Shown: positions 1 through 64,000 of the stretch, one piece after another
Position numbering within the stretch: the first letter of the stretch is position 1
Layout of the letters: every line of letters begins with the position of its first letter
Source of the DNA: Rhynchonema sp. JSB1_4
Lineage: Eukaryota; Nematoda; Chromadorea; Monhysterida; Xyalidae
Assembly: GCA_030248065.1 (NCBI GenBank)
Contig: JASAMV010006142.1
Span: forward strand, 1-64,000
DNA length: 64,000 nt
Direction: 5' to 3'
Notes under the pieces: model-generated
What the model was told of the DNA's origin: nothing
Databases searched by the model: none
What the model saw: only the letters and a program-made list of their open reading frames with translations
Made by a program: the position numbers and the translations under genes

Positions 1-199
1 TCATCCGGATACCCTACAATCAGTTCGAGATCAGGGTAGCGCTGGCGCAATTGAGTAAACAGCTGTTCGTCACCGGCATACTTGTTATAAACCCATATCA
101 GTCGTTCGACAGGTTTTGCAAGACGATCGGACAGCAACAGTTTAGCAATTAGTGTTGTCTTACCAAACCCTGTAATGGCACACACATTAAAGAACTGCG
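1..199 (-). CDS. Polinton packaging ATPase (FtsK/HerA-type), partial
   Basis: This open frame runs off the window start. It contains a hydrophobic strand followed by a Walker A loop (ITGFGKTT) near 150-175, then a helix and a second strand (RLIWVYNKYAG). That layout fits the genome-packaging ATPase found beside the capsid genes in Polintons, which would drive DNA into the capsid. Walker B lies outside the window. The 5' end is unclear: a stop lies just upstream in frame, and a CAG at about 199 looks like a 3' splice site, so an earlier small exon is likely. It sits downstream of the capsid gene on the same strand, the usual order. Any other P-loop ATPase would also fit the motif alone. Confidence 0.55.
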
Positions 200-312
200 T
201 GCATCACGGAACCTAAACTACCAACCTGTGGGTGAACATAAAATCATTCGGCACGGACAGACAATCTTCTCCATGTTTATTGTTTATACGCACGATTGCC
301 TTATTATATCAT

Positions 313-1987
313 CTAGCCAAGTAGTAGTTTCGTCATGCTGGTGTATGCGGGTCGGGGTGAAACGTGCCTGCACTTGGTTATTGCTAAATTTCGCATACCT
401 GTATGACAATGAATGTGTAACTTACCGTGTGAGTCTATCGTAAATTGAGCAGGGTAGATGCACCATACTATGATCATTATCATCTCTCTCACGTTCGTTT
501 GTTGGAACTTGCAAAACAACTGAGTTGGGCCAAACTGTTCTGGGCCGGCCGAATAGCTCGTGGTTGCACGAGCCTTATTTGTTTGGAAACAGAAAAACGG
601 AGTGTCCGAGTCCCAAGAGTTGTACGGAATTTTTGCTTTGCTTTTCAGTTCGCTATACATCGTAACATATGGATGGGTGAAATGGTTTTCGTCGAAATTT
701 GTCTGAAAGATATGCAGTTGTGAAAAATAGTGGATCACACAAGTGCCTCGAAACGCCGTACTTTATATCCAAAAATGCTTGGGAGGTGCTCCGACCCAGA
801 GCGGAGCAAAATTTGTTCGGCACCAAATGGTCGGTACCTGGAAATGAACATTGATTTGTAGCCGACTTATCACAAGTGTCAAACGGCTAACCTGTGTATA
901 TTCGTATCAAAAGAACCGTCGTATGCGGTTGCACTCTGCATAGCTACAACCACTCTGGATGGTTTCACACCGACTGTTACCACCTTATCAAAGATACTAG
1001 CAGTGCGGTCATGCATAAACGAGTATATTTTGTGTTGTGTGTACTTGAATCTCGAAGTCGATGACTTCGACGGAGGATGTTTCAAGGTGTACCTGGGTAC
1101 TGTCAGGTAGGCATTTTTGAAGGTTACTTTATAACGTGGCACCTCGCCATCTACGTCCGGCAGTGTGTCGTGGAATAACACTGCCTCACTCTTAGCAGGA
1201 GTGAATTTAAGTTGAATGGTTGTGTTCTGGGGAATTGGTGTGTTTGAGTCAAGAATGCTCGAATAAAGCCGCGTAGACAGCTGCACGTCCCGTGAATGAG
1301 CGATCATTGCGCTCCGGCGATGCTGCCCCGGGTTCACCGTACCGTCCTCGAAATACCTACAAGTTAAATGCTTTTTTATTGTTGCAAATTCTGGCAGAAA
1401 ACAGATACTTACATTTCCATTGCGCCAGGTGTATCATCGTAATATCCGGCAGCTTGGAGAGTTGTTTCTTTCTCAAATTGCGAAGAAAAATGCAAGGCTT
1501 TCAAAAATGCCAGCCTTGAATATTGTTGACCTGAAATGATACGTATTTTGATCCGCAACTGTCAAAGAATCGTGCACGCACCTGTAGCTTCGACCAAAAC
1601 TCCATTGTAACTGACAAGTAATTCCGAGAACAACGAGCTTGCCATATTATTAATAGGTACAACACGGTCCAGGGCACCAAGATCCTCCCATTCTTGCTGC
1701 CCATGCGCTTTCTTCTGAACGTTACACGTCAAGTGTAGGGTTATGTATCGCGTATCCACAACTTGATCAATATTCGGATCAATACTGAACGAGATGGTAC
1801 CCCTGGTTTCAGAATCTACTGGAAGCAGACTTTGTGCTTCGCATTTTTCGTACACGATTTCGCTGACGTTTCTTAGTCGCCACTCTTCGCCGAACTGGTC
1901 TTGTTCTTCTCGCTCGGCGGTGAGTTTTTCTGGAGGTGGCGCTTGAAATGTTCCTCCGCCGGCGCTTTGCTTTCGTTTTCCGACCAT
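313..1987 (-). CDS. Polinton major capsid protein (F54H12.2-like), multi-exon
   Basis: Four coding blocks on the minus strand, about 1987-1575, 1352-889, 843-770 and 700-430, read as one protein related to the invertebrate F54H12.2 family, the Polinton/adintovirus double-jelly-roll capsid protein. Supporting stretches are a front block with strands ending in SSLFSELLVSYNG, a middle block ending in AYDGSFDTN, and a C-terminal hydrophobic strand followed by FTIDSHG. Gaps between blocks begin with GT and end in AG and are mostly about 50 bases, so they look like introns rather than damage; the first is about 220 bases. The ATG at 1987 follows the penton-like gene by 6 bases. The last exon and stop are not settled. 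It would build the virion shell. The family call is firm; splice points are approximate. Confidence 0.72.
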
Positions 1988-1993
1988 ACTTCA

Positions 1994-2725
1994 TTATTCC
2001 ATCACATGTAGGTCCAACATCAAATCGTAATCATTGGTGATTACCGGCAAGCCATCGGCATTATATAGGGCAAAGTGCAGGGCAGTGGGACTAAACTCAT
2101 CTAACAGCTGGTGATATGTGACGTGTGCAGGGATGAAAATAACAGGATCAGGAGTGGTTAAGGTTGGTAGAGGACACACTATTGGTCTTAACACAGCATT
2201 CAACATATAGTTAGGTATAACTTCCGCACACTCAATATAGTAACGTGACAGCTCATTCTGTTGAACAATCCCTTGCGCATTGAAGGTCAACGGTATTTCC
2301 ATTTGACGCGTTCTATCCGTGTTTGCATACTCTGCGGACAAATCATGAAACAACGCCCGAAACTCTTCTGAGAACCGGACAATGTGACGTGGCTTGAGTT
2401 TTATGACCAGCGGATTCAATTGCAACTTCAACAACGGGTTCGTTTTTCCGAACATGTCCTGCATTTGTCGTTGCACACTGCTTAAAATAGTCATTTCCTC
2501 TCGACCCTCGTACTTGATCTCCATCTCGGCTACATCCGCACCGTTCTCGTCAAGAACTGTGATTCCTAACGTCGGGCGACGCAGCCAGTATGGGTGAATG
2601 GCCACACGCAGTATACCTAATTTCATGCCACTGTGGTATCGCGTGTGCAACGTACATTTCGCTCGTACAGCTCCACTTGCATCCTTCACAGCTGTACCGA
2701 AAAATTCAGGTTGGTGTAATTCCAT
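1994..2725 (-). CDS. Polinton penton-like minor capsid protein
   Basis: A continuous 243-residue frame from the ATG at 2725; the frame stays open a little further upstream to about 2779, but without an ATG. It lies between the integrase and the major capsid gene, the position of the single-jelly-roll minor capsid (penton) protein in Polintons. The composition is beta-rich, with an early helix and sheet segment, a central RFSEEFRALFHDL region and a short hydrophobic C-terminus ending LMLDLHVME. It would form capsid vertices. The assignment rests mainly on position, length and general resemblance, not on a catalytic motif. Spacing to the next gene is 6 bases, which argues for coordinated late expression of the capsid genes. 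Confidence 0.6.
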   Translation of the reverse strand: MELHQPEFFGTAVKDASGAVRAKCTLHTRYHSGMKLGILRVAIHPYWLRRPTLGITVLDENGADVAEMEIKYEGREEMTILSSVQRQMQDMFGKTNPLLKLQLNPLVIKLKPRHIVRFSEEFRALFHDLSAEYANTDRTRQMEIPLTFNAQGIVQQNELSRYYIECAEVIPNYMLNAVLRPIVCPLPTLTTPDPVIFIPAHVTYHQLLDEFSPTALHFALYNADGLPVITNDYDLMLDLHVME

Positions 2726-2783
2726 AATTGATACGTCGTGATATGCTTTTGGACTTACATAGTATCTGTCGAGACGCAATTAG

Positions 2784-3826
2784 TCATTCGCTTCCCAGTT
2801 TTTGTAGTTCTTCCTCGTAGAAAGTTCCGTTGATCTCGACCGAGTCCTCATCCAGTGCGTATCTTGGTGGTGCAGTGGGGAAACGTTTGATGATGCGGAA
2901 TTTTCTTGGCAAGAAACTGGGGGCATAACTTTTTGCAAAAGGTGCGGCTTCTTTAGATATTTGAACGAAGTCACCAATTTTGTATTTGTATTGTTTCTCA
3001 TCGTACAAATCTCTCTTGGAATATTGCGGATACAACCGATCAAACACTTCACCTTGGTTCATGAATGTTACTTGATCGGGTGTGCGACCACCTAGCGCCC
3101 GTTGTGGACGGGAATTCCTTGCATTCACAAAATCCGGTAGCAAATCCACATATCTTTTTGTGTTGGCACTGTGAAAATATTTGTAAATTCTTGTTAAAAG
3201 GTGACGTCCGTGGATTTCGGCCATGCTTGCTTTCTTCGGTGGTCGTAACGCCAACAATACCACGCTGTACCGCTTGAGCACATCAGCAACCATCGTGTTC
3301 CAGAATTCGCTACCTTCGCATTGTGCAGGGGCGTAAGTTATTTATATTTTCTAAAAAATAAAAGCATACCCAAATCTGTTGCGAGCGTGGCATAATTTGT
3401 TTTGCGGTTTTCTGATACCATCTGCGCAAAGATCTCGTCTAAAGCCACCGATGTGTCTTTAGCCGTTTTTCTTTTGATGGCTCGACAATAGATTTTTCTC
3501 GAAAAATTGTCGACCACAAGACAAATAAATCGATATCCGCTGTTTTGGTGCGCAAATTTTTGCATATCGAACAGATCTGAAAGAGACCAGTTTTGTCCGG
3601 TTCAGTCAGAGTCACCGCCCTAACCTGCTTGGTAGCTGCAGCCTAAACCATAGGTCAATATTCTTGCCCGTTTGATCTTTCTTCGCGGAGGTTTAAATGA
3701 GCGATATAACTCTTGCTTTGCCAGAAAGCGTTTTGCTCGTAATCTTGATACTTTGGCTTCTCTCGCCAAACCTTCGACGCCTCCGAAACCGGCAGGGTTC
3801 TTGGGGTTAAAGTAAATCGATTCCAT
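2784..3826 (-). CDS. Retroviral-type integrase of Polinton (F54H12.3-like)
   Basis: Three exons (3826-3625, 3576-3370, 3313-2784) with introns of 48 and 56 bases give an open frame of 312 codons. Exon 1 holds an N-terminal helical region (YFNPKNPAGFGG onward). Exon 2 starts the rve catalytic core with the first Asp in LVVDNFSRK and reaches the second Asp in TDLG. Exon 3 continues with SEFWN and holds the glutamate in KASMAEIHGR, completing a D-D-E triad. The C-terminus carries a chromo/SH3-like segment (KIGDFVQISKEA). It would insert the element into host DNA and make 6-bp target duplications. The ATG at 3826 overlaps the stop of the upstream gene. Without the introns the gene would look frameshifted; with them it looks intact. 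Confidence 0.8.
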
Positions 3827-4208
3827 CACCCACTACTTTACGCCAGATAATGTTATATATGACTTCGCATTGCGGACTATTGAATGGTATTTCCATAAAT
3901 ATTAGGCAGCTTAAATAATACTCCCTCCCGGCTTTCAGAAGAAGTTCGTCGAAACTTGAAAAACCATCGCGTTTGCCCAGTTCTCGCATAATAGAAATAA
4001 TTTCCTCCACCAACAGTTCTGTCTGTGCGTGCTGGAACCAGTTGTTACGTCCTGTACGCAAGTCGTGTTCGGTAAACATGAATGCACTGCTCTCCGCAGC
4101 TTGCTGCTGCCCTGACGGTAATTGGTGGTGGATACAACGTTCGCAAACACGACAGTTGTGTGCGCGGACGCGGTGTCTACTGCAACCATTTTCAATATTT
4201 CTTGACAT
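3807..4208 (-). CDS. Unknown small protein with Cys/His-rich N-terminus
   Basis: A 133-residue frame from the ATG at 4208, first of the minus-strand series, overlapping the integrase start by about 20 bases. Its N-terminus has a Cys/His cluster (HNCRVCERCIHH) that could bind zinc. The rest has amphipathic helical character with two acidic stretches. I do not recognise the family. A second open frame overlaps it at 3935-4195, but the overlap arrangement with the integrase favours this one. A zinc-binding regulatory or DNA-binding role would be plausible but is not shown. Confidence 0.45.
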   Translation of the reverse strand: MSRNIENGCSRHRVRAHNCRVCERCIHHQLPSGQQQAAESSAFMFTEHDLRTGRNNWFQHAQTELLVEEIISIMRELGKRDGFSSFDELLLKAGREYYLSCLIFMEIPFNSPQCEVIYNIIWRKVVGDGIDLL

Positions 4209-4448
4209 CACCACAGGCAAACACCACCTACCTTATATTGCTCCGAGAAATGCGTTTTGCGCAAAAACAACATTGAATTTTTGCAGACATAACTGGAAAA
4301 TGAATAGGAAAATAAAATGGAATGATCAACAGAAATCGATCCTTTATATACCCTTGCAGCCGCACATGTTCACGCGAGCCAGAATAGCATCGTTCTTGAA
4401 CAAGGCGACCACATCATTGACAAAATTCCTCTGGCGAACTATATTTTC
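4209..4448. promoter_or_regulatory. Divergent intergenic region of the Polinton
   Basis: This 240-base gap separates the minus-strand capsid/integrase series from the plus-strand accessory series, so it must contain promoters for both directions. It is AT-rich in the middle, with TATA-like stretches such as CTTTATATACCC near 4338 on the plus strand. No factor site can be assigned by eye. Confidence 0.35.
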
Positions 4449-5108
4449 ATGACTGAGAACTACAATGATCGTGGCGAGGCAGCGTTTACTGACCTGACCG
4501 GCTTTGATGGGGTTTCCTGTCGCGAAATGTTATGTTTCGTGCTGCACCCACTTCTGACACGTGATGCTGACGATACTGACTGTGACATAGTTGAAATCGT
4601 TAAAATTCTCGCGTGTTTGCGATACGATTGGCTGAACAGTGATCTGGCTCACAACGGTGACGCATTCAGGGCACAAACTCATGCCCTTGTGGACAATTTC
4701 ATGCAAACATTGCAGCACAACACATTGCACAATATCCGTATCACCATCGCGTTCGAACCATTGATCGTGTGTTTGTGCAAAATTGAAAATCATATTGTTG
4801 TGCGTGCCGGTGGTGGAAAAATATCGTTTGACTGGCATCATCTCAACCGGACCCGTGCCGAGATCAAACGCTATTTCTTCTCCGCACCCTTTTCACATCT
4901 GCGTCGGGTTTTGATTTCAATTTTCTCGTGTACGCAATCGCTGTATTTGTTGCGTCCTGCTGCATTTGCTCATGCGTTCAATGCTCATTCGTTGGATTCC
5001 AGTTACCCATCACTAAATCAGCTGCGCCACTTTGCTGAATCTGCACTTGCTCTTGACGTTTCCATCGGTTTCTTGTCTATGGGTTGTTTCTTGAACATAA
5101 CCGAATAA
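4449..5108 (+). CDS. Unknown 219-aa Polinton accessory protein
   Basis: A single-exon frame of 219 codons from ATG 4449 to TAA 5106-5108. It is rich in Leu, His and Cys, with alternating predicted helices (CDIVEIVKILACLRYDWL near residues 45-65; FFSAPFSHLRRVLISIFS near 140-157). There is no signal peptide or clear membrane segment and no family I recognise. A polyadenylation signal AATAAA overlaps the stop codon at 5102-5107, a virus-like economy of space. It is the first gene of the plus-strand series and starts just after the divergent promoter region, so it may be expressed early. Confidence 0.6.
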   Translation: MTENYNDRGEAAFTDLTGFDGVSCREMLCFVLHPLLTRDADDTDCDIVEIVKILACLRYDWLNSDLAHNGDAFRAQTHALVDNFMQTLQHNTLHNIRITIAFEPLIVCLCKIENHIVVRAGGGKISFDWHHLNRTRAEIKRYFFSAPFSHLRRVLISIFSCTQSLYLLRPAAFAHAFNAHSLDSSYPSLNQLRHFAESALALDVSIGFLSMGCFLNITE

Positions 5109-5200
5109 AAAATTTCAGACAAATCTAAAAAAAACAACGAGAATCGTCGCCGCGCGTACTATATATTAACGGTGAGTGCGCGTTCATTTCATTGATTATA

Positions 5201-5698
5201 ATGCTAACAGTTAAACGTAAAGAATGGCTAGCAGTGCCTTTGTGTGCTGTTCTGTGCCTGATAATCGTTATCATTTTCTCCCCGAAATCTGTTGAATGGT
5301 GTTTCCATTCACTGTGCATAAACGATAGAACACTTGAGAGTGTTTCGCTTGTGCAGTGTCCTGAAAATCAAACAGTTATCCTAAATTTCGGTGCAAAAAC
5401 GACACCTATCTATCTGACAGAACTCCACTTACGCGCAATTCTAAACTTTACCAAACAGTGTTTGTTGACCGGAGCCATGTCTGCCTGTTCCTTCCCAAAC
5501 TGCCGTAGCGACGGCGATTTTGTATGTAAAACTAGTGGAGAGTATATCCTGTACTCGATGGGACCTGCGCTGGCACTTCAAACACGATTCAACGACACAA
5601 TCTCACACTTCGTTGACTGCGCATTCAACACGGGACAAAGGATTTCCTGTGGTGATATTGCAGGAATCGCTGGCCTGGCAGAACGTCTATTGCGTTGA
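5201..5698 (+). CDS. Cys-rich membrane-anchored protein, unknown
   Basis: A 165-residue frame from the ATG at 5201; a non-ATG start 9 bases upstream is possible. Residues about 9-28 form an N-terminal membrane anchor or uncleaved signal (VPLCAVLCLIIVIIFS), preceded by basic residues. The rest is ectodomain-like, with about ten cysteines and N-glycosylation sequons (NQT, NFT, NDT). The layout is that of a small disulfide-bonded type II membrane or virion-surface protein. No family is recognised. The stop codon overlaps the start of the zinc-finger gene (TGATG), a tight coupling unusual for animal genes and typical of viral ones. Confidence 0.6.
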   Translation: MLTVKRKEWLAVPLCAVLCLIIVIIFSPKSVEWCFHSLCINDRTLESVSLVQCPENQTVILNFGAKTTPIYLTELHLRAILNFTKQCLLTGAMSACSFPNCRSDGDFVCKTSGEYILYSMGPALALQTRFNDTISHFVDCAFNTGQRISCGDIAGIAGLAERLLR

Positions 5699-6182
5699 TG
5701 CACTACTGCTATCATTGCACGTTCCGTCGAAAAGATTTCAATCTAATATTCGCTCATTGCATCGAATCTCATCCCGGCAAAGAAGCCATATCAATCGGTG
5801 GTGCGGCCACAAAGTGCCCGTTCTGCTCTGCGGATCTAAGGCTTCGTCAACCGAAAAACCGGTTGCGCCATATCCGATCGTGCAAGGACGGTCCAAATCC
5901 ACGTCAACCGGCTGTCAGAAAACTGCACGTCTGTGTTGACTGTGGCGCAGCGTTTGAACGAAGCATTCAGCACCAAGTGTGTGATGGGCGTATTTTCTTG
6001 CTCGTACGAAAGATCACCAGTCGTTTCTCCAGGAACACGTCAACGTAATTCATCGCAATCGTACCTACGAACAGTGTCAGTGGTGCGGTGTTCACAGAGC
6101 ATTTGCCTCCGATAAAACACGTAACGCTCACTTGATTCGGTGTCGCAATGCCTGGCTCGCACAACACGCTCCGCAACCCTAA
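5698..6182 (+). CDS. Four-zinc-finger protein (C2H2/C2HC), one short intron
   Basis: Two exons (5698-5976 and 6021-6182) around a 44-base GT-AG intron give 146 residues. Visible zinc modules are CYHC followed by HCIESH (C2H2), CPFC followed by HIRSC (C2HC), CVDC followed by HVNVIH (C2H2, built across the splice) and CQWC followed by HLIRC (C2HC). The third finger is only complete after splicing, which supports the intron. The likely role is nucleic-acid binding, perhaps as a transcription regulator of the element. Its start overlaps the upstream stop by one base, and its last 35 bases overlap the next gene in another frame. Confidence 0.62.
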
Positions 6183-6700
6183 CTTTTACTATCCTTATCG
6201 ACCCATTGACACTGCTGTTGGTAGCGATGAGCAAAGCAACACACCGCATATGACGCAGGGTCAGGTACACAATAAATCTGTAATTCGTCAAAAATCCCAA
6301 TGACTCATGCGTAATATCCCAGGTCGAGCAAGTGTCTGCGATCTATGTTGAATCGTTGGCACCGGCTATCGTTCACACACTTGCGAACGCGAGACAGTTC
6401 TGCGGTCTGTGTGCAAAAGGTGTGCCACAATCGCAGTTCTCTCGTCAACATGTCTGCGGTCTTGATCCACCAAAACTGTACGAATGCGTATCCACAGCCG
6501 AACTGTGGGAGCAGCTCGATGCACACGACTACGCACGAGCATGGGACAAGTACATTGCTCAGCTTCTGGTTGCCCCGAACATTGGGAAACGTGGTCTGCT
6601 CTGGATCATGTCACGCGACTGGAATCAACGCATGTTGCTGTGCATGCATCGTCAGGCGTTGTTGGAATACATCAGTGATAATCGTGCTCGTTTGTTCTGA
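6148..6700 (+). CDS. Unknown 164-aa protein overlapping the zinc-finger gene
   Basis: Exons 6148-6264 and 6323-6700, with a 58-base intron, give 164 codons in frame. The ATG lies inside the zinc-finger gene. The middle has a CGLC followed by HVC motif that could be a lone C2HC zinc site. The C-terminal half is helical, with several Trp (ELWEQL, YARAWDKYI, LLWIMSRDW). No family is recognised. An AATAAA-like string lies inside the intron near 6270 and is probably irrelevant. The shared zinc-knuckle style suggests a paired role with the neighbouring zinc-finger gene. Confidence 0.5.
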
Positions 6701-6834
6701 TTGATAAAGCGTGTACTCTGACATATGCGGGTTGATTTTTCGGTGTTCGGTTCGCACCCACACATCGATCGATGTGTATCTCATTATCATTCATCAAACT
6801 GATCTTTGTGTGTGTGCGCGCGCGCGTTTCAGCC

Positions 6835-8183
6835 ATGGCCTGTCGCACAGTTACATGCGAAACCTCGCACCAAACGCTTCAATTCAGTCACTTGTGGCGT
6901 GTTGAGAAAATCAGTGAGCATCTAAATTGTGCTGTTGGAGAAGCGCTGCACTCGGAGTTGGTACGGGTGGGGTTGACCGTGGGATCAGCGTGTGTGAGTA
7001 CGCTTCTTTCCAGAAACTTCGGCAGCGCTTGCTCAACGTATGTTTTCGACGTGCGACTATATCCGAATGGCCGTGATGACGCATCTGAGGGCTATTTATC
7101 ATTGTTTCTACAAGTTCGCAAGTGTCCTGACGTGAGAATTCGATTCCGGGTCGATTTTCACATCGAGACATCTGTTGGTCGACGGGGCTGTGCCACAAAC
7201 AACAACGTAGTTTTCATTAACAGGAACGGGATATGCACAGCGACCAAGTTCTTCAAGCATGCAACGCTCCAGGTACATAAGAATAATATTCCAATACGGC
7301 TCATACAGGTGTTCACATGTAGGAAAAAGCGGACATCTTCGTTCCTCACGATGTTCTGATGTTGCGCACAAACGTTTCCGTCTATGAAGAGGCAAAGTGC
7401 CGATTGTGTGCAACACAGGATACGAATCAAGCAGTCGGAGGGCTAGGTGTGTGCTGAGTGCTTAGGTGTGTTGCACAACTACCCACAAGCGTTTCAGGCC
7501 AGGATCTGGCGGCACTCCACAAGTCCATGGTCGGCAGTGACATTAGGCTGGTCGTTGAGCGACAAACGTGGCATGCTCATCGGGCGATCTTGATGGCTCG
7601 TTCGCCGGTTTTCATGGCAATGTTTTCACAAGATCAATTTCTTGAGTCATCCTCGAATGAGGTAACAGTCACGTGCTTGCATGATCTGCCCGAGTTCCCA
7701 AACCGCATGTTCAGGTATGCATTGATGGTCTGTCGTCGATTGTTGTCGGTCGAATGATCGAATTCATGTATCGTGATGAATGTGTGGACTTTGAAGAGCA
7801 TGCTGAAGAACTGCTGGTTGCAGCTGACAGGTATACGGATAGGTACCCTAACATCCGTGAACCATACCCGCGTACGTTTCAGGTATCAGTTTGCTGCGCT
7901 CAAACAGAAGTGTGAGGAGACGCTAATCACACGCATCGATGTTGAGTCGGCCTGTGAGGTTTTGCAGTTTTCCGATGCACATTCTGCTCGCCTGCTGTTC
8001 CAACATGCGCTCAAGTTCACCACAGTTAATCGTCAAATTGTTCTGGATCGGGAAGTGTGTGCGCGTACGTTTGTACACACGTGTACCAACAAGATCCCAC
8101 TATGATTTTTTCAGGAGTGGAAACAATTATGCCAAAGTCACCCGCAGCTCGCCATCAGCGTTCTCTCCAAAATGATTGTATGA
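6835..8183 (+). CDS. MATH-BTB (SPOP/roadkill-type) ubiquitin ligase adaptor
   Basis: Seven exons (6835-6971, 7014-7272, 7323-7446, 7498-7661, 7715-7830, 7883-8054, 8115-8183) with introns of 42-60 bases join in phase to 346 codons. Residues about 15-150 are a MATH domain (FSHLWRVEKIS start, YLSLFLQVRKCPDVRIRF core). Residues about 175-285 are a BTB/POZ fold (DIRLVVERQTWHAHRAILMA, RSPVFMAMF, MIEFMYRDECVDF). A BACK-like helical tail follows (ESACEVLQFSDAHSA, EWKQLCQSHPQL). Proteins of this type dimerise, bind substrates with MATH and recruit cullin-3 through BTB for ubiquitination. It sits between Polinton genes and has an AATAAA 26 bases after the stop. Either it is captured cargo, or a host gene sits inside the proposed element limits. 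Confidence 0.85.
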
Positions 8184-8208
8184 TAATTCTGTATTTGTGT
8201 GTGTGTTG

Positions 8209-8214
8209 AATAAA
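8209..8214 (+). promoter_or_regulatory. Polyadenylation signal of the MATH-BTB gene
   Basis: AATAAA lies 26 bases after the stop codon and only 17 bases before the CARD gene ATG. It marks separate short transcripts packed head to tail. Confidence 0.6.
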
Positions 8215-8230
8215 AACATTTTAGATCAAA

Positions 8231-8574
8231 ATGAATGAGGAGCACAAAGCCGTTCTTCGACGATTATCATTCACATTTCAACAACTGATGCAATCCCCGG
8301 ACGCTGTCGCGCTCTGCCTGTACTCACGTGACGAACTGACCGAGTTCGACGTTGAGGATATACAGGCGGTTGGTATCAAGCAACGTGCGGTACAACTAAC
8401 AAATATTGTGTACAGACACACACACAGATTGCTGCGCGGTATCGGAAAGCAGACGCACTGATTCGTATACTGCGCAGGCGTGGACCAGGTGCATTCGATG
8501 CTCTACGTGAAGCACTGATTCAAACAGACAACATTGCTCTGATACGTCAGATTGATCTTGCATTGTCCAGTTAA
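8231..8574 (+). CDS. CARD-only protein (caspase recruitment domain)
   Basis: Two exons (8231-8389 and 8428-8574) with a 38-base intron ending in a CA run give 101 codons. Nearly the whole protein is one CARD. It starts HKAVLRRLSFTFQQL (helix 1), then SRDELTEFDVEDIQAV (helices 2-3), ADALIRILRRRG (helix 4), GAFDALREALIQ (helix 5) and IALIRQIDLAL (helix 6). CARD-only proteins act by homotypic binding to CARD-bearing caspases and adaptors, usually as competitors in apoptosis or innate signalling. It is the last gene of the Polinton plus-strand series, 47 bases after the MATH-BTB stop. Read without the intron it would look truncated at 76 residues. Capture from a host is an inference. Confidence 0.75.
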
Positions 8575-8594
8575 TTTTGTGTCAAAATGTGACT

Positions 8595-8600
8595 AATAAA
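8595..8600 (+). promoter_or_regulatory. Polyadenylation signal of the CARD gene
   Basis: AATAAA lies 20 bases after the CARD stop codon. It is the last transcription signal before the element's right end. Confidence 0.55.
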
Positions 8601-8999
8601 ATTAACAAGCAGTTGCTTCGTTTTGCATGCAATGCATGGCCCGTGTGCTTCTGCTGCCGAGCCATCGGGGCCCTCCAGGCGGTTGCGAATCCTGGCTCAT
8701 TAAAAGGGCGACAATGGCAGCCACGTTATGTGCGAACAACATTATCGGTCTTGTTACTTGTGTAAAATTTTGTGGAGCGAACAACCTTATCGGTCTTGGG
8801 GGGGGGGCAGCGAGCAGAGCGAGCTGCCGCTCGCTCCTTGCTGCTTTTTTGCTCCACGTTTTTCGGATGATCGCGAGTGACAGATCACACGTAACGGATA
8901 GGCAGGGGACACGCGCAAAACCCCGACAATGGCAAAACGTGGAGCAAAATTTCGATTTTCACACGTAAAAGATAGGGCGCAAACTGCGCTGGTACTACT
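8601..8999. repeat. Right terminal region of the Polinton
   Basis: No gene. It holds a 21-base near-perfect direct repeat (GCGAACAACATTATCGGTCTT at 8732 and 8777, one mismatch) and an inverted pair (TTTTGCTCCACGTTTT near 8848 and its complement near 8934). It ends in GGTACTACT at 8999. The composition then changes abruptly to an A/T-rich repeat. This fits a Polinton terminal inverted repeat, but the partner lies outside the window. Confidence 0.5.
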
Positions 9000-10061
9000 G
9001 GGTTCTTTCAAAAAAAGTTGTTAATTAAAAAAATTTAAAAAAATTTGTTTTGAAAGTCAGGTTTTGCTTTTTTTAATTAACAAAAGTTGCCCAAAATGAG
9101 CTGAAATGTCAAAAAATGGCCTTTTTCGAGGCAAAAAATTGACACTTTTTTCTGTGGATGGGACAATTTTTCCAAAATCGCGCCTGCGGCGCCTTGTATT
9201 GTCCCCAAACAAACCCGTACAGGGATCTTTCAATCAATCAGTCATTCTGTTTTTCAAGAATTCGAGAATTTTACTGCTGCGCAGTTTTTACTTGAATTTG
9301 TCGCGCGGGGCTGGTGTCATATAGTGATGTGGCACCTACCTATATAATGTATTGGTCGCACAATGATTTTATAAGAATTGGTCAAACTTTTTTCCTGAAC
9401 CGTAAAGCAGGGAAATGAAGGGGCAGTGACGTTGCGCTACGCGATCGCACACAAAGCGTGCAGTCACCAAAATGTGACAGTCCCGCAGCAACGTGTGTAC
9501 TCTGCTAGATTATTTTCAGCTGAAAATATTTTGTGGCAATCACAAATAGCACAGTGGTTAAGAGTGACTGAACGTGAAAATAAAAAAATGAATTCTTATA
9601 TGGTCATTGTGCGACCAATACTACTGCATGCTACTACACATGTACGTATATGTATAATGCAGGTCTAGTGCAAAACAGGAGTATACAATATCGATCTGAC
9701 ACGCAAGACTTGGACTGTAATCGATGTTTCGATGGTCGTATATCACATATACGGCATTAGATGCATTAAATTACGTTGTACGGCATGCTACAATATATTA
9801 GAGCAACATCGTTAGTGAACACCAACCTCAGACTGGTCGGAGACCATAGAATCTGCACAACACTACCGGGTGTCACCACACCACACAAGTTGGGTCTCAG
9901 GCGAAAATTTTCCAGTTTTTCAAAAATTGAGTTGTATCGAATTCATTTATCCTGAAACATCGTTTGCAATACTTTTTCTAATAATAAAAAATTTCGTCAA
10001 AAAAAATCAAAAAATTTTTTTTATAAAAAAAGTTCGTTAATTAAAATTTTTTTCAACCCTG
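9000..10061. mobile_element. hAT-type repeat, truncated at left by the Polinton
   Basis: The right end reads CAACCCTG, the same terminus as three complete hAT-type MITEs further along, preceded by the same T-rich and ATTAA-rich tract. The left edge begins GGGTTCTTTCAAAAAAA, which resembles that family's CAGGGTTG terminus without its first two bases, directly after the proposed Polinton end. A TA-flanked MITE is nested at 9352-9618. No coding potential was seen. Confidence 0.5.
9352..9618. mobile_element. TA-flanked MITE with TTGGTCGCACAATGA termini
   Basis: A 267-bp element with perfect inverted ends TTGGTCGCACAATGA and TA on both sides, the target duplication of Tc1/mariner-type transposons. 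The interior has a tRNA box-A-like string (TAGCACAGTGGTTAAGAG). It is related to the copy at 62470-62734 and the one-ended copy at 45704. Confidence 0.7.
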
Positions 10062-10382
10062 GCTCCGGTCTGTTTTCGCGCTGCTTTCGCAGACAGATCG
10101 AGGCGCCAGGGCTCGTCAGTGCGAACGCCTGTGCCAAATTTACCTCCAAAAAGCCTCACCATCAGATCTTATGCTGGGCTGTAACATCACTGCGTGCAAA
10201 CTCATAAACAGAGCTTCGTCACGTCTGCGTGCACAGCGAGGGCAGAGAGCCACCACAAGCAGTGCACATAGTGATACACATTCAACGTCAACGTGTTGTT
10301 TACTAAATTGATCTGTGTCTCACATCCACCTCCTTTGCATTCAGAGCTCTGCTGCCACAATTGAACTGTCATTTTTTTTCAG

Positions 10383-13300
10383 ATAAAGTCCTTCTTCGAA
10401 GAGCATTTGCATGCGGATGAGGAGGTGCGCTTCGTGGTGGACGGCTCTGGGTACTTCGATGTGCGTGACAACAGTGTAAGTTAGCAACCTGAAATCTGGT
10501 AAGAAGAATGTTCGACAGAGATACAAAAATTTATTTATTGCAAGAAGATTGTTCGACAGAGATATACAAATATTTATTAATTGTAAAAAGAATGTCCGAC
10601 ATATAAATACAAATATTTATAATCTCATAAAAATTTAGTCAGTGAATGAACATGGGTGGAATTTTCGAAACGTTGTAAACGTCAGTTGGGTGTAAAGATC
10701 GGCTAAGCTCGGACGAAAGCTCGGTCAGTGTAAGCATGAAACATTGCCTTCTTTTAAAGGGGATAGTGCACAATTCCTAAACGCCTTTTAAATTTTACGA
10801 GTGTTTAGACAGTGGGCATCACAAAAGTCAAATCACTTGGTAAACTCTCAAACATGCACTCAGGAAATCCAGTTTGAGTCAAACCATTGGAAGCAAGATT
10901 TGACGCAGGCCGGCCGAATTTCTACGTGCGCATTCAGGCAAACTGTCTGATCAAAAAGCTGTCAGGGCGATAGAATGTTTCGCATGATTCTTGAAACTCA
11001 CTAACTATAGAATTTCGCTTTTCTTTATATTTCGAATTTCAATGAATTGTTCCAGCGTGTCTGCTAAATGTTTCATGATCTGCTTGTCACGCTGGAACAA
11101 TTCGTTGAAATTCGAAAAATAAAGAAAAGCGAAATTCTATAGTTAGTGAGTTTCAAAAATAATGCGAAACATTACATCGCCTTGACAGCTTTTTTCACCG
11201 CTGTTTACACCAAGCTTGCACTGACCGAGCCTTCGATCGAGCTTGGGCGGGCTTAGCTTGAATCCGGAAATCGGAATCCGGGTAGATTTCTGGAAAACGC
11301 ATTATTTTTGTAAATTCTTGCGTTTTGCGGAAATAGGGCCCAGATGTTTTTTGCATGCGAATTGTCTCCGGGTTCCCGATTCCGGATTTAACGTGAGTTC
11401 GCCCTTACACCGACCTTTACGCAAACTGACGTTTGCTCCGTTTCGAACATACCACCCAATGTAGCATGCAATACTGCTAACCACACTAACGCAACAGATT
11501 CATTTAATATACAAAGTGATTCAAAAGTGCCCTCAAGATTGCTATGTTTTTGGTCATAGCGTTAGACTGAACGGATATGGTTCGTTTATAGCTTTAAAGA
11601 AGTGGTCAGGCGATTGTGCACACTGTGAAAGAATGAATTGAATTAAACACACCGATCCCCGATGCTTCAAGACACATTTGTGGTGCTCACGCGCTACATT
11701 TGCGAAAACAGTGCAACAACCGGTCACACAATGGATTTCAGTGATGCCGATTCGCTTGCTTTTTTACTGCAGAACTTTCCCAGTCTGTCGGTTGCCTGGC
11801 TGTGTTGCGAGAAGCTATGGTTCATTGAAAGCAACAAGCATTCATTGCACAACAAAGATCAAAACTGAATTAACACATCTTAGGTGCTTCATTTAGCTCT
11901 CCCCGCCCATGCAGACTACGATTCACTACCAATTTGGAAGTTTTATTTTTAAATTTTCTGATCATTGTCTTTTGTTGAAGCAATTTTTAACTTCTTACAT
12001 TAATATTGCTCATAAATAGTTCCAGTGTATAGTGTTCTCCACTTTGTTTGCTGTTTGCAAGCCTGACAACATAGGGGATTTGCGGTATGAGAACAAGATA
12101 CGGATTTTCATGGTTCTTTCGTTCAATAGAACCGGGTCGATCATCCACACTCATTTAGAATATGCTGCCCGTTTCCCTGGTGAACAAGTTCCGTCCAATC
12201 GCGTAATCAGATACAGCAGCCAACCAACAAAACATCCAGGCAAAACGAGGATTCATTAGCTCAAAATCCAACAACTTCAGTTCGACGTTGTTCACAGTAT
12301 TTACAATAATATCAAATACCAACGCACAAAAATAAGAAATTTTATGCCATTTTGCACTATTGTCGCAAGTGTGAAAAGTGTAGCATATGAGCAACAAAAA
12401 TTGCCTTGAAACATCAGGAATCGGTGTGTTTTAGTCAATTCATGCTACTTACAGTATGCTCAATCGCCCTACGACTTGTTTAAGCTAAAAACGAACAATT
12501 ACCGTTCTGCCTATCACACGCTATGGCCAGAAACAATAGCAATCTTGAGGGCACTTTTGAATCACCCTGCATTTCAGGATAAGTGGATCAGAGTACACGT
12601 TGAAGCGGGTGATCTTTTGGTGCTACCGGCGGGTATTTATCACAGATTCACACTTGACACAAAGGTAAACAGTTTTGGTTATGAACAAACATTAATTGAG
12701 ACGTGTTTGGAGAAAATGAGACTCATAATAGATAAAAATTTTCGATAATGGTAGTGTAACCGAGAAAGTACTGCAAGAAACCAAAGAAGCATGAACGCTG
12801 TGTTGACACGTCCCTTTCTTATGAACTAGAACATGATCAGAGAAAACAGAAACACTAAAAATTGACCGGAACAAACGGAAGAAATTCATAAATCCTAAAC
12901 AAAAAAGCATGCACCTTCACACCTCATCACTCCCATTTTTGGTCTTTCACCAAGTTCACGAACACGTGCTCCAAACTGGTTTGTGAAACAGAAAAATCGA
13001 GCAAATGAAATCGTTCCTTGATATCGTGCACCGTGCCGAACAGCGACGACAACATCAATGATGCAGCGGGGATTGACACTTCCACATAGCCGACATGCGA
13101 TTCGCCAACAACACATGCAGGCCAGACAGTTGTGAAATACTGGTGCAGTTCGTCAGCGTTTGTGCTGTCGGACAGACGGAACTTGACCTTGTACGCCTTG
13201 CCGAACTTGTCTTTGAGGTACTGCACCCCGCCGATGCAACGGAACTCGCCGTTCACCATGATGACCAGTCGATTACATAACGTTTCGCATTCGTCCATGC

Positions 13301-16300
13301 TGTGCGACGTGATCACTATCGCACATCCGAGTTGCACTGCTTTGCGCAGACAATTCCAAGCCGATCGTCGAGCTTTTGGGTCCATTCCTGTGGTCATTTC
13401 GTCCAGGAATATCACATCGGGATAGTCGAGTATGCTGATCGCAAAATTCAGTTTACGCCTGTTGCCGCCGGACAGCGCACTGGCCGGTTTAGCAACGTGC
13501 GCGTCCAAGCCGGCGTCTGTGATCAATGATTCGATTACTTCGTTCATGTCCCGCATCGGTACGCCTCGAATCCGGGCGTAGTGAGTTAGGTGCTCCTTGA
13601 CGGTCAACTGCTCAAAGAGAACGTCGTGCTGCGGACAGTAGGACATGTGGCGGACCACTTTGCGTGCCTGAGTGAATATGCTGTAGCCCAACACACGTGC
13701 GTCGCCGAACGATGGCGGATGATAACCGCAGAGCATCTGAAACAATGTGGTCTTTCCCGCGCCGTTTACGCCCAATAAACCAAAACATTCGGCTCGCTTC
13801 ACACCGAACGTGACACCCTTGACCGCTAGGTTTGGTTTCGTACAGAAACTGTTGTAGATCTTGCTCAATTGCTTCACGGTCAGCGGCGAGGGTTTCTGGT
13901 CTTCGTTGTTCAAGATTCTTGCTTCTTCACTTACTACGTCAGGATCGGCGGTTTCGTTTGTTTTGTGTGGACCTCTTTGTCGTCCGTTGATCAGTGTCAA
14001 TATCACAACATTCAAGTTGGCTTCCACAAATATCAAAACAATTAGCATGACGATAGAGAACCCGATACAACGGTACACGGCATCTGAAATCAGGCCACCG
14101 ATCGGTTCATTCCCTATCCATGTCGACGGACTCCAATCCCAATCCCAAGTGAGAAATGGCTCCTTATCGAAAATAATTGGCACCGCCTCATAAAATGCCA
14201 AATAGGTCAGCGAAGAGGTCAGGAAATATGGTGGCAACCATTGAAAAATATTATCTACGGTGTCAAACCCCTCTCTGTCCCGAAAAAGGTTTACAATTAT
14301 TGAAGTTCTAGCCAGACCAACGCCAATAATAGACACAAAGATAATGGCCATTCGGGAAGTGCTGAAAAAAAACGAAGTCACATAAGCAGCCATTATCATA
14401 CCACAGCAGTAAACAGCAGTCAAATAAAAGAACATTTCAAGATCAACATCAAACACGTCGCTATTTTTGAACATGAACAAAATCAGGACACCAATGGACA
14501 GCGCATACATGGCCGAGTCCCACACAAAGTTGGCTAGCCAGTAAACGATTGAATTGAGCCCCATCAGGTGCTGAAGTTGTTTGTTCCCATTGGCGCGTTC
14601 AGTCACAATCACGGTGAGCACGTTGAAAACAGGCGTGAGAAGTGCATAACTGCTGAACAAACCCAGAATTGCTCCCGTGATCACCTCGACGATACTGGCA
14701 GACTCGACGAACGACGTCTCTTCTGTCTCCAGGTGGATCGACGCGCTAGGTGCTTCCGACCTCGATCTCAACACCGAGTTACTGAACGCGTTCAGAAAAG
14801 CCGATCTCATGTAGCGCATATTCAATTGGTAGTAGCCTGCTTGTCGGTTAGGCTCTGACCTGAGACCTGACCACAGGGTGTAGTGATCCTGCTTTTGTCG
14901 AAGTATTAGCTTTAGATAGCTGCGCAACGGCTCATCGAAATTATCGTTTGATATCATTCGTTTCATTGCGTTGGTTAGAAAAGCTGGATCGGTCATTTCA
15001 GTGGGCAGCACAGGTCGCGGTTGGGGTTCCCTTGTGGTCGTTGGATCTGATGAGTCATTGTCATTGTTTTCGCTCTCTCGCATCATTTCCTCGAACATTC
15101 TGCGCGACGTTTCCACACCCATGTTCATGCGCTCCCCGTTATTATCCATGTTCACAAGGTCTTCGAACCTGCTGGTCGGAACGAAATACATCAGAGGCAG
15201 CAAGCCACTTACCTCTTCGACTTCATTGAAGTTTACAAGTGTGTGCGCAATTCCGCCAATAAAATACTTTTCGTTTGTCTTCAACATAAAATCACTGATG
15301 TTTCGGTTCCGCAGATTAAGTGCAACTTCTCCAGACGGCAACTCCACGCGTGGAGCACGCGGGTCAGTTGCGTTGATCGGGCAAAATTTGCAATCGCACA
15401 TCACAGATCCTGCCATTGCGTTTTGAAACGGATCGATCTCATAATCCCAAGCTACAGATTGATTGCACTCCATCTGATGTCGTTTGGCACAGAAATGACC
15501 ATAGCCGTACTGCAAGGCATGTGCCCATGTTGATGTTTTTTGTCCACTGTAGAACATCATTCGATTTTCGAACGCTGCGTCTGACAGGCTGTATGTGATC
15601 AATCTGCCATCCAGACCAGTTGAGGCTATTGCATTGTTCAGAAACAGCATCACACCAGCCAACAATAACGGCATGAATATTTGAAAAAGCAGTCCCAATA
15701 TGCTGCGTTGCGCCAACAGAAACCGTTTCGCGATTGTCGCATAAAAGTTCATCAGGATTAGTTTAATGCCGGTGTGTTTTTTGTATCCGATCTTGGTGGG
15801 ATTAGTTTTCACTGATGACGTGCTGGCAGCGTCATGAGCTTTTTTCGTGTCTTTGTGTTTTAGCTCGGCACCGATCTTGAAGAACACCTGCTCCAACGTC
15901 GACTCGGTGATGCCAAACGAGTCAACTTGCCATTTGTCTTTGTTGATTTCCAAGATTTTGAGCCCTTCGATCAAACCCGGCGACTGCACACATTCAGGTG
16001 GAATGCCGAAAATACTTTCAGTCTCTGAGCTGCTGATTAGCTTCAGTGCCACGTGCTCGGACAAGGATCGAAAAATGTCGTTGATGGGAATGGCTCGTCG
16101 ATGGGCCAGTTTCAGTTGCGACCCATCTCCATATTTTGATTTCAAGTACATCGAGGTTCCAACGGTTTTGAGAATTCCGTTCTGTATGACGGCTATTCGA
16201 TCACCCAGCGAATCGGCTTCCTGCATGTAATGTGTGGACAGCAGGATTGTGGCTGTGTCCTTAAAGTGTAGGATGAGATCCCAAATTGAACGCCGCGAGA

Positions 16301-19300
16301 ACGGATCAATTGCAGAGGTTGGCTCGTCAAGAATGACCGTATCTGGGGCACCCAAGAAAGATACAGCAATAGACAACTTCCGCTTCATACCGCCCGACAA
16401 CGCCATTGCGGCTCGATTCATTTGTCCTGGAGTGTACATTTGCATTTGGGTGAACATCAACTTGCTGTATTCTGTAATCTCCATGTCCGAAAGATTCTTC
16501 AATTTTCCGTAAAAGGCCATGTGCTGGTTGACGGTAAGTTCGGGGTAGACGATGTCATATTGAGGACAGTAGCCAAGTGCTTCTCTGACTTGCGGCATCT
16601 GGGTCCAGATGTTATGCTCACCAACATGTGCGGTGCCACTGGTGGGATACAACATTCCGGTCAGCATGTTCATTGTGGTACTCTTTCCTGCACCATTGTG
16701 CCCCAGAAAGGCAGTAATCTCGTTTTTGTAGAAGTCCACCGTTAGGTTATCCAACGCTGGTTTTGCGCCGTGACTATAAACTTTAGTCAACTGTGATATC
16801 GCTATGCCAACCGGCCGAGCGTTTTCGAATGGCTCAATATCTGGTTTATGAGCTGTTTCGGGAACATGCCCGTTTTCCATCGCGGCATCTGAGTTCAACA
16901 TCTTGTCGGTCAGCGGATTCCAAAATGGTTTCTGCAAAAAGAAGTACCACGGATATTTGAAGCCGTACTTGCTTGGCGCCACATAATCAAAATACCAACT
17001 CAGTATTAGATATACAAGAAATTGACTAATCATCCAGACAAATGTCTCTCCTACCGCCATAATACCATCTTCCTCAACGGGCGATTCCCAAACATTATCC
17101 CATCCCAGAACCCGTTCCTGAACTTCCCACTCAACAACGTACGAAATACCAATGAAAATAGCAACTGTGGGAAGAAGAAAACCGGTGACACGTGCAAACC
17201 ACAATTTAGTGCCGGAGTATCCCACTCTTGGAACGAGCAAGCCCCATTGTGGAACAAAAAAACCAATTATCACAATAGTGAGCATGCTGACACTGGCTTG
17301 TTGAGCATCAGGTATCACGCTTGACACAACAAAACACAAGCCGATTAAACCCAGACCGTGTGCAAGGCAGAGAGAAACGAACAGGGACTTGTCGACGTAC
17401 TCGAACACTTTGTCGCTGCTGTACAAGAATACCAACGCTACAATGAGGTGAACAGACAGCACAAACGTACAACTAAAGATGAACCAACTCAGCTTAATCT
17501 TCAGGCGACTAACACCTCGTATGAGCAAAAACTCGAGCAAACCCGCCGATTTCTCGTAACACATTTCAGCCGCTATTGAGTAAAGAATAAGAATCATACC
17601 ATCAGAAAACACGACAAACATCACTACCGTGAATGAATTATAGACAGCCGGATCCTTATGACATCTTCTCGGCAGCCACTTCTGAGCAATATTGATTGTG
17701 TTTACTGGCTCACCAGTCTCGTGCCCAATAATGCCAGCTTCTACCAGCGCTTGTAGGTAGAGAGTTGACAGCCTTCGTCGAGTCAAGTACTCCGTCGTCA
17801 ATCGGTAGGAATTCTGTGACACAATAGCGAGCTATGTCTGGATTTAGGTAGTGTTTGCGTACACCGTTGCTCTTGTGGACGTGGTTTCTGGTCATTATGT
17901 TGGATCGAATCTGTTCGGCGACCGCTTTACCACACAAGTGTTTTTACTCCCAACGTTTTCCTCCGAGGACACTTTTTCAAAAAGACAAGGCAGGTAAAGA
18001 TCACGAAAATCTAAAAAATGAGAAAAGAGAGAAAACCAGAAAACGAGAGAGCTAAGTGCATGCGACCAACAATCAGAGAGACGTAAACCGCCAGTATCAT
18101 TGAGCTCAGGTTTGTGCGTGCAACTGAATGTAAAGCATTTCAGCCCATCTTGGCTGGTGTTCATTACGCTTTTGTGCCAGAGTTGTTATGTTGTTTTGAA
18201 ACGGACTCGTAGGTGAGTAGTCAGACCAGACACATTCTCGGTCATGTATCGCTCTTCTTTGTGTGCTCTGCGACGCACATCACGCGCATCATTCGTGACC
18301 CATTGCTCACACTTACACATACATAATCTCTCAAGACAACACAACCATTCTGGCACATTAGGGTAGTGAACACCAGCTGAGATGGGCTGAAACGCTTCAC
18401 TTTGAATTGCACAAACCTGAGCTCGATGATACTGGTGGTTTACGCCTCTCTGATTGTTGGTCACATGCATGTTCTCATGTTTTTTGTTTCTATCTTTTTT
18501 ATTTTTTTTAGGTTTTCGTGACCTTTCTGTGCCTTTACAGGTTTTCCCTTAAAAGTGTGCTCAAACGCTGGGAGTAAAAACATTCGAGTGGTAAAGCGGT
18601 CGAAAGGATTCAATTCAACATGTCTGGATTTATTTAGGACGCGTCAAGCAGGGTTGGGCAAAAAAAAAATTAAAAAAAAAAGAAAATTTTTTTTTTAAAA
18701 AAAAGGTTTTTGAAAAAATTTTTTTTAAAAAAAAAAAATTTTTTTTTTAAATTTTCGGGGGAACAAAATGTTCTAAAACGTCCAAAAATGGCCTTTTTGG
18801 GGGTTATTTTTTGTCATTTTTTCTCAAGGGTCGAAAAATTTTCTTCACAAAATCACTTTTGGGGCATGTATTTGGTACCTAAGATACCCCAAATGATGTT
18901 ATTATACCTTCCCGTAATACATGGGACACAGTATGCATGTGCCTACATGGTACTTCGATGTCATACCCCATCAGGTCGGTCATATACGACTGATTCAGCT
19001 ACCCGACAAGTATTTTCTGCAGCTTATATTCTCAATTCTGTGTGGTTTATGAGTGAATCTTGCTTATTCGGCCACAAACTATTGTGTCCGATACCACAGA
19101 GCAGCAATCAGCGGTCCATATCAAGCACAGACTGTTGGATCGCACCGAAATGACGTAAACACCCTTGATAAGTGATGCAAACCAAGTCACAAAAGTGACT
19201 TGCCAATTAAAGTTGCATTTTTTCGCGATTTTGCGCGTTTTTTAGGCAAATTTGGTAAAATTTCCCCGAATCTCAGACTTTTTAAAAAAAAAACTTGTTT

Positions 19301-22300
19301 AAAAAAAAAAATTTTTTTTCCAACCCTGGCGTCAAGAAAACATTAAACCTGTTCCGAATTGTTGCTAGATCGGAAATGGATCATGCCCCACACTAAGAAG
19401 TCGTCGGTGTCATTGAGACTATTGGTGGCGAAGTACATTGCATCCTGTTTGTTCGCGAATCCAAACGTCCGATTGCCTAACTTCTGGTAGCACAATGCTA
19501 CTTGTGCCAGACTGTACAGGTTTTGCCAAACGGCACTCCGTTCTCTGACAGGAGCGAGCAGGACACCGATCTGAATAACAATTTGATGTTCTGCAAGGTT
19601 TGTCCTCAAATAGCAGTTTCTCTCATGCAACAATGCTTACTCTCAACAAAGCGATCTGATCCAGCTGCCATGCCATGTGTTCTATTACTGATTGAGCGAA
19701 CGTGTTGTTTGGATAGTAAAGCAGGATGCCGCGAAAGACGTAGTCGATTGCGCCACGACGAGCAAACCAACTGAAGTTGCTGGCACGTGGTAGACAAGCA
19801 ATTACCATAGCTTCTAGCAGCTTTGCTGTCCCCTGCAGGTGGTTCTGACCTGAAACCACGGTGTGAAAACGTTGAGGTACATACGTATGGTGAACTCTGA
19901 ACCGCCACACCAAACGTATGTATGCCCCGGAAGAACTCGACCCTCCGACCTCCCAGCCACCAGGGCTGGACAGCCAGTTGCTCTACCAACTGAGCTACGG
20001 GAACGCTGTCTGGCTGGGGCTCAAAGTTGCACTTATACTCATGCAACCATGCAGACCCACACTGCTTTGCACGCCACAGCGCTACACGTTGCGCTGGCTA
20101 GCAGACTTCCAGTCCACAATATTGGTCATAGTCAATGACATGACATGGTTGTCTGATCTTAATTGTTTTCTGAACGGAGTACAAAGACAGTTACCTGGAC
20201 ACAGATAGCTCGGGTGAAATGTCTCATGGATCGTTTCGTTCTTTGCCAGTCGGCTGTACCAACTCGAGTATTCCTCGATTGGAACGTGAACCGAAGTTTC
20301 CGACGAACGATTGACACAGTTATTTTGATTTTGACACACCAAAGATGTGACCTGAACGAATATGTACATGGTTTGGCTGTAACATTTTTGCACAATTCTC
20401 TCTATTCAACAAAATTTGCAATATGGCCGAATGGGTGACCGGGCAATTGAGCAAAGCACGTTTGGGCAAGACCACTTTGAGCAGTAAAAAATGGCAGGGC
20501 CAAAAAAGCAGAGGTCTTATTTTGTACCAGTGGCTTAGACATAGACTGATTTTGGTATCAGGCTTAGGCTTTAGGCTTAGGCTACACTTAGGCTTCGGAC
20601 GTTGGTTTTAGTAACCCGCCAAATTAGCTTTGTCTGAAATATTCTGCCAGTGCAATGTGCATGGATGGTCCAGAAATGTTGAAGAATTGCACCGGAGCTG
20701 GCATGGTAGTGCTAAACGACTAGGTTGCGCGAGTTCAAAACTGAAAACTCACACCTGAGAGGCCCAAGCTTGCCCACAACTTGTATCACGTGGACTTTCA
20801 GGTCCCGCAAAATTTCCTCCTGCTGCCTGCCCGCACGTGCGATTGCAGTCAAGATACAGTTGACATTTTCGTAAAAACGTTCTTTCCCTTTTTTGTTTTC
20901 ACAAGTTACTAGTCGAAGCCCACGACATGTTAGTTACTATATACATACACAGGTGCGGACCACTTGATTTTCGTGTTTCCAATGTGCTAAATAACGACGC
21001 TCTTCGAACACAGTGCGGAACTGGCAGCCCAAACTTTTCCAGTAACTTTTATGCAGTTTCATCCGGTTGCATATCCTTGTTTTACATATACCTTCAGGGC
21101 ATATTTCCGTCTTGTAAAATATAAGACATGAGACACGCACGGTTGCCCAATTTCACATGTGCACCGTACCCGGCACTCACTAACCAACAACGCCGGATGG
21201 CTTGGCGGCAGCATGACTGCCTCGTACTCACAGTCCGGTACGTTTATTATTGGATCCTCGAGCGCCCACGTCAGCCAATAGCACAACTTCAAAGGCACCA
21301 TGAAGAACATCGCTGTTCGGATCGGGTGTCGCCGACACCAGACGAAGTTCTTCCATAGCAGAATATTAAGTTCGCTCCTCACACCGCTCATTTCGGATTA
21401 ATGCCATGCATATTGTCGGAATATTTGAATGCATTCATGCTGCGATGGTGTGATTTCCCTGAATGCATGGCGTCAACAGATTATAACAACATCATTTCCT
21501 GTCAGGAGATCCTGGATATGAAATGTAAAAAGTGAGTGACCAGAAGAAGAAATTACCTGACTAAAATAAGTTAAAGAAACCTAGCGAGGAACGTAGACCA
21601 GGGTTGGAAAAAAATTTTTTTTTAAACAAGTTTTTTAAAAAAAAAATTTTTTTGAAAAACAATTTTTTTTAAAGTCTCAGATTCGGGGAAATTTTCACAA
21701 ATTTGCCTAAAAAACGCGCAAAATCGCGAAAAAATGCAACTTTAATTGACAAGTCACTTTTGTGACTTGGTTTGCATCACTTATGAAGGATGTTTACGTA
21801 ATTTCGATGCGATCCAACAGTCTGTGCATGTTATGGACCTATGATTGCTGTACCATGTAAGTATATGCATACCGTGTCTCATGTATCATGGGAAGGTATA
21901 ATAACATCATTTGGGGCATCTTAGATACCAAATACATGCCCCAAAAGTGATTTTGTGAAGAAAATTTTTCGACCCTTGTGAAAAAATGACAAAAAAATAA
22001 CCCCCAAAAAGGCCATTTTTGGACGTTTTAGAACATTTTGTTCCCCCGAAAAATTTTAAAAAAATTTTTTTTTTCAAAAACCTTTTTTTTAAAAAAAATT
22101 TTTTTTTTAAATTTTTTTTTGCCCAACCCTGACGTAGACTACAGTCAATATGCACGTAATGCATAACCTGCGCGGACACGAAGCACTCGCTTGATCATGT
22201 CATGTTGTTTTTCGTTGTCCTTCGACGGCCTCAGTGTTGGTCACCTTAGAAACGATAGCCTTGTGCTACATACTTGCTTTCTCAAGCCCATAGCAACGAA

Positions 22301-22810
22301 CTGATGGGCTCAGCTGTGTTTTTGTCCTTATATCCGAACAAGGAAAAGGTGAAGCTGAATAACTGTGCACACAGGATAAGTTGAGTCTCATGTCCTTTAT
22401 GAACCTCGTCCCATACAAATATAGCAATATATAGCAAGTTGTCTGAAACCAAACACAGTCATCATTGGATGCATACATAAATTCATGTGGGCGTGTGATG
22501 TGCCAGCAAAATGCTCTTGGCAATGTCAAATAGGGATGTACGAAAACCGCGAAAAACACATTCCGAGAGATGCTCAGTTCTACTCGTCACGAAAACAAGA
22601 CCAACCCAGCTTTGATTTAGGCTCGCAAGACGTCATTCTTTTTAAGGTGTGTACACATGTATACCTATTGTTTGTCAACGCACTTGTCTGTTGCAGGACT
22701 ACATCAAAGCGATTCGCCTGTTCGTCGGCGAACCGGTCTGGACTCCCCACAATCGACCGGCCGACGATCATCCCGCTCGGAAGCAGTACTTGAAAAAGTT
22801 TACATGTTGA
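10383..22810 (+). CDS. Acireductone dioxygenase, 3' exons (5' part missing)
   Basis: Three exons at 10383-10475, 12578-12664 and 22697-22810 follow good acceptors (ttttttttcag, atttcag, ttgcag), join in phase 0 and match acireductone dioxygenase. This cupin enzyme of the methionine salvage pathway oxidises the acireductone in cytosol and nucleus. The iron ligands are visible: HLHADEE gives the HxH and Glu, and AGIYHRF gives the third His. The C-terminal exon has the signature [14 protein letters not shown] and ends in TGA. N-terminal exons, roughly the first third of the protein, are not found between the Polinton and 10383; they probably lie beyond the Polinton. The 10-kb second intron contains the whole ABCA gene on the other strand. 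The last exon is duplicated at 23241. Confidence 0.85.
10678..11435. repeat. Foldback element in a dioxygenase intron
   Basis: Nested inverted repeats. The outer arms carry AAACGTCAGTT (10678 and 11435), the middle arms GCTCGGTCAGTG (near 10728 and 11215). The inner arms are long and near-perfect, about 10953-11059 and 11088-11195, with a 28-base loop. The remaining intron, 11436-12577, shows no gene or repeat that I can recognise. Confidence 0.7.
12927..21391 (-). CDS. ABCA-type full ABC transporter (lipid exporter family)
   Basis: Exons are read at 21391-21170, 20351-20195, 19849-19641, about 19590-19349, 17910-17863 and a single 4.9-kb exon 17813-12927, about 1,900 residues in total. Exon 1 has the N-terminal [16 protein letters not shown] typical of ABCA before the first membrane span. 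The large exon holds membrane domain 1, nucleotide domain 1 (Walker [10 protein letters not shown], signature [12 protein letters not shown], Walker [13 protein letters not shown]), a large extracellular loop with membrane domain 2, and nucleotide domain 2 ([34 protein letters not shown]). ABCA proteins move lipids across membranes. Walker B of domain 2 has Met where Pro is usual. The frame of the fourth exon is uncertain. The gene lies inside an intron of the dioxygenase gene on the opposite strand. Confidence 0.9.
17880..18625. repeat. Large foldback touching an ABCA micro-exon
   Basis: Diverged inverted arms of about 300 bp (about 17895-18197 and 18332-18620) share GACCGCTTTACCAC, TTTTTACTCCCA, CCAACAATCAGAGAG and GAGCTCAGGTTTGTGC in opposite orientation, around a 135-base loop. 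The left arm begins inside the 48-base ABCA exon at 17863-17910. Confidence 0.75.
18649..19328. mobile_element. hAT-type MITE, 680 bp, with 8-bp target duplication
   Basis: Ends CAGGGTTGG and CCAACCCTG, flanked by an exact 8-bp direct repeat GCGTCAAG (18641-18648 and 19329-19336). The interior is A/T-rich with no transposase. It lies in an ABCA intron. An inverted relative is at 21599-22131. Confidence 0.85.
19935..20015 (-). repeat. tRNA-derived (SINE-like) sequence
   Basis: The minus strand shows a good D-arm with box A (GTAGCTCAGTTGGTAGAGC) and a weak T-arm (GGGTCGAGTT), but acceptor and anticodon stems pair poorly. It is therefore a tRNA-derived repeat or dead tRNA, in an ABCA intron and in the same orientation as the gene. 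Confidence 0.5.
21599..22131. mobile_element. hAT-type MITE, 533 bp, inverted relative
   Basis: Same termini and interior as 18649-19328 but in inverted orientation. It is flanked by an exact 8-bp repeat ACGTAGAC (21591-21598 and 22132-22139). Confidence 0.85.
22132..22696. other. Intron sequence without recognised features
   Basis: The end of the dioxygenase second intron. I see no gene, RNA or repeat apart from the polypyrimidine tract and acceptor before 22697. Confidence 0.4.
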
Positions 22811-23240
22811 TCAGATCGAATTACAGATCGAATTTAGAACAGCGTCGGACCACCACGTTGTTTTTTGGTCAAGTTTAGATCGTCCTATTTCAGAGAATTT
22901 GCACATTCATTCGTCCGAATTTTTTTGAGACACCCACTGTTGTTTCATGACTTGCTTTATACCAGTCACTTTGCAATTGAAACATCATTTTAAGTCTAAA
23001 AAATATGCATAAAAAGCAAACAAAATGAAAAACTCGCTCTCGGTTTTGTAATACTTTTTAATCTTTTTTCAGCTGAAAAAAGCGTCCGTCTTAAGTACCA
23101 AGCGCGCACCCTGCATTTTGTAATATTTTTTAATCTTTCAATATGAAAAAATCAATGCTCCTATGCAAAGCACAGCAATTACAAAAATATTTTTTCAGCT
23201 GAAAAAATATTAAAGTACAACGTTGAAGGAGAAAATACTG

Positions 23241-23351
23241 TACATCAAAGCGATTCGCCTGTTCGTCGGCGAACCGGTCTGGACTCCCCACAATCGACCG
23301 GCCGACGATCATCCCGCTCGGAAGCAGTACTTGAAAAAGTTTACATGTTGA
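23241..23351 (+). pseudogene. Second copy of the last dioxygenase exon
   Basis: 111 bases identical to 22700-22810, from the third base of the exon through the stop codon. The copy lacks the first three exon bases and the AG acceptor (the flank reads ATACTG), so it probably cannot be spliced in. The 430 bases between the copies are A/T-rich, with several small palindromes around TTTTTCAGCTGAAAAA. Perfect identity means a very recent duplication, gene conversion, or an assembly artefact. Confidence 0.85.
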
Positions 23352-23407
23352 ATGAAATTGTGAGTTGGGGTGCATGCGACGTTGATTCCATATTTATTCA
23401 TTCATTA

Positions 23408-24299
23408 GGCCGCATTCACAATGCAAGCGCGTTAGCGTGTTAGCGCGTTAGCGTGCGAGATGCGCACGCTTTTGCATTCACAACGGAAAAAGCTAATTAG
23501 CGCGTTAGCGTGCGAGCAACTTTTCTCGCACGCTAACGCGCAGATGCGCAACGCGCTTTTGCATTCACAGTGCAAAGCTGACTAGCGCGTTGGTCCGTTA
23601 GCGTGTACGCTAACGCGCTTTTCACGATTAGGACTGGTTCTAATTTCTTTGCGCGTTAGCACAGGATGCGCGTGTTCTAAAGTTTATAATTTAATTTGAA
23701 AACATTATCAGGCCACGAAAAATGTGAAAACATAGGAAATAAAGCCTGCTGCGTTCACTGAGAATATTTTTGTTCCATTTTGATGCTTAGAAGCATATCT
23801 TTTTACGGTGTCAAGCGATTGAGGCAAACAGTTTCGGCTGCTGTTATATTAGCTGCAAGCAAACGTTGCGCAGAACGTTGTTCATCTGCTTATCTGTTGT
23901 GTATCCTCTTTGGTGGTGTAATTGTGGTGCATGACACGACAAGGAGACTGTATTGCACGCATGGATTGTTCATGTCGCGACTAGCTAGATTCTCCATTTG
24001 AGAAAAATGTTCCTTTAGAATCAAAATAAGTTTGAATGAATCTTGAAAGCGATTGGTTGCCGTTTTCAAAACAAAGAAATAAAAAAATTCGGCATTTTCC
24101 AACACCCAGACCAACGGGCATTGTGAATGCAAACGCGTTTTGCTGATTAGCGCGTTAGCGTGTCACTGATAAGCGCGCACGCTAACGCGCTTTTTCAATT
24201 TTCCATTGTGAATGCAAAAGTGTGCGGAATAAGCGTGCACGCTAATCAGCAACACGCTAACGCGCTAACACGCTAACGCGCTGCATTGTGAATGCGGCC
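23408..24299. mobile_element. PIF/Harbinger-like MITE, 892 bp, rich in GCGCGTTAGCG
   Basis: Inverted ends GGCCGCATTCACAATGC, flanked by TTA on both sides (23405-23407 and 24300-24302), as expected for Harbinger-type insertion. Both sub-terminal zones carry many copies of GCGTTAGCG and CGCTAACGC in opposing orientation. No transposase. Confidence 0.75.
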
Positions 24300-24302
24300 T
24301 TA

Positions 24303-24997
24303 GTTTCACTTATACGTTACTCAGCTGTTACATGGCGCAATGTAGCCGTCACCAGCCTATTATGTATCTATTTTGCCTTCACTCCTCTTGCATCACTATT
24401 ATTAAGTTGCCTTGACAATCAAAATGGCAAGCGATGAGGAGTCTTACATTATATTGAAAACTGCATGATAAACTTGTGACTGAGGTAAACGGATGAAATA
24501 ATTGGATCGTTATTTGATATTGTCTCCAGGGTCCACAGCAACCAAATTGAACAGGATCATAACACAGGCACCCGCGTGCGTACGTAAAAATCTTTTTGTC
24601 AGTATGATAGTCAGCATGATCAAAAGCCAATGATTATAAAGCGTCTGTGACGCGGACCTTGTTGACACACGCACCACAATTGAACGGATTGGCGGTGTAA
24701 CATAGGTGGCATAACATACATACAGTACCTATCACAAACAACACATGACAGATCAAAAATGGACGAAGGTTGAGCAAAGGAAATCAAGCACAAGCACGAA
24801 GTGCCCTCTCAACAAAAATTATAAATTAAACCCGAACCACACATACCATGGTGTAGTGTGGTTTACCTGCATACCTACGTATCAAAACAAACACGATAAC
24901 AACCCATGTGAACTGAGATACCCACCTTTCTGTCTGTCTGAGAGCTTTAATTTGAGTTGATTGTGATCGTGACATACTAGCCCTGGGGCGCCGCAAT
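24303..24997. other. Intergenic, no gene seen
   Basis: Between the Harbinger-like element and the GPCR gene end. No coding, RNA or repeat signal that I can support. Confidence 0.4.
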
Positions 24998-27313
24998 TCA
25001 GGTGTCAAAAGCGTCAATCCATTTTGCTCGACTCGCCAGCTCTGCCAATTCATTGTTGCTCCGTCGGACGAAAGACGATTGTTTGTGATGCCGTAGGACG
25101 ACCGATCGACAAGCTTTCGATTGCGAGTGCATTCGCGACAGTTTGCTTCTTGACGCCGACACCAGATCGACTTTCAACGCGCTGCGGTACTTGCGTCGCG
25201 CCAGATACTGAAGGGCGACGTTGAGCGTGAAGTTGAAACAGAGCATGGCGTTGGCGATCGCGATCAACAATCGGCCAAGTGGCGAGTAGAAGAACGACCC
25301 GTCGAACAGACCATCTGCAAATTGAGGAATACCGTCCCGCACCCTCAATCTGGTGAATCGATCTTGACAACGGTTTTGGTTGACTGTGTGCAGTTAGGCT
25401 ATTGATATAGAGTGGTCACATTGAGGCTTTGACTGATGATTATCATAATATGATAACATATGATGATATCATAACATAATATGTTTGGCTGCAGCAGTTG
25501 ATGCAAGACAAACCAAAATACAGCCTGAGCGTGAAACATCGAATTCGATGAACCTGGTGAAATCTGATTGATCAGGTAGAGACACTCCTTGATGACACTG
25601 GGCAGATTGCAGAGAATGTAGGCCAACACCGGTGCTGTGCAGGTGAGCAGCGCTTGCAGTTGGGTGCCCTGTATTCGGGTTGATCGATGAATCGATTGAC
25701 TTCGTCTTGACTCCGTCCTCTGCAATCATCCATTTTGTGAGTGAAGTCTCACGACTAGCTTCATGGGGCGTATGACTTTGCAATCTTATTGGGTCTTCGG
25801 CCCGCCAGTTGAGCTGTACTATTCGAGCTGCTAACGTATTGTACATACATGTGCAGCGTTCACCGTTCATTACCCCTGCAGTGGACTCAATTCAAAATAG
25901 GGGCACTGATCTGCACCTGAAAGACTGTTGTTGTACACACATACCCCTGCTCTGTCGACATTCCCTTCATTCAACATCGGACTATGTATTCGTCCTGTGC
26001 CTTGTGTTTGCGCGTGTTGCGTCATGAGACCGATCGATTCCATCACGCGTGCCGCAGCCGACGGTGACTGTGAGGGCACTTGTAGTGATGGCGACGAGTG
26101 AAGTTGTGGTGATGACCGATACAACAGAGCACGACGCACGTTGCTGAGACGACGTTGTTGGATGAATGTGATTGTATAGATCACACCGACCACAACCAGC
26201 AGACTGATCTGTAACAGTCAATGGGCACTATTGCAGACAACTTTGTTTTGCTGGTTTTTCACTCGCTGCATACAATTGAAACAGCAAACGCATATATTAG
26301 GTGTATACTCTACAATATTTTTGGAGAAACTTACAAACGCGTCGTCTCAAAACACATCTATCGGCCCCGCCCCCACACACAAAAAAAACAACCCGCCAAT
26401 CAGGCAACGCGTTTGAAAAGTTTCTCACAAATGTATTGTCAGAGTATACCTAGCTACCGCGTATGAATATGACCTTGCCAGGTACACATGCGAACATTAA
26501 TACAAGGTTGTTGCCATACCTCAACCCCACTTGCGACCACGTTCCTGATACTGGGTGCGACGGTGCTGACATCGACTCGGACGAATATGCCATTCTTTCC
26601 CTCGATGCGGTATACATGTTGCAGTGGCATCATTGCGATCAGCGTGAAACAGAATATACCGTACAGAATTCGTTTGCTGAAATTGGCAGTGCCTTGACAA
26701 ATGAAACATTTGAATATCCAAAAAATGTAACCATTCGGATGTCTAATTGTCAAGTTTGATCATCACTGGTCACTCGTTGCAACAACAAGTCAAGAACTGT
26801 ACAATGTATACATACATACCTTCGCTTGACCGTGGCCCCCTGTCGCATGCATCTCAAAGGTCGATACAATGATCTGAGTGCCTCAGCAGCAATGGAGACG
26901 ACAATCAGGTTGCCACTGAGCAATATCACGTTGATGATGTATTGCTCAAGATGAACGACGTAAACGGCGTAGAAATAGTTGTGCTCAATCGAAATCAGTT
27001 GGTTCTTTCGTGCGAGTGAAACCAAAAGTGGTGGGCCCAAGGCCAGATAGACAAAGGACAGAAAGCGCAGGTAGACCGTGTAGCTCTGGCTGTCTTGCAG
27101 AGACTTTTGCTTGAGAACCAAGAGATTGAGAACTTGGCAGACGATGCCGACAACGAGTTCCAGTGGCATAATGACCGAATATATGAGTCGTTCGCTGGTG
27201 GTCGCCCAATTTCGCTGATTCACTTCGTCGGCCGAAAGTCCTGTGAGCATCTCGAACGTGACATTCATGTGATTCATTATAGACCCGTTGATGATGTAGT
27301 TATGATGGGCCAT
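24998..27313 (-). CDS. Rhodopsin-type GPCR with degenerate DRY and NPxxY
   Basis: Five exons are read: 27313-26820, 26676-26520, 26208-25874, about 25735-25476 and 25314-24998. The ATG at 27313 starts an extracellular tail with two N-glycosylation sites (NGS, NVT). TM1 is MPLELVVGIVCQVLNLLVL, TM3 leads into SIAAEALRSLYRPLR, TM4 is ILYGIFCFTLIAMMPL, TM5 is ISLLVVVGVIYTITFI, TM6 is LLTCTAPVLAYILCNLPSV, and TM7 is LLIAIANAMLCFNFTLNVAL. The layout resembles invertebrate peptide receptors. The E/DRY position reads EAL and NPxxY is replaced, so coupling may be unusual. The third cytoplasmic loop is long and rich in Ser and Gln. The ligand is unknown. The last exon junction is approximate. Confidence 0.75.
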
Positions 27314-28240
27314 TGTGTCGATAAATTGCTTTGGTCTGCTGAGGTATGTACCTGATACTTGGCTGAATATAGCAGATGGAGCAAATATAGTTGGTATCAG
27401 ATGGTGTACAAAAGAAGAATTGCCACATACAATTGGCTGAAACAAATGTAACGTAGCCGTATGTATATTGTACGTGTACAGTATTACCTCTGACGGTACA
27501 ATGGGGAGAAACATAAGACCAACCATTTTCTTCTGAAGGGAGAAACAAGAAGTTTCAAGCAATTTTTATGCGGTCCGCGCACGTCATGTACAAAAAAGGG
27601 TTGTAATGTTCCGGCGCGCACTCGATAAAAGGTTTGTATGAAGGAGTTCCGTGTCGCAATCGGGGCTAGCCAAGGCATCTGATGATAAAAACAGCTTTGT
27701 CCCCGGAACACCGCGTGTTAAGCCCAACGCGGAGCACGAGCGCAGTGTGCTTTGGACAGCCAGCCAGCGGTGTGGTTCCTGTCTGTTGCCCGAACTGACA
27801 AAGTGACGCTGCTATTCATCAACAGACGCTCATTAGCTAATAAGACGATCATACAGATGGAGAATGTTTGGAGCGATAATGGGAGCCATTGCGGGATTAT
27901 TTGACGGCTGAAAGCACAAAAACACTCGTCTCCTTGAATAACTAGTGAAGAGTGGCAAGAACAAAAATGAGAGGTACATTATTTACGAATGTGTTAGGTA
28001 CCTATGTATGGTGATTGTGTTCGTCTGGTGAAGTGGTGATTATAACTCAAAAATAGCTGAAAATAGAAAATGAGCTAAAAATTAATGAAGGTGTCGACCT
28101 CGAGCGGACGCCGAAACATTGCAACGCTTTTTCCACATCACGTGGTCCGACGGCATAAATGTTGCTTGAAAACCGTTGTTTCTCCCCATTGGAAACGATC
28201 CGAAATGTACGGTTAGACTTGTTTCTGTACGTTAATACTG
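27314..28240. other. GPCR upstream region, no further gene
   Basis: The frame stays open some way upstream of the chosen ATG, but a likely acceptor (tatcag) lies near 27352, so a 5' non-coding exon is possible. Nothing else is recognised. Confidence 0.35.
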
Positions 28241-28243
28241 TTA

Positions 28244-28465
28244 GGCTGCATTTATGTAAGTACGGTTTGCGGCTCGTAGCCGCAACCGCAAGCCGCATTT
28301 ATACAACAATTTTTGCGGTCACGACGCTGTTGCGGTGATGATGACAACTTCCGGCGTGCTGACCTCTGAGGCAAACAGCAACTGAAAACGGGCCGCAGCA
28401 GCAAAATTTGATGCTGCTTGCGGTTGCGGCAACGAGCCGCAAACCGCATTTATATAAATGCAGCC
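28244..28465. mobile_element. PIF/Harbinger-like MITE, 222 bp
   Basis: Inverted ends GGCTGCATTTAT with a second inverted pair GCGGTTTGCGGCTCG, flanked by TTA at 28241-28243 and 28466-28468. No coding capacity. Confidence 0.75.
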
Positions 28466-28468
28466 TTA

Positions 28469-29097
28469 CACTTGTTGTAGCCAGATTAGCACCAACATCT
28501 CAGGGATGTTGCAAGCCTCCATAAACCCTTCGTTCTTTTTTCATAGTTAACAAGCAGTGCACCGTGCGACGTCGTCAAAGAACGTGGGATGGGAGCATCG
28601 GAAAGGTACGTACAGTATGTACTAAGCTCCAAGGTGCATACATATGTACGTATACCTGTGTACTGTTTTCTGACGTAATGTAGGTATAAAGCACTGTCGA
28701 GAGGCATTGTAAATAATAAATGAATCATATTCACCTGCCAATGCCTTGATTTCATTGTGGTAATACAAACCACTGGAGAATGGCAAATTAGTCCCCTCCC
28801 AATAAGCCTGTGGTTCATTCGGAAACAAGGGTTCATTCGGAAAAATCTTGCGTGCCCCACGGACATTTCGCTAGAATGCGCTTCCAAACACGTAACGCAA
28901 GGATAAGAACTTTAGCAGTGTAATTATCACGCAGGTATTCTCCGGTACTTTGGATTGCACGATCACAGTGTCTCCCTTGTGTCCTAATTATCAAACAGCG
29001 CACAGGGGCGCCGAAGGAGACTTCACGCTGCCTGGGACGAATGAAGTAATGTACAAAAACATCGCCCGTGGTGGGCACGAGTCCGCGTGCCTTAGCG
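28469..29097. other. Intergenic, no gene seen
   Basis: No feature that I can support between the small MITE and the nested foldback. Confidence 0.35.
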
Positions 29098-29757
29098 GTG
29101 CCTGAGCGGTTACCATAGTTAAGAAGAATCGGCCAGGCACCAGTGTTTTCCATCGCTAAAGCGAACAAAATTATTTTTCATATTCCACATCAATGCGTGT
29201 AACAGCAACGGGCTATACAGTCAACTCTCTTTCTGGCTCCACCAGATAGACCCGAAACCCGAAATATAAACTTTTTCTATGTCCATGTTTCGGGTTTTGA
29301 AAAAAAACCGAAACCGGAAACACAAGGCATATAATAAAAAAGTTTCGGTTTTGTCACTTGTAGCTGGCGTTAACAATTAGGCCATTTTATACTTTGTCTC
29401 GTTGCCATACACGCAACATTTTCTGACTCGCTGATTGGCTGTTGGTCGCGCACGAGCCAATCAACGCGCGAGAAAATGTTGCGCGTATCGCAACGAGGCA
29501 AAGTATAAAGTGGTCTTATACTCTCAGTCGAAACATTTTCGATTATCATGCTTCGTGTTTCGGGTTTCAGGTTTTTTTTCAAAACCCGAGACATGGACAA
29601 AGAAAAAATGCATTTCGGGTTTCGGGCTTCGGGTCTATCTGGGCGAACGATTCCGTCAACGCCCCACAAAAACATTTTTGTTCGCTGAAACGTTGGTGCC
29701 TGACCGGTTCTTCTTAACTACGGTAACTACGGTAACCAGCCACCGCTCAGGCACGAA
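29098..29757. repeat. Three-level nested foldback
   Basis: The outer arms (about 29098-29170 and 29675-29757) share GTGCCTGAGCGGT and TAGTTAAGAAGAA. The middle arms (29242-29340 and 29550-29642) share CCAGATAGACCCGAA. In the centre, 29380-29515 is a Harbinger-like MITE (GGCCATTTTATACTTTG ends, TTA on both sides). Confidence 0.8.
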
Positions 29758-30530
29758 CTTGTGCGTACGGGGGATTATGGATTATCGGTTATGTAACGCA
29801 TACAGTACGTATGTACCTTGATAATTACAGCTCTTTCTGGCCCAACGTACATATGTAAAATTCAAGTTTGTGACGCATCACGCATGAGAGTCTCATTTTT
29901 TTAGGTATTGTGCATAAGCATTACAGCTGATTTACATCAGTACGTTAACGTATACTTACATTAGCACGAGTCAGTGGTGTCGTTGAAAAATCAAAACGTT
30001 AGAATACCGGATATAAAAAATCCAAAATTTTCGGATACCTGATACCCAATATGAAAAATCTCGGATAGTAGGGGGTTGCACCGTTTCACGTTAGAAAATC
30101 TCGGACACGCTGGGGATTGTTTAGGAAATGTGATTTTCAGAGGAGAATTCATTAAAATTATTGTTGGAAGGGTTAAATGCTATTTTAGGAGTTACGCTTA
30201 CGTCAGCAAGCGCCTTTGAGGATTTTGGAGGTAAAAATGGTAAATTTTTGCGGTTTTCGGAGATGTTTTATTGCCGGATGCACCTGGACAAAAAGTTAGG
30301 ATACCGGATACCTAAGGGGTAACCCCGCCCACCGACACCACTGGTGCGACTTAACGTAACGCCAAGCCACTTTTTGAAAAAACTTAGCCGGGCTCACTAT
30401 CGTGGTTCCCAGCCTTTAATCTTGAACGAAGAGATCTGCACCATAATACACACACGCCCTCTTCAGAAAGAAACACAATTACGGATTGAATTGCTTACCT
30501 ATGAGTAATGTACGTGCGTCACGAAACTGT
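29758..30530. other. Intergenic, no gene seen
   Basis: Low-complexity patches with repeated TCGGATACC-like strings near 30000-30320. No coding signal. Confidence 0.35.
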
Positions 30531-31738
30531 TAGGGCTCGGCCAGGTAGATGCGAACTGCGGACTACGAACATTGAAAAAAAACTACATATGTCCAATGTC
30601 CGCAACCGCATCTACATACCTGGCCGCACTTGCGGACTGCGGACAATCGATGCATTTTTTGGCTTTGTTTGCAAGTGTGCTACAACTACAGGGTTTGTAA
30701 AAACGCAAACTTTGTACGGCGTACGTATGTAATACTGTGTTCTCGGCTGCTGTTGTTGCTTGAACCATTTTGTGGACTCGCAATATTTTGTGGAAAGAAT
30801 CACTTGCTAGATTGTAGTTCCTTGTGAATACACGATTTTGAAAATTTTCGTTGCTTGTGTGACAAAAGGTGATCGACTTGTGTGAAAGCATTCATGTGTA
30901 TGGATGTTGCTATTTGGCAAAGCCTGGTTGTGCACATGCATGTCGTACGTAACAACGTTAATGTATTACACAAAAAGCCAAACCAATATGCGTGGCTTCA
31001 TGATGCAGTAGTCACTATTCGTTATCAAGATATTCGCTATATGTTCGATATACTGTATGTAATGTGGTGATACATTTCGTCCCGTATTCAAAAGGAACTG
31101 CAATCAGGCAAGGCAAACGTGGCACAATATTTTGCGAGCGCGCTTGATGATTCCGGCAACTGCAGCAGAGAGCACTGCATTACGTTCGCGTATAGTCCAG
31201 CCACGTGCTCATGAGACGACTCTTTTTAAAGCTTGCTTGGCCAGATTTAAAAATGCGCCGGCTACACGTGTTTTCGTAAACAGAAGAAAGAGATTGGGCC
31301 GAGAGACATGATGGCAAGTTCCAGCTGGCTGACCTCAATTTGTTGCGTGCTTACGCGAACAGTAACGTCGTTCAACACACAAATGTTTTGGGAGTCAAAA
31401 GGGAATTTACGCACCGAGGTGGAGAGCGTGTTTTTAAATAATACATGCGTTTCTCTTTCTTTCATTTCCGAAATACGTGGAACCGGTACATTATTGGATC
31501 CGCTCAAGTCAACTTCAAAATAAGTCGTCTCATGAGTTCGTGGCTGGACTATACAAAGTTTGCATTTTTACAAACCCTGATATTTTGTAGCACACTAGCA
31601 AACAAAGCCAAAAAATGTTTAGATTGTCCCCATTCCGCAGTCCGCAAGTGCGGCCAGGTATACATAGATTGCGGAGATTGGACATAGAATTTTTCAATGT
31701 CCACAGTCCGCAGTCCGCATTGATGTGGCCGAGCCCTA
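30531..31738. repeat. Foldback with a second inverted-repeat element nested inside
   Basis: The outer arms, about 190 bp (30531-30720 and 31551-31738), start GGGCTCGGCCA and include GGCTTTGTTTGC. In the loop, 31188-31551 has its own inverted ends TATAGTCCAGCCACG and CTCATGAGACGACT, enclosing an 82-codon open frame on the minus strand (31262-31507). That frame contains KFPFDSQNICVL. I do not recognise the protein with any confidence. Confidence 0.7.
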
Positions 31739-31739
31739 C

Positions 31740-32309
31740 GTAATAATTGATGGCCTGCAGCTGGAGAATTAAATCATCAACATGTGCCAGTTAATTGATG
31801 CGAGTTCCGTCAGGATGTGAGCGGCAACAACAGGGTACGCCCGGGAAACTTGATGCACATGATGAAACAGGAACTGCACAGGCACAGTTAGGCTCGCGTG
31901 CGAAAGCTATCTTAACGCTGCCGTTGGGGAAATACCGTAGTTATGCAGTATGTTTTTTTACCGATGCGCAGATTTGCATAGGATCAAGCACACATGGAGA
32001 TTAGAAACGAGATGCATTCATATTACGTGATTAGGATTAAAGAAATCTGATCTTAGGGGACACGTCTTATGACGTCTTTTCGTGTTTTTGTACGTGCAAC
32101 CTACCGGATGCAAATAAAACTGACTGACTAGAGCCTGCTTTTCAGCCTACTTGGAAACAAGTCCTGCCCGACAGCACAGATCATCTCAATCACTTTTTCA
32201 ATAAAGTACAATAGAGTGGTGAGCATTTGAGTGCGAGTATTTAAATCACAATTCTATCGGCCGACGCCCGGCGTCAGATGCAGGATACCCTTCGATCGGC
32301 CAGGTTGCC
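31740..32309. other. Downstream flank of the SLC22 gene
   Basis: Should contain the 3' untranslated region of the minus-strand transporter. No convincing polyadenylation signal or gene was seen by eye. Confidence 0.3.
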
Positions 32310-35300
32310 TCATTCTGCGGTGTCTTGATTGTTGCAACAACAACCACATAAGCCCATCGTTTTGTCAGGCAGCACGTCAGGCAGCGGGTTGCCTTTTGTT
32401 TCAGGCAGAAACAGATAAGCGACTAATGAATTGGAAAGCATCAGCGTCACCCACACCACGTACGGCAGCGGGGACCAGGAACGACCCTGCAACAATATTG
32501 ATGATTTTCATTGATTAAACGGAGACGAAATATTTAATAATTTGTAACCATAACACATGGTAGGAAGCACATTTCGGCTTGGCATGGTAATAGCTGCGAT
32601 ATTCCACATTTTACAGCATGTATGGACTGGGTGGTATACTGTATATGCACTTTGGTGGCATATGAGTTGTGTTGTGTGGTCGGGGGTTCGGCCCGACATG
32701 GCATAAAAAGTTGATTTGTTTATGTAATTCACCACCTGCAGCGTATGTGAATCCTCAGTCTGTTGGCCATGCATGTGTGCGTGACGCGCCTATACGTGCC
32801 ATGCAGCCAGTGTACAGGTAGCTGGCTGCTGCTTCACAGTGTGCAATCAGCAAAACACTTGCTGTCAAATCGAAGTGAAACCCCGACCACAGCCGACCCA
32901 GGATGCTATAGCAAAGGCATATCGCCCCATATATCTTTGCACAACCCGGATTTAGATATACATATCTACATGTGTAGGTTTATAATCTCACACCATACCA
33001 AATACAAGACTATCGGTCCGAGTATACCGCCAATTCGGGCCGCAATCGAGCCGGAACTGTTGCTCAGCGGACTGAAATTGGATAAATTTGATCTTGGCAA
33101 ATGTCAAACATCGGGAGAAAGTCGCAAACTTTTCCAACCGCAGCACGGTGGGGAACAGCTCAGCCGAGTACATGTAGATATTCAGCCACGACGGACCCAA
33201 TGCAGTCGATCCTAGTAGCGCACTCCAAGTGACGATCTGACCTTGTAGGTATGGGTCGAGGAAATCTGAGATCGCACTTTGCTTTTATGTAGTGCATTCT
33301 GAGCAGTCCCACTTTCGATAAGAAACTGTAATGGTAATTAAAGGGCACATCCACTTACCAAACCAGAGATACGCGCTCGCACTGATCGTCATGAGGACAG
33401 TGGCTGAGAGCAGGGCCATTTGATGCATCGGACGACGACCCAGCCTGAACAGACCCTGTTTCTATTATTGGCGTTGGACTTACGTATGTATTTAGGTAAT
33501 ACCTATACATGTATTCGAGCATGTATTTGTATGTACAGTAACAGCTGCAGGCGTTCTAGGCGATCCTGAGGCGGCGTAGGCTCAGCCTGAAGGCTCCGCT
33601 GGTTTCTATTCTTAACTGTGAGGGCCAGCCTGCAGGCTCCGCTAGTTTCTATTCTTAACTGTACAGGCCAGCCTGTAGGCGCCTGCAGGCTCCGCTGGTT
33701 TCTATTCTTAACTGTGCAGGCCAGCCTGCAGGCGCCTGCAGGCTCCGCTAGTTTCTATTCTTAACTGTGCAGGCCAGCCTGCAGGCGCCTGCAGGCTCCG
33801 CTAGTTTCTATTCTTAACTGTGCAGACCAGCCTGTGGGCGCCTGCACGCTCCGCTAGTTTCTATTCTTAACTGTGCAGGCCAGCCTGCAGGCGCCTGCAG
33901 GCTCCGCTAGTTTCTATTCTTAACTGTGCAGACCAGCCTGTGGGCGCCTGCAGGCTCCGCTAGTTTCTATTCTTAACCAGTGTTCGAACGGGATTCATTT
34001 TTAATCCCGGGATCGGGATCGGGATTGGGATCAAGAAAGTGTCGGGATCGGGATCGGGATCGGGATCCCGGTTTTCAAAACCCGGGATCCCGGGATCGGG
34101 ATCGGGATTGACCAGATGGTCCAAAAGCAATAGTTTTTATCATTTTATGCACAAGATGCAGTCACAGACAATTATGAAACGTGTTTATCACACATGGACA
34201 AACACCCGGAACAGTGATTAAAGCCGATTGAAAATCGAGAATAGCTGATGACGGATAAGTTCAAACATCATAATTGTGGTCGATCAATGGCCTTTGACAA
34301 AAAGACAAGCATTTCACCATTTTCTGGTTTCAAGCAGTATCTTTTGTCATCAAACAAATCAGCTGCACTGGAAAAGAGCTGTTCAGAAGGCGCGCTCGTC
34401 AGCGGAGCGCTTAGATATTTGGAAGCTAGACGTGCCAGTCGCGGAAACTTTGTCTCATTCGTTGTCCACCATGACAACATCCTCGAAACACTGAGTCCCT
34501 TTCGTTCGATGCAACCTTGTGTAACCGTTCAGTTCTAGCTCGACTTGTTCGCGATTGGTGGTGCTTACGGTTTCATCACGCTCGTAATCAGCCGTCGAGC
34601 ACCTCTTAGGGGCGCGGCCATGCAAACACGGTTGTGGGCCGCGGGTCAGCAATAATTCTATGTCCAATGACCGCCCCGCGTTTGCATGGCCGCACTTGCG
34701 GGTCGCGGTTTGCGGGTCACTCGAAACATTTATTTAGCCATTACACACAAAAAAATGAACCAAATCAGCGCTGTGCTACGGCAGTCTGCGACGTTGGCTG
34801 GACGCTGATTGGTTAATTTTTGTGTGTGTTGCAGCCAAATAAATGTTTCGAGTGACCTGCAAACCGCGACCCGCGAGTGCGGCCATGCAAACGCGGGGCG
34901 GTTGTTGGACATAGAATATTTTTCTGACCCGCACCCGCGTTTGCATGGCCGCGCCCTTACAACAGCTTGGCGAATTATGATTGCATAATTTTTTTTACTT
35001 TTTGTTCTCAAAACTTAATCCCGATCCCGGCACTTTTTTGGGCGGGATCGGGATCGGGATCGGGATTGACTTTTTCAAAATGACGGGATCGGGATCGGGA
35101 TCAGAAAAAAGGCCCGGGATCCCGGGATCGGGATCGGGATCGGGATCCCGTTCGAACACTGTTCTTAACTGTGCAGGCCAGCCTGTAGGCGCCTGCAGGC
35201 TCCGCTGGTTTCTATTCTTAACTGTGCAGGCCAGCCTGCAGGCGCCTGCAGGCTCCGCTAGTTTCTATTCTTAACTGTGCAGGCCAGCCTGTAGGCGCCT

Positions 35301-38300
35301 GCAGGCTCCGCTGGTTTCTATTCTTAACTGTGCAGGCCAGCCTGTAGGCGCCTGCAGGCTCCGCTGGTTTCTATTCTTAACTGTGCAGGCCAGCCTGTAG
35401 GCGCCTGCAGGCTCCGCTGGTTTCTATTCTTAACTGTGCAGGCCAGCCCGCAGGCTGAGCCTGCGACGCCTCAGGATCGCCTAGAATTGCAGCTGGTACT
35501 GTAGCTGTCTACATGTGCAGTACTTCGAGCGTGTTACAGATTATGGACTGTTATCAGATCGGATCGGACCTGTCTCGGTCATGTGAAATTTTGCAGTGAT
35601 GATCTCTCAAAACTCACTGATTGCAGACTTAAGAAATGAACAATTTTTGGCTGGTCTAGTCAGTCAGTCAGTCGACTTCAGTCCATCTTATTTTATCTTC
35701 AATTAAAAAAACACACGTGGCCATGACAGTTCCGATTCATACTGCCCCATGATGCATTTATCCGGTGACCAACCAATGAGCAACGAGCAGCACTCCGAAA
35801 CCTCCAACGACGTCGAATACCGAGCTCACAAATTTGTTCACGTACCGATTACCGGGCAGTTGTTTCAGATTGAACATCATGCCGAAGCCAATGTGCGCTG
35901 TCACGAACCTGTGATTGATGTCACGTTTTCGGGAGCTCAGAGTGACGCAATCGGGAGAGAAAGAAGGTCCAGCGTTCATGAAAAAATGCAGTGTGCTCAT
36001 GGCATAAACTATTGACTGAGGTATAAACAAGCTGGCGATCACACTGTATTTCCCCCGGATTTTAAAAGGCACTCAGATTCCGAACCATACACAAATTGGA
36101 ACTCAAATGCACATACCAGCTCCAAACCATGGCCAGCCAATATTTGGTCAGGGTTGGGGTACGACACAGGTCCCAGTACGTGTGCTTCTTTCGACTTTCA
36201 GCTTCGTGTTGCTGTAAAACGCGAAAAGTTCGCGCTTTCAGTCTTCAGCTTTGCACGAGGATTAGGCTGTGATGAAAACGGGAACGCACTACACACCAAA
36301 ATTCTTAATAGTTGCTTGCTCCAGTTGGGACTGGAACCCAGGTCCTTTCGCAAACTAGCGGCAGCTTTACCAGCTGAGCTATCGGAGTAGCCCTGTCTTG
36401 GACATGAAGTTTATGGTTTTGTGTTTACGCACTTGTGATGGCCGTTTACTGTCCGACAAAGACGTGCATTCACAGCAACAGACTGTGTAGCACACAACAA
36501 GTTTGAGAGGCTGTGATGCGTGTGTGACGGACAGCCGAAGTTCCCAATATATCCATATGGGACGATCTCTCAACTTTTGACGCAATTTTTTGAGGCGCGC
36601 TTTACGGATCAGGCAACGCGTTCCAAAAAACATTCTCCCAACAGCCCTGTCAGTCCGGTATTACCATGTTGTCGATATGCGCCAATCGCTGTATCTCACT
36701 GATGTCCGGTGCAGCGCTGGCGCGTCCGTTCATTTTGGCAATCGCTTTGATGATTCGATCCGCTTCACTAATTCGATTGTGTTGGATCAGCCAACGGGGA
36801 GATTCCTTGGCAACACTGAATTCAACAAGATTTTGCGCTTTTGTCAACGCAACGTCCCCAAATAAATCACTCCTGGTGCGGTAACTTCGATACGCTAACT
36901 GCGTAGGCAATTTAATGATGAAAAGTGCTCCTTATAATAGTGCATGAGAAGATAAAAAACAAATAAAAATCATAAAACTCACAAAACATAAGGTATGGGT
37001 AGCAGGCCGACGGCAACTGCATTGGTGTACAGCAGCAGTGGTCGCCAGTCACGAAGGCTCCATTGCAGCACACCGAACAACACTGTCGATATCATCCAAC
37101 CGCCTGCGCAACCACGAATTGCGTCTGTTTTCCTTTCAGTTTCACAAGAATTTTGAGAAAAATGATAAAATAAGATCCGAACTGACTACAGATAAACGTC
37201 AGCGGGCGAAATCGACCACTGGTGATCTCTTGCACCAACACGAAAACGACAACGTAGAATCCGCCGTTGCAAGAGCCAAGCACAAATCTGGAACCGAAAT
37301 ATGGCCGACAAAAGAATAAGCGATGGTTGATATGAGTCGAGAAATGAGCTTTCAACAAATTTTATAACAGCAAAGAATTTCGTAACTCACAATGCGGCTC
37401 CCAGCAATTGCCAGCTGGGTGCAAAAGATGCGAGAATACCAACGATGCAGTTGATCAGAAACACGATCAGCACAATCTAACAAAGCGGAAAAAACTTTTA
37501 AAATTTTGCCAAACATCGGCTTTTAATCATTTTTGAATTTGTGCTAACCCATTTTCGCCCAAACACCTCTGCGAGTTGGCCCCAGATAAGTGCGCCAACC
37601 AGGACTCCGCCCACTTGCAGTGATGACATTGCATCAACAGCAAATGACCGGGTGCAATAGAGACGAAACTGAACAATTCAATTGTTTTACTTGAGGTCAC
37701 TGAAGGGTTTTGCATGCCGATGAACTGTAGTAATTCAAATGCAATTATACATATACAAATCAACCTAGAAATCAAAATATCCTGAATAAGTTCTTCCAAG
37801 CGTCCATCAGAGCTTTGCTTGGAAAACTTTCCGATTAGTCCCAGTCTGCACCTGCAGTACTTTTATATATTGCAATCCGCAAAGTTCTCACATGAGTTTC
37901 GATCAGAAGAATCTTCACTTGTAAAAAAAACTCCCTGATTCGGTTGCGCAACATAATGTGCATAATATGTATACCTCGGTAGCAATCGAGTTCAGTTCTT
38001 CATCGAACACAATGTGCACACAGTGATCGAGCAGTGAACAATTGGTGAGCATACCGTCCAACAGGTTCGTGTCTGCGCCCGTCGCCGTGAAATTCTGCCT
38101 TGACGAATCAGGCAACCCGTCCAAACAATACCATTGCGGCGCGGCACCGCCGAAAATCATGAACGATAGATTCAGGCCGAGAACAATGTCCATACCTGGA
38201 TATAATATACAATGTCAAAATATCGAGTTGCACAGTGGATCTCTAACGGTTTACGCTCGAACCAGATCGCAGCAGTCTGAGCTTTAAAAGAATCAAACCT

Positions 38301-38510
38301 AATCCTGAATAGGGTCGGATATGGGAACAAACAACGATTGGACACTTTCTGTCCGAGGAACACATTTAAAGCCACATGAGTAATTCCATCAGAAAGTTCC
38401 ATCCTCTACTCACCGATTTGGGCAATGATCCATAATAGAATTTGGTATGGTCCAAAGCCGCCGATTCCACTCAAGATCGAGTCGAAATTTGTGGCTGCTG
38501 ACTTTTCCAT
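32310..38510 (-). CDS. SLC22-family organic ion transporter, complete
   Basis: Thirteen exons join in phase: 38510-38414, 38195-37975, 37668-37549, 37476-37391, 37287-37190, 37103-36983, 36815-36665, 36211-36117, 35908-35770, 33455-33359, 33241-33139, 33071-32999 and 32486-32310, about 525 residues. N-terminal GIGGFGPYQILLW, a large first extracellular loop with Cys and sequons, the MFS loop GQLAEVFGRKW after TM2, ESPRWL before the central loop, GRRPM after TM8, YMYSAELFPT and ARIGG near TM10-11, and C-terminal FLPETKGNPLPDV are all SLC22 hallmarks. These 12-TM plasma-membrane carriers move organic anions, cations or zwitterions; the substrate cannot be read off. Intron 9 (2.3 kb) contains a minisatellite and a hAT relic. 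A partial second copy lies 5' of it. Confidence 0.9.
33978..35161 (-). mobile_element. Non-autonomous hAT relic with hATC remnant, GGGATC repeats
   Basis: The ends CAGTGTTCGAACGGGAT are inverted and flanked by an exact 8-bp repeat TTCTTAAC (33970-33977 and 35162-35169), the hAT signature. Sub-terminal zones are runs of the hexamer GGGATC. A minus-strand open frame (34480-34268) matches the hAT dimerisation domain (ARLASKYLSAPLTSAPSEQ, LFSSAADLFDDKR). A Harbinger-like MITE (34609-34956, TTA on both sides) interrupts it. The transposase catalytic part is gone. Confidence 0.85.
34609..34956. mobile_element. PIF/Harbinger-like MITE nested in the hAT relic
   Basis: Inverted GC-rich ends (GGGGCGCGGCCATGC at left, GCATGGCCGCGCCC at right) flanked by TTA (34606-34608 and 34957-34959). 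It is internally palindromic, with GCCGCACTTGCGGGTCGCGG. The same insertion recurs in the other hAT copy near 50208-50545. Confidence 0.7.
36328..36395 (-). repeat. tRNA-derived (SINE-like) sequence
   Basis: The minus strand has a box-A D-arm (TAGCTCAGCTGGTAAAGC), a T-arm (TGGGTTCCAGTCCC) and an acceptor pairing in 6 of 7 positions. The anticodon stem is poor. It sits in an SLC22 intron in the sense orientation. Confidence 0.5.
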
Positions 38511-39935
38511 GTTTCACTCTGACTTCGAAATATGACTTCAATGAACAAAAAATGCCTCATAAAAATTTGTTGACGCCGCGAGCAGGTACAATATGATAAA
38601 CCGCAGTGGTAAACATGCACCTCTATCCGATGTAATTTTTTTGAATTTATAGCAAAATTGATTGCAAAACTTAAAATCACACATTTTAACTACCCTAGAC
38701 TGATGTGGGGTCTGAGAAGAGGAAACCGCCAATTCTCACGTAAAAGACAACATTTGGTTTAGCGCCTGTAACAAAACATATACATAAATATACAACTCAC
38801 GTATATATAATTTGTGTATACAGCATATACAGTATGCATATGTATAGTCCATCCATCAACTCATGACACTTTTTGTCAGCTGAAAAGTTTGACAGGATCC
38901 TGCGCTGCTCCGGTTCCGGTTGGCTTACGAAAAAGAAAAGAAAGAGAAATCGGTTTTTATTTTATTTTTGTACGCCGTTTTCTCTGACATTGCCTTGCGG
39001 AGGAACAACTTTTCACAACGGAATCTGAACCTTTCAAACGAAAGTGCCATGAGCTGATGGACGGACTATACATGCATACATAGACAAAACGTCTTATCAG
39101 AAACGTTGGTTAGTCAGAAATGCAAACAGAGTAGACATCCACCTTTCCAATACCAATGTGAAAGAGCTATAAGTAGTATACATATTTTGTTGTTGTCACA
39201 TTGTTTTTGTGGTCTATTCTGTTCCGAGTTTGGAGTGTTCACTGTACATGCAACAATGGCTGACGTTTACAAGTACTGTATGTAGCAGAATTGGGTTGCA
39301 AGTAAAATTTATAAACAACGTCAGATTTTTTGATGTGCAGGTACTATAGCGGTATTGCATGTACAGTACCTACTGTATGCGCGTGTGCACACACAGTATC
39401 AAATGACTGCTACTGTTGTTGCTTGCATGCGCAAGATCGTGGTGGTGATCCCAGGACGCGATGTTGTCCACCCTAGTGATTGTGCACTGCAACCGGGTTC
39501 CTCGACAACAGTTTTGGCTCTGATTTCTCGATATACAGTATCGTGTACGAACGAATCAAATGCCAACTGTGGCGTTGGAAGCGGGGCGCCATTTTAGTTT
39601 CTGTCTTTCAGCTTGTTTCCTGCGCTCGCCAGCTAAGTTAAGCTATGTAGATCATAGGGTAATATGGATTATTGTGGAAACATGGATTATTATGGATTTG
39701 GAAACCGGATGATTGTGAAAGCACTTTCCGGCAGCCGGAAACCGGAAACGGAAATCGGAAAATAAAAACCGGCTTCCGGAAACCGGAAACCGGATTTCAT
39801 TTTCATTGTGATTTTAATTCCTCAAACTGGATTCCGGAAACCAGATGATTGTGAAAGCTGCCTTATTTCTTCGCATTCACGAGACACCTTGTGAATTAAA
39901 TTAAAGTGCAGGTGATGTTTAAAGTGCAACCTGCC
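38511..39935. other. Upstream region of SLC22, no gene seen
   Basis: Contains an inverted pair around TCCATCAAC/TCATGACACTTT and CATGAGCTGATGGA (about 38848-39063), and CCGGAAACCGGAAA-rich sequence at 39690-39850. No exon was recognised. Confidence 0.35.
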
Positions 39936-40988
39936 CTGAAATAGCAATGCACCAGAGCTGATCACGCGGCAGACGGCAAAGCCGAGCAGACCAAACTGGT
40001 GCAGAATCTTTCGCGCCAAGGGCGGATCCAGAGAGGCCACAGGGTCCATGCCCTTCTTGGTCCGTTTGGCCCCTGAAGTGATGGCACCGTTTCGGAAGGA
40101 AGAAGGAAAAGGGACCCCTAAATCGCAGGATTTCCACTCTCATACACTTCAAAAGTCCAAAAATCGCGCGCTTCGCGTGCCAAATGCACCGAATGTATTT
40201 TCAATGAAACTAGACGGGACCCGTGACTACTACCGGCTACAGCGCCGCGCCCGTGCCGTGCCACCCCCCCCCCCCCCCCGAAGACCCGTTAGCATACCCA
40301 AAGCCACACACACATACTACATGGTCCGGCGACATCGTCGCCCTTTGCGGTATCGTCGTTCTTATTAACAACGTCGTCCTTTAGGTCTTCGTCGCGCATA
40401 AATGGATAACGTCGCGCGTAACCATAAATGTGTACTGACTGCCAGGTAGTACGTATGTACATACTGTACCTGTGTATTATTTTATCAGCGCAAAAGGCAA
40501 CATGATGTATGATTAGGACGAACTGAGATGAGAGTACAGTACATTCCTGAAAATATCATGAAAGAAACAGAGGGAACACAAAGCCGATAAGTGAAAATAT
40601 TGCGCAAGTGTCAGGAAGCAAGAACAACAGATATGACAGACATGTACATATGTATAGACAGATTATGAACAACAGTGGACATGAGATGTATCTATGAACA
40701 TGTACATATACAAGAATAACATAACAGCTGTAAAACACCATCAGGCCTGAAGAAATGACAGATTTAGCTGGAACAGAGGGAAACAGGCAAGAACACTAAT
40801 GCTCAATTCACATTATGTCTAATCTTCCAAGCTCATCATCATAGAATGAGGAATGGGGCTATGCATTGTCACAAGATTCAAATAATGGATTTCATTCTCA
40901 ACGCTGGAGGCCTCGCTGAACATTGATTGCATCAGATTGATATCGACGGCCGTCGAATGTGCCTGAACATCAAGGATACACTTGAACA

Positions 40989-41589
40989 TCAAAGACAGTG
41001 AACCAATGAACAGGAACAAACCAATGGCACAGGTGTGAACATTGACATCGAGCTGGCTGCACCATGCAGGTCCACGGTGGTGCACGAACCGGCACTGTTC
41101 GCGGTCGGTAGATCACCACTGGAGGTAGTCGGCAGTTCGGAATCGCTGTTGTCGATCGGTTGCGGTGGTGCCCCGATGACCGCGTCGATGTCACCGGCCG
41201 TTTGGTCAACATCTCGAGCAGCGGCTGCCTCGCGAGCAGCACGTCTACGCTGAACAAAGTTTGAGCGTTGTCTGCTGTGCTCATGTCAGCCAAAAATGTT
41301 AGTCAAAAATGTCAGTCGGTTGTTATGTACACAACAGTTCACCATTGTATAGCAATGCATAAATCCCATAACCCAAGTTTCATACCTTTTGAACTTTTTC
41401 GCATCCAGCACACGCCAGTCTCATGGAACCATTTGCGTAACGCTTGCACACTCGAAACTGAAATGTGTGACCCCGCCAGCGTTTTGAATCATACGGGTAC
41501 AGCGACGGGTCGCCGTACTGCGACATGTGGTCCCGTTCGGCAACACCGAAGTCGCCAAGTTGGCGATTACGAGCAGCCCGACGAGGCAT
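40989..41589 (-). CDS. Small two-exon gene with a CxxC basic module, unknown
   Basis: Exons 41589-41386 and 41249-40989 join in phase to about 154 residues. The start MPRRAARNR is basic. Residues about 44-67 (GHTFQFRVCKRYANGSMRL then ACAGCEK) resemble a short zinc-knuckle or FLYWCH-like strand. An Arg/Ala-rich stretch follows after the splice, then a Ser/Thr-rich acidic tail. Looks like a nuclear or DNA-binding protein; the family is not firmly recognised. It is enclosed by inverted arms, so it may be element-encoded. Confidence 0.5.
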
Positions 41590-42092
41590 TATTGGCTAAA
41601 TTTATGTTGGTGTAAGTCATCAAAAAACACAAAAAAACACAAAGCAAAGCAACAACAACGCAACAATCTAAACAGAGAGCAGAAAGAAACTTGATTGTGT
41701 TTGGCAGACACAATGCAGCAGACAAATAACTTTCGTGTGTGTTGCCTTGCCTGCTCTGGTACACCTGGTGCTCTCAACAATCCGTCTCACCTGCTGAACG
41801 CTGATTGGATGCAAGTTTGAATTTGAAATTACCGTCCAAATCGTTCCTATGCGTTATACATACATACTGTATACCACTACAGGTACACAAAAGTGTGAAA
41901 TGCAGCTGTAAACAAAGCTTATCTGACAATCATTGTTCTGATTCAGTAATGGTGCTGATGAGCTTGGCTGTCGGATTACATTAAAGTTTAGATCACGAAA
42001 ATCGGTTAAAGTTTGATTGAACACGGTCACTATTATTAATAGTTATGCCATGTGTGATGTTTGTTTGTTTGCATGATAATAGCCGCGAATCG

Positions 42093-42170
42093 TGCAGTTT
42101 TCTTATTTTATTCAACTTGGCCATGAGATCAGCCATGTGCAGTTTTCTTATTTTATTCAACTTGGCCACC
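42093..42170. repeat. Direct duplication of a 32-bp string
   Basis: GTGCAGTTTTCTTATTTTAT followed by TCAACTTGGCCA occurs twice, 44 bases apart. Short local duplication. Confidence 0.7.
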
Positions 42171-42667
42171 AGGAGCCGCACGTGACCTAATAATCTTGTT
42201 ATCTGATTATTTTTAAGTTCAACAGTATATTCTGGCATGTGATAACAGCGATCTGTGCGCGCATCTGTCTTGTTTATACCACATGTTGGTTACGCGCGAC
42301 GATATCCAAATAACGCGCGACCATGACAAAAAGGACGACGTTATTAATAAGAGCGACGATACCGCAAAGGACGACGTTGTCACACAATCATACTACATAT
42401 ACATACATAACTAGCGCCCCGTGGTCTCGAAGAAGGCGGATATGAACTTGTTGACGTAGCGATTGCCAGGCATTTGCTTCAGATTGTAAATAACATTCCG
42501 AACGCAACGGTACCCATGCACCATGAACCTGGACGGACAATGTGCTTTTTATCTGACAAATGTCATTATAATGTTTGAGTCTGGCTATATTTAACCAACC
42601 AACTAAACGTCATGACCAGAATGTGTTTGGTCATCGTTGGCGTACACGACCCAGATCCCAATATACA

Positions 42668-43073
42668 TACCGGAGTTTTTCGGTTACAGCCCCCACCCGG
42701 GGCTCTATTCAGGATTTTTTCGTTTGTTTCTGGTACCCATTTTGTGATCTATGTAAATTTACGAATAAAAAGGAGCAACACGAGCCATTTTACATGATAT
42801 TCGCACTTTTTGGTCACAATCGTCGCCTTTCTCATGCACATGGAACAAAAATTCAGTCTATACAAAGCGTCGATAAGACACAAAAACGTGTTGCAATTAG
42901 GTATGAACCACATTCGAAAAGTACAAAAAATTTACGTCGGGCTCATTTCGGAAGATGGATTGAATAAAGCCCCATGGGGCTTTATTTGGGAATAAAAATA
43001 ATTTTCAAAATCCGATTTCAAAACCAACCACCGAATAGAGCCCCAGGGGCTGTAACCGGAAAACTCCGGTATG
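42668..43073. mobile_element. MITE with ~45-bp inverted ends
   Basis: The ends ACATACCGGAGTTTTTCGG and GGGGCTCTATTC are inverted at both sides. There is an inner palindrome AATAAAGCCCCATGGGGCTTTATT-like near 42963-42986. No coding capacity. Confidence 0.75.
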
Positions 43074-43656
43074 TGCTTCTTACGTTGCGCCATTTGACGT
43101 TGTTTCTCCTGCAAATCACAAAAACAGTATCACATAGCTTTCTAGCATTTTTAGCTCAAAATTTACAATCTGAAGTTGTTAAAGTTTAGCACCACTTTTG
43201 TAAGTGATGATCCGAGTTTAGCGCTGTGAATGCGGGCTTGTGGCAGTTCTCCAGGCTGTTTATGCGCAAGTGTTGACGGTCCGGTGCAACTTGGACCCAT
43301 AAGCACAATTTCATGTCATTGACACTGTCGATACTTTTTCCATAAACTTTTCAATTCACCTAAAAGTTGCGTGCTCAGAAACTTTCGTGAAGTAAAAATT
43401 ATTGTGACAACGAGTTGTTTTTATTCGCCAGTGTTTCAATTTTTTATTGTCCAATTTTTGCATTTGCATAGCTGCTAACGAAACTGGTTGATTATTTGAT
43501 TGGTTAAATCTTGGATGAGCATTATCGTTTTTTTTGACCATCGTATTTAGATTATGCGTAAACTTTATTTTGATGCAGTTCCTAAAACCATCACAAAGTA
43601 GGGGCCAGGATTGCCATTTTTCATTCTCTTCCAAATTGTTTTAATGGTTTTCTTCG

Positions 43657-44128
43657 CTATTCTTTCTTTTCTGCTTCTTTCTTTTCCTCTTGTTTCGCCG
43701 CTTCTTTTGAGGCGTCGGCCACAGCGGCGTTCAACGAGCTCTCGGCACTAGCGAGGAGCTGGTAAAAATTAAATTATCTCTTAACTTGCATTAAAAACAA
43801 TAATGTGCCCTTTAATGATCCTACGTAACTCCCATGGTGACCACAAAAGTGAGTGATTTTTTTTTGCTTCCCACGGCGACCTGAAAATGGCGGGCCTCGA
43901 TCATGTCACTACCTGACTATTAAAAAAATTTTGCTGAAACGAAACCTAATTATATATATCAGGCTTAATCAAAGGCGGCGCACCCCCTCCCCTTACCCCT
44001 CCGTCTCCGCATCTGCACACCGGTTCCTTGTTCGTTCCCACGCAGCCGACCAAACCCATCAACATGGTGGCTGGCAAGAGCAGCAGCAACGGCCAAATCA
44101 GTTGAAACATCAACCAGGCAGACAGCAT
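43657..44128 (-). CDS. Possible small secreted or membrane peptide gene
   Basis: Exon 44128-43997 encodes a signal peptide (MLSAWLMFQLIWPLLLLLPA) and a short Cys segment (VCRCGDGG), ending at a GTAAGG donor. Exon 43758-43657, after a cag acceptor, joins in phase and adds LLASAESSLNAAVADASKE and a Lys/Glu-rich tail ending KKE-stop, 77 residues in all. No family is recognised. An extra exon in between cannot be excluded. Support is only the signal peptide, splice sites and phase. Confidence 0.4.
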
Positions 44129-44750
44129 GATGGATTGATTAGTCGGATTGAGTTGTTGTTGATTGATGTCGTTGAAAGTTGTTTTGTGAATGAAACTAGA
44201 ATGTTTAATGTATATTAGCTTGGCATGGTGGCCAGCGGGCCCGGGCTACGGTAAGGCTACTGTGGTCAGGCAAGTGCGCACGTGTCACCGCCACTAGGTA
44301 TACTGTATGTGGTGCTGTGAATTGCGCGCGTGGCTTTCTCATTATCTAGGGTCTTAAAACTTTTAATTTCTCAATTTACTAAAATGTGTACATAGTATTT
44401 TAAGGTGATAAAATGCTGAAACATTTGCCGGAGAGATGTGAGGTCTTTTTATCATAATGCTTCCAGCTCAAGCGTAAGCACGAGTTATCCTCGCACTGAC
44501 ACCCTGCTAGAAGAACAATAAACAAACTGGATGAAATATGTGGCTGGTTCAGAAATACAAATCGATGACCACGATCAAAACAAACCGCATCGATACCTAT
44601 AGGTGTGGTACGTAATGGCCATAGCCTGTGCGTTCATTCAACAATAAAGCCGCAAAAACAGTACTTTGTAACATGATGGTTGACTCAGAGACATGCACAA
44701 TAAATATATGATAGATACTACCCTGCTATAAATGATCACTGTGTCAAAGC
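44129..44750. other. Intergenic, no gene seen
   Basis: The 3' flank of the M17 gene and upstream side of the peptide gene. No clear signal. Confidence 0.3.
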
Positions 44751-47700
44751 CTAACAATTAGACAAAATGTAGCGATTGACCAAAGCCATCAACGGTCGAC
44801 CCTCAGGCGGACACAGACTATCACCCTCGGCCCCTCCCATGTCGATGTGGCTGTATTTCAGTGTCGCACCAGATTTGGATTCCATTTCCCAGCTGCCCAG
44901 TCCGTCTCCTTTGTCAGAAGAACTGCCCATCAGCAGGAATGCCGCCGGACCCATGTGGCCTGATTTTTTTGGTGATATAAACTACAGTTCAGATGAATAA
45001 ATTTTGAACACAATATTTTTAAACAGTAAACATATGTTTATATGTTTTCGGAATAAATTATTTTCTCAACCCATACCTCGTTCCGTGCGTGTCGACGGCA
45101 GCGTGTTCGCCTGCACCACATCTTCTTCCGGTGTTTTGCCGCTGTGGAACTCAAAGTCCTGAAAACAAGCACGGAAAACAGGTCATTGACTTTTCAGCTA
45201 AGAATCGTCGAAATCGTTGCACGCACCTCGCGTCTCAGTCTCGATATTTCGACAAAATGACCGATTTGCTCACCGGCTGCGCGCAGCTTTTCGCCTGATC
45301 CTGAAAGTATTTGGCGGCTTGCCAATTTTGCAAGTACTGTACGCTTGAAAAATCCAGACGAAATCAAACAAGCCCGTTCACCACATATGGATTTTATATG
45401 AAAGAAGAAAGTTCAGAGTTTGTGTTTGCCAGCAGACATATTGTCAACAAAATACACTTTTCATTTCACCATGTACAAGAGATAATACCATCTATCTAAC
45501 CATGTTTCATCGCCAATCCATTGTCCATCACAGCTGAGTACCCACATCCGTATGTCAGCTCCTCGTGTCCCGTTAACGTTGCCACTGTCATCACATGTGG
45601 GTTAGTCTCGTTGGCGCCCTGCAAAACCGCTCTCATCGCTTTCTTGTTCCTCTGCTTTTTCGCTTTTTTTCTGTCTGTCTAGTTTTGAAAATCTACATAC
45701 CTATTGGTCGCACAATGATCATATTCAATATCGATGGATGGCAAATTAGACTTGAACATAGTGCACAAACGATAAGAATTTTACCGCCGCGCGACTTGAA
45801 CCAATGTTACCAATCACAAGCTGGCTTCCTATAAGTTTCATTGGTGGCCGATTACGCCCGAACCCACCATCGCTGACAAACTGCACACTTATTCAGGTAC
45901 AGTAGTCGTCCAACCGATTGAGCTACACGCGCGCGCACACTCACCCGTTCCTTCATTTCACACAACGCATCCAACATGGCCAAACGACCTTCGGCATCCG
46001 TGTTCACGATTCGAACCCGTTTGCCGCTGCTGAAACACCAACGAGCTTGGTGGCCTCGAAGCAGGTTTGAATCATTTTGTTGACGAAATCGCAAAATAAA
46101 CCCAAATAGGCATGAACATAGGGCATATCGGAAACTAACCGTGCGGTGATCACCTCATCCGTTGTGTAGCTGTGCGCACCGATGCTGTTTCGCACCATGC
46201 ACATGGTGGCCACGCATTTGAGACCTTTCGGTTGAAGAATTTCTAGCGTCTGCAGAAAGGCATTAATCACCGTGACAGATTAATTCTCGAAAGAGAGCAG
46301 AAAGCAGATAGTCTGATTTTATCTGACCTTCATAAATCCGGCCACCGTGGTCGCACCCAACTTGTCACGTGACATACCGTGCATCACACCGTTCACTTTC
46401 AGGTCAGCGCCACCGGTGTCCAAAGTGACACCCTGGATTTAGGGAAAACAAATTTGTGTGCCGATTTTCATGATACTCACGCCCTAAGGACCTTCTGTGG
46501 TCCTGTTCGAACAGATCACAGACAGCCACACTGTAACAAACAAGCTTGGTAAAGCTAAAGACCATAATTTTTATTAAAAACGTCACGCAACGAAGGCGGA
46601 ATGGATGCTAACCAATCAACAACTTTGATATAAACCTGGTTCTCGGCTGTTCCGCCCCCCCACCTTCTCACCTTCCCAACCAACATCAACGTTTCCTCTA
46701 TGGGCGCAATGCCTTCGTACGTGAGTTTGATGAGTCGAGCCTTGTGTTGTTCGACCTGGTTTGCTGCACGATTCACAGCGTGCATCAGGGGATATTGCTC
46801 GAGGATCACGTCCTGATTACTCACCACCTCGACTTTGATGCTGGCGCTGTTCTTGAACACCTGAACGTGCGAGATTGAAGCCGACCACCTCAAACCTGAG
46901 CCTGACCTTCGCTTAAGCCACCAGTCATGTGTTCACACATTAACGTTGTCCACTGCATGTCGCAACGAAAGAGAACTTGAACCAGAAGCAGAAAAACCAC
47001 CAACACACGAACATCAACAATGTACTCAGCCACACGCGGCGGTGACATCAGTTCCGGATCCGAGCCCCCGGTGTCCCGGTGCACAATCCGACCCAATTCG
47101 ATGCCACGCAATGTTCGCACGAGACGCTCGCATTCTTTGGTGTCCGGCGTGTGCACCAAAAGCTGCAATGTAAGTTCGGGTAAGCTTGTTCTTTGTTGTC
47201 ACTGCAATCACGGCGATATCAAAATTTGGTGATCGGATCGGATCTGAAGTCCATCGGATCAAATGTCGGTGAATGAATAAGGTACGATCTCAACCGATCA
47301 CCAAAGTTGGACATGTAGTAACGACCAATGTTTCGTCCGCCATAAGTCCCATGTTTTGTTTTGTTAACGTTTCAAAATCTTCTATTTTATCCATGTTGAC
47401 GTGATCTTGTATTGTGGCACTTTACGTCCACCGAACGACCTGTGGTTTATCCACGTACAACTTGTGTGAATAACCAACACACGATGATCGGGTGCACTGA
47501 CGATGAGGTGGTGTCACCGCAGCATTCACCACCCTTGATTGACCAGGATTGACAAGAAAATTGTGTAGAAACAAGGCCCAGACACAAACACAAACTTTGT
47601 CAATGTTCCATTGTTTTGCGTCAAACGCATGGCCCCGACGTGAGTATGGCACGTAAACAGCTTGCAAGACACCAGTCAGGGCAACAAGGTCGTTCAACTC

Positions 47701-48857
47701 GAACTTGGACGATTTCGGCACGCAAACCACCGGTGAGCGACTGCCGGCTTTCAACGCACTGAAATAGATTTGATGATTAGGTATTACATATATTTTTTGC
47801 TTGTAAATTTAGGATTTTTTTATTCCAATTAAAATACTGTCCAACCTTCGCATGCCCAATTCACCGGCCTCCCTGTACCGCCTGACGTCATCGAAATCAC
47901 GCGCGATCGGCTGACCTGAAGATACATTGTAAAGTTATTAATTAATGAATAATATGCATCGTAGTTAATCTGAAAAAAAGATGTGTTTAACGTTTACAAG
48001 CCAAACAAAAATAGCACCAACCAGTGCACGCCAGCACGAGTCTCTGTGACGGGTGCACTTTCTTGTCCACATGCAGCACCGTTGATGTGGCATGACAATC
48101 GGTGAACAAACCGGCATTGGTCTGGACGAAAAACTGATAGAAATTGTGAGAGCGAAAAGACAACAACAACAAAATAAAAAACACAAAACCATAAAAATCT
48201 AACCCGCGTCAAATTCCTTACAAAGCTGGTCAACGTTTCCGGTATATCCTTGAAGTCATGAAATCCCTCCACCACCATAACCAGCCCGTCACCTTGATGC
48301 ATGTCTTTGGCCGATTGGAGGTAGTCAAGAAGACTGAAAAGGGCATGTTATGTCAGATCAGAGGTTGCAATCGGGTCCGGGTTTGGCCGGCCCGGTCAGG
48401 TCCGAGCCCCCAAATCTCCGGCCCGGCCTGGCCCGAACCCCCAAATCTCCGGCCCGGCCCGGCCTGAATTTTTGGCTCAGATTTTAACCCAATTTTTGTC
48501 ATAATTTTTGCGATTTTTTTAACCTATTTTTTTGGTTGAAAATTCATTGTTTTCCATGAAAAAGTCGTCAGATAGACAATACTGATCACTTACTTGCCGA
48601 ATCCGTCAGAAATTTTTAGTATTTTTGACAAAAAATCCCCACTTTTTCAGTAAAATAAGTCGCTTCAGAAGCTTCGGGCCGGGGTGCCCGGCCCGGTTCG
48701 GGCCGACCCTCCAAATCTACGGCCCGGCCCGGCCCGAGCCAAAAGCCCAAAATCGCGGCCCGATTGCGACCCCTGTGTCCGATTAAAAAGTCAAGCTGCT
48801 GAAAAGAAGGCTCTTCATCGCCTACCTGTTGAACTGTTTTGAGTTCCTTCCAGCCAT
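44751..48857 (-). CDS. M17 leucyl aminopeptidase-family protein (W07G4.4-like), complete
   Basis: Fourteen exons join in phase: 48857-48826, 48333-48222, 48121-48022, 47915-47846, 47758-47596, 47162-about 47013, 46860-46672, 46432-46328, 46249-46140, 46029-45945, 45618-45501, 45300-45227, 45158-45077 and 44959-44751, about 532 residues. The catalytic half shows all residues expected for the two-metal site: LVGK and GVTLDTGGADLK (Lys, Asp, Lys), MSRDK (Asp) and NTDAEGRL (Asp, Glu, Arg). TVATLTGH and the C-terminal HIDMGGAEGD complete the fold. It matches the nematode-named W07G4.4 subfamily, cytosolic hexameric exopeptidases that trim N-terminal residues. The Leu in MSRDKLGA replaces a usual Gly. 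Intron 1 contains a CCGG-rich hAT MITE; another intron has a tRNA-like repeat. Confidence 0.92.
45704..45720 (+). repeat. One-ended copy of the TTGGTCGC MITE
   Basis: TA followed by TTGGTCGCACAATGATC matches the terminus of the TA-flanked MITE; no matching right end was found nearby. In an M17 intron. Confidence 0.5.
45850..45935 (-). repeat. tRNA-derived (SINE-like) sequence
   Basis: The minus strand shows TGTAGCTCAATCGGTTGGACGA (D-arm/box A) and a T-arm-like GGTGGGTTCGGGC, with a long insert between. It abuts the exon carrying the M17 NTDAEGRL motif. Confidence 0.45.
48359..48775. mobile_element. hAT-type MITE, GGCCCGGCC-rich, 417 bp
   Basis: The ends CAGAGGTTGCAATC and GATTGCGACCCCTG are inverted. 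The flanks TGTCAGAT and TGTCCGAT match in 7 of 8 bases. Sub-terminal GGCCCGG arrays. In intron 1 of the M17 gene; the related copy is at 59149-59498. Confidence 0.8.
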
Positions 48858-49896
48858 TTTCAATGATTGTGTCTTGGTCAATTAAAATACGACTGATTTT
48901 TTTGATTTTCCTGTGCTAACCGAAAGCTGTTGGCTTTCGTGGCAATTTTACCTGGAAATACTCTAAATTTAGCCATGAAATTGCAATTTCCAATGTGCAG
49001 TTCTTCAAGGTTTGTTCAAAAGCAATAAAACGAAATTAAACTGAATGAATTTGCAACGTGTGAGAACGAGAACAACGCAGAACGGAGGAAACATGCATGG
49101 GAAAGGATCGCTCCAAAAAAATAATGCTCTTGATGACACGTTAGATGAATACTTGTTACACGTGTATGAAACATCGAATGACAGCTAAACACGTAGGAAG
49201 CTTACTTTACAGCAAATCAACAAAAATGTTTCACAGACAAGGTGTGTGATCGCTAAATCTGAAATTTTCCTTCAAATAATTACGACGCGAAATTGTGCTC
49301 ACTTTACGATATGTTTGCAGACGAGAATCATGCTCGTCGTGGTTTTCATAGTTTCACACAGCGATTTGTCACGGAAAGAGAAGAACATTTATGGTAAATG
49401 TACTTGGTTTTTTCTTCTTCGTACTTCCACCTGCAGTTCCAAATTCCAGCTGCTGTACTGCCCAACGAAACGATCTTGTGCAAGTTTAGGGAACTTTTTC
49501 GCGTTTTGGTATCGAGAAATTTGGTATTCCCATACGTCTAGGGCATATCTATCGTGCCATCCACTAACCCTTTGCATATCGCATACGATGTTTTTTTGTT
49601 ATCAGTATTTCTGATCAGCGCTTCACTTGTGTAAACACTACATATATTACTATGCGTTTCCAGCTTTGTGTTTGCATAAATATGAAAGCGAGGCAAGTGT
49701 TGGTCTTTCAATGCAACCGCCGCAACTCAGGGGTCGAATATACCGTATTTAAATAACTTAGGAGGGTCTATGATATCTCATGGACTCCATGTGACATAAA
49801 CATTGTGTCACAGAATTTTCAATACTTAAGCCTCGTAGACACAAATGGACATGACCTTTATCTCAGCCTTAACTACTGAGTAACCGTATGCACATG
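48858..49896. other. M17 upstream region, no gene seen
   Basis: Should hold the M17 promoter. No coding or repeat structure that I can support. Confidence 0.35.
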
Positions 49897-51139
49897 CAGT
49901 GTTCGAACGGGATCCCGATCCCGATCCCGGTATCCCGGACCCTTTTTCTGATCCCGATCCCGTCATTTTGCAAAACTCAATCCCGATCCCGCCCAAATAA
50001 GTACCGGGATCGGGATTAACTTTTGAAAACAGAGAGTAAAAAGTTATGCAATCATAATTCGTCAAGCTGTTGCAAGAGGTGGGAAATGCTGCACTCCGTT
50101 TGCATTATTTGCGTGATGAAACAGCAAGCACCACCAATCGCGAACAAGTCGAGCTGGAACTGAATGGTTACACAACGTTGCATCGAACGAAGGGACTCAG
50201 TTTCGCGGACGCGGGTCGCGGGCCAGAAAAATACTCTTATATGTCCAACAACCGCCCCGCGTTTGCATGCCGCACTTGCGGGTCGCGGTTTGCGGGTGAC
50301 TTGAAACATATGTTTGGCTGCAACACACAAAAATTAACCAATCCGCGTCCAGCCAACGTAGCAGACTGCCGTAGCAGAGCACTGATTGGTTAATTTTTGT
50401 GTGTAATGGCTAAATAAATGTTTCGAGTGACCCGCAAACCGCGACCCGCAAGTGCGGCCATGCAAACGCGGGGCTGTCATTGGAGATAGAATTATTGGTG
50501 ACCCGCGGCCCACAATCGTGTTTGCGTGGCCGCGGCCCTAAGAGGTGCTCGACGGCTGATTCCAAGCGTGATGAAACCGCAAGCACCACCAATCGCGAAC
50601 AAGTTGAGATAGAACTGAACGGTTACACAAAGTTGCATCCAACGAAGGGACTCAGTTTCGAGGAAATGTTGTCATGGTGGGCAACAAATGAGACAAAGTT
50701 TCCGCGACTGGCACGTCTAGCTTCCAAATATCTAAGCGCTCCGCTGACGAGCGCGCCTTCTGAACAGCTCTTTTCCAGTGCAGCTGATTTGTTTGATGAC
50801 AAAAGATACTGCTTGAAACCAGAAAATGGTGAAATGCCTGCCTTTTTTTCAGAGGCTTTGCCATTGATCGACTACAATTATGATCTTTGAACTTATCCGT
50901 CATCAGCTATTCTCGATTTTCAATCGGCTTTAATCACAGTTCCGGGTGCTTATTCATGTGTGATAAACATGTTTCATGGTTGTCTGTGACATTAACTTAC
51001 ATACTTATGCATAAAATGATAAAAACTATTGCTTATTGACTATCTGGTCAATCATGATCCCGATCCCGGTCCCGACAATTTCTTGATCCCAATCCCGATC
51101 CCGATCCCGGGATTAAAAATGAATCCCGTTCGAACACTG
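49897..51139 (+). mobile_element. Second non-autonomous hAT relic with hATC remnant
   Basis: Same CAGTGTTCGAACGGGAT ends as 33978-35161, GGGATC-rich edges and a plus-strand frame (50480-50890) carrying the hAT dimerisation domain (LARLASKYLSAPLTSAPSEQ). The nested Harbinger-like MITE sits at the matching site (about 50208-50545). The host sequence next to it (ACCACCAATCGCGAACAAG) is present on both sides, so the insertion came with a duplication of about 85 bp. The flanking 8-mers do not match cleanly. Confidence 0.8.
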
Positions 51140-52085
51140 TACACTGTACACATGTCATTTCATGTCTACTGGTATTTGGGAACATTTTGGCGGGAGCGAA
51201 GCGAAAACATCAAAAATGGACTCACCGAGTGATCTGAAAAGTGTTGCTGTTGATAAATTGGCTAGCCAGTTTTTTGTTTTAACACAATATTTCAGAAATG
51301 GTGCATTCTATGCTGATTTACGCAAAAGTAAAATTCAGCATCTTCTAAACGGTGGTGCAGATGCTGCGCCAGGGACAAAAGTGGGCAACAAAACGAATGA
51401 AAATCAGGAATCAAACAGCTAGAATGCTCATTTTTATCAAATAGAACGCGAAAAGTTCTGAATATTAGTGGAATGTCCCCATTGGACCAAGTGGCCCCTA
51501 AAGGGGGCACTATTTTGGAAAGAAGAATAAAAGAAGACCCCCCTAGATCCCATGGTTTTCACTTTGTAACTTTGAAAAGCTCGAAACTCTCCGGGCTTCG
51601 TGCATGAGATACATCTACACCCATTTGCAACTAGCGCGTACAAAATGGGCCAAACACGCATGGTCATGTTTTATAGAGCGAAACGTTCCAAAAATCGGCC
51701 TTATTTTTCAAGAACACGAGTTTGTCCCTAAATTTTGAGGTCGCGCTTTGCTCTGCAGAAATAAAAATGCAATGGGAAAGTAGAGCATGGTCGAAAATTA
51801 GATTTTTAAATTTTTTAAAACTCATGGCTAGATCCATGACAGGCCTAAAGGCTAGATCCATGACAGGCCTAAAATCCACTAAATTGACGTTAAACTATGT
51901 TGTTACGTTCATCGCCAGAATTGTGACACATAAAGGCCACAGATTGTATCGCATTCGAAACAAAAAATTGAGAGAAACGTCTGGTTTAACAACCTATCAA
52001 GGTGCGAAGGCCCCAAGGTCTACACATCTCTCGGGGCAGCCATTGCAATCTGGATATGATATTCAGCTACATGTAAGCGCTTATT
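51140..52085. other. Intergenic with a shared repeat at 51470-51660
   Basis: 51470-51660 resembles 40060-40200 (GTGGCCCCTAAAGGGGGCAC; GAAAGAAGAA; CCCCTAGATC). A tandem 22-bp repeat, about 2 copies, lies at 51822-51870. No gene. Confidence 0.4.
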
Positions 52086-53165
52086 ATTAAAGCTGCTGGT
52101 CAACAACCCATCGACCTCGCTTAATCTTGGGGGCAGTGCACATTAAGAAAGGTGGGATATCGTGTTACTCGACTCTGACTTGGAGAGTCGATTCGTTGCT
52201 TCCTGATGTTTCACGGCCGGGTTAAAGTTCGCCCCTTAGTGAAAAAATGCAAAAGTTATGCCGGCTTCCCGTGGAAAGCACAATTCACGGCGACGTTTAA
52301 GAATTTCAAAATATCAAGCACAAACATTTATTTCATCGGTATGATATACGGCTTTGCAGGAAACAGCTTGCATCCTAAATCAGAAAACATTTAGTTCCAA
52401 AAACCTGGTGTTTTTGGTCACCGTTTTCTTCGCCGATATTTTTAAGCATCTGCGATTGACCAGCAAATGTGTTGATCCGACACAAAAATCCTCTAATTAC
52501 TGTGTACATAACCTGTGCTTTTGAGTTCTCTGCACCAAACACAGCTAATACAATAATTCGGACAACATGCGCAAGTCGGTCATTATCAGTGCGCGCGCTC
52601 AAAAACAACGTGCAGATTCGAGCACTCAAAAATGTTTTGTCTTTTTTGAGGTCGCGCACGCCCATAATGACCGACTTGCGCATATTGTCCGAATTATTGT
52701 ATTAGCTGTGTTTGGTGCAGAGAACTCAAAAGCACAGGTTATGTACACAATAATTAGAGGATTTTTGTGTCCGATCAACACATTTGCTGGTCAATCGCAG
52801 ATGCTTAAAATTATCGGCGAAGAAAACGGTGACCAAAAAACACCAGGTTTTTGGAACTAAATGACTTCTCCTTCAGGATACAAGCTGTTTCCTGCAAAGC
52901 TGTATATCATACTGATGAAACAAACGTTGGTGCTTTATATTCTGAAATTATTAAACGTTGCCGCGAATTGTCCTTTCCACGGAAACCCGGCAAAATTTTT
53001 GCATTTTTTCACTGAGGGGCAAACTTCAACCAGGCCGTGAAACATCAGGAAGCAACCAATCGACTCCCCAAGTCAGGGTCGAGTAACACGGTATTCCACC
53101 TTTGTTCAGGTGCACTGCCTCCAAGATTAAACGAAGTCGATGGGTTGTTGACCAGCACCTTTAAT
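52086..53165. repeat. 1.08-kb near-complete palindrome
   Basis: Arms of about 500 bp meet at about 52625 with a 50-60-base spacer. Matching pairs from outside in include GCTGGTCAACAACCCATCGA, GATGTTTCACGGCC, GTTCCAAAAACCTGGTGTTT and GCGCAAGTCGGTCATTAT. Identity rises toward the centre. No transposase or gene; short open frames appear in both arms only because the arms mirror each other. Confidence 0.9.
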
Positions 53166-53865
53166 GGCTATTGTAAATGTGATTACACCAAACAATGTAT
53201 CTCGGGAGTAGCTTTCGAACGATATATAACAAGCCGCAACAAATTCTTACGCTTAAGAGGCTAACAAGTACAGAAGGGCTGTTCTTTCCAAACATACTTT
53301 TGATCACGTCAGTAGCAATGGATTCGTTACCAATTTGGACGTCTAAATTGTCCCTTATTCTTTGAAGCATGAGTTAAAGATAATTTCAATCCAGTCAACA
53401 ATAAGTGTTCTGGTTTCAATGTTACTTTGCGTTCTGTATATACATTCATGTCATTCATTCGTCTATAAATAATATTTACTTTGCCGGATAGCTGATTATT
53501 TAACTGTTCGTTCTTCAATGCGCTTTGTTTACAAATTTGTGTATTTTGTGCAGTTGTATTGTCTTACGCAATAATTCACAAAACATTGTCTTAGCTTTTG
53601 TGGGCCATTAAAGGATGGAATAAATACGCATAGATGCCCTTAGCATGTTAACAGGAAGGCCCACAGGTATAGGCAATCCGCCAGCTCATGGCACTCCACA
53701 CACAGGCTGCATGCTACATTACTGCCGTCAATGAATGCATCTATTCTATGCAGTTATCCGTTGAAACATCCCCAAATTTCGCAACTGTGCAGAAAAGTGT
53801 TATGGCAAGCAGCAAATGAAAACCGGATAAATTAAAAAGCGGTCATCAAAGTGTGACACTCGCTA
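53166..53865. other. Intergenic, no gene seen
   Basis: Nothing that I can support. Confidence 0.35.
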
Positions 53866-55250
53866 AGGCCGTCTTCACAATGACCCGTTTTCCCGGTTTC
53901 CCGGTTTCCCGTTTTCCCGTTTTCCCGGTTTGCTTCATGGGTGTCTTCACAATGAAAACCGGTTTCCCGTTTTCCCGTTTTTCCGTTTTCCCACTTCATA
54001 AAATGTGTCTTCACAATGACACGTTTTCCCGTTTTCACGTTTTTTGCATAATGCGCAAAAACCTTTGGTGAGTGCAACTTGGTCAACGTTTATGACAGGT
54101 GCACGTTGTAGTAGTACAAGCAACCAATTCCAAAACAAGATTATAAAGAGGTAGATATTAGCAAAATTGTTTCACACTTGCAACAAAAGAATATAAAGAG
54201 CTAGACATGAGCAAAATTGTTTCACAATTCCAAAACAAGAATATATAAGGGCTAGACATGGCAAAATTTATATCTCTGATTTATAATGTGGACAGCCTAA
54301 CATTCAGATCAATCCTCCAAAAATCTTCTGTTGAAGAGCAAAGCCAAGACAAGAAACATGGCCTGAGCTAGAGCTAAAGTTATCAATCTAGGGCACCAGA
54401 CAGCCACTGCACTGCTGGACTGGCATCACCGAGAGCGGTGGGTGGCGAAATAGGAGGTGCCTGTTTGGACTTCCGAGCTTCATACACCATCATCTGGAAC
54501 TGGGCCTTCAAATATGCCCGTGTGTCCGCGTCCAGATCACGTGCTCATACAGAACGACATCGACGCACTCTGCTGTTTCTCCCGATCCTTGTCCATCATG
54601 TCCTGCATTGGAAGTAGAAAAATTACATACATACAGGACTTATTATTGTGAAATAAAGTAGGATATGGACAATAAATTGCAGAGACACCCACCATTGCGC
54701 TTGTGAAACGTACGAAACAACAAATAACGAAACATTATGGTGTGTATTTTCCATTTTTACACATTGCCGCGTGTAAACTGATTTGCCGTGACCGCATGCT
54801 GGAAGCCACTTTCTTTGAAAAAACAAAACAGTGTTGAAGACAGGATCGTGAGCATTATTGACCTTGGACACTTTTGATCCACGAGCATGCTTTAACTCGC
54901 TAAAGAGTGAACAAATAGTAAAGACACACAAGTAAGCTTACACGATGCTTGTTTGTCTGAAATGAACGCAAGTATACATAATGAACATACTTGCTGTACA
55001 TAATTGGCCCTCAAAACTGTCAAATTACTGCAACTGGACATGTCCTAGCATCTGATGCGCGCGTCAAATGCACCAAAACCGGATCAAAATTAGAACCGGT
55101 TCTAATTGGGTTTTTCCGTTTTCCCGGTGCAAAATACTTAGGCCAAACCGGGAAAACGGGAAAACGGATCATTGTGAAGACACCAACCGTGAAAACGGGA
55201 AAACGGGAAAACGGAAAACGGCGGGAAAACGGGTCATTGTGAAGACGGCC
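53866..55250. mobile_element. Element with TTTTCCCG-repeat ends, 1.39 kb
   Basis: The inverted ends AGGCCGTCTTCACAATGACC and their complement are followed by arrays of GTTTTCCCG (left) and CGGGAAAAC (right), with internal restarts of TCTTCACAATGA. The ends resemble the Harbinger-like family here. The 1-kb interior has no recognisable gene. Confidence 0.7.
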
Positions 55251-56860
55251 TCAAAGTGTACATTTTGTTTAGAAATAGGCGTGTGCTGCTGCATGCGCTG
55301 TATGTATAAAAAAGTGCCATGAGCCGATGGATTGCCCATACAAAGCCAAACCAGGTGTACATACCGGTGGTGGACCATCTTCAGTTGCGTTTTTTGGTGG
55401 ACTTTATGTGCAATCATCAAAATATGCTGACTTCTCGGCCGATCCGTTGAGACACTGAAGTGCGATGATGGCATATAAACACCACATTGTGAACGCAACT
55501 AAAGGTGGCCCACCACCGGTGTCATACGACTGGACCCCGATGGAATCGATCGGCATTCCTTTACTAAGACAAAATTGATGCGGAATATTTTATCGGTTTC
55601 AGAACTGGTATCAGAATCGCGAAATGCGCTTTTTGAAGGATTTATGATTTTTTTTGGATGAAGTCATCACTGTTAGGACAAATCACAAGCTAAAATTTAA
55701 GTTTTCTCTATTCCAACATCAGCGCTCTTCGCCCGACAACCTGACGATTCATGAGCTTTTGCCCGATTTTCAATAAAAATACGCAGCTAGTCCGAAAATA
55801 TTTTCAGTCCTGATTCGACCGATTTAATGGTTTCGATCTCGGCCGATTTCTGTCCGATCGGGCTAACTTTGTTGGCACCTTGATCGCGCGGGTCTCAGCC
55901 ACAAGATGATATTATAAACAGAGCACTTTTAGCAATGAGTCCCCCTTTAAGCTTGGGCTTGCGAACAAACGCTCTTGGGCTCAGACTCACGGTTTCGGCT
56001 GACTACCTACCGTATCCCGAAAAGCGGACGTTATTGTCCCCCAGTATGAAGAACGTTCTTTCCGTTGCGAACGCGTAACCACACAATAGTTAACTAAATT
56101 GTTGACGATGTTCTATGGTGTTCGTCAATGATTGAGTTATGTAGCTATTGTGCTGTTGAAAAGTCATAACAGAAATAAAGGTGTTCAAATTGGGGACGTG
56201 CACACACGTTCAGTATGAATTAGGAGCATTGGTGGACAAAATCGCAAAGTAGAGCTCACAAAACTGAAACAACGTGTGCATGTGTCCAACATTTAAAAGT
56301 TTTTTCTGCTGTGAACGCATAACGACACAATCGTTTCGTAATTCAATTACTGGCGAACACCACAAAACATTTTTCTTTTAATTGCAGCACAAAACATTTG
56401 ACGCTCGTCCCAAAGTTTTTGAAGGTTTTTGTCAACGAACAGCGACAAAATACATAGTTGTTTACGCATGAACGGTAATCGAACGAATTATTTCTTTGAT
56501 AATATTTCTAAGCACTAAGTTTGGAACTTTTGGTGGTTACCGTGAAAGTTTGTCGGCATGTAGTCGTCCTCAATTGTTATTGCCACATTTAACAGAGACC
56601 CAGTAATTTTGTTCACGATAGCCACAGAAATTATCTGTTGTCTCTAATCGGCCACACGCGTGCAGACATGTGTCCAACATGAAACAGGAGGAGCTTTTGA
56701 ATTTAAATGAACAGTGACACAATAGCTAACTTACGCTTCTTCTAACTTAGGCTTAACTCCAACATTCCAGCAGTATAAACGGAACTACAGTAGTCCCTGA
56801 CAAATTATAGGTATAGTATTTCCTTCTTATGCGATTTAAAGGAAGCCGTGTCAACGGTGT
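55251..56860. other. Long stretch without recognised genes
   Basis: 1.6 kb with no exon, RNA or repeat that I can support. An inverted pair around GCCATGAGCCGATGG recalls the pair near 39050. Confidence 0.35.
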
Positions 56861-56862
56861 AA

Positions 56863-57001
56863 AGGCCTAACTATACTTCGTTCTCTCAGAGAACAAAGAA
56901 CAAATTCTCGCGCGCTGATTGGTCCACGTATGTTCAACAGACAATCAGCGCGCGAGAATTTGTTCTTTGTTCTCTGAGAGAACGAAGTATAGTTAGGCCT
57001 T
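56863..57001. mobile_element. Perfect-stem foldback MITE, 139 bp
   Basis: Near-perfect 59-bp arms begin AGGCCTAACTATACTTCG and enclose a 21-base loop. Flanked by TAA on both sides, the Harbinger-type TWA target. Would fold into an almost complete hairpin. Confidence 0.85.
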
Positions 57002-57500
57002 AAGTCGACTCCTAGCTGATGTCGAAAGTCCGCGACTCCCCTTGAAAATGCAAAGAAAAAGCAATCACACGTGACATGCACGCCGCCAAACGTCACCGAG
57101 GCCTGAAACATGGTTGTGGGCGCCGGCTTCTTTCGTGGCGTGTGACGACTGATTTCTTCTTTTTGCATTTCCAAGGTGAATCGCACAATTTCGACCTTAG
57201 CTAGGAGTAACTGGATCGCACGTTGAGTGGGTGTTTGGACCAATATAATAAGGAAAGACTAATAGTAACACAACGTCAACACGAGCTCGATAACGGAGGT
57301 AACAGATTGGTGAAACATTCATACGTGGCTGCTAATTTGGGAAATGTTATACGTTGCAGAATACAACATGGGGGCATGAAGATTTTCTCTGTCTAATCGC
57401 TTTGTAAGCACACCACCTCCGAAATCGGGCTCGTGTTGGCGTAGTTTGCCTTTATGTGGCCGGCCAACCCCCAACGCTCTCGCGCGCTGGCGCCCGCGTG

Positions 57501-57965
57501 CAGGGTTGGGCAAAAAAAACGACGGCGTTTTTTCTTAAAAAAACGACGCTTAAAAAAACGTCTGGGTCGTTTTTCTTTTTTTTAAATCTTGAATTTCCTT
57601 GATTTTCCCTGATTTTTCAGGGAAAGTACCCTGATTTTCAAGGAAAATCAAGTTTTTGTCCCATTTTTTTCAAAAAACTTTCGACCAATTTTTACTTTGT
57701 CGAGACACGTCGATACGTGGAGTTTGACTTTCAACGATGACCCCGGCCAAAGTTGGTCTCATGATGCGGGTCTGGTATGGGATGTTAACAACTCGCCAGA
57801 AAAACCCGTTTATTTTGCCTCAGAACACATAGAATTACTTTATTTAACCACGTTTTCTTCCCAACATGAGCGTTTTCCATTTTTGAGGCATATTTTGGTC
57901 ATCTGGGTGTTTTTAAAAAAATCTTTTTTAAAAGGTTAGAAAAATCTTTTTTTTGCCCAACCCTG
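57501..57965. mobile_element. hAT-type MITE, CAGGGTTGGGC family, 465 bp
   Basis: The ends CAGGGTTGGGCAAAAAA and TTTTTTGCCCAACCCTG are inverted. The flanks CCCGCGTG and CCCGCGGG match in 7 of 8 bases. The interior differs from the 18649 and 21599 copies, so it is a separate subfamily. Confidence 0.8.
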
Positions 57966-58181
57966 CCCGCGGGTCGCGCGCTACAGGCGGCGTGCATACA
58001 GTACAAAGCTGTAGCAGTGACACAAAACAAGTCCTCTCTGCGCAAGACAAGTCCAATGTGCTACATCGATCGATAATCAAATAAAATGCTGTGGCAACCA
58101 AACGGTTGGGTGAAGAGTGTTTAAATTTTGTTGAAAGTACCCTCAGACCTTTCAGATCACCTGTTTTCGCGACAGGGAATT

Positions 58182-61100
58182 ATGTTCAGAAAATGGTACG
58201 TACGCAGAAACTTCACACGTCGTCACATCATCCCAACCAGTCTGATCTTTTTTCTGGTTCTTTGCCTGGTGTTTCCAGACCTCAATGTAATTCGATCGCT
58301 CGGTAAGGTGTTAAAATTGTTTCAATATCTTTGGTACACTGTTTTTGCCTGTTTTCCAATTGAGCCGAACGAAGCAATCAAATGTGGAAACCAGTCACAG
58401 CGAGGTTCTTTGTCCAAAAATGCTTTTTGTGCGAGAATGATGTTCTGCCGATTTTTGTCAAACCGTTCAGCTTTGAGAAAAAAACAAGCCGACATGCACT
58501 TTGTTGATATCCAGGTCGGCGTGTGGACTGCGTCGGGGTTGACTTTGTAAGAAATGCGTATTTATGCTCATTACACACGATTAAGAAGCAACCAGTCGTC
58601 TGCGCGTTGGCTATTTGTTGCGCACGCGCTTGTTGTGCACAGACACACATGGTCAGCTGCTCAGGTTTCAAGGGATGGGTGCGGTTATACTCGTTCCGCG
58701 GAATAGAAGGAACGGCTGAAGGAACGATCGTTTCCGCTGACGTGGTTATACTTCGCCCGAAGAACAGCGGAAACGAGTATAGCCACGTCACACGGAACGA
58801 TCTGACGCAATTGACAAGGAACGAAAAAACGTTCCGCGGAATAGAAAGAACGAAGTCAAAACATCTTGACTTTCAGGACAGTTCCTTGAGCTTCAACTGC
58901 TTGAAATTGTCACTAAGAGACCTTGGCATGTCGAAACTTTTACTTTTTGGATACGGCAATGTCAGAATGAAGCATTTTCAAACCTGAAAACGCTCAAAAG
59001 AACGATTTTGGGCTGCCATGGTGTTCAAACAAAAGGAATTCATAACACACTCCCATCTACACAAGATCTTCTCCATCTTCGTCTGCATTTCACACAATTA
59101 CCGAAAAATAATATGACGAAATAAAAGCGGTAGACATTGTGTGAGAGTCAGAGGTCGCAATCAGGCCGGGTTTGGCCGGGCCGGCCCGGCCCGAGCCCCC
59201 AAATCTTCGGCCCGGCCCGGCCCGAACCCCCAAATCTCCGGCCCGGCCCGGCCCAGCCCGAATTTTTGGCTCAAATTTTAACCCAATTTTTGTCATAATT
59301 TTTGCGTTTTTTTACCTATTTTTTGGTTGAAAATTCATTGTTTTCCATGAAAAAGTCGTCAGATAGACAATACTGATCACTTACGTACCGAATCCGTCAG
59401 AAATTTTAGTATTTTTGACAAAAAAATCCCTACTTTTTCAATAAAATAAGTCACTTCAGAAGCTTCGAGCCGGGGTGCCGGCCCGATTGCGACCTCTGGT
59501 GAGAGTGGTCGGGGGGGGGGCAACCCCACAGCCCCCATCCGTCTGGTTCCTGGACCGGTCTAATGCGCTTGTGGTTGCCCAAATTAAACTATGAATATTT
59601 TAAGCAGAACTAATTCGATTAAGACAGCATCCGTGGCACACTCTTAGCAATCGTTTTTGTCCTCGTTTCTCGTTTTTGCCCCCCCCCCTCCCCGCCCCCC
59701 CGAAACTGAGGGGCTGAATGCTGTTTCACGGAAAGGTGATGGTGTGGGTGTGGTGCTTTTTACGGATAGTTTATAGATGTTGATTATTTTTTCTTCATGT
59801 TTCAGCTGTTTGCAATGATTGCCAAGCTCAATAATTTGCTCAGCAGCCTCCCTAAAATTGCCGGGGCGGGGACGCCCTTCTATTTTTTCTCTGCCATTAG
59901 TTTGTGGAAGAACGCGCCGGAACAGCGGAAACGCTGAAGGAATGAAAGAATAGAATGAATAGAGGAAATTCGTTGCCGCTGTTCTTTCATTCCGTCACGG
60001 AACTGTACAATTTTCGTTCTTCGGAATGAGTATGACCGCGCCTTAATGAAAACATCTTGATGTCAAGTCAAAGGGTCGAACCCGACCTGGCTGTCAGGCA
60101 AGTACATTAACATTTGTAATCAGCAACACTGGCCGTTAAAATACTTGCAGGATTCTACAACGAGGTTCAACCGGCGCCCTTAGCAGCGTCGGCACCATTG
60201 TTCATATACAATCAATCGTACTACTACCTTCGATCGAGGCAGATTCGTCTGACGATGGTGACCAGTTGCGAGTCAATGCAATATCGACTCGACCTGGGTG
60301 TGTCTTCTTTCCTCAGTTCCATTGGTGCTGTGAATCTATTTAAAATTCAACTGTTCTGATTCTCTGATTTTATTTTTGACCAATTACCCGTGGAAGGCCT
60401 TGAAGACCGGCAACCTTCTCTAGTTGCATTGTTTGTTTCAGTTGTAAACAACCGCAGCTACGAGGGTCGCCTTGAAGCGATAGTCATATGTGATAAAGCC
60501 ACGTACAACCCAGGTTGCTCAATCTACGCTTACAGTTACACGGCCCGTGTACCAGATCAAAATTTGGCTGAGTTAGTAAAAATCATCTACTTTCATTTGT
60601 TATGCAAGGTTTCATACGAATTAAATTTATGAACTTAAATGACAGCGAAACCTGGTTAAAGGCCAAGTACGCCAACACGAGCCCGGTTTCGGAGGTGGTG
60701 TGCTTACAAAACGAATAGAAAGAGTAAATCGTCATGCACCAGGTTGTATTCGACAACGTGTAACGTTTCCCAAATCAGCAGCCACGTATGAATGTTTCAC
60801 TTGTCGGCTATCTCCAAAATCGGACACGTGTTAACGTAGTGTCACTATACATGCCTTTCAACACACCGTTTCATTTCAGTCCTTTACAATACACTTCCTT
60901 ACAAGTGACACGTTGGAAAGGTGGACGTGCGTTCAACATTCCAATCATTGTAATTCGAGAGTTACGAGCGACGACACCTCAGTACAACGTTGTGTCCTGC
61001 ATCAAACCATTGTTCCTCATGGCCGACTGGAGCCAGGTGCAAACACTGTTTCGGACAATGTTTCAATAGAAAGCACAAACCGCTCAATCGAAAGAACACA

Positions 61101-61830
61101 GGTGGCGCAAACCATCCACCTATGGCTGGCGGTGGGAGTGGAACATGTATTCCTGTATTACATTTCAATGACGAAGGACGTCGTCAGATTTTTCAGGTCC
61201 ATCAGCTTTAGCACAAGATTGTTGCTCAAGAAAAAACGAAGTTTTTGAGGTAATTTCTATTCCAGTCTACTTGCTGACCATACAGACAGCTGCGAGCTGG
61301 TGCCTTGGTCGCCATTACCCGCCGACGAATACTATCGAAAGATCTGGACAGGAGCAGCAGTTGACCCATTTTTGCATCAATAACGTTTGATTATCCAATT
61401 GAGATTGTCACTGGTTTTTGACCACCATATGTCACCAATTATTCAGTGGGGTAGCGTAAACGACTGTTTATTGCGATCAAAAGCCGTTGGCAAATACGCG
61501 ACATTCACAGACGCAGACGAAGTGATGTACTCAATGCGGGATGGGGGGTCGTTGCCGATCTTGATCGACCGATTGCAAAAAGAGGTACGAACACGTTTAC
61601 AGTCCTGCGTGATTGCAAACAGCACGCTGAACAAACGTGGCCCAACTTCAAACCATACACGGGTTGACTGAAAATTACCTGACTTTATTTCTGTTTGCAG
61701 GCCAAAAACGAAATATCGACCTTCTACTTTACGTCGATTTTATGTACGTTAAATGCGTCGGCCAAAACAGACAGTGTCCGCGCTCGCGACTTTAATTTTG
61801 ATTATATGAAGCAACTGAGCGAGCTTAATG
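58182..61830 (+). CDS. GT92 (DUF23) glycosyltransferase, 3' end not found
   Basis: Eight exons join in phase: 58182-58302, 60151-60297, 60442-60571, 60882-61035, 61102-61196, 61266-61359, 61447-61584 and 61701-61830, about 336 residues. Exon 1 encodes a type II signal anchor (PTSLIFFLVLCLVFPD) after a basic tail, as in Golgi transferases. Later exons show CIKPLFLMADWSQVQT, HLWLAVGVEHVFLYYISM, NDCLLRSKAVGKY and the DxD metal motif in FTDADE, all GT92 features. The family includes galactosyltransferases acting on N-glycan core fucose. After the donor at 61830 the expected C-terminal exons do not appear in the remaining 2.1 kb; they may lie beyond the window, or the gene is truncated. Intron 1 contains a CCGG-rich hAT MITE. 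Confidence 0.8.
58672..60045. repeat. Dispersed foldback motifs (GCGGTTATACTCGTTCC family)
   Basis: 58676-58790 folds on itself (GTTATACTCGTTCCGC against GCGGAAACGAGTATAGCC). 59905-60045 carries the related CGTTCTTCGGAATGAGTATG and ends in GACCGCGCCTT. They may be two short elements or the ends of one. G and C homopolymers lie at 59511 and 59680. Confidence 0.45.
59149..59498. mobile_element. hAT-type MITE, GGCCCGGCC-rich, 350 bp
   Basis: The ends CAGAGGTCGCAATC and GATTGCGACCTCTG are flanked by an exact 8-bp repeat GTGAGAGT (59141-59148 and 59499-59506). In intron 1 of the GT92 gene. Confidence 0.85.
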
Positions 61831-62469
61831 GTTGGAATATTATATTGTTAACAGCACGGGGTTTTAAAAATAGATAAGCGCGGTTCACAAAACTGAAACT
61901 TTGGATGTCGATTTTTTATTGGGAATCAATGCCACAACATATTTAGGAATGCTCACCAAGTTTGGTATGCCAAATATAAGTATACTTTCAGTAATTTCAA
62001 TTTAAAGGTGCTCAGTTTGCATTTTTTTGGGAAATTTTAAAAATGAAAAATGCTCAAAAAATAAATGTCAACGCAATTGGATCTCAGCCGACAAACAACA
62101 TTGAGTACTGTAACTTCCCAAACTGGACAGGTCCGCTTTTCAGCCGCGTAAAAAGTTTTGCGAAGTACCGTTTATTTTCTCTTCCATTGCTTTATTCCAA
62201 AAACCGGTCAAAAAATTGAGGGCATGTCAGAAGAGGCCAATTCTAGTAAAATCCTCACCATCAAATCTTTCGCCCGTCATGCAGATAAATCAGCACAAAA
62301 TTCTGGTTTTGGGACACCAAAAGAAACACAAATCCAAATATCGGTCAGAATGAGTAAATTTCTAATGAAAAAACAATTTTTTCACCTTTTTCTTTTCTTG
62401 GCTTATTTTTGAAATGTGTCGCTGGGAACCTGTGACACTACAACGCTGTTCTGTTCAATCGCATAGATA

Positions 62470-62734
62470 TTGGTCGCACAATGACTAAATCAGAATTCAT
62501 CTACCCTGATCTTCAGGTTCAACCTTAACCACTATGCTACTTGTATTTTTGACAAAACATTTACAGCTAAAAATAATCTAGCAGATCAACCACGTTGCCG
62601 CAGGTCTGAAACATTCTCTTTACCACATACTTTGTGTGCGATCATGCAACGCAACGTCATTGCCCCGTCACTTTCCCTCTTCACGATTCAGGAAAAAAAT
62701 TTGACCAATTCTTATATAGTCATTGTGCGACCAA
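62470..62734. mobile_element. TA-flanked MITE, TTGGTCGC family
   Basis: The inverted ends TTGGTCGCACAATGA sit between TA dinucleotides. It shares GCAACGTCATTGCCCC with the copy at 9352-9618, in inverted orientation. The interior minus strand reads GTAGCATAGTGGTTAAGG, a box-A-like string. Confidence 0.75.
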
Positions 62735-63180
62735 TATCAATACACTAATGTATGGTCTTTTGTGACATGTTATTGTGCATGTACAGCGTTCATTGAAATT
62801 CAAATTATCACTAAATGGTCTTATAAAAACCGTATTTGCATCGTCAACGATGTGCGTTCATGCAGTCTACAGGAAAGGAAATTATGTATAATACATTAAA
62901 TTTTTCCACAATCAAAAGGTGCGCTGGTGATATGTGCAAAACCAAATGTGAAAAAAGTTTTAAAAGAATTCGACAAAAGATGCAGCGCTACTATAAGTAT
63001 CGAACTCGCACACTCGCGCATTGAAGACCCAAACACTAAGGCCGCCCTCAGACAAACGCGAGAAGCGAAAAGCAAAAACTTTTTTAAGCGTAGTAATCAT
63101 CCACAGCGCACGCCAAACAGCCTCTGAAACATTTTGTTTGAGCATCACTGTGGTTTAGGCCCGTGGTTTAGGAGTTGCTG

Positions 63181-63417
<237 letters not shown>

Positions 63418-64000
63418 TGTTACTGATGTTACAGTTATTGTTATTGTTACTGTTATGTATATTACTGTATGTCTGACTCAACGCAATCTGTGCGAAACGT
63501 TCTAAAATATGTTTTGGGCATGTTTTTTTTGAAGGTTGCACGTTATTTATAAATGAGTTGTGTTGTCGCAGGATTCGCTCACCCAACGTCGACTAATTAT
63601 TCAGCAAGAACGCAATAAAGAGAAAAAGGTTGAAAAAAATTTTTTCATTACAAATCTACTCATTCTGACCGATGTTTAGATTCGTGTCTCTCAAATTTTA
63701 ATGTCCCAGAGCCGGAATTTTGTGTAGATTTTTCCGTGTGACGGGCGAAAGATTTGATGGTGAGGATTTTATTAGAATTGGCCTCTTCTGACATGCCCTC
63801 ACGTTGCTGACTAAATTTTTTAAAAATGTAATGGAAGAGAGAATATAGCAATGTTTTTAAAAAAATTATAGTGCTTAAAAATAACCAAAAAGCTGCACAA
63901 ACGCTAAAAATTTCGTTAAACCGAATGGTTTCTGCAACGAATGACAGCCTCATCAACATAAACTTGTTCCATTTTTGGAATTTCAAGAAAATTTGGACCT

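Follow-up and report, generated by a model that had tools for sequence, protein, structure and literature searches.

Two neighbouring genes, one encoding a MATH-BTB protein and the other a CARD-only protein, form a real, conserved and element-borne pair in the genome studied here; host-control cargo of Polinton-like viruses is already known as a kind. The carrier is a Polinton-like element that is present in several copies in this genome. The analysis was centred on the first 64,000 bases (hereafter the window) of contig C3760 (122,582 bases), and searches were run against the whole genome (203.9 Mb, 5747 contigs). The features of the window discussed below are the following, with their strand and, where a relative was found, their protein identity to the sister elements on contigs C1507 and C3180.

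3-185, minus strand: beginning of a putative A32-like packaging ATPase, truncated at the contig end (complete in the copies on C3563 and C2647)
313-1987, minus strand: three ORFs (1562-1987, 879-1433 and 313-738), 60-68% in C1507
1994-2779, minus strand: ORF of 261 aa, 53-54% in C1507
2784-3832, minus strand: putative integrase, in pieces 3623-3832, 3341-3601 (core) and 2787-3341
3807-4220, minus strand: conserved ORF upstream of the integrase, 58% in C1507
4449-5108, plus strand: conserved ORF4449, 42-44% in C1507 and C3180
5192-5698, plus strand: ORF5192, Cys-rich with an N-terminal hydrophobic stretch, 41-42% in the sisters
5695-6048, plus strand: zinc-finger-like ORF5695, with weak C2H2 matches below cut-off, 46-51% in the sisters
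6332-6700, plus strand: ORF6332, bearing Cys pairs and immediately preceding MATH-BTB, 48-50% in C1507 and C3180
6835-8183, plus strand: MATH-BTB gene, 362 codons (Pfam MATH_2 and BTB), in six exons (6835-7272, 7323-7446, 7498-7667, 7715-7830, 7883-8054 and 8115-8183)
8209-8214, plus strand: AATAAA downstream of the MATH-BTB stop
8231-8574, plus strand: CARD-only gene, 101 codons, in two exons (8231-8389 and 8428-8574)
8595-8600, plus strand: AATAAA downstream of the CARD stop
8731-8733, no strand: right boundary of the repeated unit; agreement between the window and C3563 ends at 8733 and the flanks differ

Gene models and the unit that carries the pair

Both frames of the pair are open in the window and consistently spliced. 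The five introns of the MATH-BTB model (50, 51, 47, 52 and 60 nt) are all of the GT..AG type, phases agree at every junction and the first in-frame stop is the last codon; the CARD model has a single GT..AG intron of 38 nt, with consistent phases and no early stop. A single open frame per gene was considered as well and rejected, as both MATH-BTB and CARD require splicing. The CARD protein ends directly after its CARD, at a stop codon in 8572-8574, and bears no further domain. The first-pass annotation had described a complete MATH-BTB gene of 346 codons followed, 47 bases further, by a CARD gene of 101 codons, each with its own AATAAA. The six-exon model gives the MATH-BTB gene 362 codons in an open frame, and the remainder of that description was recovered unchanged: the same CARD length in two exons, the same 47 bases between the MATH-BTB stop and the CARD ATG, and one AATAAA per gene (at 8209 and 8595).

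A DNA search with 6835-8574 returned four matches, i.e. the window itself, two parts of the C3563 copy and the edge of the C2647 copy. The C3563 copy is about 99% identical to window positions 1-8733 and continues into different DNA beyond 8733; it bears an insertion of about 650 bases near window positions 7231-7235, inside the MATH exon. The C2647 copy matches the window exactly over 1-5286 and at about 98% over two more pieces up to 7228, where its contig ends, with 5287-5483 unaligned and 6483-6727 absent. MATH-BTB and CARD belong to the repeated unit and not to a host flank. Their placing inside the element, already proposed in the first pass, is upheld by C3563, which repeats window 1-8733, and by the sisters, which keep the same order. 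No terminal inverted repeats were found in the stretches examined, in which no copy was spanned end to end, and the left terminal repeat was likewise not found there; 8733 is taken as a terminus on the divergence of the window and C3563 at that point. Close to this boundary lies a recurrent motif (8640-8721, about 80 nt), which has no Rfam match in the window or in the four loci scanned and whose fold as RNA was no more stable than that of shuffled sequences (two of two copies).

Left of the window, the C3563 and C2647 copies also contain the whole ATPase gene, another BTB-like ORF (below cut-off), a PC4-like ORF and PolB. In C1507, the PolB piece (from 4318) and the CARD gene (ending at 20,692) together span about 16 kb; in the C2647 copy, the N-terminal piece beside the PolB domain shares 51% identity with a piece of C1507. 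Moreover, an ORF at C1507:555-1049 has a counterpart beyond PolB in C2647, which suggests an element length of about 20 kb or more.

The Polinton-like identity put forward in the first pass rests clearly on PolB, whereas integrase, ATPase and PC4 match their families only below cut-off. The C3563 PolB matches DNA_pol_B_2 above cut-off (E 1e-10, L007:801-1124), this region lying beyond the contig end in the window copy. The C3563 PC4-like ORF and ATPase match PC4 (E 1.3e-4) and Pox_A32 (E 0.0049), respectively, both below cut-off. A retrovirus-like integrase is weakly indicated by the rve matches of its core (E 8.1e-4 for window 3341-3601 and 6.8e-4 for C1507, both below the curated cut-off), and its C-terminal piece is 61% identical in C1507. 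The ATPase fragment of the window is 98% identical to the C3563 copy; the ATPase gave 79 genomic matches at E <= 0.001, spread over 62 contigs, the lowest-scoring of these matches perhaps being other P-loop proteins, and its GKT is invariant in all ten aligned rows (10 of the 79 matches being aligned). We take the three ORFs at 313-1987 to resemble pieces of a major capsid protein, and the 261-aa ORF presumably occupies the position of the Polinton minor capsid protein. These capsid-like ORFs (313-1987 and 1994-2779) matched no capsid family in Pfam, and the structure models of two of them, the piece at 1562-1987 and the 261-aa ORF, were too poor to be compared (pLDDT 45 and 32). None of the ORFs was recognised as an adenain-type cysteine protease. 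In the protein collection, a profile of the 261-aa ORF found no homologue among 4428 candidates and the ATPase no relative among 102. Among IMG/VR viral contigs, no relative was confirmed with the ATPase or the alignment of ten ATPases, nor with CARD exon 2, its profile or the BTB exon. On the opposite strand to the integrase and capsid-like ORFs, a rightward cassette at the right end of the element ends with the pair; ORF5192, with its hydrophobic N-terminal stretch, is possibly a membrane protein.

Sister elements, distribution and constraint

The pair is present in three diverged element lineages. Seventeen window pieces (the last MATH-BTB exon being left out) were compared by tblastn with C1507:12001-22000 and C3180:42001-48500, and 16 of them were found in C1507 and 11 in C3180; since the C3180 stretch begins inside ORF4449, six upstream pieces lie beyond view there. 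All seven MATH-BTB and CARD pieces were recovered in C3180 and six of seven in C1507, in order, the piece missed by tblastn in C1507 being the fifth MATH-BTB exon. A stretch like this exon was noticed by eye in C1507, in a 206-aa ORF (L060:7663-8283). Both sisters carry ORF4449, ORF5192, ORF5695, ORF6332, MATH-BTB and CARD in the order and on the strand of the window. Protein identity of the pair between the window and the sisters ranges from 35 to 66%, the values for C1507 and C3180 respectively including 56 and 66% for CARD exon 1, 55 and 53% for CARD exon 2, 44 and 38% for MATH, and 39 and 52% for BTB exon 3. It is mainly this retention in C1507 and C3180 that excludes a chance pairing.

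Codon comparisons gave pS values of 0.66-0.97, except for two fifth-exon comparisons based on 3 and 26 codons (1.12 and 0.58, respectively). Synonymous sites are therefore near saturation, and the strength of selection is known only roughly. The CARD exons showed pN of 0.17-0.35 at pS of 0.75-0.86, and the MATH and BTB exons pN of 0.27-0.47, so that change at the protein level is much smaller than synonymous change. Against C1507, pN was 0.23 and 0.27 for the two CARD exons, 0.20 for the ATPase and 0.25 for the integrase piece, to be set beside 0.34 for ORF6332, 0.39 for MATH and 0.47 and 0.27 for BTB; from these values, CARD is constrained nearly like the core genes and MATH-BTB less so. The third MATH-BTB exon of C1507 (BTB) contains one in-frame stop as aligned and the MATH stretch of C3180, taken as a whole, contains two; these stops may reflect a further intron or decay.

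Within the genome, CARD exon 2 gave seven matches at E <= 1 (the window, C3563, C1507, C3180, C2279, C3270 and C3207), the last three being more distant than the other four. The BTB exon gave 11 matches at E <= 0.01, from which C1507 is absent though the tblastn comparison above detects it. Of the 62 contigs on which the ATPase finds a match, four also bear a CARD match and three a BTB-exon match, so that the pair is characteristic of a single clade of the Polinton-like elements here. No pair was found in this genome at a locus lacking the element, an arrangement whose occurrence in relatives the first-pass annotation had named as speaking against its view: all four contigs with both MATH-BTB and CARD have ATPase matches. 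The short flanks examined beside the CARD on C2279, C3270 and C3207 contained no MATH-BTB match; on C2279, the CARD stands in another setting, its neighbours including an ORF that matches Bcl-2 weakly (E 0.0011, below cut-off) and another carrying an eIF5/eIF2B domain (E 1.9e-21).

Domain content and resemblance to putative host caspases

Pfam domains were searched exon by exon, each piece being taken apart. The MATH exon matched MATH_2 (PF22486, E 1.7e-8, 35.2 bits for a cut-off of 32) and exon 3 matched BTB (PF00651, E 3.4e-11, 43.8 bits for a cut-off of 20.5), exon 4 giving a further BTB match below cut-off (E 0.0088). With both domains above cut-off, the order from MATH to BTB is that expected of a SPOP-like adaptor, and among PDB sequences BTB exon 3 matches SPOP best. 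A hydrophobic-x-Glu motif, a putative Cul3 contact, is readable in the MATH-BTB proteins of the three elements, as FLE in the window, MAE in C3180 and MLE in C1507.

CARD exon 2 of the window matched CARD (PF00619) at E 5.8e-4 and 20.3 bits, below the cut-off of 23.9, and its C3180 equivalent stood barely above it (24.0 bits, E 3.9e-5); exon 1 of the window matched CARD_2 alone, below cut-off (E 0.089). A profile built from five homologous exon-2 sequences was then compared with 177,635 distinct PDB sequences. It gave five matches at E <= 1, the best being CED-3 (E 3.8e-5), followed by the weaker matches interleukin-24 (0.26), RAIDD (0.29), a designed protein (0.71) and Dronc (0.74); exon 1 had RAIDD as its sole PDB match (E 1.1). 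On these profile matches, the element protein is assigned to the CARD fold, and its CARD looks like the prodomain of an initiator caspase.

Candidate targets of this CARD are encoded in the same genome, which contains CED-3-like CARD caspases. On contig C1056, caspase pieces lie behind each of two CARD exon-2 matches on the same strand, and a likely CARD exon 1 is readable by eye in front of each such match. One of these genes matches CARD at E 4.2e-8 and caspase at E 1.2e-7; the nearest PDB match of its caspase piece is CED-3 (E 4.8e-8), and that of its CARD is Apaf-1 (2.4e-4), with CED-3 at 7.2e-4. The C1056 caspases were taken as host genes because catalytic pieces are present and the genes stand in a row. 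The same contig has a weak ATPase match about 45 kb away (C1056:69556-69885, E 1.1e-4).

Identity between the window CARD and these caspase CARDs is low, at 13/43 and 15/30 aligned positions for caspase CARD a and 14/42 and 15/40 for caspase CARD b. An R-x-GP-x-(A/T)F stretch is common to the element and C1056 caspase CARDs, and both are apparently split over two exons in a similar region, which does not imply identity of the introns. For exon 2, the C2279 and C3270 CARDs score closer to caspase CARD a than the window CARD does. In single-exon trees, which are short and weakly supported, the three element CARDs clustered for exon 2 (0.995) and formed no separate well-supported group for exon 1; for both CARD and MATH-BTB, such trees resolve neither capture from the host nor passage between elements. 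A search of the genome with the CARD family gave 14 matches at E <= 1, the control search giving matches in 2 of 14 genomes too, none above cut-off. On seven contigs with CARD matches (C3893, C3763, C5279, C4145, C3334, C848 and C2137), no caspase frame was recognised by eye in the flanks examined.

Two further observations concern this genome and the window as a whole. The genome contains no exact copy of the SL1 leader. A 1631-residue ABCA-type ORF lies at 12930-17822; the best three of its 120 listed matches are from the nematode Plectus sambesii (967, 834 and 791 bits), the next among the matches listed reaching 641. Taken with the CED-3-like caspases, this points to a host that is probably a nematode or a close relative of nematodes.

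Possible roles and relation to known systems

We consider that the pair is probably a host-control cassette, combining a CARD decoy directed against caspase activation with a Cul3 adaptor, a reading drawn from the domain matches and from viral analogy. The CARD protein would act as a stand-alone caspase prodomain, occupying the CARD of a host CED-3-like caspase or of a CED-4/Apaf-1-like activator, and caspase activation would be stopped in this way during replication of the element. The MATH-BTB protein would recruit selected proteins of the host to cullin-3, which would ubiquitinate them. The two proteins would be the two arms of the cassette, without any need for mutual contact. The decoy step is favoured by the precedent of the frog virus 3 vCARD, and the adaptor step only by the domain order and by the hydrophobic-x-Glu motif in three elements. 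A tighter version, in which both proteins work as a single unit, the CARD binding the caspase or its activator and MATH-BTB marking the complex for cullin-3 ubiquitination and hence for removal of the death machinery, seems decidedly unlikely; we know of no such two-gene system from Polintons.

Other explanations bear on the origin of the pair and on its action. That the two are host genes standing beside the true end of the element, or passengers dragged into one copy, might be thought from the existence of MATH-BTB and CARD genes elsewhere in the genome and from the failure to find terminal repeats in the stretches examined. This is very improbable, and largely refuted, given that the window and C3563 share the boundary at 8733 with different flanks and that C1507 and C3180 keep the same order at synonymous sites near saturation.

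As for action, a bare CARD, like death-fold domains in general, can activate by nucleation as well as block, and endogenous virophages can reportedly protect protist hosts (PMC10945749). The CARD might accordingly be an agonist or scaffold triggering death or inflammation-like signalling, for example in a virophage-like defence that kills competitor-infected cells and profits the host. We regard this as unlikely, as no sequence feature favours activation, the caspase catalytic domain is absent and the frog virus 3 vCARD is reported to counter apoptosis (PMC8524050). Somewhat less doubtful, if still rather improbable, is an action on other pathways, with MATH-BTB directed at a viral or chromatin substrate and CARD at non-apoptotic CARD proteins: the genome seems to have several CARD matches without a recognisable caspase frame, on the seven contigs named above, but the best PDB match of the element CARD profile is a caspase prodomain, and the R-x-GP-x-(A/T)F stretch is shared with the C1056 caspases. 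The decoy and adaptor cassette is thus the reading that we retain.

If this is true, a mimic of the caspase prodomain is conserved in Polinton-like elements almost as strictly as the packaging ATPase. Such retention would be expected of a virus whose host defends itself by programmed cell death, and would not be readily accounted for in a mere transposon. Two questions would become accessible to experiment: do Polintons in animals continue to act as viruses, and does apoptosis of the CED-3 type protect nematodes and related animals against viruses? A link would also be drawn between mobile virus-like elements and the MATH-BTB family, of which nematodes have many members.

The first-pass annotation knew of no described Polinton pairing these two genes, and our survey of the open-access literature, the founding adintovirus paper being outside its scope, agrees: no report of a MATH-BTB and CARD pair in a Polinton was found there, nor did any open-access paper searched contain Polinton, CARD and BTB together as whole words. 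PMC6431247 mentions MATH and BCL-2 where it treats the giant Gypsy-like elements of planarians. Adintoviruses resemble the present element as Polinton relatives of animals; the main text of a paper on them (PMC11071296) does not mention CARD, BTB, MATH or Bcl.

On the side of cellular proteins, SPOP-type cullin-3 adaptors share the order from MATH to BTB, from which the present gene differs in belonging to a mobile element and in being divided into six exons by short introns. Initiator caspases of the CED-3/caspase-2 type have a similar type of CARD, which on C1056 is also apparently encoded in two exons, whereas the element protein ends after its CARD, without a protease domain. On the viral side, deletion of the frog virus 3 vCARD is reported to lower replication and raise apoptosis (PMC8524050); this viral protein of ranaviruses, like that of the element, is a CARD protein, and it is linked to lower apoptosis. 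It comes, however, from a large vertebrate iridovirus, no MATH-BTB partner is mentioned in the passages on it considered here, and the likeness is one of description only. A further parallel is offered by nematode Mavericks, studied by Widen and colleagues, for which a summary in PMC10680173 reports polymerase, integrase and capsid genes together with acquired nematode gene families. Like the element described here, these Mavericks/Polintons are virus-like and carry cargo genes; the cargo named in that summary consists of wosp proteases and krma kinases, whereas here it consists of MATH-BTB and CARD.

The second BTB-like protein and MATH-BTB genes elsewhere

A second BTB-like protein of the element was found past the left edge of the window on C3563, the contig carrying a ~99% copy of window positions 1-8733:

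L006:6447-7256 (C3563), adjoining the ATPase: second BTB-like protein, 270 aa (BTB match E 0.0056, below the cut-off)

This protein shares 51-53% identity with its counterparts in C1507 and C3180, the contigs bearing far diverged sister elements, and 24-28% identity with stretches of four other ATPase loci. Elsewhere in the genome, MATH-BTB genes are located on C3476 (L036) and C3234 (L038), each with a similar Cys-rich ORF close by on the opposite strand; C3476 harbours a further BTB match (L037) in inverted orientation.

The right boundary and its flanks

A motif of ~80 nt (window 8640-8721) follows the CARD polyadenylation signal, ahead of the boundary at 8733. It was retrieved again where tandem arrays end, three times on C5247 as well as on C2109 and C3855; C830 and C1298 have it too. 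At the scanned sites, this motif gave no match to Rfam.

On C1507, an ORF (L060:9512-9832, minus strand) is located ~0.8 kb past the CARD gene of the sister element. By eye, it resembles the PolB-side ORF of C3563 (L006:9068-9439), a likeness that makes C1507 look as if a second element had been inserted beside the first.

The window also encodes a transporter whose best match is from Plectus sambesii:

12927-17822, minus: ABCA-type transporter, 1631 residues, single open frame without introns

Other CARD genes of the genome

Other CARD proteins, encoded on C3893, C3763, C5279, C4145, C3334, C848 and C2137 (L064-L070), seem to form an expanded family in this genome, C848 showing two CARD matches within one frame. 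On C2279 (L026, 10986-14123), a compact cluster has all its genes on one strand:

L026:577-2330, minus, containing:
Bcl-2-like ORF (weak match), minus
Two-exon CARD gene, minus
Cys-rich ORF, minus
eIF5/eIF2B-domain ORF, minus

A relative, in part broken, is present on C3207 (L028). The C2279 cluster possibly represents another virus-like element.
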